Of a stretch of DNA of 64,000 bases, positions 1 through 64,000 are shown piece after piece. How positions within the stretch are numbered: the stretch's first letter is position 1; each line of letters begins with the position of its first letter. The position numbers and the translations under genes are program-made. Source of the stretch: Loxodes magnus (Eukaryota > Ciliophora > Karyorelictea > Loxodida > Loxodidae); contig CAMPDV010000102.1 of NCBI GenBank assembly GCA_946699065.1, forward strand, positions 682,001-746,000, in the 5' to 3' direction. The notes under the pieces were generated by a model, which saw only the letters and a list, made by a program, of their open reading frames with translations, was not told the DNA's origin and made no database searches.

Positions 1-690
1 GCTGCTCAAGCACTCTTCTTCACTTCGGACATTACCTCCAAAAATGTCCAGCCTTTTGACAACAATAGCAACGTTTTATTAAGGTCTTGAATTAAAATTT
101 TTATTCTGTTTACATTTTTTCAATTTCCATCTTTTCTGATTGAAGTTAGTTTTTTTTTATTGGTAATCGAATTTCTTCTTTAATTTTCTATTGATTTGCT
201 TCTAGGTTTTTTTCTAATAGTTCAAATTAGGAAGTTAAGGCTTCAATTTAAAACTAAACTTTACTTACCAAGTCTTGATCTTCCTTTTTTCTATCTTAAA
301 AAAGAAGCCGAAGATTCAAGTTTTCCGCCTTCAGGATCTATATTTCGGTATTCATTTTCTCAATTAATGAATAAAGCTAAATAATGTCTTGCTTGTGGGG
401 TTTCTCAAGCTTTTTCAGTTTGCTAGGAAATTCCGTATTTCCCAATCCTTAACAGGAGTAGATTTATCTTTTTTGAATTCTTGGTTCCTGTTAGTTAACT
501 GAGACTTAAAATTGATCTTTAAGGTTAGAATTCAAGGTTTAGATTCCCGGGTTTTTTTCCATTTTTTTAAAAAAGTTTATTAATTAAATTCATGAAATTG
601 AACATTATTATAAATAGTTTATACTAAAATCATAAAATTCTTTATCTTAATTCCAAAATTAAAGTATTAAATATTAAATATTCCCTGTGA
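1..690 (+). CDS. 3' part of a probable membrane-protein gene, start outside window
   Basis: Frame 1 is open from base 1. The first 29 codons are GC-richer than the surroundings and read like protein (ends in NNSNVLLRS), followed by TGA at 88-90. If that TGA is the stop, the gene ends there. If it is Trp, the frame runs on through a strongly hydrophobic stretch (about codons 31-72, two or three possible membrane segments), then a polar part with FPPSGS and CLACG motifs, to TGA at 688-690. The last ~50 codons look like AT-rich noncoding DNA, so an intron or an earlier end is possible. The start codon is left of the window. I do not recognise the family. Confidence 0.35.
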
Positions 691-692
691 AA

Positions 693-1560
693 AAAGATGT
701 TAGGATTATTCGCGACTACAGAAAAGCAGGAGTTAATGACATTCGAGAAAGAATTGGACCAAAAAAATTGTAACAAAAAATAACTATAAGTACGTGTCTC
801 CCACCTTTGAAGATAACTCTATGAAATAGGCTAAAAATATAATGCGCTCGGAAGTCTCGAATTTCACCACATAGTAATAAATTAGCTTAATTAGCTGATC
901 TAAATGGTGCGGGATTTCAGGAAGAGGTTAAAAAATTAAAGAAAGACAATGGAAAAATTTGCACTTGTGGAGGAAATAGAATGAGACTTATGACCTATGA
1001 AAGAGACCTTAATTCATTTTGAAATTTTCACAAGACTAGAGTATTTAATCTCAAAACTAGTAAAAGAAGCAGAAAGAGTTGATCAACAAATTGGAAAAAT
1101 AGAAGAAAATAAGTAAAAATTTCAGCGTTAAATGGAACTTAAAGAAAAAAGGAATTATTCAATGATAATTGAAGGTGAAAAAACTCAAGAATTCAACCTA
1201 AACGTCAAGCAAGAAGATGCTATTATTGTAGCTCTCAAAAGTATCTGAGGAAAAGGTGTAGAAATTTCTCAATTTCAAATAAGAATATTGAAACTAGTAA
1301 AAGTAGTTAAAAGACAGAAAGAAGAGATAATAGCAACTAAAATATTAAGAGGAAGAGAAAATCTATATTTTACAAATTTGGAGAAATTTACAAGAAAAAG
1401 AAATCTAGAATCTAGGTGAAAGAAGAATTAAAGGATAACATGCATGGTAAGGAGAAGATTTGTAGAGATTTTTAGACTTTTATATTTAAAATCTAGAATA
1501 ATCTATTTTTTTGGTGCGAAAGAGGTTGAAATATCTCCAAGAATGTCAACGTTAAATCTT
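693..1560 (+). pseudogene. Decayed zinc-knuckle ORF of a retroelement-like family (copy A)
   Basis: Aligns by eye along its whole length with the reverse complement of 51003-51872. Shared blocks are the GVNDI..R.GP start, a coiled-coil core (about 1000-1150) and a Cys motif near 1210-1260. The zinc knuckle reads CYYC..(4)..Y..(4)..C, so the His ligand of CX2CX4HX4C is Tyr here. A one-base deletion just before the knuckle puts it out of frame with the coiled coil. A coiled coil followed by a CCHC knuckle is typical of ORF1/gag proteins of non-LTR and LTR retroelements. I find no reverse transcriptase nearby, so the element class is inferred. Ends are approximate. Confidence 0.6.
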
Positions 1561-1561
1561 G

Positions 1562-2960
1562 TATTTTTATTTTAAAATTTCTTTTCGGATTTAAAATAAG
1601 AGTCAACTTTTAAATATAATAAAATAGACTAAATCTAAAATCGAAAGTTAAAGCTTTTATCAAGAAGTAGCAGTAAGAGAAAAAAGTAAAATGTAGTCTT
1701 TTTAAGTTTTCTAGTTTTTTATAATTATTTAATTTTCAAAAAATCATGATCTGAGAAAAAGAAAGCTCTATATTCTCCTTCTTTCAACTTATTTTTAAGA
1801 TAATTATCTAATTTATTCATTCATGATTGAATAATTCTTGATTCCCATACTATAAACTTAAAAATAAAGTGAAGCTCTACACTATTTTCAACTGCTAGTT
1901 TATTAAATTTCTACTTGTTTGATAGTTGAACTCTTAAAAATATCTATCTTATAAATATTTTTTAATTTTATTAATTAATTAATTTATCCTTCATTTTAAC
2001 CTAAAATAAACTTATATTAATTACAACCTATTTTGCTTAGCTACTTTTATAGCAATTAATATCTATTGTTGATCTATTAATCTAAAGTGTATATTCATTA
2101 ATTTCCTTACTTGCTCATTTTCTAAGTTTTAGTAGTGTCTTAGATGAATTTCTTTTAAATTATTTTTATTTAAAGTTAGAATTTCTCATTTATAATCATT
2201 AATATATTAATTTTACTTATACTTTTCATTCCTACTAATTATGTAGCTTAACTAAATAACTATTTCTAAGATAACTAAGTTTAGTCTGATAAAATCCAAA
2301 TTTATTGAAAAATTAATATAAATTTTGATTAAATAGTTAAAGCACTTTAATTTAAAAATTATATTAGAACTTTAGATTGCCTTAATTCTAAAAACAGCAA
2401 TTTAGGTAACTTAAATCCTTTTATCTGACTGTATGCTAACTGGGTATTTTAAATGAGTAAACTATTATAGATGCACTATCCAATTAATTATAAAGAACAA
2501 TCAAAGTTCTATTATTTTTGCTTAATCATAATGAAGAATAAGTTTGATGATTAAGTTAGATAAAGAAATAAATTAAGGAATTAAATTAAGATAAGTTTCA
2601 GATTCTAATTTGATAAATTTATTAAGCTTAAAATTATCTATATTAAACTATTTACTTTTACATTGTTATTTCATTCTAAAGCTTAGAAAGTATCATCTTT
2701 TATATAGAGTTTTATCTTATTAAAGTGTGCTAACCTTATTTCATTTATTATCTTAATAAAGATATAAACTTCATTACTTGTATTTATCTCAATAAGCTTT
2801 TCTAGGACTGCAAAAGTATATAAATATTAAATTTTTCTATTGTTCGAAATCAAATTTAAAATAAGAGGATTTTAGTTTTCTAAGAACAGAGTTTCTTTAC
2901 AATAAAGGTAAATATAATTAGCTAAATTGATTATGTGAAGAGAACTAAAAAGATATTAAA
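1562..2960. other. AT-rich stretch without recognised genes
   Basis: Uniformly AT-rich sequence with short homopolymers. No conserved motif, RNA gene or repeat unit is visible. It separates the decayed retroelement ORF from the dynein-light-chain-like gene. Confidence 0.5.
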
Positions 2961-2969
2961 CTAAAAGTT

Positions 2970-3308
2970 TCAGAATATAATTTTAATTCCTGCTTCGGGA
3001 CTTTGCCATACAAGGTATCCATTGTCTTCGGCGTAAAGTTTCAGCAAACTTCCTTCTTTTCTCTTGATATGCCAATTTATATCTCCTACTCCTTTTTTCC
3101 ATCTCAACATGTTCCACTTTCCTCCAACTTAGTTGTCAAGCTCATTTGATACATATGTTATTATTTTTCCTTAATCGTTTGACTAGCGAATAGCGGACAA
3201 AAGCGTTTTGATAGTGAAATTCTTTATTTCAGGAGCCATCTCATTCTGCAAGATTTCTACTTCAGGTTATGACTAAGTTGTGCGAATGATCACAAACTAA
3301 AAAGACAT
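2970..3308 (-). CDS. Divergent dynein light chain (LC8-like) protein, 112 aa
   Basis: Complete single-exon ORF: ATG at 3308, TGA at 2970, TAG/TAA read as Gln. Residues ~20-70 follow the LC8 pattern: an EM start, a helix with F.I...LSAI, a second helix with I..YVSNELD, then GGKWNML where LC8 has the G..W before the first core strand. Residues ~75-112 carry strand-like sequence with GD.NWHI and YLVWQSP, matching the LC8 beta region. LC8 dimers bind short peptides and serve as light chains of dynein motors, here plausibly in cilia. The island is clearly GC-richer than its flanks. The frame stays open upstream of the ATG, but the family's usual length (~90 aa) favours this start. The LC8 call rests on pattern by eye. 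Confidence 0.65.
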
Positions 3309-4129
3309 ATTATAATATTTAGAAGTTATTGAGAATTTAAATAAAAAAATGACAGAATATAATAGTAACTGATAAATCTGCTTACTGTCTATTTATACTC
3401 TATATATGCCTTCATTTTTATTAAAAACTTGATAGGTTTTAGTTGCTCATAGTTATTTCAATAGAATTTTTTTACTAAACTTAAACATAAATTTATAGAG
3501 TCTATTATTATGAATGATACATTCAATTGAATAAAGTTTATTTTAAGGTAATTTTCTCTTAAATAATTAAATGAAATAAACAAAAGAGACAATAAAGAAA
3601 ATAGTTACTTTCTCCAGAAATTTTATATAATGTTCTTTAGAAATTCATTTTTACCTTTTCATTCTTTTTATATAATAAAATAAAAAATATATGTAAAAAC
3701 TATTTACTATTTGTTATCCATCTAAAAAAATAATTTAACTTGCATTCAAATACAATTTAATCCATATAATTTTATATGAAAGACCTTGCTTAATGAATTA
3801 ACAATTTGATTTTCTATTTTAATTTGATATAAAGGTATTTATTTATATTTATATATTTTATTAATTTTTGATTCTATTAAAATTTTAAATTTGTTGTTCT
3901 TTATCTTATTTTATCTAATTTTATACTTCATAAGAGATGTGATGAATAATTATGTCTTCTAAAAACAGCTTTTACCTATTTATTATTTTTTCAAATTTAT
4001 ATTTTAAGCAGAAGCTAATTTTACAAGATTCCTCCTGTTAAGTTATAACTATTAAAGAAAATTATTAATACCAAGTCTCAAATTTTTAACTAAATATAAA
4101 TCTAATTATCATTATAAATAAGTGATTTT

Positions 4130-4679
4130 TAATTGAATTATAATGTCTAAATTATTATATTAGAATATCTGATTTTAATTGTTTCCCAGATCATTTCGTT
4201 AACCAATTCAGATTCTATATCTATAATGTCTCTCTCTTTCTTAGTTTACGCCTTCATGAATTAGAGCTTAAACCTTCTAAATTACCTTTTTCATATCAAA
4301 AAATTTGCAATTTTAGATATATGCATTATGAAATACGAAATGCTTAAATTATTTGTTGTTTTTATCTTTATTTACTTTCATGCTTTAAAGTTTTTAAATA
4401 TAATTGCCATCGAAAAATGTCTAATTTTTCACGAAGATTATTCTTGCCTTCCTCTAGATTTTATTTTCTTTTGAAGATCAGCTTATTCTTGTTAATATTA
4501 CTAATTTCTTGAAGTATTATATCTCTTAATTATCTTTCTTTTTTACTGAATGTTAAAATTAAGAATGAATGTCCATAAGAACACAAAGTGCATTTTAATT
4601 TATTTACTTTTTTTTCTAAATTTTACCAAAATAGTATATTATGCAAGATATTTGATTTAATTCCTAATTTACTAAGCAT
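4130..4679 (-). CDS. Probable coiled-coil gene, frame or intron unresolved
   Basis: Minus-strand island with protein-like reading. From ATG at 4679 the frame gives a CxxC (KCTLC, about codons 31-34), then a charged helical stretch (LEEGKNNLREKLDIF). Toward 4190-4300 a different frame (+2) becomes much better (KKERDIIDIESELVNEM, with a TGG Trp). A small GT..AG intron between them would fit the other genes here, but I could not place one that restores the frame, so this may be a frameshifted gene. In the first frame TGA codons occur near 4310, 4250 and 4191; the last may be the end. Function unknown; coiled coil is the only visible property. Confidence 0.35.
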
Positions 4680-4699
4680 CATCTTAATTTTATAGCTTT

Positions 4700-7600
4700 G
4701 TTTTTATTCTCAGTTTATATTCTTTTAAACTAGTTTAAGACTGCTAAAAGGAGTTTGTTTTTATTTATAAAATAAATTTACTTATTTGCCTTTTTAACTA
4801 CTAATTAAATTTTAATCAGAGTTTCATTTAAAATATACCATTGAAGTATAAGCATACTTTTATTATAATAGAATAACAATTATCATAAGTAATAAAGTTC
4901 AAAATGATTCCTTAGTTTTGATATATAAATTAAAGAAAAAACATTTGTTTAAAACATAGAGAGTGAACCTATAAATGAGGAAAATTTTGAATAAAATGGA
5001 TATAATTCTAATTTGTTATTTATTTATAAGAAATAATTTCTATTATATCAAATTAACGCTTGCTGCCCCTTTAAATTTTAGTGTTATTATTTTATTTATA
5101 TAAATTAAATATATCAAAATCTTATCAATTCTAAATACTTTTTAACCTCAACAAAACTCTTTAATTTTTTCATTAGATAAATCATATTAAAGTTTAGTTA
5201 AAATTAAAAAATCGATGTGAATAAATATTTATTAATTCTTTTATTCTAAATAGTAAACAGACTTCATAAAACTATTAAAAAAAGCAAAAGAGACCTACTA
5301 TGTAGTATTGTAGATATAACTAAAATAATATAAAATTAAAGTTATCTAATTTTATTTTAGCTTTATTTTAGACTGATGAAATAAATTTAAAAATAAATGA
5401 AGGTACTTCATTTATAAGTTATTATTTAGAATTTGTTAAAAGGTAAAATAAATTCAAATAAAATTGTTAAATTTAGACAAGAAGATAATTAAGAAATTAT
5501 CATGCTTAATTTATTTGATTTTTAGAATATTTGTTAAACTAAACTTAAAGAGAACAATTTATTTTTATAAGGATCTAGAAAATTATTTTTCTTTATATTT
5601 ATTTATATTTTTTATTGTTGAAGGAATATTTTAATTATGTTTTAAGCTTCTAAAAAATAAAAAGGACTAGCAAACTACTATGCTTACATGAACGCAAGAT
5701 TATAGCATTAAAATTAAATTAATAATTAAGAGAAGTACAATGAAAAAATAAATTATTAAAATTTTGTTTATTTTAATTAAATTTAAGTTAAGAAGAATCA
5801 TAAAGCATTGCAACAATTTTCCATATATATTTAAAATAAAGCTATTTTATTTCAAATTATTTTTTATTTCTTAAATCTAAATCTTATACTATCTACATCA
5901 TAGAGAAAAGGTAGGATCTAGATGAATTATTAAAAATAAGTATAATTTATAAATGATAATCTTAAATCAGACTTTAGAAGTGATTTATTAAATTGAAATT
6001 TAATCACATAATTCTATAGAAACATTTAGAATAATCTAAATAAAATTAATAAATAAGTTAGATATAAGTATCAACGCTTTGATAATCACTAACTGTTCAA
6101 TTTACTCTTTTACTATTCATATATATTTCTAATTATTTCTAGTTTATAACAATATCTTTACATGAATTGATTGTTAATTTATAATAGCAACTATATTTAT
6201 TAATATAAAATAATAAATTCACATGATATCATTAATAGCTATATAAATTAAAAATTTATAAATGAAGAAAAATTTTCTAACTTAGATAATTAAATCATTC
6301 ATTAAAGAAGACTAACTAAAGATTTAATTTTAGGATGAATTTAAAATATTTAAATAGCATAATCTTAATATTAAATAAACAAAGGTTTAATTTAACTCTT
6401 ATCATTATTATTTATATTAGATAAAGCTAATTTAATTATATAGATTTATTCTTTTGCTTTATTTATAAGCATTAGTTCATTAATCATATTCCATCAAGTT
6501 AAAATAGTTAAGTCTATTTATTTAATAGAGTTATAAGTACATCATTTTAGCAAATTATTATTTCGTTTTGTAGAAGCTAAATTTATGCTTAAAGTTATAT
6601 TTAGTAATTTAATTACTTTAAAATAAAAAACTTGAAATATTACATTCAGACTCATTTAAAAAGATTACTAGTTATTTTAGATAAACTAAGAAAGGAAAAA
6701 ATCCAAGAGGTGCACTAAAAATTATAATAATTGATTTTTATTAATCAAATAGAGACTGATAAAAGTATTATTCATTTACCTTAGATAATTTTAAAGATAA
6801 ATAATAAATTTAACTAATAGTAAGTATTAAAAAGAAGATACTCAACAAAAGTCATCAGTCATATTTTAGGATATTCTTACTATTTAATTTTTTTTTATTT
6901 AATCTCTAAAAAAATAATTTAAACTTTAATACTTTCAAACAATTAACTTAATTACATTAAAAAATAATTTAAATAAGATTAATTTAAAAATCAGGTGATT
7001 TTAAGCTAAAGTTGTATTTATAAATAATATAAGAAATTTTAAATTTTTTAAGTTAAGTTAAAATATCTAAAATAAATAAATTGATTAGACTTTAATAAGT
7101 TTCTCACAGCTTAACACTAAATAGTTAATGCTTTTTATAATAAGAGAACTCTTCTAATAAAATTTATTTAGATTTAGTTAGTTACTTACTTATCATTTAA
7201 TTTACTTTTATCCTGCTTAGGTATAAAATATTAAAATTATTTATTAATTTCTGGCTTATCTAAAAAATAGGAATTAAGTGAATATTAAAGAACCATTAGT
7301 AAATCACTTCAATTATAAAACTTAAATAATATTTAATTTATTATACAATTGAATACATGCAAAAATATTAAAATAAGCCTAAAAATCTAATTTAGATGCT
7401 TAATAACTTTTAGATTATGGAGTATAAATGTAATAGATATAATTTCTAAATATCTATTATGATTATATTCTCTATTTTAATTATTTAATTATAGATTCTT
7501 TCATTTATCTTAAATAGTCTAATTTTCTTTAAAATTAGATTATTTCTTTTTTATACCTGGAATTGCATGCAATCTAAAAGATGGATCATATGAAATGCTA

Positions 7601-8700
7601 GCCTTACATATGAAACTATATTAAACATAGATACTAAATGAATTTATATTAAATCATAATTATGAAAAAGACTAGATAGGGGAAATTAAAATAATGATAA
7701 ATAATTAAAAGATTTATTTAAATATTTGTAAATAAGCAATAATACATCTTAAAAGGAATCACCTCATTATTAATTTCTTTACTTTAATTACAAAATTATA
7801 AAACTTCAAAGGAAATCAAAACTAAAATTTAGAATAAAATAAATTTAGATTATTATAAACAATTTTCTCTCAATCAATTCATTCTAAAATAAATTATGTA
7901 TAATTTTTCTATCTAAACCCAGGTTTAAAATATACATCAAAATTTTAGAACTAAATTTGTTAATTATATCTAAATCATATTGCTAATTGAAAATATTTAA
8001 GGAATTAGCTTAATAGATGAAATTATCAAAATTTAAATTAAAAATTGAAACTTAATTAACTTTTTCTAAATGTAGTTCTCGAAAATTCTAAATATCATAA
8101 TTCAATGAAATTAATTTAGCAAATATTCATAATAAATAATTATTTCTATTATCTCAGAACTAACTAAAAGATATTTTCGATAAAGAAATTTGTAATTCAA
8201 TGTACCTTTAAGTTAGAAACTAAAATAGTGTTTGTCTTTTTAATTCAAATAATTTTTTAAATTTAAGTAAAAAAAAAGATTATACAGCTTATTTAATTTT
8301 AATATACAGACTCACTAGTAAAATAATTGTAAGATAAATAAATTATAAGGAAATGCTTTTTGATTAAATTTTTTGGGTTATCAAATATAAAATTATATCT
8401 TTTAAGTTTATCATTAATGTAAGTCATTTTCATTGCCTTAATATCTAAATTTATTATTAAATAAATGCAGTTATTACGATTATATGTTTTCCAAATTTAA
8501 ATTTTTATGTAAAAAGATAAAATTTCTTGTCCTCATCAAACAAATTTAAATCAAAATTTTAAGTATTAGTCCTCTTTTTAAAAGCAGAGTGTTTTTCTAT
8601 AATTTAAATTAAAGAGATGCTAAGTATTAAATGAAGTTTGAACTTTATAATTATTAGATACTTATGCTTCATTTGTTTATATAATAGATGTTTTAATTTA
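4700..8700. other. 4-kb AT-rich stretch without recognised genes
   Basis: No GC-richer island, Cys motif, tRNA or obvious repeat seen on either strand. Six-frame openness is not informative here because TGA is the only stop. Confidence 0.5.
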
Positions 8701-8719
8701 GAAAAAGTTTTAAATTTGT

Positions 8720-11700
8720 TCATTTAGCAACATCTCTCTTGTTTCTTTCTTCTTCAGCTAATTTATTGAATTCTATTAGCTCAGGGTTTATTTACCCTGG
8801 CCTTGGACATATCTTGCCTAATGCATTGCATTCTTCGCAATTTTTTTCAATTTTATCCTCCCCTTAGTAATTATCCCCACACCAACATCCTTAAGCATGA
8901 TAATGATTCCCATGGGATAAAATTGGCTAAAATATTTAAAATTACTTACATTTCTTTTTTATTCGCAACAAAAAGTTCAATCTTTTTTGCATTGGACACA
9001 TACTACATGCTCACATCCTTTATCTTTTGAAGCGAAAAATCCACAATATGGGCATTTTCTAACGTCCATTCCTGCACTTCTTACTGCTTCTCTTGCCTGC
9101 ATAAAAATAAAAAATTACCTTTTAAATAGCATTATCTTGGCAATTTCCTTAATGCGGTTATTCAAAGCACAATGAACAAAAATGTGCTTAGCAAGCAAGA
9201 CAATCTACAGTAATCGCTTATTTAGGCACTTCAAACCGTCCACTACAGGATGAATTTGGGCATCGTCTATAAATTAAAAATCATACATAAAGCCAGGAAG
9301 TTAGTTCATCCTATAGTTGCAAAGTTTATCCCAATATTATTCATCTATCGCCCATCTAATTATTCCATAATCACTATTTCCTTCAATTCCTTTTTCTAAA
9401 GGCCAGCCGCATAGTTTACTATTTTCAACAAAAGGACAAATCAAGTCATCTTCTTTATACTTTCCTTCATTTATATATGATTTTATAAGCTCAGTCAAAC
9501 AAGTACTGCACATACGATGGTCGCAATTCAAGGTTTTTAATGCAGAAAGTTCGAAATTTCCTAAACAAATTTGGCAATCATATGTCTTTATAAATAATGA
9601 TTCCTTCTTTTTTTCTTCTTCTTAATACTATAAAGCTATTTTCTAATCTTATTCCTCTTGCATACTCTTTTGCTTTTAGATGCTTTCACTCTCATTATAG
9701 TATACTAATTCAGCTAATTATATTTTATCTTCATTTATAAATGTTTCTTGACATTGCGAGTTGAAGCATTTGAATAAATTCATTTCATTTTCTGTTAAAA
9801 AATCTCATAAGCACTGTTTATGGAATTTATGATTGCAATTTATTAAGGCATAGTAATCTTGGCCAGGTTACAAGCATCCTGATGTTAAACATTTAAATTT
9901 GCTTGAATTAGGATCGGCTCACTAAACATTCATTATTTGCTATTTTTAGTCTTGCTAGCCTTATTTTTTAATTAATGGCTGCTATTTTATTTGCTGATAT
10001 ATATCTTAGATAAGTACTAATTCAAATTATTGTAGAGGCTGCAAGCAAATATAGCAAGACTTATCTTATCTTAATAATATTTCTATACTGCAATTATAGT
10101 GATAATAATGTCCACACTCTAGCTTTAATGATGAACTTTCTTCTATATTTCCATATTAATTTTAAAATTAGCAGTTCTTTGAACTACATTGCAGTTTTTT
10201 ATTTTATAGCTACATAGGTTATTTTTATTATTCATTTTATTATAGTTATTAAGGCTAATTTAAGTTAGTCCATTCTCTTTGCTGAATTTACGCCTAAGGT
10301 TTTTCTTCTGCCAGGTATTGATCAGCAAAGCCCCATTGAGGTTAAAGTGGCTAAAGCTATGGTAAACTTTATTGCTGTTGCTATTTTCTATAATCTCTTC
10401 CCATTTCAAAAAATTATAGAAGTTAATCATCTCAAATTTGATTATACATCTTTTCATTTAGATCTCTCTTACAGACAGTACATTTTAATTCATTTCATCC
10501 TTTTTCATTCGGGAGTAATAAGACAAAGCCATGAGTTCCTTCTTGTATTTATTTCTATAAACATTTTTTACAGAAGACATGACTACAATCCAATTTCAGT
10601 AACTCACTAGGTTAAGTAATTTTGCAATTACTACATTAATTTTTTAAAAGAGATTGATTCTAAAAATTAGGATTTATATGAAGGTTTTCTGAGGCGTTTG
10701 AGTTCAAAAAATGTTATAGCTCATTAAATTTATTACTAAAAGTTAATCTATTAAACTAAGATATTTTTTAGTTGCTTATTTTTATTTAATGCAAATCATA
10801 AAGAGATAGATTCAACTTTTGTCTGAACTGAAGATCTTTATTGTAAAATGATTAAGCTTTTATCTAGAATTCTTAAGGATTTTTAAGCATGCTAATCTAC
10901 TTATAAAGTTATTTAGTTCTAATGAAAAATAGTTCTAGCAGGTAAGAAAGCTTTGGAAAGTATTGGCTTAATTATAAGTCTAAATCTTCGTTAATGTTGG
11001 GGTTTTATTTTATGGAAATGCTTTGTTATTTTTACTATTCTAACTAAGAACGTAAGGATGAAACTTGAAGCTAAAGCTATTAAATTAGAACATCTTAATT
11101 TTCTCGTTGAATGCTAACATTTTACTCAAACATCTTTTCCGATAAATATAGAGGCTCTTATTTGTTGTTTTGGATAAATTATTGCGGTATAAAAACTTTA
11201 TCTGGGTTAAAATTACATTCTATTGTATTAAATCCGTCAATTTGAGACATTTCTTTCGTATAAAGAATGCTGAAACGTCCTTACTGAAGCATAATGTAAA
11301 TAGCTGGAAGCTTAATACTTTTTAATTTAGTTGTGATTTATTTGCTTGCATTTAAGTTTTAAATTGTCAAATCTTCAATGCGAATAACAATTTCCATAGC
11401 TTCAGCTAAGTTAAATATTGAATCTATTGTTGGTTCTAGTCCAATTTTTAAAAGTTCGTTATTAATTTTGTCTTTGACTTATTACTCTTAGAGCTATAAT
11501 GTTCCTTTTTAAAACTTATCAAAAAGATAGTTAGCATTTATTATTTTAAATGCGAAAGCCACAATAATTCCGATATTATTCTAATTATTTGAAGTGTCTT
11601 GCTCTAATCTTCTAAATAGATCTATTTATCTATTTTACATTTTTTGTTAAGTTAGCATATCTATGTAATCGAGAAAGTCATTCTTTATTTACTAGAAAGA

Positions 11701-12768
11701 TAACTTGGTATTTTTTATTATAGCATGTAGCTAGTTATTGAATAGTTACCATTTGTTTATTACGTTATTTTTAAATTTATGTAGTTCTTCTATAGGAGTT
11801 GTTCTTCTAATTAAGTGTTCTAAATAAGCAAATCCAACAGCTTTGTAGAATGTATTGCCATCTTCATTTATTAATCTGAATGCATCATAGTTTCTAGTAA
11901 GTTCATTTACTCTTATTTTAACTTGAGAGTCAGGCGAATTAGCAGCAATAGTTGCTATGCTTTATCTGGAAATTTAATAATATTAATCTTGTTATTAATT
12001 TATTTAAACCTTCTCATTTTATAGTTAGAATAGACTTTCTTATGATTTCTTTACCTAGTTAGGAATTTAAGGTTATAGTAACTGTTATGGGTTCTAATCA
12101 ATTTGAGTATTTGGATAATAATTTGGTACAGTGTTTTTTCTTTATTGCATTTAAGAGAGACTTAATTGCTCTATATTTTCTATAGAGTTCCCTAGTGAGT
12201 TTTGGTGTTACATATCTAATTAAGTTTAAAGGCCAAACTATTAAGGTTATTAATAGGGAATTTCATTTCCAGATAATGTATATCTCCCACGAATAGGTTT
12301 TTCCATATTCTAATAATTTATTTGGTTATTATTCTATGGATTTTACTATTATATGTTCTAGCTTTATAAGAACTATTGGAAGTTAGGAATCTATTGCTGG
12401 TTTTAGTTGAAATATAAGTCTTGTCCCTAATATTACATTTATGCTGAAGTTTAAAACGGACTTTCTTAAGGTTTAAAATTAGGATATTGAATTTAAGCTT
12501 GAAATTTTTAAGGACTTTGCTACTAGGGATTGAATTGATTGCTCATGTCTTGGAAAAAGTTTGCCTAATAAATGTTCTACTTAACCTATTATTAGTTGAC
12601 TTCAGGAATCTATTAAGGATTCATCATAAAATTAAAGCTGTTGCTATCATAAATGATCTCGTTCTATGATGCTTAAGAGCCTGATTAAACTATCGGTTGC
12701 TTTAGGCTGTTATCTCTTGACAAGCTATTATAACTTGCTGAATTTTGAAAAGGGAATTAATTTTCCAT
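8720..12768 (-). CDS. RBR E3 ubiquitin ligase fused to an inactive otubain-like domain, 1,327 aa
   Basis: ATG 12768, TGA 8720, three introns (9267-9286, 9097-9118, 8927-8949); spliced length is 1,328 codons. Residues 1-260 are Gln/Asn-rich. About 290-505 is otubain-like (peptidase C65): DGNTFYKA where otubains have DGNCFYRA, and GRFSILY where they have GHYDILY, so Cys (Thr306), His (Arg498) and Asp of the triad are all lost. About 705-990 holds several RING-like Cys/His clusters (DCSHVFCKKC, CGHYYHYNC, CYIC, CNHKFHKQC). The RBR follows: RING1 from Cys1065 (CQIC..CDHRMCSTC), IBR (CLACQAHFCSLC..H..C) and RING2 (CPYCG..KGCEHVVC) with the expected thioester Cys1238, then HGNHYH and CPRPG as in other ciliate RBR tails. 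Known for RBRs: ubiquitin passes through the RING2 Cys. Inferred: the dead domain binds ubiquitin. In-frame TGA serves as Trp in CKKDWTFC. Confidence 0.9.
8927..8949 (-). other. 23-nt intron in the RBR gene
   Basis: GTAAGT..TTTTAG on the minus strand. Its removal joins RING2 to the conserved HGNHYH tail and gives an overall frame that closes exactly at TGA 8720-8722. Confidence 0.8.
9097..9118 (-). other. 22-nt intron in the RBR gene
   Basis: GT..AG on the minus strand, ending in TGCAG. Its removal links the IBR C-terminus to the helix leading into RING2 (..AIQK | AREAVRS). Confidence 0.8.
9267..9286 (-). other. 20-nt intron in the RBR gene
   Basis: GT..AG on the minus strand. Removing it joins the RING1 exon to the IBR exon in frame (..PGF | IRCPNSSC); without removal the IBR cysteines fall in another frame. 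Confidence 0.8.
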
Positions 12769-12774
12769 CTATTG

Positions 12775-15005
12775 GTTTATAAGTTTTAAAGGAAAAATAG
12801 CAATAAATATGGTTCATAAAAACTAAAAATTATAATGAAATAAATTTTACAATGAAAATTTAGTTTATTAAAGTCATCAATGAATTATATCCTTCCTATT
12901 TATAACTCCTTAGCACTTTAGCTTTTATATTAGTCTCTTAATATCATTAAGTTCAGTAATAACAAAGAATAAATAGAGTGAAAGTTATGGTATCTTGCTG
13001 ATGATTCAGAATTTTTAGTTTTAACTAAGATAATTATGATTTAAATTATTTAGATTTAGATATCAAATTTCCCTTTATTTTATAAATTAATTAGACTCAA
13101 ATTAAATTCTTTGCTTAATTCAAAGCTACTGCTTAAGATCTTTAAATTAGACAAGTTTTATTTTCCTTAGAAATATTTAATAGAGAAATTATTTTCATTA
13201 TAAAATGCTAAGTTACTCTACCCTTCTAAAAATAGAATAAAGCTTTTGTATTTTAGTAGAAGATTAAATGATACATATAGCTGTTCTGGAAACTTTATTT
13301 CATAAGATAAAATATTAATTCATAAAAGCAAAAGTATTAAATACCTAAGATTTTAAGACTAGCCTTAATTTATTTTAAAAGAAGAAATAAATAACCAGCT
13401 TAGGCATAATAGATATTAAGCTAGCCAATATTAATAAATAGAAGCGTATTACATGATATCTATGCAAATTACTTAAAATTAAAATAGCAAAATCTAAAAT
13501 AATTTGAATTAAATATGATGCTCTAAAGATAAAGAGGCTAACAATTTATAAAATAATAAGCTTTATAATATAAGCTAGAGAATCATTTATTTTATTATAA
13601 TTTAAGAATATTGTACATTATAAATTTAAGTTCTTACTTTAGATATTTTTAATTATAGCAAGCTATTATTTCACTTTCCTAATTTACTTATTTATCAATC
13701 CTTGGATTCAGCAAAATTGTTATTTTCATCTATATAATAAGCTATTAAGGACAATGAGTTACTTGAATAGGATTATTTGAAAGTATTGAGAGATAATAGC
13801 TTTAAAATAAGATTTATTCATAATATTTAGGAATAATCAAAGAAAAGTAAAATGAAAGAGTCTATTTGACTTATTTATTTTTACTTAATAGATTAGATAA
13901 GTTTTGCTATAATCTTCATTATTGTTTTATAAAATTCCAGTGTAATAATTATAAAAGCTTAACTATAAAAGATTATACTTTCTCAGCTATCATATATAAT
14001 AATGAAATTTAAATTTTTTATAGTTATAACTGCATTAAATAAAAATAGGAGGATTTAAAGAGATTATATAAAGAAAAAATAACTTTATTAAATAGATATT
14101 TACTTTTTTAAGGTAAATAGAACTTTATTTAATATAGATCTAGTCTCTAACAAGTAATACATTTTAAATCATAAGGCTTTAAATTAACTATATTAAATAT
14201 TTAGACAATTAGAGTGAAATTTCCTCTTAATCAAAGATATTACATCAAAATCATCTCATCTTTGTGGCAGGGTAGGCTAGTTATAATTTTTAAAGTTAAT
14301 AAAATTTAATAGTAGTATATGATAAAATTTAGAAAGAAGGCAATCTATTGCTTTTTTATAAAATTTGACTATCTTTCATAAAAAAGTTGATTTAGTAAGG
14401 AAAGCAAAATAAAATAGAATGAAATAAATAAGCAGACATAACTTAAAAGTCTCATTTAGAAAAATATTAAACCATACTAAATAAATATAAAACTTATTTA
14501 CAATACTCTAAATTTTAACTTTTCAATTTATAATTCACAAAATAAATGAAATTTATATAAATTTGTAACTATAAATAATTAATTTAGAATTTATAATATT
14601 TTCGCTTATTTTTAATTTTTTTCTGATAACAGTGGTGCTTTATAACTTAAATAAATTTATTTAAGAATTTAAAATAAAATAAAAATAAATCTATTTAAGT
14701 CTCTTAAATAGTTCATTATTATATTTTAAATATAAAAGAAAACATTTATAAGATAAACAAATAAAAGGGTCATTTAAAAAGCAAGCTATATCTTTTATTT
14801 AGTTAGATATTTTAAAGAAAAATAGAAATATTATAGTAGATAATTTATTTTATTAGTTTACTTGAGTTAAAAAATTGGTAAAAATAATTAACCTTACTTT
14901 ATAGATAATTCAAATGAATAAAAATGTTTATTCTTTAACTAATTTTACTTTACCAATAAATTAAAAATTAATTATATTTAAATTTATTTAAAATTATTAT
15001 AAATC
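12775..15005. other. AT-rich stretch without recognised genes
   Basis: Upstream of the RBR gene ATG. It presumably contains that gene's promoter, but no element could be recognised. No repeats or RNA genes seen. Confidence 0.5.
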
Positions 15006-15008
15006 ATA

Positions 15009-15080
15009 AGGCTACTGAGGGGATCGAACCCTCGACCTTTTGATTACAAATCAAACGCACTACCACTATGCTAAGCAGCC
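15009..15080 (-). tRNA. tRNA-Thr (anticodon UGU)
   Basis: 72-nt cloverleaf on the minus strand. The acceptor GGCTGCT pairs with AGTAGCC (one G-U). The 5-bp anticodon stem TTTGA/TCAAA encloses a TTTGTAA loop, giving UGU, which reads ACA. A T-loop GGTTCGATCC is present and there is no intron. Confidence 0.95.
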
Positions 15081-15084
15081 TATT

Positions 15085-17075
15085 AATTTATAATATGAGA
15101 ATTTTGTTAAATATAATAACTTTACTTAGTTAGAGTAGAAATAGCTAAAATTTAGTTAAATTAAGAAATTTTATAAGTAATTGTTATTTTATTTTCTAAA
15201 ACATAGTTGAAAATTTACTATACACTTAAACTTAACTTCATACATAATCATTAGCAAAGAAATATTTTCATTTAAAGGAATTTATCTTGACTGGAAAATT
15301 TGAAATTATAAAAAATAGAAATTTTTTAATTTTTAGCAAATAAATATGAAAAAAGATTATCTAATCATTTAATTAAATCCAAATCTAATAATTTATTTAA
15401 AAAAATCTCAAATCTAAATACTGCTTTATAGTTAAGATAATTTAATTCAAACATTAATAGAAAATTTGAATTTTATTAGGCAATAAAAATTAATATGATA
15501 AACATGAAGGTTATTGCTATGTTTTAGTTTTCTCTAATTTTATTAATGAAGTTAAATTTCTTTAATAATTATATTCTATTGCTATAAGTATTTTACTAAT
15601 TATTTTTTTAGTTATTTTCGAAATTTAAATTTCATCCCATTTATTGAAATAAACTACGTAAAAATGTCGTAAAAAACTTTATGATATAATAGTAGAAGGT
15701 AAATTTTTTAATATGCTTCACTGTTTTACTTATCCAAAATAAATGATAGAAAGACGTTAATTAGTCAAGGATTTATTTTTAAAGAGATTTCAAGCAGATT
15801 GCTCTAAAGCAAATCAAAAATAACAAAAATTGTTTTTTTAATTATCTTAATTTGTATTTTCTGTTTATATTAAAAAATTATTATCTTAATTAAAAGTTAT
15901 TAGATTACTTTATTAATAATAAACAATTACATCATTATATCATCTTTCTTAAAGCTAAGATTAATCTTATAAAGGCTAAGCTTATTAAATCTTTTACTTT
16001 ATAAAAAAGATTCTAGTTGGTTAACCACTGAAATTTATATAACTAATTATATGATGTAAAATAATAATAATCTAATGATAATTTTAAAATAAACTATTCA
16101 ACTTTCAGATTTAAAAATAGAATAGCTTAGAATGTATATCACATAGATAAATTTAATTTGTTAGATAAATAATCTAAGAAAATATAGAAAATAATAAGTG
16201 TTTTATCTTTGTAACAAGCACTATATTACTATTCATTTATTTAAAATACCTAGGGAAATTCTTATATTTAATCCTTTTATTAAAGAAGAAAAAATAAAAT
16301 AACTAAATTTTTTATTTAGGAATAATTAATAAATTGTATAAGACCTAAGCAGTTGTAGATATTGTAAGTTCTTTCAAGTTAATATTACATCAAAATTTAA
16401 GGTAAATGTTTATAATGTAATTATTTGCTCTAAAATTAGAATTTTAATCTATCTTATTAGATAAACTAGCTTGTTATTATTTTAGGAATTTAGTTGTAAC
16501 TGTTTATAATACAAACTAAATCAGCATAATTTTACATTTTTTTATTGCTATTATACTTTAGTGAAGAAGCTTAAATCAAAAATTTTATTTTAAATCTTTT
16601 AATATTCTAATATTAAGGAAGAGCATAAATCTCTTAATATCTAAATTAATTAATTGGCAATAAAAAAATGAAAATAAGATCTACCTCAAGCATAGAGATT
16701 CCCTATCTTATTAATAGAAAATAAAATAAAAATTACTTATCTACATTATTTAAATAGAATCTGTTTATCAATTTAGATAATTATACAAGCAAGCATAGTT
16801 ATTAAGACAAACTGATATAAAATAAACTTTTTAGTTTATATATAAAGTTTATTAATTCTAATGCTTATCTAAATATCTATATATCTAAAGGATTTAAATA
16901 AAATCAAATTTCACAGATACTCCTGAGCTTCAGATTAGTTAATTAAAAATATAAAACAGTAGATTTAAAAAGAAAAGGTATCGCGTTTAGGTTATCAAGA
17001 TAGATGAAATTCTTATTAATGAAGATTTATTTAGTATGAGAAAACTTAATATGCAATAGATAAATAATAAGTATA
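15085..17075. other. AT-rich stretch without recognised genes
   Basis: Lies between tRNA-Thr and the 3' end of the Cys-rich surface-protein gene. No motifs, repeats or RNA genes identified. Confidence 0.5.
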
Positions 17076-17083
17076 AAAGTATT

Positions 17084-20000
17084 TCAAATGTCTATACGAA
17101 GAGATCTTTTCTTCCAAGTTAAGTTATTTTATTTTTTTAGTTAATTCGGTTTGATTTGAAAATTATTTCTTTTTCTTTCTTCTAATTATACATCTTCCAT
17201 AGTCAAATCAAAAAATTGCAGAGTTTATCTTCAATTTGAAAAATTGCTAACGTTAATTTAATTATTTGCTCTTATCCTTCTTACCTATTCTTATAAAGTT
17301 TGATCTTGAATATCTATATTTTAACTCTAAGTTGTCACTTTTTGCTTCTACTTTCTAGCAAGCATGCATTATTTGTACATTTTGTATACTGTTACTATTA
17401 AAGATATGATTAAGCTCATAATGGAGTAGAGGATACATATAAAAACTAAAATATTACTCAATATGTCATTTTACTAAGCTTAGCTTTCTGTCAAAGTTTG
17501 GTCTCTGATTGCATTGAAGTAGAAATTAAAGAAGTAAATTATAACCAAAACTATTTCTATAATATGAGTTAATATCATTTCAAAGGGCTTAAAATAAATG
17601 ATATAGAAAAATCATATAAGACAGTGAACTAAATATAAACTTATTTATGCAACTTGATGCTCCACCAAAGCTACAGCTACAAAGGATACATAAAGTCTCC
17701 TTATTAGAAAGAAAGTCTGAAACAAAGCTTAAGGTAAAGAGTTTTGCCTTTTTAACTCAAAATAAACGATATACTTATCTTTTATTTGACTTAGCTTTAT
17801 TTAAAATTCTTCCTCATTAGAATTTTTATAAGATTAAGTAAGCTCTAAGTATTATTTAACGATAGAAAAGCTTCTATAAATTTAGTAAACCTATATTAAC
17901 TAATTTTATAAACTTACTAATAATATTATAGCTAGAAATGTATTAATAGCTACATACATATCAGAAACACTAAAATGGAATAACTATAGCATTATAGCAT
18001 TGTTTATTTAAAGTGCTTTTATGTTATAAGCCATCGATATTAAATTTCTATTTGTCATTTTTGTTCTTAACTTTTCCATTGCTGCTTTCCATTTTACTAA
18101 TCCTATTAACTTAAATAATAAATCTATAAACAAAAGCGTAAATAAAAAAAGGAGAGCATTGATTAGATTTGACAGCAATGTGAAGCTTTTATAATTCATA
18201 AGTACATAAATATCCTTATCAAGTTTAAGCTACTCGCTATCTAAGTTAAGCATAAAGAAATCATCCTAGCTTACTACAGTTACTATTTACTTATTATTGA
18301 AGTTCATAAAAAAATAAGCATTTAATACTTGATTTCTCTTAACATCTATAAAAGCATTCATAAAAATAAGTTAAGTAGTAAGAATTGCTTATAAGAATTA
18401 AATATTTCCTGATATTAATTAGGAAGTACTCAGAAATGAAATAAAAGCTTAAGTTGTCACACATATTATAATAATATAAGTTAAAGCAGAAGATATTTGA
18501 CTTGAAGATTCTATTGCTTTTTTTTATTGATCAGATAACTAAAAATCATCCAAATTTTAGTAGAAGTTATTATCTTATTATTTTGAATTTTGTTCATTAA
18601 TAGAAGGCTTTTAGACTTAATTTTCTATGCATTGGTTATTTTCTATTTTAAAATTTTGGTAGCATTTATTGCATTAAAGAAATAATCCTTCATCAACATC
18701 ACATAGCAAGCAATTAAAAGTAAAACTACAATAGTTACAATTTTTATTTATGTTCAAAATATCATGCGAGCAAGCTTCAAGACATTTAGTAAAATTAGTA
18801 CTTAATCATGTCTCTTCGCATTTAAAAATGACTGAGCCATTATTGTCGCAAGTCAAGCATTAAGAAATTTTATCTCAACAAAAATCGCAAAATAGATTAA
18901 TTAGAACATTACTAGCGTTTTTACTTTTCGTTATGCATTTTTCCTCATCTAAGAGAAAAGGATAATAACATCCTAAGCAAATATCTCCATTCGAATCGCA
19001 ATATTAGCAGTTTTCTATTTTATCTTTACACTTTAAGCAAGTATTGTTTTCAACATAATAAGTTTAATCAGGACAACTTTAAGCACATTCTCCTTCGCTT
19101 AGTAACCAAGATTCCATGCACTATATGCAAGACTACCCATTCAGATCGCAATATAAGCAGTTTTCTATTTTATCTTTACACTTTAAGCAAGTATTGTTTT
19201 CAACATAATAAGATGAATCAGGACAACTTTAAGCACATTCTCCTTCGTTTAGTAACCAAGATTCCATGCACTATATGCAAGACTACCCATTCAGATCGCA
19301 ATATTAGCAGTTTTCTATTTTATCTTTACATTTTAAGCAAGTATTGTTTTCAACATAATAAGATGAATCAGGACAACTTTAAGCACATTCTCCTTCGCTT
19401 AGTAATCAAGATTCCATGCACTATATGCAAGACTACCCATTCAGATCGCAATATAAGCAGTTTTCTATTTTATCTTTACACTTTAAGCAAGTATTGTTTT
19501 CAACATAATAAGATGAATCAGGACAACTTTAAGCACATTCTCCTTCGTTTAGTAACCAAGATTCCATGCACTATATGCAAGACTACCCATTCAGATCGCA
19601 ATATTAGCAGTTTTCTATTTTATCTTTACACTTTAAGCAAGTATTGTTTTCAACATAATAAGATGAATCAGGACAACTTTAAGCACATTCTCCTTCGTTT
19701 AGTAACCAAGATTCCATGCACTATATGCAAGACTACCCATTCAGATCGCAATATTAGCAGTTTTCTATTTTATCTTTACATTTTAAGCAAGTATTGTTTT
19801 CAACATAATAAGATGAATCAGGACAACTTTAAGCACATTCTCCTTCGCTTAGTAATCAAGATTCCATGCACTATATGCAAGACTACCCATTCAGATCGCA
19901 ATATAAGCAGTTTTCTATTTTATCTTTACACTTTAAGCAAGTATTGTTTTCAACATAATAAGATGAATCAGGACAACTTTAAGCACATTCTCCTTCGTTT

Positions 20001-21688
20001 AGTAACCAAGATTCCATGCACTATATGCAAGACTACCCATTCAGATCGCAATATTAGCAGTTTTCTATTTTATCTTTACACTTTAAGCAAGTATTGTTTT
20101 CAACATAATAAGATGAATCAGGACAACTTTAAGCACATTCTCCTTCGTTTAGTAACCAAGATTCCATGCACTATATGCAAGACTACCCATTCAGATCGCA
20201 ATATTAGCAGTTTTCTATTTTATCTTTACATTTTAAGCAAGTATTGTTTTCAACATAATAAGATGAATCAGGACAACTTTAAGCACATTCTCCTTCGTTT
20301 AGTAACCAAGATTCCATGCACTATATGCAAGACTACCCATTCAGATCGCAATATTAGCAGTTTTCTATTTTATCTTTACATTTTAAGCAAGTATTGTTTT
20401 CAACATAATAAGATGAATCAGGACAACTTTAAGCACATTCTCCTTCGCTTAGTAATCAAGATTCCATGCACTATATGCAAGACTACCCATTCAGATCGCA
20501 ATATAAGCAGTTTTCTATTTTATCTTTACACTTTAAGCAAGTATTGTTTTCAACATAATAAGATGAATTAGGACATGTCTTTAAGCACTGACCTTCAAAT
20601 AAAAGGAATGAGCTTGCGCATTTAAAGCATTAATCTCCATTTATATTACATTACTCACAATTTTAAATTTTATTAATGCATTTCATGCAAGTTTAATTTT
20701 CCTGATAATATTCATAACTAGGACATGTCTAAACACATTATATATTATACAAATAGAAATTAGCATTACATTATGTGCAAGAATTCTTCTTTTCGTCACA
20801 TAATTAACAATTAGATATCTTATTACTGCACAGTTAGCAGTATTAATCGTTATCGATATCTTGCTAATCAGGAGGACAATTTTGCATGCATGTTTAATTC
20901 ATCGAAATTTTTTTATTACAACTACATGAATCTGAATTAAAGATTCATCCTTCATAGCATTGCAAACAGCTTTACTAACTTGAACTGTAGCATTTATAGC
21001 AATCTTAATAGCAAGAATCTGAGTTTGGTATTGAAGTAAAACCCTGATATTATTACTCTAAAATAATAATTAGATTATTGATATCAATATATTAGTCTAA
21101 ATAATATCTAAGCTTATAAATAAATCCTCTATAATTACAAACCTAAATATCGCTCCCTTATCATATATCATTTTACTAAGTAAATTAAATTCATTATTAA
21201 AATTATCCTTTAACGGTTTCAAATTAGTTCTGCAAATTAGAGTGAGTAACACCATAAAAATAATTTTTTGAATTATCAATCGCAAATCCAATGAATACTC
21301 ATATATCAAACACCTAATCTATTTGTAAACTTTAGAAATATTCTATTTTTTTTTCCATGATCTATGCTCAAAAATTATTCTTTTATTATGCAACATCAGT
21401 ATAAAGAGCCAACTCGAAGTGATTGTTCTAATCTATAACAATTTTTATGAAAACTCCATAAAAGCAGTGATCATTTTGCGAATTTTTGTCAAATTTTAAC
21501 CATGCTGTAATACTTCATTTAGTCTGGTAGGAAGGGTTAATATTATAATCTAGAAAATTATTCACTTCAGATTTTTTTTTCGTTGATAAATAAACTGGAT
21601 TATTAGTAATCATAATCTCTTAAAAAGAAAGGCTATAAACAAGAAATTATTTTATTAAAATTATAAATATCTAGATATTCGCTTTCAT
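17084..21688 (-). CDS. Large surface protein: LamG-like domain, Cys-rich tandem repeats, polytopic membrane tail, 1,534 aa
   Basis: Single open frame from ATG 21688 to TGA 17084, no intron needed. Residues 1-24 form a signal peptide (MKAN then hydrophobic). About 50-190 resembles a concanavalin/LamG fold (KWSITAWLKF, WVFIGFAID). About 230-1000 is Cys-rich in the style of ciliate furin-like/GFR repeats, including ten nearly identical 50-residue units (CPDSSYYVENNTC..CKDKIENCLYC..C..C). About 1070-1430 has six or more hydrophobic membrane segments, then a polar cytoplasmic tail. It is likely a plasma-membrane or ciliary receptor-like or adhesion protein. TGA is Trp at 20945, 18875, 18806 and 17612, among others, where repeat alignment or membrane context wants Trp. 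TGA at 17231 is the alternative end, which would shorten the tail by 49 residues. Confidence 0.85.
19051..20570 (-). repeat. 150-bp tandem repeat array inside the surface-protein gene (ten near-identical units)
   Basis: Period exactly 150 bp (50 codons), starting near 19051, 19201, 19351 and so on to 20401, with diverged copies on both sides. Three unit types differ at fixed sites and recur as a 450-bp higher-order block, with one extra unit of type B (20101 and 20251). Each unit carries eight Cys. Type C units (19351, 19801, 20401) have TGA where types A and B have TGG. The opposite strand is incidentally open for 452 codons; that is a shadow. Confidence 0.95.
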
Positions 21689-21699
21689 TTTATTAGCTA

Positions 21700-24600
21700 T
21701 TTTTTATAAGCATTCATATATAAATTTAAATTTAAGACTTCCTCTTAAACTTTAAACTATTTTAGTTAATATTAACTTAGCAAAGATTATATTAGTTATT
21801 TTATTAATTATAGAAATTTATTATAATGTTTTTTATTTTTTTATTTGCTCATAAAATTATGCTTTAATTGATTTTTATTCTTAATTATTAGTGTCTTATC
21901 TTTATAACCATTTATTTTTCGCTAACTTGAAATTTTTTGCTTTGTTTCCTTTATTTATTTCGTAAATTAAAATTTAGTTTAGTTTCAAAATTTTTATTAC
22001 TTTTAATAAGTTTTTGACTAAAAGTTATTAAAAAAGCAAAGCTTGGAAAATTTTCATAGAAGTTAAATAATAAGATCTAAGTAACCTTTAAAAATTACAA
22101 TGTCCCATTAAATAAAATTATTCTAATATAAACAGAAAAAATAAATTTTAATTTTGTTCAAACAAATACTTAGATAATTTATTTTGCTTTTATTTACAAT
22201 TTCATAACTTCTGAAAGAATAAGGATAAATAAATACATCTTAAATAATAAAAATAATCAAGCTTTTTTCCTTAGAATCATTTAAAGAGTTTTTACCGAAG
22301 ATAATTCTATTTTTGATTTTTTTATTAGTCAGAAAACTCATAACCAAATTTTTTTTGGTTTTAAATAGATTTATAAATATTTGGAAAACATACTGATTAT
22401 TAATTAAAATATTATTAAATCAACTTTATATTTTAAAATTTCTATTTAATTATTTTAGGTTTTATATTTCTCTTTTGCTACTTTATCTATCTTCAAATAT
22501 TTAGTTATTCATTTATCATACATTTTGTAAATTAAATTTAAGGTTCAAATATTCTTTTATATTAGAGAATTTAAATTTATTTAATCTTATTTCAAAAGAT
22601 AAAATTTAATTGAAAAATACCTTTTCTAATATGATCTTTCTAAATAATTATTTATAATTTAAGCAAGAATAATTTTTATTATTAGATTATATTTATTTAA
22701 ATTAAGAAATGTATTGTTAAGTTTTACTTCAATTTTAATAAAGCTAAATATGCAGACATTAGTAATTTACCTTCTATGATTTAATTTAAATTATTTAAAA
22801 TTTATGAACTTTACACTTCTTTCTTTTAATATCTTTAGAACTCCTTTTGCATTAATTTATTCCTATATTTTCAATTATTTAATACTAAAACCAAGCTTGC
22901 TTAAAAATTTATTTTAATTCAATCTGTTCTTGAAATATCTTTCTATCGTTTTGAAAATAAAGTTTTAGGCTTTCGAAGTAATTAAAGAGTTATTCCAAAT
23001 TTAAAACTTTAGTTATAAGTCACTTCAGATTTAGAATCACAAAAGGAATAAATAAAATTTAGAAAAAATTACTTTTATTTTTTAAGATCATAAATTAATC
23101 TTTGGAATATTTTTAAGAAACTGCGATTTGGAATTTATTCTCTTTTTTAAGATTTTTTGTAAATCAAATATTTTAATTTTATTTATTTACTCATTCCTAA
23201 CTAATAAATTATTTCGAATGTGATAAGCTCTTAATTCAGTTATAGTTAGATATCCTCCTATAAATGTTTTTTAGGATACTCATATTGTTAATTTGCAAAA
23301 TCATAATTATTATCTACTTTATAGTTAATAAAATCTTAATCTATTTTATTTAGCTAAAACAATTAGAAAATCTAAAATTTAAGGAATTATGCCAATTTAA
23401 TTTAAATTAATTCTAATTTTTATTTCTTAATTACTATTTTTCTCACTACTTTCTCTTCATGTATGTAAATACATATAGAAGATTCTTAATTTCAAAATGC
23501 CTTTTCTATTAATTTTCTCATTTAAAATACTTATTTTAATTTTAATTTAATAAATTAAGAAAATTTCCTTAATAAGCATATTAGATTCATCTAATATGAG
23601 GAACTAAACTAAGAGTATTTTATCCTATAATTTAAAAATAATAGAAATAGAATCTCTATTTACCTTTCATCCAAAAGAGTTTATATTTTAAATTTAATTA
23701 TTAAGAAATCATACATTTTATGTTTCTTTAAATGAGAAAGCTCAAAAGAGTTATTATAGCTATATCTAAATATCTTTCTTCTTTCTAAAATTAAATTTTA
23801 TAATATAAAATAAATTTATTAATTTTTACATTTCTAGAGTATTCGAATTCAAATAGCTTATTTTTAAATTTATTTTAAGATTATAGTTATTTTCAATTTA
23901 AATTAAATTTTATCTTATGATAATTTAGCCTTTTTATTTAATCCAAAGAAATCAATTGTTTACAGAACAAAAAGCATTAATAAATATTTTAAACAGTGCT
24001 TAAAATATCGATTTTTCCTGCTGTTTACTATTTTTCAAATTTTTCAAATAAAAATTTGCATAAAAACATAGATTTTCCTTCTTTTTATTACCGAAAGTTA
24101 TAGAAGGGAAAATTTATTTATTTATTTTATTTTAAATTATACCTCCAATCACAGAATTTTTATTCTGCATTTAATAATTTCATTGTATTAAAAGTTAAAA
24201 ATAATAATTTAAGTTAGCCTGTGTTGGCAAATTTTACGAAGTTTAATATTATATAATATAAAGTATTAAAAATATAATAAAATAATTGATGTCTAAATTT
24301 CATACTTAGAATCTGTCTTTAATTATATGAAGATAGTTAATTTAAATTATTTTTTAATTTTAGTAAGATTTATTTTTCTTTTCTGGAATCTACTATAAAT
24401 TTTTCTTTATTTTTAATTAAGAAATTTTTCAAATAGCTCTAAATTTTCTTTAAATTTAAGAAATTTAATTCTTTTTTAGATAAAATTAAAATTTGTATGA
24501 AATGTGAATTATCAAATCCACTAAGAAACTTTTTCAACATTTATATTAGAAGAATTATAAAAATAATTAATTATGCCTTTTTCTAAGCAGAATGCCTTAC

Positions 24601-27150
24601 CGAAAATGCAATTTTAAACTAAATTTTAAAAAATTATATGCCTTTATAAAGAAGTAACTGATGAATAAATTTAAATAATTTTGACTATTTTATTATTCAT
24701 TTAAATTAACTATCTAATAACTTTTAAATTCATATTATTAGCTTTTAGTTTTTTATTAATTTTATTATTTTAAAAATCAGGTTAAATATTAAATTTGATC
24801 ATAACTATCATAACAGCAAATTTTTATTGTCCTTTCTATATTTATAATATCGATTGTTTATTTAATTTAAGCTTATCAAAAGCTCTTTACAATAGATAAT
24901 TTTCAAAAGTTAAAAAATTTAATAAATATTAGAAATATATTTCTTTAACTTAAATTCTTTAAGTACTACTTAGCTTTAGAAAATTGTAATTTTTAAATTT
25001 TATTTAATTGAATATCAAAAACCTTTAATAAAATGCTTGAGTATAATATAAGCTTAAATATTTATAATTAACTAGCTAACTCAAGCCATTAAATGTTTAT
25101 ATTTAAATATCACGCAGAAAATTGAAATTACAATCATTTATTTTTTATAATTTCTTTTTAGTAAAGAAAATAATTAAAAATTTTAATTATTTAATAATCA
25201 AGTACTCATTCTTTGCTTATTTTTAAGGTAAAAATCTTTTGCTTTATTTCAAGTTAATATATGCTTAATTTAGTAAAATTTATCTTAAAAAAACATTATT
25301 AGATTTAGATTACTAATTTGTTAAAAATAAAAGACAAAAAGTTGTTTAGGAAGATCTATAAAAAATCATAAAGAAATTAGGAAAACATATTTATAATTGC
25401 ATTATTATGCTAGAAATAATGCTTATGAAGTATTAATGAATTATCTAAAGGGGAATAAAGCATAATTGTATGAAGTATTGATCTTGCAAAATATTTGATT
25501 ATAGAAATTAGAAAATAAAACTAAAAAGTAAAATAATATGATAAATAAAATTCTCATTTATAATCTAATTATTATCTTAAATAATTAAATTTAAAATTTA
25601 TATTAAGACTAAATTAATTTAAAAAATTTTCAATATTAATTTTTTCTAATTTTTTAACGTATTATAATTTTATTATATGCTTAATTTAATAAATATTTAA
25701 TTTAAATACTCTAAATTTCTAATATTTTTATCTATATCTTAAAAAATTTTGAGTTTTATATAAAATAATTTTTAAAGCAAAGAAAGAAATTAAAAATATC
25801 CTATAATAGGAATATAAAATATATTTTATATTATAATTTTTATTAATTAAATTCTAAAAATATAATATTTTATTTTCTGTTTTTTAACTCTAATAATTTT
25901 ATTTTATGATTATTCTAATTAATATATGAATCAAAAATTTCTCATTCATTTTTAATTAATTAATTTTATAAAGATTCTTAAAAATTATATTTTCCATCTT
26001 TGAAAAACTTTGACTGTTCACTATTAATTTTAAAGATTTATTAATCTTAAAATTTTCAATTTTTAGAATTTTAACTATTTGCTTTTATTTTAATTATTCT
26101 TTTATCTATTTTTAGTTTTTTAATTATAAAGATATATTTATACAAATATAAAAATAAATTTTTTTATTTGTAACTTCCTAATAACTAGAATTTTTAATTT
26201 ATTTCATTTTTTAATTTAAGATCTTCAAAAAAATTATATTAAGCTTTTGTAAATTTAAGAAAAATCTATAATTTAAAGTTTTGATCTTAGTTAAAGCATC
26301 ATAAAAAACATTTTTATTTTTATATAAATTAAACTATTTTCTTTCCAGACTAAGAATTTATATTTCTCAACTTTTTTAAAACTTTTCAATTTAGATTCTT
26401 GAAATGAATATTAGCTTTATTTTTCTTATATTTTAATTTTATGGAATCTTTTTATAAATATTTATAAAAATAATATAGAAAGATTTTATCAAGACTTCAG
26501 CTTCAATTAATTTAGATTATTATAAGTTAAGACAATTTGCAATTAAAAAGATAAAAATTATTAGATTTATTGCTAAAAAAGAAATTAAATTAGGTATAAT
26601 TTATAAAGATAAAAAACATTAAATTATTATTATTAGTTATAAACTAAAAAAATCAATTTTTATTTATTACAATTAAAATAAAAAATTATTAATCCATTAA
26701 TTTGCAATTAAACATTTTAGAAATATCTAATACTATTATACTTGCTTAACTTCATCTAGTAAATTCAAATTTCTTAAGTTATTAAAAAAATATTTTTAAT
26801 TACTATTTAGAGAATTAATATCTATTTATACTTTTTTTATTTTAATTAAAAAGTATTTAGATATAATATAAAACTTATAATAATTATACAAGCAATTTTA
26901 GACTTTAATTTTATATTTTATAAAATGTTTTTTATTTAATTTACTATATTATTTTTAAATTAATATATTTAAATCCATTAATTTTTTTCTTTTATTTACC
27001 TTTAAAGCCTTTATTACTTTTATTTTATTGTTCCTTTTTGTAATTTTATCATAATAATCCTTAATTTTGATAAGTTAATTTTTAAGCTTTAATTTATAAA
27101 TAAAAAATGAACTTTTAATTATTTTTAATTATTAGAATTCAATTATTAAG
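21700..27150. other. 5.4-kb AT-rich stretch without recognised genes
   Basis: Upstream of the surface-protein gene. Scattered slightly GC-richer patches (for example 23940-24130) give no recognisable motif. No tRNA, no long repeat. Confidence 0.5.
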
Positions 27151-27160
27151 GACATTTAAA

Positions 27161-27259
27161 ATGTTAAACAAGTTAAATAAAAAATCGGCGATAGCAGTTG
27201 CTTTATTAGTTATCATTGCATTTTTAAGTTGTTTTCACGAAAAAAAGAATAATTTTTAA
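27161..27259 (+). CDS. Possible small membrane-peptide ORF
   Basis: A short GC-richer block starting with ATG encodes a Lys-rich start, a hydrophobic run of about 15 residues (AIAVALLVIIAFLSC) and a basic end, then TAA. Under this genome's code TAA is Gln and the frame continues to about 27910 through AT-rich sequence, so the true 3' end is unknown. The end given is the first TAA. It looks like a signal anchor or tail anchor, similar in style to the C-termini of the 28.0-, 32.2- and 47.3-kb proteins. It may be an exon rather than a gene. Confidence 0.25.
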   Translation: MLNKLNKKSAIAVALLVIIAFLSCFHEKKNNF

Positions 27260-27963
27260 AATTATTAATTTATTTAAGAATATTAAAATGTATCTTTTTG
27301 CTTAGTTATATTAACTAAAGCATAAAAATAATCAAGAATTTTTTCTTATTATTTTTCCTTCCTTTATTGCTTTTTTTTGCCAATCCTATTAAAAAAGCAA
27401 GCCAAGTTTTAAAAAACTTTAAACTTTAATATAATTCATATTTATATAAAATAAAAAATTAAGTATTATTAAAAAGGATCTAATAGAATAAATATCTCCT
27501 TTAAATAAAAAGATAATATTTTAAGTTGTACCTTATTGATATTAGACTTATATCTAAAATTCATTTATCATTATAAAATAATAGTATCTCTCACTAAAAT
27601 CTATTTTATAATATTTTGGCTAAATTAAATAAGCTAGCTAAGTATTAAAGTCTATTAACTTAATTATTTTATTACTTTTTAGCTTTATAATTCATTATAT
27701 AACTAGTAAGTTTAAATTAAATTCTACTAACTTTAGATGAGATAATCTCATTATAGTAAAACTAACTAGAGAGAAAATTATATACTTAGTAATCTATTTT
27801 GTGAATAATTAAGTATACTTATAGCAAGAAAGATTATTCCAAATAATATTTATTAAATTTTACTATTTAGATTTATAAGAATCAACATAGGACTATAAGA
27901 ATAACATTGATAGAATTAAATTCTAAGAAATTGTGATAAAAATACTATGGAAAGTAAACACTA

Positions 27964-29100
27964 ATGAATTAAAAAATAAGACAAGTTTTCATAAGAAGGT
28001 TTTAGTTGCACATTAATATTGTATTTTTTCTAATTTTATATATATTAATAATTATTATGTGGAAGGATAATTTATCTAGGATCATTAACTTATAGAAGGT
28101 GTAAAGATCTGTTTCTAAACTGAATAAAGTGGTTTCTAAAAAACAGTTTAAGATAAATAGTCAAGAGTCAACTTCTGTTTCTGGGAAAAAAATTTTGTTG
28201 CTATAGCATAATTTAACCTGAGATTAATTATAATAAGATATCTTATAGCAGACCAATGCTTTATCATTAATAAAAAGTAAAAGCAATGAAAATTTTAAGA
28301 ATTTAAAAGTAAAAAAAGTTATAAATCGCTGAAATCAGATGAATAAGGTAGTTTAAGCAATTCGAGTAAAAGATGCAGAGCAACCTAAAAATGGAGATTT
28401 AAAAGTTGAGCATAAAAGGAAATATGAATTTAAAAGCTTAAGTTCGTAAATTTCTTTTAGTTCTTAAATTTTATCTCCTCAGTCATGTAAATCCTTCAAT
28501 AATTTTAGTTTTTTTAGTGAACCAAACAGTCAATCTATTACATAAATGAATTAAGAAAAAAGTAAAGAAAATAATGAAAAGGAAATTTTATATATAAAAC
28601 AGAAAAAAAATACAAACTGTAGACCAGTTAAAAGTCTAACAAATTTGAAATTTGATAAATATTAATCTTCTATTTATTAAAAGCGGAAAAACGATAGATA
28701 AATTTAAGACGGAATTAAAGGCTAAGAGCCCACCAAAATAGATTTCAATGAGAGAAAATAAATAAAGAACTAAGGTAAATCTATTAAATTAAATTCAGAA
28801 TCTCTGATTTCAGATGTAGAAAAAATTAAAGTTTAGTCAAATTCATAGCCTCTAATTATTTAATTCCATACAAAATCAAATTAGCTAGATATAATAAGCG
28901 AGGAAAGCACTCCAATCCTAAACATGTAATAAAATCCAGTATTATTTTAAGAAATTAAAGAATAACCTACTGAATAAGTCTAAATTGAAAGCAATAATTA
29001 AAAAATTAAGAGACTAGAATTTAGAATGAAGAAGGTAATAATAATAATAAGTATAATAATTCTATTTTTTTCTTATCTTTATTGGCTAGCAAAAGAGTGA
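27964..29100 (+). CDS. Lys/Ser/Gln-rich protein with N- and C-terminal membrane segments, 378 aa
   Basis: ATG 27964 to TGA 29098-29100, one frame. Residues ~18-32 form a membrane segment (VFFLILYILIII). The middle is polar, rich in Ser, Lys, Asn and Gln, with runs such as SSQISFSSQ. Residues ~357-373 form a tail anchor (VIIIISIIILFFSYLYW) followed by LAKE and the stop. In-frame TGA at 28219 and 28330 reads as Trp (LTWD, NRWNQ). I do not recognise the family. The layout resembles the MEHL proteins at 32.2 and 47.3 kb (polar body, one C-terminal anchor and a stop within a few residues), but no clear sequence identity is seen. Confidence 0.55.
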
Positions 29101-29109
29101 GATGAAAAA

Positions 29110-32100
29110 TACTTGAATTTTATTATTTATAGTATAAGTTAGAATTCAATTATGATTTGTTAAAATCTAAATATTAATTTAAAATTTTAATATTTTATTA
29201 AACGTTTACTTTATTTTAAAGCTCGCTTTTAAAAATGATTTTACATTCTGCTTTATAAATTTTTATAAAATTTTATAATTATTAAGTAGATTAAAAGCTT
29301 TTTATCCTTTACACTTTAAAATTATCTTCACAATATCTAATATGATTTGGGTCTTGGACATAAAAATAGTAAAATGCTTATTTATTTGAGGGAATTTTTT
29401 ATAATTTATTTATAATTATTTTATGATTCAACTTTGCTTATTCTTTAATTTTTATCCCATTTAAATCTGACTTCCATTTAAGTAGCTATGTAAATTTTTT
29501 ATAAAGTAAGGTTTTAAAACTAACAACTATATGAATATCTACCTATCTTAATTTATGGAATCTAATAAATTAAATCATTTAACTGGGAATATTATAGGAA
29601 TCTTAATTAATTAAAAATAATAATAAATGAATCTTTAGTAAGAGAAAGCATTTTACATAAAGCATAATTAAAGTTAGTTAGGCTTCCTTTCTTAATTTAA
29701 GATAATATAAATTAATTTTAGTTATATTAATAAAGGGATTTACATAATAAACATTTATAAAGAAAAGTGATCTTTCATATATATAAAGTGATGCTTCAGT
29801 GATTTTGGAATAGACTAAATTTTTTAATTTAAAAATTAATTTTATTTCTAACTAACTTTCATCTAAAGCCTAAGTCTAAATTAAAATTGAAAAAATCAAT
29901 GATTACTATTATTTCTTTAATTAAAAATTAAAAATTAAAATTTATATTTATAGAAATTAAAAAAAAATTTAGATCTAAGTGTATTTGATCAGAGTAAATG
30001 AAACATAAAAATATAATGACAAAATTAAAGAAAATCTATTTTAATTTAATTTAAAAATAATTATTTCATATTTATAAACTAAATTTAAATTTAATTTTGG
30101 CCAGTCATATCGATGTTTGTTATTTTTATTTATTTAATTAAATTATGAATTCTAATTTTTTAATTATTTTTTTAAGGAAAAAATAAGCTTAGAAATTCTC
30201 AGAAATTTAAAACTCTATCAATGAGGCTATAAAGAGTAAAGTAAAATTAAAAAAATGAATAAATTAAGCTAATGCGAGATAAATATTAGATTTAGTTTAT
30301 TAATTTATTTAAACATTCTTAGCTTTATAAATTTTTGATTAAAGAATTAAAGTAGCTATAACAATTCTAAAATTAGAAAAGTCATAAATAAAATTAATTT
30401 TTTAAATTTAATATTTTCTATTGCAGCAAAAATCTAAATAGACAAATATTAAGTTTAAAATAATTTGAAATATAATTATTTAGACTTATATACTCATTTA
30501 ATATAATTATTTATTTATTTTTAAGAGATATTTAATTAATTTATAGTCATAAAAATTAGTTACTAAATAAAAAAATTGTAAAATATCATAGTCACTTTTA
30601 CCAGAACTAATGGATATCTCATCTTAAAATCTTAAAGAATAATTTAATATTCATAAAATAAATTTAATTTGCTTTATCCTTGTTTAGTGGCTAATATTTT
30701 TAAATTTTTTAAAGAATACAATTAAATACTTATTCTTAAGTCATAACTAAACCAGAGTTAATTATAAAAGATATTCTATAAAATAAGCCAAACCAAGAGA
30801 AAAGCAGATGCTTTCAGATTATTTTATGTATTAAAATTTTATAATTCAGAATTTCTAATTTATATAAAATTTTAATTTTTTTATTCTTTCGAAATTTTGG
30901 AAATAATTTTAGAATTATAGAATATTTTATTTATAATTAATATTATTAAATTTTAAGTTTTTTACTTAATTTAAAAAGAGAGACAACTAGATAAATTCTT
31001 AAAGTTTTAATTATTATTTTCCTCTAAATATTTCTAGAAATTATCTAAATCTAAACTTTAAGTTAATAAAGTTATAAATACATTAAACTCTTTATTTTCC
31101 TTAATCTTAAGCTATCTTCTTAAATAATAAATATTGCTTATAAATAAATTTTGCATAAGTATGTAAATATCTTGAAAGGAGTTAGCAGTTGTAGAGAGAT
31201 GCATATAAGCATAATAAGAAATAACTTATTAGAACAGTTAATATTAAACTATAAAAATAATAAAGCATAAATAAAGAAATAAATTTTAATATAAAAATAA
31301 AATAGTAATAGATTAATATTAGCTATCTCCTTTAATTCAAATTACTATAATTTAAATTAACAATTTTTTAATTTTTGCTTGCTTATTTGATTTAAATAAT
31401 TTGTATAAATATTAAATTATAAATATTTATATAAAATAAATTTCTTTACTGATATTAAGTTTTATTTAAATAATAAAAATAAATCTAAAATAACTGAACA
31501 AAGGTTTATTTTAATCTAATACAGAATATTATAACTTTTAGACTAAAGAAATAAATTAAATAGTAAAATAGTATAATTTTTTGGATATCTGTTTAGATAG
31601 TTTCCTAAATATCTGAGTAATAAGCACATTTATCTTTTACGTTTATGATTACTATAAATATAAGTAATCAATATTCAATTTTATAATTAGATAAAAATTC
31701 TATATCTCTAAAATTTTATTAAGCATTCAATTTAATTTGACCATTTCATAAATAAATAATATAAGAGAGTTAAATGAATAGTGATTAAGAGTTTGAACCT
31801 TATAATTAGTACTTAAAAATGAAAGCAAGCTAGGCTAAATTAAAAAATAAAAATCACTTAAAAAGTTATTGATTTAGCATTCTAATAAAACTTATTAAAC
31901 TTGGAGTGAATTTTTTAAAATACTTAAATTTTTTCATAAATCTACATTAAACAAATAAAAGAAGTTTAATTGTTAGGGTTAAAAGAAAATACTATGTGAA
32001 AGATTTTAGACTATAAGCAAGATGCATAAAATCCTTACTAAGGAAAAATAATATTATAAATAAGTCTAAGAATTGAAAAACATGAGATTTACTTTGGAAA

Positions 32101-32195
32101 GAGAAAAAAAGCACATGCTAAATAGGAAAAATAAAATTTGGATTATACATTTTTATATATCTTAAATTATTTTTAACACTTACCTTATTTCCTGC
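29110..32195. other. AT-rich stretch without recognised genes
   Basis: Nothing recognisable on either strand apart from simple AT-rich repeats. Confidence 0.5.
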
Positions 32196-32208
32196 TTATT
32201 TATAAAAA

Positions 32209-32754
32209 ATGGAACATCTTAATAAATCTTAAAACAAACACAAGAGGTAATTTAGTCAATAAAAGCTAAAATATCTATATAGTAAAGGAAAAGGATAAAA
32301 TTTAAACGCTAAGTTAGAAAAATCATATGCTTAGATTTCAGCAGAAAACCTTATTCGACATGAAAACTAAATTTTAATAGAAAAAGAGAGAAAAAAAACT
32401 GTGCCTTAGTTAGATATAAAGTTGAGCCCGTTAATTATCAGAAGAAAATTGCAAAAAAGTATGTTCTTTGATAAATCTCAGAAAAGTTAGCTTGAAAATT
32501 TTATCTCACAAGTCAAATAAGCAAAAAATTCAGGCCAGAAAAGTAAATATGTACTAGAGATTGACAATAAGGACTTTTAAAAATAAAAGCATAAAAAATA
32601 AAACTAAGTATAACACAAAGGAGAAATGGAAATGCAACTTAAAGCTTACAATAGATATAAAATGCTTACAAGCGAGTTTTTTTTTGGTTTTGTTTTAATT
32701 ATCATGATAATAGTTTATAAAATCTATGCTATAATAAGTGAGAAGAAGAATTGA
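32209..32754 (+). CDS. MEHL-family tail-anchored protein, copy 1, 181 aa
   Basis: ATG 32209 to TGA 32752-32754. It is paralogous to 47343-47885 along its full length. Shared segments include the MEHL start, QKLKYLYSKG, a VPQLD..LS block with LIIRRKLQKS, and AYNRY before the anchor, ending in a membrane helix (FVLIIMIIVYKIYAIIS) and EKKN-stop. The paralogue fixes both ends and shows that TGA really terminates here. The body is rich in Lys and Gln with no Cys motif. It is probably a C-terminally anchored membrane protein facing the cytosol. Family unknown to me. Two copies, one on each strand 15 kb apart, could also mean it belongs to a mobile element. Confidence 0.75.
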
Positions 32755-33955
32755 ACTCTAAAAACTATAAGACTTTGCATTAATTTAATATCTTTAATTT
32801 AATCTTCCTAAATTTAAACTTTATGTTTTTTGTTTGCAACTTCATAGCATCTCGAACTTTTGCTTAAAAAATTTAAAACTCGTTAATTTATAAACTTAAT
32901 AAATTTTAATTTTTATTAGACTGGATTAAATATACTCTCTATTAATAATTATCTTTAAATAACTTAGAAGATAATTTTTTTAAATGTGTGCGTATATCGA
33001 AAGTATGAATGCCTCAGTTTCTATGTAATTTAGAAATTAGATTTAATGAAATAAATATTAAAACCTAAAATTATTAAATATAATCTTAATTATTTTAACT
33101 AAGTCTCTTTTAATTCATTTCAGATTAAGTAATATCAAGTTATTTAACAAAATAGGCTTTAATTTATAAGGAATTATGTTTCTAAGGAAGAAATGATCTA
33201 GTAATTTATTTTTAAATAATACAAATTGATTTACATCAAAGTAAAAAAATAAAATATACTGGTATTAATAAAATTATATTTGAAAAATGAGATAAATAAA
33301 TTATTTTTACCAAAGTTTTCTCAGAAAGCTTAAAAAATATTTAATGCATCATAACTATTATAAAAATGTAAAATTGAAATATTTCCTCATAAAGCTAGAA
33401 AGTATAGCATCTATGAATAGTATTTTAAACTATTTAAAAAATTTAATTAATATTTCATTAAAATCAAATCAAAAATAAATTAGTTAAAAAATGTAGACAA
33501 AGTTATTCTGTTGTCATTAAATAAAATTATTAGATAAAGGTTTAGCAGGAATATAACTAGCAAGTATCATTTTATTAAAAAATTAAATTATTATCTTAAA
33601 TTGAGAAAATTGCTTTTAAGCTTGTATTAGCTAACAATTAATCAAGTAGGAGAAAATAAAATAAAGTGGGAGTTGCGGAAAGAATAAATAGAATTTAAAG
33701 TAAATTGGATTCTGTTTCTTTTATTTAAAAATTTTTAAAATAATTTAATTCTAAAAAAATTAAGGTTTTATCAAAACTAGCAAAGATACTTTAAATAAAG
33801 TTAATAAAAATAGTTAAGAAATAGAAAATATTATTACAAACTTCATATAAATAGAAATATAAGAACTAGGAAAAAATTGAAAATCATAAAATAAACTGAG
33901 TATTAAAGATTAGAAAGAAAAACGCTAATTAAATTAAGGTGATGCTAAAAGATCT

Positions 33956-34525
33956 ATGATTTATTTTAGATATAAAGATAAACGTATAACAATTTATTTA
34001 AAAGATCTAGGATTAAAAAAATTCTAATTTTGAAAAAAGAAAACGATTTATGTTGTACTTTAAAAAAATAAAAAACCGTGTCAAAACTTATATAATAATT
34101 GAGATATCTAAAGGATTTCCGAAACTTTTAGCAGCCCAAAATTCCTAAATTATCTTCTAGAAAAAGAGAATGAACAAAAATATCAATTTTAAAAATTTAT
34201 AGTAACATCAAGATTTACAACCCTTAAAGCATATCGTATAATCAAGAGCTGATAAATTAGTAAGTTGAGGAAAAAAAAAGAAAAGAAATTTCTGAAAAAG
34301 AAACAATACTTATGGTATGAAATCAAATAACTTTTCTTCAGAAAATGTTAGACATTTAGTCAATTCATAAATCAAAATTAAAAAAGTCAAAAATAATAGA
34401 AAAATTATAAAAAATTTAAGAAATACTACATACAATTCAACACCAATAAAGTAGATTAATGGTTAAAATTACAATTTATAGAAAAAATAATTAATAAGAG
34501 AGTTAAATATGATTTAAATAAATGA
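33956..34525 (+). CDS. Lys/Gln-rich ORF of unknown function, ends uncertain
   Basis: Best-reading frame of a GC-richer island: ATG 33956, TGA 34523. Features include KDKRITIYLKDLG, SSPKFLNYLLEKENEQ and a basic region (RKKKEKKFLKKKQ). TGA near 34100 and 34250 would be Trp. The frame is also open and protein-like from about 33780, so the true start may be upstream, and the sequence after 34525 (to about 34660) still looks coding, so this TGA may be Trp too. No domain recognised. Confidence 0.4.
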
Positions 34526-34664
34526 AAAAATACACGCTTGAAAGTAAACTTTTTCCGAAATATTTTATTTACTCTGGAAGTATAGAAGGAAAATATTTAG
34601 ACATAAAGACTCCGAAAATTTTCATATTTTATAATTAAAAAACATTTTGTAGTTTATATTTAGT

Positions 34665-35085
34665 AAACTTAACTAAAAATATAATAACTGTTTTCTCTTT
34701 TTTTAAATATTTATTATTCTACCATATTAATTTTCATCTTTCTAGTGTTTTTTAAATTTCATTTTTTATATAAATTATTTTATTTTAAGAAAATAAAGAT
34801 GATTGCTTAAAGAAACAATAGATATTTTAAGTTAAGTTTTTAAATAAATAAATCAATTTCTCAAGCTTCATTGTTTTTATTTAAAAATTTTCAAATTAAA
34901 AATAGTTAAAAAATATTAATAAATATAGCATTATTATAATTCAATCATATCAGCTGATTTATTAATACTTTACAGTATCAGTTAAATTTATATTTCTATA
35001 TATTAAAATTAAAAAAATAATAATTAGAATGTTTATTGATTAATTAAACAAATCGATTTAAAATTAATTATTTTTTTATATAAAT
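34665..35085. other. AT-rich spacer
   Basis: No gene or motif seen. Confidence 0.5.
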
Positions 35086-35099
35086 GAATTAGCGTGATC

Positions 35100-35490
35100 T
35101 CACCTTTATTAAGTTAACTGCGATTAATAAAAGAAACCAAATTTTATTCTTAATAGAAGTCTAGTAATGTTCTAGCTTCACCTGGTATCTTTGTACATAT
35201 TTCTTCTTTATTCCATTTTTCAAATCAAAATTAATTACCTTCTTTCTCTAATTTCTTGCAATTCAGTCCGAAGGCAGGAGTTAAATCAGTTAAGTTAAAT
35301 TCTTTTAATGAAAAATTATTTCTGATCTCAGTCACGCCTTTTAGTGCTTTCCTATTTATGACCAGATCAAATAAATAAGGCTTATCACACAAAGGGCACG
35401 TTCTTATTTTTCCGTGGTGGTATTTATTAAAAGAGTACTTTTAATGTAGTCTACACTTTTTTTGATTACCTATCACCTAACTATAACATC
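35100..35490 (-). pseudogene. Cys/His-rich ORF, probably a decayed mobile-element ORF
   Basis: Minus-strand GC-richer island. One frame reads GNQKKCRLH, then YHHGKIRTCPLCDK, then a polar helical part (FWFEKWNKEEIC with TGA as Trp) and LNKGEITLI. The 3' end resembles that of the element at 37310-38040 (AATAAAGGTGA then CACG on the coding strand), so both may share an origin. The C..H..CPLC spacing suggests zinc binding, but I cannot name the domain. No in-frame TGA closes this frame nearby; a shift of frame would reach TGA at the shared AATAAAGGTGA. Confidence 0.4.
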
Positions 35491-35519
35491 CATTTAAAAA
35501 ATGAATATATAATAAACTA

Positions 35520-37295
35520 ATTAAGAAATTTTTTATACATTTTAGAAATTAGATAAACTTATGAAAATATTGATAAAATTATATAATAATAATAAAAATA
35601 TAATAAATTAATGTGATTCCCTCTTAATACAATCATCATGTTATTTTAGTCAAGTAAAAAAACTTTAAATACAATTCTTTGATATTATTCCAATTTTACA
35701 GTTCCATAAAAATTTTAATGGGTTCTTTAAAACTTCTTCCATAAGATCTAATATACATTAACTTTTAATAATAATATAATTGTAAATTATCTCAATTAAA
35801 ATTTTTATTTCAATATTATAAAATAAAAAGATGATATTTATTTAAGATAATTAAATTATTTAAAAGTCTAGTATATTTTATTTAAAAATCATTTTTAAAA
35901 GCTTTTAAATTAAAAGGAAAAATTAATTATACTCATTTTAAAATTTGGTCGTGATTTCGAGTAATTTGGTTTAAAAAAATTTCATATTATAAAAATAAAT
36001 AAAACATTAATTAAAGATTATGCTAATGAAGTCTTTTAAAGTATAATTATAAAATGTATAATAAATTGGTATGATTTAATATAAATTAAAAATTTTAATT
36101 ACTTTTTATTCTTTAAAACTTTAATTAATATCTGTTCATAGTAAAATAAAATTTGAAAAATAATTATAAAAGTAAATTTATAAATAGTAATAAAATATTA
36201 TTCTAGATAGCACATAAAACTTTATAATTATTATATTTTATTCAATAAAATTTAACATTATAATAAACATTTATTAAAGAAGTATTTATGTATTATAATT
36301 AGTTTTAAAGAATTAAATTGAAAGATAATTAAAAAAAGTTTAATATTATTTAAGATGAAATCAAATCAAGTATAATTAAGTAAAATTTTATTTTTAATTT
36401 GAAAGTAAATTAATCAATTAGTTTATAAATGCCTTGACTAATAAATTAATATGATGATTAAAATAAAATAAATTAAATTAAATTATATTGTCAATAAAAT
36501 ATAAGATTATAAATAGAAAAAGTAAGAAATGTTTATTATTTATTATAAATTAATAACTAATTTAATTTAATTTAATTATCATATATATTTTTAATCAAAC
36601 ATAAATGATATTTTAATTATTTTTAATAGTTAAATTTAATAATATAAATAAAAAGAATGAATAATTTAATATCCATTTATAACTTATTAAAAAGAAAAAA
36701 CTTTCATTTACAACCAATTTAAATAGAAATATTTTACCCAAAAAATAAAATATTTAATTTGGAACAAAGTTAATCTCTTTTACTAACATTAAAATATAAC
36801 AAAGTTTAGATATTCAATTGTTATAGGAATAAATTATTAAAGGGAGGAATTTATTAAATAATAATAATCTAAATTGAAATAATATTTATTTTTAATAGAT
36901 TATCTCAGCTTTTGCTTTAAAGTTTTTATTGTAGAAATTAATTAAAATAATTTGATATCAACTATAAAAATATTTAAAAAAATTGTTAATTTTTCAATTT
37001 TTTAGACAATTTTAAACTATAAAAATAAATTTTATATAAAAATGAAATTTAATAAAAATAATATTTTTTTATAAAATATAAAAGTGAAAATTTAACTAAT
37101 ACTCTATTCCTAAAAAATACTGTTAAATATTTGCTTAAAATTAGATAAAACAATTTTTAATCAAAAATGATAAAAATTTAAAGGAATATTTCTTTTTTGG
37201 TAATAAAAGCAATATAGTATTCTGATTTTTCTCTTTGCAAGTAAAAATTAAATTTTACTAAATATTAAAATTTTCATATCATAATTATAATAATA
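35520..37295. other. AT-rich stretch without recognised genes
   Basis: Nothing recognisable; very low complexity. Confidence 0.5.
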
Positions 37296-37309
37296 ATAAT
37301 TAATCAACG

Positions 37310-38040
37310 TGGAGTCACCTTTATTTGGTTTTCCATGAATTAATAGCTTAATGTTAAGTAATAGAAACTTCAAATTTGTCTGGATCAAGTCTATCATAAA
37401 TCTTCAAGCCTTTTAATTTATTTTTACTAATTTTTTCCTATAAGTCAATTCCCATTCATTTCTAATTGAACTCATTGACTGCTCGCTAAATATGTGGAGC
37501 TTCTTTAGTTGAAATATTTTTTCCTTTAAATTTTTCCTTCTTGAATACAATAGATTCTAAAAATATTTTCCAATTATTTTTCTATAATTCTTTTTTCTTT
37601 AAATCTAAACTGGAAGTAATTCAGTACTTTATGTCTAGGTCTCTTGCAATATCAGCATGTCGAAATTTTCCAATAGGAAATATAATTTGTTGACGTTGAC
37701 TGTTCGAGATCCATTGGATCATTCATCTATATTTTTTAGAGGAATATGTTTTCAGTCAACTCTGCAAATTGGTTGAATTTTGTTTTTAGTTGTACTATCT
37801 GATATTTTCCGATTATTTATTTTCAATTTTTTGTTTTTTTATTAAAATCAGATATTCGATTTTCCTTTCGAGTTCTTATATTGTTCTTAGGAGTTTAAAA
37901 TTTTCTAATTACATAGCTTGGAGTTCTTAAAGTATTTTTTACTGATTCTTGACTTGATTGAGATGCAGCCTTTTAAGAAGAGATTTTTTTGCAAGAAATT
38001 TTAGATTTTTCCTTTTTTTACAGTATATAAATTTTTTTAA
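37310..38040 (-). pseudogene. Decayed zinc-knuckle ORF (copy F)
   Basis: On the minus strand one frame reads a helical region, then NDPMDLEQ and the knuckle CWYCKRPRHKV, where the first W is TGA. NDPM before the knuckle is shared with copy B (51.0-51.9 kb), and DPMEIE occurs in copy D (57.1 kb). Downstream of the knuckle another frame is clearly better (RHADIARDLDIKYW.., KEKFKGKN), matching the KGK block of copy B. So the locus is homologous but frameshifted. The knuckle's last Cys is replaced by Tyr. It appears to be a dead copy. Confidence 0.5.
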
Positions 38041-38989
38041 ATATAGTACCATGGACTATAATATTAAATTAATATACAAATTTTTAAAAGAAAAACTCGT
38101 TTAGAATATTAAAAAGTCTTTATACATTTTTGAATTTAATTTAAGCTTAAATTCAATTAAAAAAAATTATTTCTAGAACTTTATCAACTTTATATTGAAA
38201 AAAGAATATAAACATACATAATAAATCTTATTAAAAAATTATTTAATTTGTGTAAAAAAGGGATTAATATAAAAAAAAAAATTCAAAAAACAACGTATAA
38301 AAACTTAATTAAATTAGATCAATTATAGTTGAGAAAAAAACTTAGATAATAAATTAAAAAAATAATCAAAGCTTATTTATGATCTTTAGATAAATAAATA
38401 TCGATAGTAAGAAAGTATACAAATTACTAACTTTAACATTTAGGAAAATAAGACATAGAAAATTACCTGATATAAATTATTCATCATTTAGAATATAAAA
38501 GAAGCTTTGATAATTAATTTAATATAATAAATTTTAAATATTTATCTTAAGAAAAAATGATTTATTTAAATGGAGATATAATTAGCAATATTTAATTAAA
38601 AATTTGTTAAGAGAATATTTTATTTCGTAACTAAATATCTCTAAATTTATTTTATATGATTAAGTTAAAATTAGCAGAACATTAAATTACTAATATGAAA
38701 ATTAAATAAATACTCTGCTTAAAAATGTAGGAAATTTTATAATTGAAAAAAAGATAATAGAAACGAGAAATTATTAAAAAATAAATTTAATATATTAATC
38801 ATTATTTTACAAAATAAATATCTAAGTTTTTATTCAATTTTTAAATTAAAAAAAATTTTATTTAATTTCTAGAAAATTTTTAAAACTTAATGCATCAAAG
38901 TTATTTGAAAATATATTGTAGATATTTCGATATTAAATTAAATTAAATTAAATTATTAAATTAAGAAATATAATGTTCGGCTTTCAGTT

Positions 38990-39760
38990 TAATAAAATAA
39001 TTTTTTATGATAAAAACTCTCCTTCTTAAACTCTTTGCCTTCATTATTGTTTTGATTTGACTTTTTTTTAATTATTTTGTTTCTCTTCTTCTTTAATCTT
39101 TGCTCATATTAAAAATAATTATTTAAAGTTTTCTTTATTTCATATTACTAATGGGTTTAGTTTTCGCTCAATCATCCTTAAAATCAAGTTATTTGTAAAT
39201 GTTTTTGTTTTATTTTATACATGTTTTTTATCTTAAGATCAATATCTTCTAATATTTATTTATTCTTTTTTGTAACTTAATTAATTAAAAGTTGATTATA
39301 TTCTAGCTTCTCTTTCAAGTTTTTTTTCTATTTTTTATTAATTTAATTTTTTATTTGATATTTATTATTTCTTTCTTTTCAAATTTTTGTTTGTGCATCG
39401 ATTTTATAATGTTTCTTGAATCTAAAGACTGTTTTCTTATATAATTTATCTGTAATATTAGCGATCAAAGACTTGTTCAAATTTTTCTTATTGCTTACAA
39501 ATACATAATATTTACTCTTAATCAAAATGTCTTTCTTTCTTAGAGATCAGCTCTAAAAAATATTAATTGCGTTATAAGTATATAAATTAATTTTTATTAT
39601 TTTATTAATTCTTTGTTTGTTGTTATATATGTAATTTTTTTTATTTAGTCTCATTTTTATATTGTTTATAAATTATTTTTGCTGTTTTCATATCTTATAT
39701 TCTCTTAATTGTTTCCTTGAAAAATTTTGTTTGCTTTTTATTTAGATTTCTTTATTTTTC
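38990..39760 (-). CDS. Possible Lys/Gln/Asn-rich coiled-coil ORF, frame unresolved
   Basis: The minus strand reads as a long charged, Gln-rich sequence with several alternatives open. The best one has FLELISKKERHFDQEQ and IERKLNPLVIWNKENF. No domain, no clear start or stop. This could be real low-complexity coding sequence or decayed element DNA. Confidence 0.25.
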
Positions 39761-40097
39761 GATATTAAAAATTTATTAATTTAATGTAAATTAATTAAGT
39801 AAATTATAATTGAAAATTAAATTGAATTTCAAAATACGGTATCATATATCTTATTTTTGAATTAATAATTGTTCTTAGATAAAATTATTATAAAAAGTCT
39901 GTTGTATTTTTAGCAAGCAATCATAATATGATTTATAGATAAACTTATATAACTTATTTATTTAGCTAAATTTTATATTTTATGCAATTATTCACTTATT
40001 ATTATTATTATATAATGAAATGATAAAATTTATTTAATTTAATAAATAAAGCTAAAATTATTTTTACAACAAAATGTTTTAAAAACTTAAAAAGAGA

Positions 40098-41879
40098 TCA
40101 GAGTCTAAACCACTTCTTACTTCTTATATCAAATTCGTAGATTCTTTTGTATCGGTTATAAAAAAATACTAAATTCCCAGAAATTTTAGGAGTGTTAAAG
40201 GAGACATTTTTGTCATATTCCTATGCAAAATTGACTATACTTTTGTTGTCAAACATATGCACTTACTATCCTTAGTTATATATGCTAATATTATTGAAAA
40301 TTATAATACTTTTCTAAGGAATTTGACAAGAGAGAGTTCATTGTTTCATAGGAAGATCTCTCTCGTTTTTGTATCATTTATTATTTTGGCTTTAGTAAAA
40401 ATAAATATCTTATATAAATTCTTCTTATTCGTTATTAAATCCTCCAAAACTTCATAACTACTAATTTTAGTATGCACAACTATGACCACGAATATCAACT
40501 GGAAATTCATCAATTTCTGTGAAATTTTTATTTTCAAATTAAAATATTTCGCATTACTTTTAAGCATATTCTCCAGCTATTAGTAATATGCCTTTTCTTT
40601 AATCATGTGCAAGTGCGTGAGACTACCTTTCATAAATGGTCTCATAACTTTTTGCTTCTCTATCTTCAGCAAAAATGAATCTCTTTCACCAATTTTATCC
40701 TCCTGAAATAATGAAGCTTTAGTTTCCAACCTGCAAAGATCTATGAGCTCTAGTGAAATCTCCTGTTGGAATTTCATAAGAAGAAATTACTTATTTTATA
40801 TCGCTTTAAAACTTTACAATGTTTCTGTTTGCTTATTCACTAAAGAGAAAAATTTAAGGTATGTTTTATGCAATATCTGAATCTATTTCATCTTAATTTA
40901 GTTTTTTAATCTCAAGAGGAAATTTTTATTATACTAGTTCGATTCTTAATTTCTCCATATTATTTTAAATACTATTAGTAAGATCGTTTAAAGATTCTTT
41001 CGGTTCTAAATTTTCAAAATTAGCAAACTTATTCAAAGTTTCTTTTTTATTTTACTATTCACAAAGGTACTATAAATAACTTTATAGCCTAACTGTTTCA
41101 TACATATCAGAGGGAAATTTACTTTTCTACACTTAATCTCATGAAAACTATATTTTCTTAATACCATTATTGAAATCTTGGATTCAACTCTAAACATACT
41201 CAGAAGCCTTTTATGTTTTTTCCTATATTTTTATTATTTCTTCCTGTTGCATTTTATTTAAGGATGCTATAACATTTTGTTCTATAGAATCTATTTTCTG
41301 CTATATGTTTTTAAGCTGATTTATTTCTTATTAAACTAGATTTTTCTAGCTTAAAAGGATACTAACTTTCTATTAGAAGTCTTATTCACAAGTATCAAAC
41401 TAACTTCCTATATCTTCTGTTTTATGTGTTTTATGTTCATCTTCTAAACATTTTTAACAAATTAATTCTTTGTCTTTAAAGCAGTATTTTATGTACTACT
41501 ATTTATGTCATAAGCAAGCTTTTATATCAAACTTAAATTAAGTTTCATTTCAAGGATCATCTTACTTGACTTTAGTATTTTATTTGCCTTAATTATTATT
41601 AGAATCTTAAGGGTAGTGGGATGTTACAAGCTTCTAATTATTTTAAGGCATTTAAGAGTTGTTACTTTATTAGTTATCTTAATTTTACTAAGTCTAGCAA
41701 ATTTAAGTATCTCTACTATTTCCTTGTTTACTTTGTATCTTTTAGCAATTTCCAGTGCCTTTTACTTTAGGAGATGTTAAGTAAATAGTAAGTTGTTGGA
41801 TGGATTAGATAGATCTTGTCTTGGAACTATATAAAATAGAGAATAGTTATATAGCCTAAAGTCTTACACTATGATGCAT
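40098..41879 (-). CDS. B-box / coiled-coil / kelch-repeat protein, 593 aa
   Basis: ATG 41879 to TGA 40098, one frame, no intron needed. Residues ~122-153 form a B-box zinc finger: C-x2-H-x7-C-x7-C-x2-C-x4-H-x2-H (CLWH..YCFKDKELICQKC..H..H), with Trp from TGA. Residues ~160-350 are a Gln/Lys-rich coiled coil. Residues ~370-593 are kelch-like: NQSFIISGGQN, ILLIAGEYA, a QLWSFGGFNNE repeat motif (Trp from TGA) and the closing IYEFDIRSKKW, expected to form a beta-propeller. This resembles TRIM-type proteins without a RING. A role as a scaffold or substrate adaptor, possibly in ubiquitin signalling, is inferred. The N-terminal 100 residues are Gln/Ser/Asn-rich. Confidence 0.85.
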
Positions 41880-41884
41880 ATTTA

Positions 41885-42595
41885 AAAAAATATAAAGAAA
41901 AAGGTATTTAAATAAATAAGTGATCATAATAAATTTATCTTAGAAAAATAAATAAAGAACAAATCTATTAAATACAATTACCCTATATGCATAACTTACC
42001 ATTTCTTATAAAGTCTTTTAAGTCACTAAAAGTAAAACTAAAAGTTTATCTAAATAGAAATAAACAGTGAAAGGAGTATGTAATGAAAAGATTATGCTTA
42101 AATAGAATTTGATTATATTTTACTTTTAATTTATATAGAAACTAGAAGATAATTAAATTTATAATAATTTCTATAAATTGTAAAACTTATATTATGAACG
42201 AATATTTGTGTCTAATATGCTTGAAATTAAAAAAATAAATAAATAAACTTTAATGAAATTTTATATTCTGTTATTTTATAATTCTATACAAAGCAATAAA
42301 ACATTGTATCATTTAAATCATAGAGAAAGATACTCAAACCAATAACTTTACTATCAATAGTGAGCAAAAAGATAACTTCTAAGATAAAAGCTATTAATTA
42401 ATATAACTTCTTATAATTAATAGAAATAGAGCCAAATATATTGATTAAATATAAAAGAAGGTAATTTAATAATGTTTGCATTTTATTTCTCATTTCTCTA
42501 ATTTTAATTAGTGTTTTAGAAAACCTCTAGAACTTATGATTAAAAAACTATCTATAGAGTTCTAAATCATCCTTAAATATAATTCTTGCAAATAA
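41885..42595. other. AT-rich spacer between the kelch gene and tRNA-Gly
   Basis: No recognised feature; it would hold the promoter of the minus-strand kelch gene. Confidence 0.5.
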
Positions 42596-42602
42596 TTTTA
42601 AG

Positions 42603-42674
42603 GCGCTATTAGTCTAGTGGTTAGGATAACTGCCTTCCAAGCAGTTGACCCGGGTTCGAGTCCCGGATAGCGCA
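42603..42674 (+). tRNA. tRNA-Gly (anticodon UCC)
   Basis: 72-nt cloverleaf. The acceptor GCGCTAT/ATAGCGC is fully paired. The anticodon stem ACTGC/GCAGT carries loop CTTCCAA, giving UCC, which reads GGA. T-loop GGTTCGAGTCC present. Identical in sequence to the copy at 63735-63806. Confidence 0.97.
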
Positions 42675-42684
42675 CTTTTTAAAT

Positions 42685-45525
42685 AGAATTAAAGATTAAT
42701 GACAGAACATAGAATTTATTATATCTATAAACTTAATAAGGGAACGCCTTACAAATAGCTTAGTCTTTTATGTTTAAAATAACTTGTAATCATACAAATA
42801 AAATAAATATAAATAAATTAAAAGCATTTTTTATTTAATTCTATTACATTGGATAATTTAAAATATAATTATGAAACATTTTACAATTCATCAATGAAAT
42901 GTAAATAAATGGAAGACTTGACAATAACTTTGCAATAATAAAAATAAATAAACAAAAATTTCTAAAAAGTTAAATTATCTTTAGAAATAAATAAGTTTGA
43001 ATCTAGAAAAGAAAGAAGACTTTAGTTATAAGCTAAATAATTAAGTTATTGTAATAAAGAAATAAGACAACATTAATATATTTATTTTAATTAGGGATAA
43101 ATTAGCTTATTTAAAAAAATATAATATAGTAATAGAGGTACTTGATATGTAAATAAGTTATTATTTGAAAATGAGTTGATATGAATATCCAATTTATATA
43201 ATATTTATTTATAATTATTTTTAATGTTCCCATATATAAATAGAGGGGTAATTAGTAAGGAAATAGTGAAACAATTAATAATTTTATATTTTAAATTATT
43301 ATTTTATTAATATAATTGAATTAATAATAACAATTATTATGAATATTAAAATAAGATTATCATATGTATAAGAAGTATCTTTAATCATTTTAAGAGATTC
43401 GCAATAATTATAAAAGAGTCATTGCTAAAAAGTTTTAAATAGTCACAAAGATACAAAATAAAGCAAAAATGAAAAATAAAACTAAAGCAATAAATTTAAT
43501 TTGAATTAATATCAACTATAATCTATTAATAAAAGCAGATTCATTTCATTTTTACTATCTACCTTTTAACTTAGAACAATTTTATCTTTTATTATTATTT
43601 TCAATAAATTTCAATTTCTTTTCGCCTCATTTCTTAGTAATTCTAGCCTAGTTAGTGTGAAAATGAAATAGTAGAAGAAATGATTAATTAATTGAGCATA
43701 TTGATGCTATAAAAGAATTAAAATTTTATAGAAATAAAATAGAAGAAAGAAAATCAAATATTAGAAACTAAAATATAAAAGAACTAACTTTTAAATAAAA
43801 CTTATTAAATAGTTAAGTGACAATTAGAGCTTAAATCAAGAAAAAAATACTGCAAATGTGTGTAGATAAGCTATTAACTTCTTATTGTATTTTAATTTAA
43901 AAAAATAGAGTCTAGCCTTTTAAGTAAGGTTGTATAAATAAATATCTAAATTGCTATTTTAAAATTAGGATTATTCCTTCATGTTGCTTTAATAAATTTT
44001 ATTTTAAATTTTATAGTGTAAAGGAAGATTGGTGAGGATAACTTTATCTAAATGGTTTTTGCTGATTTAAAGATAAAATTCTCAATAATAAATTCAGGAC
44101 AGAATTTAATAAGCTAGATTTATGTGAGTTTGAGATATTGAAGATAATTTTAAGTAGTTAATTAAGGTACATGCTAAATTAGGAAATTGTTTTATTTTGC
44201 CTAGAATAAAAATGCATAAACTACTTTTTTAATTTATTTTAGGTTAAAATTAAATTGACCAACTTGAATAATAGCATGTATAAGAATAAAAATTAAAAAA
44301 GAAATATGATAAATTTGAAAAACATTTTTATTACCACGTACAAGATAAGAACATTGCATAGCTATCTTAGAAAGAACAGCTCATCTTTTGAGATTATAGA
44401 TTTATAACTTTCTATAAGCATTAATTATAGCTGCTATAGTAAAATGCCTTCAGTATCATGTTGAGTCAAACGTTCTAAAGAATTGATATAGAATATTAAT
44501 TGTTATAATAAGTGTGCTTTTCACAAGAGCTTTTCTTTTAAAAAAGTGAAATTATGATTTAATTGAAAGCAAATGAACAATAATTTAATAAAGCTGATAA
44601 GTTGAAGTTGCCTCTCTAATTATTTTGTATATAACTGCAAAAATTAAATTAAATTTATAAAAGATATAATAAAGGAAGTTAAATAAAGATGAATAAATGT
44701 TTAGATTTCTTCTTATAAATGCACATCAATTAACCTTTATATAGATTAAATGATTGAAGCAATAATGAATTTAAAGACATTTTATTATTTATATGATATG
44801 AATATATTTTTAATTATTAGATATTTTAAAATCGCTTTATAATTTTTGCTTTTATTTCCAAATCTTTCAGGAGAGAAATTAATTAAGATCTTGGAATTGT
44901 TAAATTTGGTTTTATATTTCTAATCAATATTCAAAAGAAATAAATCTTTAAATTAAATAAGAAACTTTGACTTTAAAATTAAGCTGATTTACATATCTTG
45001 AGAAGCAAAAGATTAAAGCTTAACTAAGAAAATAAAAAAATAATAATAGCAATATAAAATTAAAAATTAAGAGAATAGCTTTTAAATCTAATATTTTTAT
45101 TTGCTTGTTTGGCTATTTTCAGAAAAATTTTGCAATCGTTTAGATATCTCTTAATATTTGACTAAGACAGGCTAAATTTTATAAAGAAATTAAAAATTCC
45201 AATTGAATATTACATTGCATTACAATTTTATAAATCAATTTTTTAATTTTTAATTTCATTTACCTATTATTACTCAATAATTATTTAGTAAAACTCAGCT
45301 TATGTAAAAATTCCAAAGATTTAAAAAAATAAGTAGAATATTTTAAAGAAAATTAGTTAATTCTTTATGAATTTTAATAAATAAAAAGAGTATATGATTA
45401 ATAGAAATTTAACCTTATTTAATTATAATAGAATAATAACTTATTTTTATTAATTTATCTTCAACTTCAAAAATAAACTTAAATTTAAGGAAGTTATAAT
45501 TAAAATAGCTTACTAAAGTAAGCTT
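42685..45525. other. AT-rich stretch; weak ORF around 44340-44970 on + strand
   Basis: Mostly featureless. From about 44340 to TGA near 44970 the + strand reads moderately like protein (for example ELFFQKSEIM, SKSFRREINQDLG) with internal TGAs. I cannot tell this from chance openness. Confidence 0.35.
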
Positions 45526-45530
45526 AGAGT

Positions 45531-45548
45531 ATTAAGAAATGAATGTAG
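45531..45548. repeat. Target-site duplication, left (SINE-like copy 1)
   Basis: 18 bp identical to 45858-45875. Confidence 0.9.
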
Positions 45549-45857
45549 GATAATTGAAAAGATGGTGGGAGCTGAGAATGACCTTCGTGACAACACTTTC
45601 TGGTTTTATGGCTAGGAACAAGTTCCTTTCCTGTCGCTGAGAAAGTCCTTGGTCAGAGTTATTTTCTGAAGGGAACGCTGTCTTTGAGATTATCCGCTCT
45701 TGGTAGGGCCTTGAAGACTGGCTGCTCATAGCGATGGAGCCTTCTAGCAGCTGTGCCTGGAGCACAACAGGATATCCCCGTTATTCCATAAAAAGAGAGC
45801 GTCGGGTAAGCAATCGGAAAGGAGTTTCCAGTCCTCCAACTTTTTTAGTTGAAATTA
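45549..45857 (+). mobile_element. SINE-like retroposon, copy 1
   Basis: A GC-rich ~310-bp unit flanked by an exact 18-bp direct repeat (45531-45548 and 45858-45875), the size expected for LINE-machinery target duplication. It aligns along its whole length with the reverse complement of 49804-50110, differing by scattered substitutions and single-base indels that break any shared frame, so it is noncoding. The body begins near ATGGTGGGAGCTGAG and ends in GTT(G/A)AAATTAATT. I see no convincing tRNA-type A and B boxes, so its RNA ancestry is unknown. Confidence 0.85.
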
Positions 45858-45875
45858 ATTAAGAAATGAATGTAG
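45858..45875. repeat. Target-site duplication, right (SINE-like copy 1)
   Basis: 18 bp identical to 45531-45548. Confidence 0.9.
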
Positions 45876-46081
45876 TTCTATCTTTATTTTTATATTAATT
45901 GATTAGCTTCATAGTTCTTACTTTAATCAAAATAGAGTTTAGTTAAATAATTATTGCATCTTTACTTTTAAAGAGAAGATTTTAATAATTTTCTATTTCT
46001 TTAATTAAAGTCTTTTATCAAGAGTTATCTTCATTTACAACCAAATTTAGTTTAAATTAATTGTAGGTCAGAAAATACAAG

Positions 46082-46153
46082 GCACTATTAGTCTAGTGGT
46101 TAGGATAACTGCCTTCCAAGCAGTTAACCCGGGTTCGAGTCCCGGATAGCTCA
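46082..46153 (+). pseudogene. tRNA-Gly (UCC) pseudogene
   Basis: Near-copy of the tRNA-Gly at 42603, but the acceptor is GCACTAT against ATAGCTC, leaving two adjacent mismatches (positions 2-71 and 3-70), and one G is changed to A after the anticodon stem. Anticodon and T arms are intact. Probably non-functional or poorly folded. Confidence 0.75.
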
Positions 46154-46159
46154 CTATTT

Positions 46160-47335
46160 TATTATTTAAATAGAAATTTGACTCAAAAATAAGAAATTTA
46201 AATTAAATGAATTATAAAATTTCAATTTTCTCAAAGCTTAGCTTAAATCACATTCATAAATTAACTCTTTAATAATAATTTTCTTCCTTTTTTATTTAAA
46301 AACTATTAGATAAATATTTATAACTATTTAATTTTAATGAAAATAGCCTTCTCCTGCTTATATAAATGTTAAATGCTTAAAATGATTTGAAAAAAAATGT
46401 TTATCTCTCAATTATTAATTTTTATTATACCTTTAACTATTTGATTAAATATAAAGCTATAAAAGTTCTTTAGTAATTTCTAGAATTAAAATTACTATTT
46501 GATTTAATTATTCTAAGATGCTTATAAATTAACGTTTGATTATAGATTTATTATAATTTAAGTATATAGTCTATTATAATTTTATCTAATTTACTTTTTT
46601 ATTTTAGTCAATAAATCTTATTTCAATATAGATTTAGCTAAATAAATTATAATTAGATGTAGATTTTCTTAATTTTAAAAGGGAAATATTTGATTTAATT
46701 TTAATTAATAGATATAGAGTATTCAACTACTTTTTAAGTAAGTTAAAATAACTTAAGAGAGTATAACTAACTCTTAGAATAATTTCAATAGAATTAATTT
46801 AATATAGATATACCTTGCTTCTACTTATTCTTTTATTATTTTTTTATAATGTTTTATATAAATCAACTTACATAATTTAAAGGCAAATCAATATATAATT
46901 TCTAGCTTATAAAAACAAAAAATGATAGTAATTTTGGTTGAACAGCTTCTTATTATTTAAATTAGGATAAAATAATAAATTCTTAGTTAAGTTAAATAGG
47001 AATATAATTAATTATTTTGTTTTATAGCTTTCAGCTCTATTAAAAAGAATCCTAAATCACAATAATTATTAAGATGATAATTTTAATCATATTATAAAGG
47101 AAAATTTTAATAAGTTAATTATTGTATGCACTTATTAACTTAGAGATTCAATTTTAAGGAATATAGTTAAAACTTTGGCTTTTAATAAATAAATCTACAA
47201 AAGATTTAAAAAAAATGTTAATGAAAATTAGTTTATAAGCTAAGCATGATATGATATAGAGTTACTAACAAAAATAAAATTTTTTTATGAGAAGGAAGAT
47301 TAAATGAAAGCTATTAAATTTAAATAAAATACTTT
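46160..47335. other. AT-rich stretch without recognised genes
   Basis: No features recognised. Confidence 0.5.
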
Positions 47336-47342
47336 CACAAGT

Positions 47343-47885
47343 TCAATTATTCTTTGCACTCATTATAACATAGATTCTATAGGCTACTATCATTATAATT
47401 AAAATAAATTGGAAAAAAGACTCTCTTGTAAGTATATGATATCTATTATAAGCCGAAAATATCATTTATGTCTCTCCTTTTTATTAAAATTTATCTATCT
47501 CTTTCTTATCTTCCTTAAAAAAGTCACTATTGCTTATCTCTATAACGCATCTGCTTTTCTGACCTGGTAAATTTAATTTTTGCGCATTAGTAAAAAGATC
47601 TAACTAGCTTCTCGGTAAGCTGGCAAAGAATTTACTTTTTTGAAGTTTTCTTCTTATAATTAAATGGCTTAAGTTTAGATCTAATTATGGCACTTATTTT
47701 TCTCTATCTTGTTCTATTAAATTTTGTTGTTTATTTCGAACAAGATTTTCTGAAGAAATCTAAGTTTAAGGTTTTTCTTATTTAGTGCTAAACCTCTATC
47801 CATTTCCTTTACTGTAAAGATATTTTAGTTTATTTTGACTAAATTACTTACTGCTTTAATGTTGCAAATTAGGGAGATGCTCCAT
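47343..47885 (-). CDS. MEHL-family tail-anchored protein, copy 2, 180 aa
   Basis: ATG 47885 to TGA 47343. Full-length paralogue of 32209-32754: MEHL start, NKLKYLYSKGNGQ, ENLVRN, VPQLDLNLSHLIIRRKLQKS, SAYNRYHILT, membrane helix FILIIMIVAYRIYVI, then MSAKNN-stop. Compared with copy 1 it has small replacements and one net codon lost, with the frame intact, so selection appears to have kept it coding. It contains no internal TGA. Function unknown; a single C-terminal anchor is the only clear property. Confidence 0.75.
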
Positions 47886-47889
47886 TTTT

Positions 47890-49780
47890 ATATTTAAATA
47901 TTTGATAAATTAAATTATATAAGTAGATAATATTTTAGGTTAAATTTAAAATATTTTTCTATATACCATATACTAAGTTTATCATCTATTCCTTTCTATT
48001 TCTAACTAAATTTCATTATTTAAACTTTATTTTATTTTTCATGGCTATTTTTTCTTTGAGAGCCTTTTATAAATTTTTCTTTAAAGTTAAAAATAATTCT
48101 TACAATACTTTACCTTATAAAATGCTTAAATAAATTTACGTTTATTGAATTATTTTAGAGTAGAATTAGGTAGAACTTTCAACTAAATTTTAAAACAATA
48201 ATGTTGTTGATTATTTAATTTTTCGTAGTATTGCATCAAAAATCATTTAATTGAACGTTTTTTTATAAAGATAAATATAAATAACTTTAATTATAAATTA
48301 ACTCTCATATGTTTCAACCACTTGATCAGAATCCTATTTTAATTATCTTAATTATGTATACAAGCTATATGCTTTAGTTTTATTCTAAATTAATAAATTA
48401 TTAAAGGCATACATTTTTATAATTTATATATAGAAATAAAAAGAGATTATAAACTCTTATATTTAGATAAATTTTTGCAAAAATACTAAATATTAAATAA
48501 AGTTTTGGTCTTTAGGAAAGTGTCTAATAAGAGATAAAAAATTATAAAGCAACTTTCATATCTACCAGTCTAATAACTTCTTAATTTTAATTACTAAGTA
48601 TTTATATTCTAGATCAAATATACTTTTAATGAGATTAGATCAAATTATATAAAGTTCGCCTTTCAGCTTAATACTTTTAATGAGATAATTAAAAAATTCT
48701 TTAATATTAATTCAAACCTCAAGCTTATGATTAATTTTCTTTCTGACGGAATGCAATAATCAGTGTTCTATTTGTTGCTAATATTCTTAATTATTAGTTT
48801 CTAGTAAAAATTTATTTAGTTGAATTATATTTCTATGCTTAATTTATTTTATATAAATGGTTTATAGGTTTATTTAACTTATACTTATACTCAATTTTTA
48901 TATAGATTAAATTAAAATTTCTTATAAATTAGTTAATTATTATTATGCTATATATCATTCTATAAACCTAAGCTTATTTAACATTATTAGCTTATTAATA
49001 CAAAACTTAATTAATTACTAATATTTATTTGTTAACCAGAAAAATTCATTTTTAATTAACTAGCAAAAGAATTAATAAGCAGCTTCTTTTTTATTTTTTA
49101 ATTAAATTTTACAAAAAATAATTTAAAATATAGTAGGATTAACTGAATATTGTTTCAAACTAACTATACATTTATAATAAAATTTAAAAAGAGGAACGAA
49201 TAAAAGAAATAATTTCTAATAAAGTATAAATATTTAGATTATTAATATTTAAATGTACAAAGCTATAGAAACCTAAGTACTTTTTCTATTAAACATCTTT
49301 CTATTATTTCTAAAACTTCTGAAATAATTTCTAGTCTTAATTATAAAATTTACGAGGAGTGCTTTGCTTCATATTTTCTAAATTGAATATAAATAAAGCC
49401 ATAAATAAATTAAAATAACTAGTTATTACACTAGAGAATATAAGATTGAACAACTATAAATGCTAAATTTATTCTAAAAGATGAGATATTTAATTACTCT
49501 TTTATAAAAAGTTATAACATTTTATAATTTATAATGTAATTAATTTCTAGATTTACTTAGACTTTTATTAATTTAAGTTCTTTAAAATTCACTTAACAAA
49601 AAATAAAATTGATATTTAGAGTTTAATGATCAAATAAAGAAATATTTCTAGGTATTTTAAATTAAACATTAGATCAAATTACAATTAAATAATATTAGAG
49701 AAAAAAAGGTAAGAATAGAAATTTAATTTTTATTTTTTAGCAGTTTCAAGAGCTACAAAAATAAAAAATCCTGAGAAATA
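47890..49780. other. AT-rich stretch without recognised genes
   Basis: Region upstream of the MEHL copy 2; nothing recognised. Confidence 0.5.
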
Positions 49781-49784
49781 TATC

Positions 49785-49803
49785 TATACCAAAATCAATC
49801 ATT
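49785..49803. repeat. Target-site duplication, left (SINE-like copy 2)
   Basis: 19 bp identical to 50111-50129. Confidence 0.9.
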
Positions 49804-50110
49804 AATTAATTTTAACTACAAGAGTTTTGGGGCCGGAAACTCCTTTCTAGTCAGACGACCTGACGCTCTCTTTTTAAGGAATAACGGGGATATCATGTTG
49901 AGTTCCAGATACAGCTGACAGGAAGCTCCATCTCTATGAGAAGCAAGGCTTCAAACCCCTACCAAGAGCGAATAATCTCGAAGACAGTGTTCCCTTCGAA
50001 AATGACTCTGACCAGGGACTTTCTCAGCTACAGGAAAGGTTCTTGTTCCTAGCCATAAAACCAGAAAGTGTTGTCACGAAGGTCATCTCAGCTCCCACCA
50101 TTTTTTTAAT
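49804..50110 (-). mobile_element. SINE-like retroposon, copy 2
   Basis: Reverse-oriented homologue of 45549-45857, ~307 bp, flanked by an exact 19-bp direct repeat (49785-49803 and 50111-50129). The different target sequence from copy 1 shows two independent insertions rather than a segmental inversion. Several indels relative to copy 1 exclude a conserved reading frame. Confidence 0.85.
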
Positions 50111-50129
50111 TATACCAAAATCAATCATT
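50111..50129. repeat. Target-site duplication, right (SINE-like copy 2)
   Basis: 19 bp identical to 49785-49803. Confidence 0.9.
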
Positions 50130-50134
50130 TAAAT

Positions 50135-50995
50135 CTTAAATATTTTTCTATCTGTAAACTTATTAATTTTTTTGATTAAGCTAATTTTTATTTCACTTAT
50201 ATATCTCCTCATACTTTAAAGAATTATTAATTCTTTAATATTCAGGAACATAGAAATGATTCAAAAATTTAAAGTTCAAAGTTTACTTATAATATGATTA
50301 AATTCTTTATAATGTAAAAGTAAATATTCAATTTAAGTTTAAAAAATAAAATAATTAAAAGTATTCATTTAATTAAATATTCTTATTTCTTAAATTATTT
50401 ATATTTGTTATGTTCTAATATAAATAGATAAAGATAGTCAATTACCCTTGAATTGCTAAAGTAAATATAGAGATTTTATAATTAGTTTTAGTTACTATTA
50501 CAATTATTTATTTTTATATTTTTATACTTATTTCAATTCATATCTTAAAATAAAAGTTTCTAGAAATAAATAATATAAGTAAAGTTTAAAATTATGCATA
50601 ATAACTTTAAACTTGCTAAATAAAGCACTTTATATATTCTTAAAGAAATGTATTAATAATCTAAACAATATAATTATTTATAATTACAGCCTTAAATTTA
50701 ATTTATACTTTTTAATTTAAGAAAATTAATCAGTTCTAATTTTAATTCTTTTTTTTTAAGATATCTAATTTAAATTAAGTATATACTTAGATTTTTCACT
50801 TTATAAACTCTTATCTAAGAATATTCTAGTCTACTAAATTAATTTATTTACGTTTCACAATTTATAATTAAAGCATATTTTCATTAATACTATTTTAAAT
50901 CCTAAAGTTTATAATTATTTTTTAGTCAAAATACTTTTATAGTTTTTGTTTATTTAAAAAATTTAAGCCTAATAAAATAGTAATTTAAAATAAAA
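50135..50995. other. AT-rich spacer
   Basis: No features recognised. Confidence 0.5.
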
Positions 50996-51002
50996 ATGCA
51001 AA

Positions 51003-51872
51003 ATTAAATGTTTGTCGTCCTTGGAGGTATTTCAACCTCTTTCCGCCAACTTCCAGATTACTCTAGAGGCAAAACATAAAAGTCTGAAAATCTCTACAGC
51101 TTTTCTCCTTGCCATGCATGTTTTCCTTTAATTCTTTTTTCATCAAGATTCTAGATAACTTTTTTCTTGTAAATTTCCCCAAATTTGTTGCTATACAGTC
51201 TTTCTCTTTCTCTTAATGGTTTTAGTTGCTATTATATCTTCTTTTTGTTTTCCAACTACTTCTATTAGTTTCAATATTCTTACTTGAAATTGAGAAATTT
51301 CTAGCATCTTTTCCACATATACTTTTGAAAGTTACAATAATGGCATCTTCTTGCTTGACGTTTAGGTTGAAATCTTGAGCTATTTTCACCTTCAATTATC
51401 ATTGGATCATTCCTTTATTTTTTCAATTCCATTTAAAGTTGCAACCAGTACTTGTTTTCTTCTATTTTTTCAATCTTAGCTCTTTCTGCTTCTAATGTTA
51501 GTTTTGAGACTAACTGCTCTAGTCTTGTAAAATATTTCAAAACGCGTTAATGTCTCTTTTTTCGCCATGAATCTCGATTTTATTATCTCTGCATGTTCAA
51601 GTTTTTACATTAACTTCTTATTGTTTTTCTTCAATTTTTTGACCTTTTCCTGGAGGTCCAGAGCCATTTTAATCAGCTAATCGCAGCTTATTTATTACTA
51701 CGTGTTGAGATTCGGGGTTTCCGAGCTTTTTATATTTTTAGTCTATTTCCTAAGCTTTTCTTCAGAGGTAGTTTTTTGGTACCCTTTTCCTGGTCCTAAC
51801 CTTTCTAGGATGTCGTTAACTCCTACTTTTTTGGAGCCATGAAAAATCTTGGTTTGGATCCTGACATTTTTT
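51003..51872 (-). pseudogene. Zinc-knuckle ORF of retroelement-like family (copy B), one frameshift
   Basis: Best-preserved partner of copy A (693-1560). Reading on the minus strand: GVNDILERLGPGKGYQ, a coiled coil (MALDLQEKVKKLKKNNKKL), a one-base insertion relative to copy A near 51540, coiled coil again (RLEQLVSKLTLEAERAKIEK), NDPMIIEGE, a knuckle-like CHYCNFQKYMWKRC (His replaced by Tyr), then basic sequence to EVEIPPR. Trp by TGG sits where copy C has TGA. The coiled coil plus CCHC layout suggests an ORF1/gag-type nucleic-acid chaperone. No polymerase domain is seen next to it. Confidence 0.6.
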
Positions 51873-52269
51873 TTAATTTTTGAATAGCAATAATCGTTTA
51901 ATAATTTAATGTATGATTTATCATATTAATACTTTTTATAGAAAAGCTTTTTAACTGTTATAATCCAAAGGTACCTCTAATTTTGACTTAATATCTGATT
52001 TTTTATTTATCTATTTAAAGATATAAAATTTTTTAACCCAGTAATCCTTAACTAGTTATTTTCGTATATTAATTAAAATCTAAATAAATAAATAAAAATT
52101 AATTACTAATATGCATTAAAACCTTTAAAGAGTTCGATCATAATTATTCAATCTGAATATCAATTTAATCTCATAATATTTGTATTTAGAAAGAATTATA
52201 TTAATTTAAAATGGTTATTTAATAATTAAAGAAGTATATAAGTAATAAAATAAATGAAACTGTTTAACA

Positions 52270-52735
52270 AAAGAGACTGAATTTGACAACAGACTTGAGA
52301 GACTAGAAGAGAAACTAAGTGGGCGGGGAGGCAACCAATGTTGATTGAAGAATCTGACAAGAAATTGAAGAAGATCAAATCAATCAAGACTGTAAAAAGA
52401 TGCTATTATTGTAATTCAGAGCAACACTTGTGAAGAAAATGCAAGGATTTTTTGAGCTTCAAGAACTGATACTGGGAAAAATAGAGAAAACAATAAGCAC
52501 AGAAATGAAAGTTAGACAATTGCACCAGAGGAGAATAAAAGAAAAACTATGAATGACTGAAATTGGAACCATTTATAAGAAGAAACTTTTGATGAGCGGA
52601 ATATGGAGCTAGCCATTACAAGGATAAGTGGATGTGAGAGGAGAAACTTTTAAACTTTTTGACTTAATCTTGGAGCAATTTGATGATTAGAGGGAAGAGG
52701 TGAAATTCCTCAAATATTGCCAAACTTAATATTAA
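52270..52735 (+). pseudogene. Partial zinc-knuckle ORF (copy C)
   Basis: Contains a canonical CX2CX4HX4C knuckle, CYYCNSEQHLWRKC, with Trp encoded by TGA. Downstream basic sequence and a LFDLILEQFDDQREEVKF segment align with the C-terminus of copy B, in a shifted frame. The coiled-coil half is missing or unrecognisable. Oriented opposite to copy B, ~400 bp away. Confidence 0.55.
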
Positions 52736-52739
52736 TCTA

Positions 52740-53410
52740 TAATCTATAAAATTTTAAAATAATATTTTTATTTATTTACCTTAATTTAAAATTTATATTT
52801 TAAGTTTAAAAATAATAAAAGCAATAATCTAACCTTGTGGTAAAAAAGTGATTATTGTTATTATAGTATTAAATATAATGAAAATTTAATAATATTTTAT
52901 AGTTAAATTTAATTAAATAAATCTTAACTTTTTTTGAACTAAATGCTTTATCTATAATTTAAATAAATTATTTAAGCTATTATTTATCAAATTTTATGAT
53001 TTTCTATATCCAATTACTCCTAGTAAACTTGATTTAAATTAAGCTAATAATACTTAATGCTTTTGGATAAAGCATGAGATATTATATTAATTTAATCTCA
53101 ATTATAATTATAATTTTATTTATAAGCAATATATATTTTCATATATTATTCTATTTTAATTATAAAATATAAATCTGCAATAATTAATTAACATTATTTT
53201 CTTGTTGATTAAGATTTAGAATGTTCAACTACTATTAAAATTTATCTTTATAGTAGATTTATTTTTTATTATTTATAAAAAATTTAAAAAATAAAAAATT
53301 TTAGTTTTAATTATTTTTAAAATTAAAACTAAGTGATTTGTTTTATTTAAAATATATTAAAGTTATAAATATATCTAAGCTTAATTAAGATAAAATTTTA
53401 AATTCAAAAA
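52740..53410. other. AT-rich spacer
   Basis: No features recognised. Confidence 0.5.
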
Positions 53411-53415
53411 TTATA

Positions 53416-55407
53416 TCAAAATATAAAATAATTTAATTTTTTATGATATTTTAATTAAAAAATTTAAAATTTATATATTAAAGGAATTTTCTAAAATATT
53501 TAAATAATGTTTATTTAATTTTAAGATTTATTTTGATTTCTGACAGAGTCTTTAAAACATCTTGCATATCTTTCAAAAACTTGTTCATTTTCCTAGATTA
53601 TTTCTATTGGTCTATTTCATATTATTTAAATTTCTTAATATTAGATTTTTTCATAGCAGATCTAGCATCTTAAACTTTTTTTAATACTTTTCAGCTATAA
53701 ATTTTCTAAATTTTATTTGATATCTAATATAAGACACACTAAACATATCATATGATGGCATTTTAGTTAGATCCATTATTCGCTTAAATGATTTAGTTTC
53801 AAGCATCTTTCTTATTTAAGTTTAGCTTTTTCATGCTAACTTTATAATTTTTCTTATTTAAATTATTTCTTTCATAAATTTTAGTTTTCTTAAAAGTTTG
53901 TTTATCAAATAAAATGCTAACTTTAATTATTACTTTCCTCAAAGTTTTAACTTTTGTAAGTTATTTGTTTGATATTAATAAATTTTTCTTGCTTTTTTTA
54001 AGATAGCAAATCTTATTTTTTAATTGCTAAAGTCTGTTTACGATTTTACTTTCAGTAAAGTGTTTTTTATCTAGTATCTATATCTATATTTATTTATTAA
54101 ACTTATTTTTTCAAGCTTTCTTATTTTGTTGTTGATTCTTTTATTTAATTGAATAGATAATTTTTTAAAATATTTATTTAAGTAAATCTTTCTTATACTT
54201 AACTAAAATAAACTATATAAGCATTTCTTTTATTATTTAAAGCTTTAAGCTGATTATTTATATTTGGTTTTAAGTTAGCTAGTATTTCTTTAACTTAATT
54301 AGTTTTATTTTATTTTTAGATTTTTAAAGCTTCGTTATTTTCTTTTAAAAAATTAATCTAAATCTAATTAGGTTACAAATTTAAAGAGTGGGCTTTCTAA
54401 TAAATATTTTAATTTTTAGATATATTTTAAATCTGCATTTTAGTGATTTAATTTTTAACTTGCTAGATTTGGGAATTGAATAACTAAATATACTATTATT
54501 TTTATAAGTTGGATATGTTCGTTTATTAAATCACCTGTGTAATTTCTTGAATCTATGATCTAAATTTAAAAATTTCTAGTTCTGAGACTCTTCTTAAGCT
54601 TAATTAGATTTTTTAACTTAATTAAAAATATAATCATTTGAACTATCAATTTTTTAATTAACTTCACCACTCAAAGCTAGGCTTTTTATTTAAAGTTAAT
54701 TTTAAATTTAATGTATATCTACTTCTTTTTGGCTCTAATTTTAAAAATTAACTTACTTTAATAATATTATCCTACTCTATCTACTAAGAGGAAGTTAAAT
54801 TATTTTCTTCTAAAATAAAGCATGTAACTTTTAATTACTACTTCTTTAATAGTTAAATCTCTTAATCTACTTACTTTGCAAAATTTTCTTTTATTTATTA
54901 CTTGAATCTATCTTTAATGCTTTATATATCTATTTTATCTTATCGTTATTACATTTATTTTTTCATAATTAGCATTTAATTATTTATTTAATAAGCATTT
55001 TAAAGGTGTTCAGAAAGCTTATTGCATAGTTATAAGCTATTATAAAATACTGTTTTATTAGCATAAACTAGAATTTCTCTTATTTTAATGCTTTATTATG
55101 CTAATAATTTCTTTATCTAATTTTTTATTTCTTACTGCAAATTTTTGTTGAATTCTATAAGCTTAGCTATTTCCTCTAGTAGCTCATTTTTGTGATGAAT
55201 TTCTTTTACTATTGTCTCATTTCTTTGAAATTCTAAAGGATCTTGACTTGAAATTTACTTGCACTGAGGACATTGAGTTTACTATTTTTATTAATATTAA
55301 TCATTAATGCAAGTAGCACAAAGCGTATGATTACATGAAAGAATTAATGGAAATCTTTAAGCATTAAAGTCTTGATGGCATTAAGCACACTTCTCGAGTT
55401 CCTACAT
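53416..55407 (-). CDS. RING-finger / coiled-coil protein, about 663 aa
   Basis: ATG 55407. Residues 7-50 form a C3HC4 RING: CAQC..(14)..CNHTLCATC..CPQC. A very long Gln/Lys/Asn-rich coiled coil follows (EIHHKNELLEEIAKL..). Near residues ~550-595 a second RING-like cluster appears (KCHHMICLVC..CQIC). The layout resembles TRIM-type ubiquitin ligases. TGA occurs several times in frame and is read as Trp. The first TGA after the last Cys cluster with no protein-like sequence behind it is 53416; an earlier one near 53605 is possible, and the last ~40 codons look like untranslated sequence. The N-terminal RING is certain; the C-terminal limit is not. Confidence 0.7.
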
Positions 55408-55554
55408 TTTTATTATTTTAGAAACTTTTTTCTTTAAATATAATTAAATTAAATATGAAATATTTATTAAAAAATAACTCAAAGTTTAATAGCAGCAATA
55501 CTCTCTTAAAATTATATTATTTATATATAAAAACTATATGGTTGATAACTACTT

Positions 55555-55830
55555 TCAATTTTATTTTTAAGCTACCAGTCGTAGATTATGGGTGGAATCT
55601 AAGAGGATAAATCTATCTTATTATATGTTCTTGCTAGTGTACAATTTCGACTTTATTGTATGCTCCTATTTCAACGGTCCTGGTTCCAGATTAAAATATC
55701 TTTCCTCCGCATATCGTACAATAAGGCAGAATATAAAGAGGTGATTTAATAATATAGAAGAGATTTTCATCTGTCTATAACTCATATTATGTTTTAGAAA
55801 AAATTTTAATTTAGAGTGTCTAAAAAAAAA
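55555..55830 (-). CDS. ORF with CTICGGK motif, probably an exon
   Basis: GC-richer minus-strand island reading YELQTDENLFYIIKSP, YCTICGGKIF, TRTVEIGAYNKVEIV. Its frame does not meet a TGA before the RING gene begins; a neighbouring frame ends at TGA 55555. It may be a 3' exon of the gene at 55998-56543 joined by a short intron I could not place. Family unknown. Confidence 0.35.
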
Positions 55831-55997
55831 ATCAAGACTGACTCAAAAATAATTCAAGAAAAATACAGCTGAAAATCAAAATTGAAATAGCATTAAAAAA
55901 TTATTCTGAATTTGATTTGTGACAAACCAATTAACAGTGATGCTACGTTAATTATATTATATTAAATTTTAAAACAGTTCCATATATTTCTTTTTAT

Positions 55998-56543
55998 TCA
56001 TGATTTTAATTTTGGTTAGTTTTTTAGGTGAAAAATTTCGTCTTTTCCTCCTTCTAAAATAAAAAAATTAAATCTATTATTTGTAAATTCTATTGCTATT
56101 AGATAAAGCCTTATAAACTTTATCTTCCAACCTTTTGATGTTCTTAAGCCTTTTGAGAAAAAACAGCGTTTATTAGATAATGGAATTAATTTAATCTGTA
56201 AAATATCTTTATCCTTATTTCTGATTTTTAAGGAAAAATAGTATGAGATTTTTCCAATTTTTTATTTATTTAAGCCTTTTAAAATATTTCCAATCGCTTA
56301 CTTTATTTTTTATGATATAAGTCTTAGTTACTTCTGTAATGAATGAAAATTTCTAGTTAAGTTAGATTATTACTAGTGATATGGTGATCTACTGTTAAGA
56401 TTTTATATCGAACAAATTTCTTCTGTAATTATGGCATTTATAAATTTAATTATATGCTATGTGGCCATGATATTTCTTAGTCTCTCTAAAAGATTATATA
56501 TTAGTTTGCTCTGTTTGCTATGAAATTTTTTAATTTGTTACAT
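55998..56543 (-). CDS. ORF of unknown function, start unresolved
   Basis: One frame runs to TGA at 55998 with convincing protein character: helical N-terminal half (YNLLERLRNIM), then beta-like KISYYFSLKIRNKDKD, IPLSNKRCFFSKG, GWKIKFIRLYLIAIEF, FFILEGGKDEIFHL. The nearest ATG is at 56543, but the same frame reads well from about 56640 (KIEFNNLKEKHFCLWE, Trp from TGA), so the true start lies upstream or in another exon. No family recognised. Confidence 0.5.
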
Positions 56544-57060
56544 TTCTCATAAACAAAAGTGCTTTTCTTTTAGATTATTAAATTCTATCTTAGAATCCTA
56601 AAAAATCTTGCCTTGATATGATGATGAAAATTCCAGTGAATTTTGCTTTTTCTTCTTTTATAACCTATTACCTAATTTTTATCTAATTATTAATTGCTTA
56701 ACGTCACTAAATTTTTAATATATAAATTTTATATAAAATTAAGATAAAAAATAAAAAGCAAAAGAATAGTTAAAAAGTAAATAAATGAAGTAAAATATTT
56801 CATTTAATAAAATAATAAATATTAGCTTATTTTTAAATTAGATAATTATATTAAGAGTTATTTCATATCATTTGCTTAAAATATATCACATTATTATAAA
56901 AGCTTATATAACTAGCTAATAAATTTATTATTATATTTGTTTAAGTATAAATTTAAAATTATTTATATATAATAAAATGGCTTCTAAGAAATAACAGAAC
57001 TTTGAACAAAACATTTAAACAGGAAAATTATCTAAAAAATAAAAAAGCGAAATAATTACA

Positions 57061-58013
57061 ATGAGTGAAAGTGAGAAATATGATTGATATGACGAACATT
57101 AACCACTTGGAAATCCAGAATTAAAAAAACTTCCGACACAAACTAAAATAGAAATATTATCTAAGTCATTAAAAGAGTTTATGTTTAAAAATAGATACCT
57201 CACTGATAAAGTAGAAAAATTAGAAAAACTATTAACGTCTTTACTTGAGAAGCAATATTAATAATCATAAGAAATAGAAGACAAACTGGAACAAAGAATT
57301 CTTTAAATTTAATAATAAATTCAGGTAACGCCATTTTCGATTTAACAGAATTAATCAGATCCTATGGAAATAGAAAATGAAGCCTCAAATTAAAATAAAC
57401 AGTAAACGTTTTTTTAAAATAAGTAGTAAATTTAAATTAAATAAGTGTTACATGAATAATAGTTTAAAAGAAGAATAAAATGCTACGTGTGCAATAAATA
57501 ACACCAATGAAAATACTGCTACTAACTAAGCGAAATTTAAAGAAAGAATAAATAAGATATTTTTAGAAAATTATTTAGGATATATCCAACATAAAGCGGA
57601 AAAATTTATAGAAAAAAATTCTTTAATTCAAATCTTAATCCTTGGAGAAATAATTACGAGCGCTACATGCAAGATGAAGACTACTATTCAGAAGTGCTAC
57701 ACCGCCTAACTAAACCTAGTAGAACTTCAAGACAAACTAATGGAGACAAGCTGATAGAATAGGTCAGATGGCTGACTACTAAGGCTTTAACAAAGCTTTT
57801 TAACTTTTAACTTTACTAAAAAATATAGCTTAAAGGAAAGCTAATTACAACCCTCAGCATGTTGATAATTCAATTAAAATAATTGAAAAGGGAGTTTACT
57901 TGATGGATTTAATTCAGCTTTAATTATCAAAACTAAGAAATAACTTTAGATTTATTGAACAAAGGTTTAAAATTATTCACTTATAATTAGATAGAGCAAC
58001 ATTTCTAAATTGA
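57061..58013 (+). CDS. Zinc-knuckle ORF1/gag-like protein, apparently intact (copy D)
   Basis: ATG 57061. The N-terminus reads YDWYDEHQPLGNPEL (W is TGA). Residues ~45-90 are a coiled coil (VEKLEKLLTSLLEKQ), then DPMEIENE, shared in part with copies B and F, then the knuckle CYVCNKQHQWKYC (CX2CX3HX4C, with the aromatic after His encoded by TGA), then a basic region. From about 57694 the next frame reads better (ADYQGFNKAFQLL, IKIIEKGVYLMDLIQL) to TGA 58011. A 26-nt GT..AG segment at 57694-57719 would join them exactly, though it is GC-richer than the other introns; a frameshift is the alternative, in which case the first frame ends at TGA 57901. Confidence 0.6.
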
Positions 58014-58159
58014 TAAAATGAATTAAAAAATAATAAAATTTATTATGTTTAAGAATCGAATGCATATATTTATTAAAATAATAAAAATAAATAATTTAAG
58101 GTTGCTCAATTTTTTAATATCTTCAAAAATTTTTTAATTAAAAGGATTTAAAAAAAGGT

Positions 58160-58990
58160 AAAATTAAGTTTGTAGTTTTAAGAATTGGCCTTTAAATCCT
58201 CTAATACTTTGGTCAGTCTCTTCTTAAACTAAAAGAACGGCTTAAGACTTCATTAGTCTGCTATCCTCATTTACTTCTCAGCCTTTGTTATTATTTGTTT
58301 AATTTAGTTTTGAGTTTCAGTATTTCTTCTTTTACATCTTTCCGGATCTTGCAGGTCAAATATTAAATCACTCTTTTGTTCTAGAAAATTATTTTCATAA
58401 ATTTTTTTTATTTTCCTTATATATATGATATCTTTACCAGTACCTTTCCGTTTAATGTGATTTTTTACAAATTAAGCATCTTTGTCTTCTTAGTCGTTGA
58501 CTTATCCTATTTACAAATTATAGATCAGTATTAGGTTCAATGTCCATTGATATGGATTATGTTTATACCATAAATTTTTAATTAAATTCTAGTTGTTATG
58601 TTTGTTATTCTTAAAGTTATTTTATTTGCTAATGGAAAATCTAGAGATCTGATTAAAAAAATTAGGGGATGTCCTGAAAATGTTAGGTGATTTGATTCAG
58701 TTTGTTGCTCATTTATTATTAGATTGAATTTGTGGTTTACTCTACTATATAGAAATCATAATCTTTCTTTGCTAAAATTCATTTAAAGTGATCTCTATTT
58801 ATTCTATTTTTTATCTATTTTGTTTTAGTCCATACTGTAATTTAGATATTCTTTATTGAACTGATTATTCAAATGCTTATTGTGATTATTTTTCTTAATC
58901 TTAATTCGATGACTATTCAGTTAAATTATACTATTCTTCTTGTCTTTTTATGAAAGTATTAATAGAGGTCTATTATTTCTTAGGTGCCAT
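58160..58990 (-). pseudogene. Zinc-knuckle ORF (copy E), convergent with copy D
   Basis: Minus strand. ATG 58990 begins a Gln-rich frame (MAPKKQQTSINTF). The conserved parts lie two bases over: KWILAKKDYDFY (W is TGA), NQITQHFQDIPQFFQ, a Gln-rich coiled coil, SMDIEPN (compare DPMEIEN of copy D), knuckle CLICKKSHQTERY (last Cys is Tyr), then GWEVNEDSRLMKSQAV and RGFKGQFLKL. Either an intron joins the two frames or the copy is frameshifted. Copies D and E face each other tail to tail. Confidence 0.5.
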
Positions 58991-59253
58991 TTTTTATAAT
59001 AAAATATATATAAATATCATTCAATATTCAATAAATAAATTATTTTAAAGAATAAAAGCTAAATAATTAGCTAAAATTAATTATCTATTTTACTTATAAG
59101 ACAAAATCTAATCTGAGTATCAAATTACTTATTTCATGTTTAAAATAGTTAATTAGTTAAAATAATTAAAATAAAAAAATGATTTTAAAATAAACTTATT
59201 TTTGAAAAAACTTGCATGAAATTAAATAAAAATGTATAGATAAAAAGTAAACA

Positions 59254-59614
59254 TTTTTTAATTACTTTTAGTATAATTGATTATTGTATTATTATATTAT
59301 ATATAAATAAATAGGTACGAGCAATCCTCCAACTTAAACTGACTTAAACTCTGGTACCAGGAAGTAACCCATAGGTGAAGAACTAGCCAAGAGAAGACAA
59401 GATCAAAGAGGTATCAAGTAGCATTAACGATGAAAGATTCCAGATATTAAGGTATCTAGGGTAGTAAGCGATCGCAGCTATATAGAAGAGAAAACTTGTA
59501 AGGGAATGGTAACACTGTGGAAGATTTTAGGTATAATTTTTTTAACTTAAAAAATCTTTATTAAAGAACTGTACACCATTTAGGTACTATGCTCTCTATA
59601 ATCTTATTTATTTA
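59254..59614 (+). repeat. Left terminal inverted repeat
   Basis: Contains a GC-richer 210-bp core (about 59312-59525) between AT-rich ends. Inverted match at 60809-61167. Confidence 0.85.
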
Positions 59615-59755
59615 ATAATTTAATAATTTTCCGTCGTTAGCTTAAAAAATTAAATAAAGCAATTCTAGAATAGCGTCAATAATTATGTTTCGTATGTAAA
59701 TATTTACACACCCACTTTAACTTTAAAGACAGTATTACGAGTTAGAAAAATATTT

Positions 59756-60304
59756 ATGAATAATGTTTAAAAAAGTGAAAAAGATGCTGTAAAGCGAGTT
59801 AATTCAAGTTAAAAAGAAGGTAAAAGAATAAAAATTTCTTTGTATTAATAGGTATTATAAAATCAATTCTAATATGCATTGAAGTGATTTAAATTAAAAT
59901 AGAATCTAAGAAACTCTAAAATAGATAAAATAAATGAGAAGTTGAGATAGCACTTTTACAAATTAGAAAGACACTTAGTAACTTAGAGGACATAAGAGAA
60001 AGCAAGGCATTATAATTTGGAAGGAGCTGACAAGACTCTTGTCGATTATATCCAAACAAAAGTTAACTAACAAAGAATTCCCCAGAAAAAATATAATAGG
60101 GTCAATTAATGGCCTGCCATTCAACAGCAAATCTCATGCTTTTGAGAAAATTTGTATTAAACTTAAGTTTTTTAGAAAGATGATTAAATTTAAAAAAGAA
60201 TTAATTTTATAAGTTAAATTACAAAAGTTAAAAATTTTTATTTTATTATTAAAATACTAATAAATATTACTAAGATAAATAATTTCTAAATTTTTTAATT
60301 GTGA
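59756..60304 (+). CDS. ORF inside the inverted-repeat element, up to 182 aa
   Basis: ATG 59756. Reads SEKDAVKRVNSSQKEGKRIK, QYALKWFKLKQNL (W is TGA), INEKLRQHFYKLERHLV, NLEGADKTLVDYIQTKV, NQWPAIQQQISCF, then TGA at 60143 (stop or Trp) and the next in-frame TGA at 60302. The part up to 60143 is GC-richer and looks coding; the rest may be untranslated. Basic, helical, no Cys cluster, no DDE/D pattern seen. As the only gene in the element it could be a DNA-binding or mobility protein; that is inference. Confidence 0.5.
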
Positions 60305-60808
60305 GGCTTTCAAAAGGAAAAAAAGATAGATTTCTTTAATAATTAAATAATACTAAAGGAAAATAAAAGTTCAAAGGAAAAAGATTAACAAAAAAAGTAA
60401 TTTTTAATTTTTATTAAAATTTATATTAATTCTAAGTATTTAATTATTATATTTTATAAAATTAAATTATTGAAAGTGGTAATGAATAATTTAAAAGATA
60501 TTCTTTATATTTAAATCTAAAACATTATAGATTTATTTTAAATTTTTATTAAATATATATCATTAAATTTAATATTAAAATGTGATATTAAAAATGCAAG
60601 ATATTATTAAAAATAGAAATTAAATATTTTAGGATTCATAATCAAATAATCAGGTATTTAATTTAAAATATGAAACAAAAGAATTTATTTTTTATATTAA
60701 AATATGCAAGTTTTTTCAAACTAATTGATTTAAATCCAGAAAGTAAAAAAATAGCTTCAAAAAAAGTATTGATATCTAATTATCTAAAATTTTAATTTAA
60801 ATAAATAA

Positions 60809-61167
60809 TAAATAAATAAGATTATAGAGAGCATAGTACCTAAATGGTGTACAGTTCTTTAATAAAGATTTTTTAAGTAAAAAAATTATACCTAAAATCT
60901 TCCACAGTGTTACCATTCCCTTACAAGTTTTCTCTTCTATATAGCCGCGATCGCTTACTACCCTAGATACCTTAATATCTGGAATCTTTCATCGTTAATG
61001 CTACTTGATACCTCTTTGATCTTGTCTTCTCTTGGCTAGTTCTTCACCTATGGGTTACTTCCTGGTACCAGAGTTTAAGTCAGTTTAAGTTGGAGGATGC
61101 TCGTACCTATTTATTTATATATAATATAATAATACAATAATAAATTATACTAAAAGTAATTAAAAAA
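60809..61167 (-). repeat. Right terminal inverted repeat
   Basis: Reverse complement of 59254-59614 with few differences (for example GCATCC against GCAATCC, GCCGCGATCG against GCTGCGATCG when read on one strand). Confidence 0.85.
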
Positions 61168-61483
61168 CGTCTTTAAGTCAAAAAATTTTAACAATCTAAA
61201 ATAATTTCAACTTTTATAATTAAAAATTAATTTTGACTAATCTAAAAACCTTTTAATTGACTAAATATAAATAAAAAAAAATAATTAAAAAAATAAAATA
61301 AACAAGCTATAAATAAAATTGAGAGATTGGTAAAAAGATTTATAGTATAAAGAATAGAAGAAGAAAAGAAAGGAAAATAAAAATGCACTTCTTACATTAC
61401 CTTCTCCAAAGCAGTTAGTATACATCTTTCTACTACTTAAAAAAAAGAACAGAAGAAGAGTCCAGTTAAAAAAATTAGACTAA

Positions 61484-62200
61484 ATGACGATTAGAGTACA
61501 CTAAAATAAGAAAAAGTTTTTGAAATGACTTAAAAGAAAGCTTTATCAAAGTTTTCGAAATATTATTCTCGTCATAGAACTGGAAAAAGAAATAGAAAAA
61601 CTATTAAAGCAAATCGATTTTTATAATAACGAATCTCATAAAAATAATCTAACTATTTCCGAAAAGTAGAATTAAACTTAAATAGATAAGATATACCGAG
61701 ATTAATGATCAAGGCAAAATCATCGAGAAAAAGAACTTAAAAAAGCAAAAAAAATTTATCATTCAAGATATAAAATCAAAAAACTCCTCAAAGCTTGTTA
61801 AAGACAAAAGAAAAAAAAACTTTCACATATTGAAAAAATAAAAAATATTCAAAAAAACAAAAACAGATTAAAAAAAATTTTAATCCTTTTTTCTTTAAAA
61901 AAACAGTTAGAAAAAAAATATTAAAGTTATAAAAAAATGAAAAAAGGAGAAAAATTTAAAATAAAGGTTTATAGTCAAATTTGAAAGAATAACCAAGTAA
62001 AAATATAAAAATGAGAAGAAAAAGACATGATTACATTTTAATGTAAAAAAATATCTAAAAAAAAGGAACAAAAACTATGAGTAGTATTAAAAAAAAAACT
62101 CAAAAAAAGAAAATTAATTGTAAAAAAATATTCCAAAGGAAATATTTAAATAAAAAACAAAAATTAAAAAAACTAATAAAAATTAAAAAATAAAAAGTGA
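61484..62200 (+). CDS. Lys-rich coiled-coil protein, about 238 aa
   Basis: ATG 61484 to TGA 62198. Helical throughout: VIELEKEIEKLLKQI, HREKELKKAKKIYHSRYKIKK, ISKKKEQKLW. TGA near 61710, 61980 and 62018 reads as Trp. The frame is open and plausible for ~40 codons upstream (NALLTLPSPKQLVYIF), so the start may be earlier or a 5' exon exists. It is convergent with the RING-H2 gene, 53 bp between the two stop codons. No family recognised. Confidence 0.5.
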
Positions 62201-62253
62201 CACAAAATCAAACTCGATTTAAGCAAAAACAAAACTTAAAAACATGTTAAAAA

Positions 62254-63546
62254 TCATATTAAAAAATTAAAAAAGTAACTACATTAAAAAATAATCAATT
62301 AATACACTTAAGATGATTCTTTGATTGGAAGAGTAAATCTACATACAGGACATGTATTATTCATTTGTAACCATGATATTATGCATTCATTATGAAAGAG
62401 ATGTTTACATGGTAATTTCTTCACTTTTATTGCTTGCATATTTTCTTTACATATAGCACAGTCTTAAGATCCATCAGTTTTTAATTCTTCTAAATTTTTT
62501 ATCACATGTTCCAGAGTTTTACATTTTTGACATTCTTTATTACATTTTAAGTTTTTTTTATTATCTTTTGTTTGCTAATTTTTTTAATTATTTTTTTCTA
62601 TTTTTAATTTTATTTTATCCTTAAATATGTCATTATTTTAATTTTACTTTTTTTGTATATATTTTTTTTGTTTACCTTAATTGCTTTGCAGTTCTGGTTT
62701 TTCTTTTAATTTTTTACTTGGTTTTTTTAGATAAGGATTCTTTTTGAGGAAAATTATTTTTTTCCTTGTATCTATTTGATCATTTATTTTTTTTAATAAA
62801 GTCAAATTGTTTTAAGTCGGCAATTTTTGTTTCTTTTTTTATTTATTTTAAGTTTTATTTAATTTACTTTTTTTTTAATTTAATAGCTTACAAGATCTTT
62901 TACTTTTTTAGTCTAGATTTATTTTTAGATAATTTTTTTCTTTTTATCTGTTTCTTCTCTCGCTTTCCTTAAGTCTTCTTTTAACGGAACTTCAATATTT
63001 TGTCTTGCCTTATGTTTTTTTTAAATTTAATACATTAATTTTTTTTAAGATTTAAAGTTTGTAAGTAAAAGCATTAAACAAAAAATTTAAAATTAAGCAA
63101 AATTTGTTTCTTAATGGCTTTACTTATTGTTTTATTTAAATGATTGATAATCTATAAGTATGTATTTTCTTTTTTTACATTCTTTATTTATTTTTTTTCT
63201 AATCAAAGACTAGTAATTTAGAGTACATTTTAGTATTTCTAATTCATCTTTGAGTCATATAACTATATTAATTTTGATTTACTTTATCATAACTTTTGAA
63301 ATTTTAATTTTGTAATATAGTTTATTTTAATATTTATATTCGAGTTTATTAAGTTTTTAAGATAAATAACCCTCTTTAAATTTTCTTAGTTTTGTTTTTT
63401 TTTAATTTTGCTAAGCGTTTAAGTATCTTTTTATTAGCTTGCCTTTCTTGAGAGAAACTAAATTTTTTCTATTATTTGTAAATCTCATGTCTAGATAATT
63501 TAAGTTAAAGATGCTATGAAATTATTTTTCTAAACTTTATTTGCAT
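62254..63546 (-). CDS. Lys-rich RING-H2 finger protein, 430 aa
   Basis: ATG 63546 to TGA 62254. Residues ~365-410 form a textbook RING-H2 (C3H2C3): DCAICKENM..LPCKHLFHNECIISWL..NTCPVCR, the E2-binding fold of ubiquitin ligases. A second Cys pair pattern (KCNKECQKC) lies ~25 residues before it. Residues 1-330 are extremely Lys/Gln/Asn-rich and without domains. TGA near 62990 and 63295 reads as Trp. The last ~20 codons after CPVCRFTLP are AT-rich. The RING is certain; the N-terminal start is less so because all frames are open here. Confidence 0.75.
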
Positions 63547-63734
63547 TTGTTTAAAATAAATTTTAATTTAAGTTTTCTAATTTTTTTAAGCTTATAGAAA
63601 TATAAATTTTATTATTTTTTAATAGGATATTTAATCTTTATAGATTAAACCATTTTCTAAAAGAGGTAAATTTTATATAATTTTCACATAGATATATAAA
63701 ATCTACGCTACCATACCTTTCATGTTATTAAAAA

Positions 63735-63806
63735 TGCGCTATCCGGGACTCGAACCCGGGTCAACTGCTTGGAAGGCAGTTATCCTAACCACTAGACTAA
63801 TAGCGC
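63735..63806 (-). tRNA. tRNA-Gly (anticodon UCC)
   Basis: Same 72-nt sequence as 42603-42674, opposite strand. All stems are paired. Confidence 0.97.
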
Positions 63807-64000
63807 CTTAACATTACTTGAAAGAATTTTATTTAAGAAGGAATTTGAATCTAAAAATTTTTCTGGGTTTAATTCTTATTAACTTCTATTATTTCTTGAT
63901 TAAATATGAGAAATGACTAATAAAATACAGGCATTTATAATTTACTTTCTTTTAGGTTTTAATCAATGCTATATTGCTTATTTTTATAAAAATTAGTTTT

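Follow-up and report, generated by a model that had tools for sequence, protein, structure and literature searches.

Probable reading of TGA as tryptophan within genes and as stop at their ends in a 64,000-nucleotide stretch of DNA

TGG and TGA at one codon of a tandem array

How is TGA read in a gene whose repeat units carry TGG and TGA at the same position? The repeat lies in a window of 64,000 nucleotides (the whole stretch of DNA analysed) and forms an array of ten tandem units, each exactly 150 bp, on the minus strand from 20482 down to 18983. It matches Furin-like_2 (E = 9.5e-27, with 9 stretches significant individually). Units 1–9 differ pairwise at 0–4 positions, and unit 10 differs from them at 8–9. 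The codon 3' of ATG GAA TCT is TGG in seven of the ten units and TGA in three: unit 1 (20456–20458) and its identical copies, units 5 (19856–19858) and 8 (19406–19408). These codons and coordinates are as given in the initial annotation, which had taken the exchange as direct evidence that TGA encodes Trp. Its description of the rest of each unit as unchanged is nearly right: 2–4 of 150 bases separate the TGA units from the first six TGG units, one difference being Asn to Ser. The TGA units encode CMES[W]LLSEGEC, with Ser (SEGEC) at a position that is Asn (NEGEC) in six of the seven TGG units; in the seventh, the last of the array, it is Ser as well. The array frame is continuous, as claimed, but an open frame has no evidential value once all three triplets are sense. 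The three TGA units are identical to one another at 150/150 bases and are therefore copies of one mutational event, not three. TGA as Trp inside the gene is well supported, but the array alone amounts to one mutation in a column that tolerates Phe, too little to be called direct evidence.

The repeat belongs to a gene larger than the span first assigned to it (19351–20600). This gene, G1, reaches to about 21688–17084 on the minus strand and consists, from N to C terminus, of a hydrophobic N-terminus, a LamG-like region, Cys-rich furin-like repeats and hydrophobic stretches. It contains 13 internal TGA, 10 TGG and 116 TAA/TAG codons, and a Pfam scan of one minus frame matched Furin-like_2 at E = 5e-22. 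Both its start (a Met ahead of a hydrophobic stretch) and its proposed terminal TGA (17084–17086, minus strand) were picked by eye, and the end is not confirmed by the coding score.

Six diverged units flank the array. Aligned by the column pattern C-x3-[W/TGA/F], they carry Phe at the array's Trp column in four cases and TGA in two, upstream at 20945–20947 and downstream at 18806–18808 (both minus strand); the placement of these two TGAs had also been correctly noted before. A third TGA (18875–18877) falls in a variable Lys/Ser/Ile column, so that two of the three TGA codons among 267 codons occupy the six aromatic-column sites (hypergeometric P = 0.0013, with the column set in advance from the array). 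One group of diverged units matches Furin-like_2 (E = 4e-05); the downstream units (18530–18982) matched no Pfam family, whichever of seven residues was put in for TGA.

Upstream of the repeats, a TGA at 21299–21301 (minus strand, residue 130) lies in FDI-W-VFIGFAID, which we take to resemble the LamG Trp motif. It falls within the Laminin_G_3 alignment only if TGA is Trp. That match is sub-threshold (E = 0.12) and, among ten residues tried for TGA, reaches E <= 1 only with Trp, Tyr or Phe, Phe scoring above Trp (F 13.3, W 12.9, Y 12.7). Cys, Arg, Gln, Ser, Gly, Leu and Lys gave no match at E <= 1 and are disfavoured as readings of TGA, on a weak test given that Trp itself is sub-threshold. 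A search of the LamG region against PDB sequences returned nothing at E <= 1. Differences in Furin-like_2 score between TGA residues were set aside because the aligned stretch misses the TGA residue. Selenocysteine was rejected: Rfam gave no SECIS match within 16000–22500 at E <= 5, and this one gene has 13 internal TGAs.

Standard stop codons inside other genes

Few conserved genes were found by Pfam in the regions covered, namely all six frames of 1–3300, 42501–47400, 49501–54400, 54401–59300 and 59101–64000, the plus frames of 27601–29200, the minus frames of 9001–13500 and 40001–42500, and one minus frame of 15502–22300. At the gathering threshold, tRNA was the sole Rfam family matched. 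Protein searches with the C-terminal part of G1, the RING part of gene G2 and gene G3 (both described below) gave nothing at E <= 0.001, and three viral-contig scans gave no relatives of the G1 repeat region, G2 or G3. Structure models built without alignment reached a mean pLDDT of 36.2 and 32.7 and could not be used. Unsupervised codon segmentation gave a noisy result in which the array predominated. A dispersed pair of sequences (704–1576/51848–50984) lacks codon periodicity and is therefore uninformative on the code.

G3 (40098–41798, minus strand; 5' boundary not defined) encodes a protein with Pfam B-box and kelch matches and contains 8 internal TGA and 2 TGG codons. Its TGA at 40374–40376 (minus strand) occupies a conserved kelch Trp position and faces a Trp of KLHDC10 (9d8p_A), and that at 40452–40454 faces Tyr and Phe of the same protein, in an alignment that is weak (E = 0.0039 over the full chain, with neither of the two stretches significant by itself). 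We also tried ten residues for TGA against nine kelch and B-box models. Trp scored highest in five of the nine: Kelch_4 (W 25.1 bits, followed by I 20.2, F 19.8 and Y 19.4), Kelch_3 (W 17.6, F 13.9, Y 13.6), Kelch_6, Kelch_1 and NANM. Tyr outscored Trp in ATRN-LZTR1 and Kelch_2, and in KLHDC2-kelch both Asn (39.5) and Tyr (34.0) stood above Trp (32.3). In the B-box, where TGA faces an Asp of Midline-2, Trp was the lowest of the ten residues, below Tyr.

G2 (8720–12768, minus strand) combines otubain-like, RING and RBR-like (RING-IBR-RING) domains according to Pfam, and has 5 internal TGA and 7 TGG codons. The TGA at 8977–8979 (minus strand), in the second RING (CKKD-W-TFCC), faces a Phe of ARIH2 (7od1_A; weak, E = 0.029). 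In all, three TGAs of the kelch and RBR genes face an aromatic residue (Trp, Tyr or Phe) in relatives whose structures are solved. In the RING_2 model, Gln (46.0), Ser (45.8) and Arg (45.7) all scored above Trp (43.6). Three short introns are inferred on the minus strand of this gene: one of 20 nt at 9267–9286 (15% GC), with the IBR domain in another frame (E = 0.00022); one of 22 nt at 9097–9118 (18% GC), across whose junction the spliced protein aligns with ARIH2; and one of 23 nt at 8927–8949 (13% GC). Their 5' starts are GTATG, GTAAT or GTAAG. Across the three genes, GT...AG spans of 15–35 nt with at most 26% GC cover 5 of the 26 internal TGA codons versus 1 of the 19 TGG codons, and a few internal TGAs could thus be intronic.

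G1–G3 also contain 325 internal TAA/TAG codons. The initial annotation had placed those of G1 at Gln positions. Their use as sense codons stood up, but Gln was not singled out: of nine residues tried in the otubain domain, Ser (57.7), Glu (57.2), Asn (57.1), Gln (56.1) and Lys (55.9) lay within 1.8 bits of one another, above Arg (51.6), Leu (45.4), Tyr (42.9) and Trp (40.8). In an alignment of two paralogs, P1 and P2, 26 cells hold TAA/TAG; 12 face TAA/TAG, 3 Lys, 2 Gln, 2 Glu and 7 other residues. Gln is the likely meaning of TAA/TAG.

Gene ends and competing codes

The same paralogs speak to termination. P1 (32209–32754, plus strand, 181 codons) and P2 (47343–47885, minus strand, 180 codons) share one frame from ATG to aligned terminal TGAs (32752–32754 and 47343–47345), with 99 of 180 aligned residues in common and a single one-codon gap. 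Past the TGA the DNA is still similar (score 44; 300 shuffles, mean -32, SD 10.4, maximum -2), but the frame is disrupted by gaps, and at protein level the score of -6 is no better than that of shuffles (mean -11.8, SD 8.6). Because the frame is lost while DNA similarity persists, TGA acts as a stop at gene ends. The earlier statement that all three standard stops are sense codons is therefore true of gene interiors, but TGA also terminates P1, P2 and G2. A coding score in which stop triplets count zero peaks one codon past the terminal TGA of G2 (8720–8722); in G3, whose end was assigned by eye, it peaks about 30 codons upstream of the proposed terminal TGA (40098–40100) and does not mark the end sharply. 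Runs free of TAA/TAG/TGA, of 14, 23, 40, 46 and 40 codons, precede the terminal TGA in these five genes. This depletion (P = 0.001 when four of the genes are combined, P2 being omitted and the triplets pooled) is confounded, since Gln content is uneven and the ends are hydrophobic.

From these sequence comparisons we consider it highly probable that TGA encodes Trp in gene interiors and stop at gene ends. For the interior of G1, the reading is well supported by the TGG/TGA exchange, by the aromatic column in the diverged units, by TGAs that face Trp or aromatic positions in two other genes, and by the substitution scoring, which favours aromatic residues and, in five of the nine kelch and B-box models, Trp. 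The code is most likely an ambiguous one of karyorelict type (NCBI table 27), close to the Condylostoma code (table 28), in ciliate nuclear DNA.

A Condylostoma-type code, in which each of the three triplets serves as sense as well as stop, shares the core claim on TGA but is itself rather unlikely. It draws on one small RING gene (minus strand, match near 62463), which loses its coding signal at a TAA (62308–62310) that is followed by 60 bases of 11.7% GC, and whose last 51 codons are free of TAA/TAG/TGA. That gene has a weak coding score (21.7 bits), and the other five proposed ends are all TGA, two of them (G1 and G3) chosen by eye. Among the gene ends given coding scores, TAA as stop is thus a single weak case and TAG as stop was not seen.

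If TGA were instead nothing but a stop, as in Tetrahymena and Paramecium, G1 and G3 would be decayed pseudogenes, which we regard as improbable. TGA does terminate the paralog pair and G2, its frequency of 7.9 per 1000 codons in the three genes is not far under the noncoding 13.2 per 1000, and short introns also fit Paramecium. Against decay, TGA coincides with an aromatic or a Trp column in each of three genes, including G2 with its intact-looking RBR fold and end, and a single frame holds the Cys pattern across the array and the diverged units.

A reading of TGA as Phe or Tyr, either of which the array column would tolerate, has slightly less to recommend it. Phe occupies that column in diverged units and faces the TGA of G2, Phe leads the Laminin_G_3 scores, and Tyr exceeds Trp in ATRN-LZTR1, Kelch_2, KLHDC2-kelch and the B-box; Kelch_4, Kelch_3, Kelch_6, Kelch_1 and NANM nevertheless favour Trp, the exchange partner of TGA in the array is TGG, and we know of no code in which TGA encodes Phe or Tyr.

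We give very little credence to the removal of TGA from the three array units by splicing of a 24-nt or a 45-nt GT...AG span. Four such spans (15–60 nt) do cover the TGA in a TGA unit, and two are multiples of three. The 24-nt span, however, has 9/24 G/C and starts GTGCAT, versus 13–18% GC and GTATG/GTAAT/GTAAG in the G2 introns; the base creating its AG is also present in the TGG unit at 19132; and its excision would delete a repeat Cys. Splicing is also silent on the TGAs of the diverged units and of the kelch and RBR genes.

Finally, we find it scarcely credible that the true gene is a standard-code reading frame on the opposite strand (19213–20571, plus strand, 452 aa) and the minus-strand reading an artefact: that frame is stop-free across the array units and matches 12 Pfam families (best MRG, E = 5.9e-17), but it ends with the array, its flanks carrying 12 stops per 150 codons and 6 per 137, and the families are unrelated with no stretch passing individually, as expected of weak chance matches summed by repetition, whereas the minus frame keeps the Cys pattern in the diverged units, of which one group has the Furin-like_2 match and the downstream group matches nothing.

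Codon dose, decoding and known codes

With TGA read as Trp inside genes, TGA makes up 23 of the 35 presumed Trp codons of G1–G3 outside the array (95% interval 49–79%), or 18 of 30 after dropping the five possibly intronic TGAs; Trp, with TGA counted, then accounts for 35 of 2927 codons (1.2%). We tentatively raise the possibility that UGA is the majority Trp codon while remaining a working stop, in which case termination would be almost wholly context-dependent. Such frequent coding UGA, if true, would be a far richer substrate for study than Condylostoma or Parduczia, in which coding UGA is rare, and the adjacent TGG and TGA units of one array offer a natural matched comparison. Gene finders using the standard or Tetrahymena code would split these genes at every TGA.

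In the decoding we envisage, TAA/TAG would be read as sense, probably Gln, and UGA as Trp in interiors but, close to the end of the message, as stop. Extending published Condylostoma and Loxodes work, tRNA-Trp would outcompete eRF1 at internal UGA, and at the last one eRF1 would be favoured by the nearby 3' end or poly(A). A dedicated tRNA-Trp(UCA), which the initial annotation predicted, need not exist, since none was detected in the Condylostoma nuclear genome (PMC4967479). A tRNA-Trp with a CCA anticodon on a 4-bp anticodon stem could serve as decoder instead, by the short-stem mechanism described in PMC13092985. In the array, one TGG-to-TGA mutation may have been near neutral because the codon stayed Trp, and unequal exchange or conversion may then have copied the mutated unit until three units carried it.

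Among known codes, two come from outside the ciliates. By description, Amoebophrya sp. ex Karlodinium veneficum and Blastocrithidia resemble the present case in that all three stop codons serve as sense, although UAR is Glu in Blastocrithidia. In Plagiopyla frontata (Plagiopylea), UAR is likewise predicted to be Gln and UGA Trp, with UGA thought to be still a stop; unlike here, internal UGA at conserved Trp is rare there (3/240 query proteins; PMC10553269). Condylostoma magnum (table 28) similarly uses the three triplets as sense inside genes, UGA being Trp by mass spectrometry, but there all three also stop, while here TAA is a stop in one doubtful gene (PMC4967479). The closest likeness is to the karyorelict code of Loxodes and Parduczia (table 27), in which TAA/TAG are likewise sense codons, TGA serves as both Trp and stop, and introns are short; a scarcity of reassigned codons before the stop is possibly shared as well (PMC11441545, PMC4967479). 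The inferred introns of 20, 22 and 23 nt resemble those of Loxodes (mode 17, 93% <= 25 nt; PMC11441545). According to that report, UAG is not depleted before the Loxodes stop; the depletion here was measured with the triplets pooled. The difference lies in frequency: coding TGA reaches 7.9 per 1000 in our three genes, versus 0.120% in Parduczia and 0.042% in Condylostoma magnum, about 6 to 19 times rarer in these two than here (PMC4967479). What is unusual is this dose of coding TGA; the ambiguous code itself is already known.

The Trp column of the array and its flanks

In the Cys-rich gene G1, comparison of units delimits ten 150-bp tandem units (18983-20482, minus strand). The codon 3' of ATG GAA TCT is TGG in seven units and TGA in three (20456-20458, 19856-19858 and 19406-19408, minus strand). 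The initial annotation had read this interchange as direct evidence that TGA is Trp, and both its three positions and the codon exchange match ours. It had, though, overstated the independence of the three cases. Pairwise, nine of the units are 0-4 positions apart, and the final unit is 8-9 positions from those nine. The three TGA units are identical at 150/150 bases, and a linked G at position 34 of the unit (0-based) is common to them and the final unit, which carries TGG. It follows that they are copies of one mutated unit and that the array records a single TGG/TGA exchange.

A second exchange lies at unit position 127 of the array, where one codon varies between TTA (Leu) and TAA, so this TAA faces Leu. 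An antisense ORF of 452 codons (19213-20571, plus strand), open in the standard code and limited to the array, was set aside, its 12 Pfam matches being inflated by repetition.

In the six diverged units flanking the array, the same column holds Phe four times and TGA twice (20945-20947 and 18806-18808, minus strand), and is therefore aromatic. Of the three TGA among their 267 codons, two are at the six sites of this column (P = 0.0013) and one (18875-18877) is at a variable column. Five TGA lie in the N-terminal part of G1, which looks LamG-like. When TGA was set to each of ten residues, Laminin_G_3 was matched at E <= 1 with Phe (13.3 bits), Trp (12.9) and Tyr (12.7) only, all below the Pfam cut-off of 27.6; this sub-cut-off match reaches the TGA at 21299-21301 with Trp alone of the ten.

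Internal TGA in two further genes

The B-box/kelch gene G3 (40098-41798, minus strand) has 8 internal TGA and 2 TGG. One TGA (40374-40376) lies opposite a Trp of KLHDC10 (9d8p_A) and another (40452-40454) opposite a Tyr and a Phe, in a chain-level match (E = 0.0039) whose two stretches are individually not significant; the B-box TGA lies opposite an Asp of Midline-2. With ten residues tried for TGA, Trp was the top scorer for Kelch_4, Kelch_6, Kelch_1, Kelch_3 and NANM, five of the nine kelch/B-box models, reaching 25.1 in Kelch_4, where the runner-up, Ile, had 20.2. Tyr led in ATRN-LZTR1 and Kelch_2, and Asn led both in KLHDC2-kelch (39.5; Tyr 34.0, Trp 32.3) and in the B-box model, where Trp came last (30.5, the rest 31.0-33.0). 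Overall the pattern is Trp where kelch has Trp, plus some TGA at sites where Trp is unusual.

By its domain matches, G2 (12768-8720, minus strand) ends in an RBR-like part and also carries RING fingers and an otubain-like domain. Its IBR match lies in another frame than the rest, which three putative introns with 13-18% GC reconcile (9267-9286, 20 nt; 9097-9118, 22 nt; 8927-8949, 23 nt; minus strand). The alignment of the spliced protein with ARIH2 covers the IBR and second RING and places the TGA at 8977-8979 opposite Phe (E = 0.029); in the other RING domains Trp has no advantage (RING_2: Gln 46.0, Ser 45.8, Arg 45.7, Trp 43.6, Cys 41.6). The otubain-like domain (12000-11196, minus strand) matches OTUB2 (E = 1.8e-10), with GNTFYKA opposite GNCFYRA. 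The Cys of this OTUB2 motif, taken to be the catalytic residue, is Thr in G2, whose otubain-like part may be a deubiquitinase that has lost activity and is fused to RING/RBR domains.

Together, and without the array, G1, G2 and G3 hold 23 TGA and 12 TGG, and 288 TAA/TAG against 98 CAA/CAG, in 2927 codons (2941 if one intron is removed instead). Of the presumed Trp codons, 66% are TGA (95% interval 49-79%), and TGA occurs at 7.9 per 1000 codons. Of all internal cases, 5/26 TGA and 1/19 TGG fall inside a GT...AG span 15-35 nt long with <=26% GC; GTA...TAG spans within the same limits enclose none of the 26. When the five are left out, 18/30 presumed Trp codons are TGA. TAA and TAG, with 325 internal cases in the three genes, are sense codons; their usual meaning in ciliates is Gln. 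When nine residues were tried for them in the otubain domain, Tyr, Leu and Trp scored lower, Arg did so less clearly, and Ser, Glu, Asn, Gln and Lys lay <=1.8 bits apart.

TGA at gene ends

The divergent paralogs P1 (32209-32754, plus strand) and P2 (47885-47343, minus strand) share one frame that starts at a common ATG and ends at an aligned TGA. Their proteins share 99/180 aligned residues with one single-codon gap, 59/129 base differences fall at third codon positions of that frame, and neither contains an internal TGA or TGG. DNA likeness persists ~100 bases 3' of the TGA (score 44; mean -32, SD 10.4 in 300 shuffles), where the gaps have lengths not divisible by three and the score of the translation, -6, lies within shuffles (-11.8, SD 8.6). 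This is the pattern expected of a stop with untranslated ends beyond it that are related. The 26 TAA/TAG cells of the alignment face TAA/TAG (12), Lys (3), CAA/CAG (2), Glu (2) or other residues (7). The 180-residue protein has a C-terminal hydrophobic stretch.

G2 ends in ...NKRDVAK followed by TGA, and its coding score (model trained without G2, last intron alone removed) is maximal one codon beyond that TGA. The terminal TGAs of G1 and G3 were placed by eye, and the coding score does not mark them. In a small RING-H2 gene (62463-62310, minus strand), the coding signal ends at TAA 62308-62310 rather than TGA, and the next 60 bases have 11.7% GC; this TAA is a possible stop. Runs free of TAA, TAG and TGA before the terminal TGA span 14 (G1), 23 (G2), 40 (G3), 46 (P1) and 40 (P2) codons, with a combined P = 0.001 at gene-specific rates over four genes (P2, as paralog of P1, excluded). 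We treat this depletion as a hint, because Gln content varies along these genes.

A TGG/TGA exchange, TGA at Trp or aromatic columns and TGA at gene ends are all observed. The earlier reading of TGA as Trp is very probably right; it missed the stop role at gene ends that P1/P2 and G2 point to. Internal UGA would be read by tRNA-Trp, and near the message end eRF1 would win.

ARAGORN found no tRNA-Trp in the window; its four tRNA genes are one Thr and three near-identical Gly(TCC) (42603-42675, 46082-46154 and 63735-63806). Two of the latter have related flanks, and the copies were perhaps spread by a mobile element. Dispersed inverted repeats lie at 704-1576/51848-50984 (78% identity, with no codon periodicity), 59251-59620/61170-60803 (98%) and 45550-45862/50113-49802 (86%).

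Comparison with known ambiguous codes

The runs before terminal TGA resemble the depletion described for Condylostoma and for Loxodes, in the latter of UGA and UAA. Coding UGA is 0.042% in Condylostoma and 0.120% in Parduczia (Swart et al., PMC4967479), and Plagiopyla frontata has internal UGA at conserved Trp in 3/240 proteins (McGowan et al., PMC10553269). A limited search of partly accessible literature returned no figure for coding UGA in Loxodes and no ciliate described as using UGA for most of its Trp while also stopping at UGA. TGA as both Trp and stop is of a kind already known (NCBI tables 27 and 28); the high share of Trp codons that are TGA would be notable should it extend to the whole genome.
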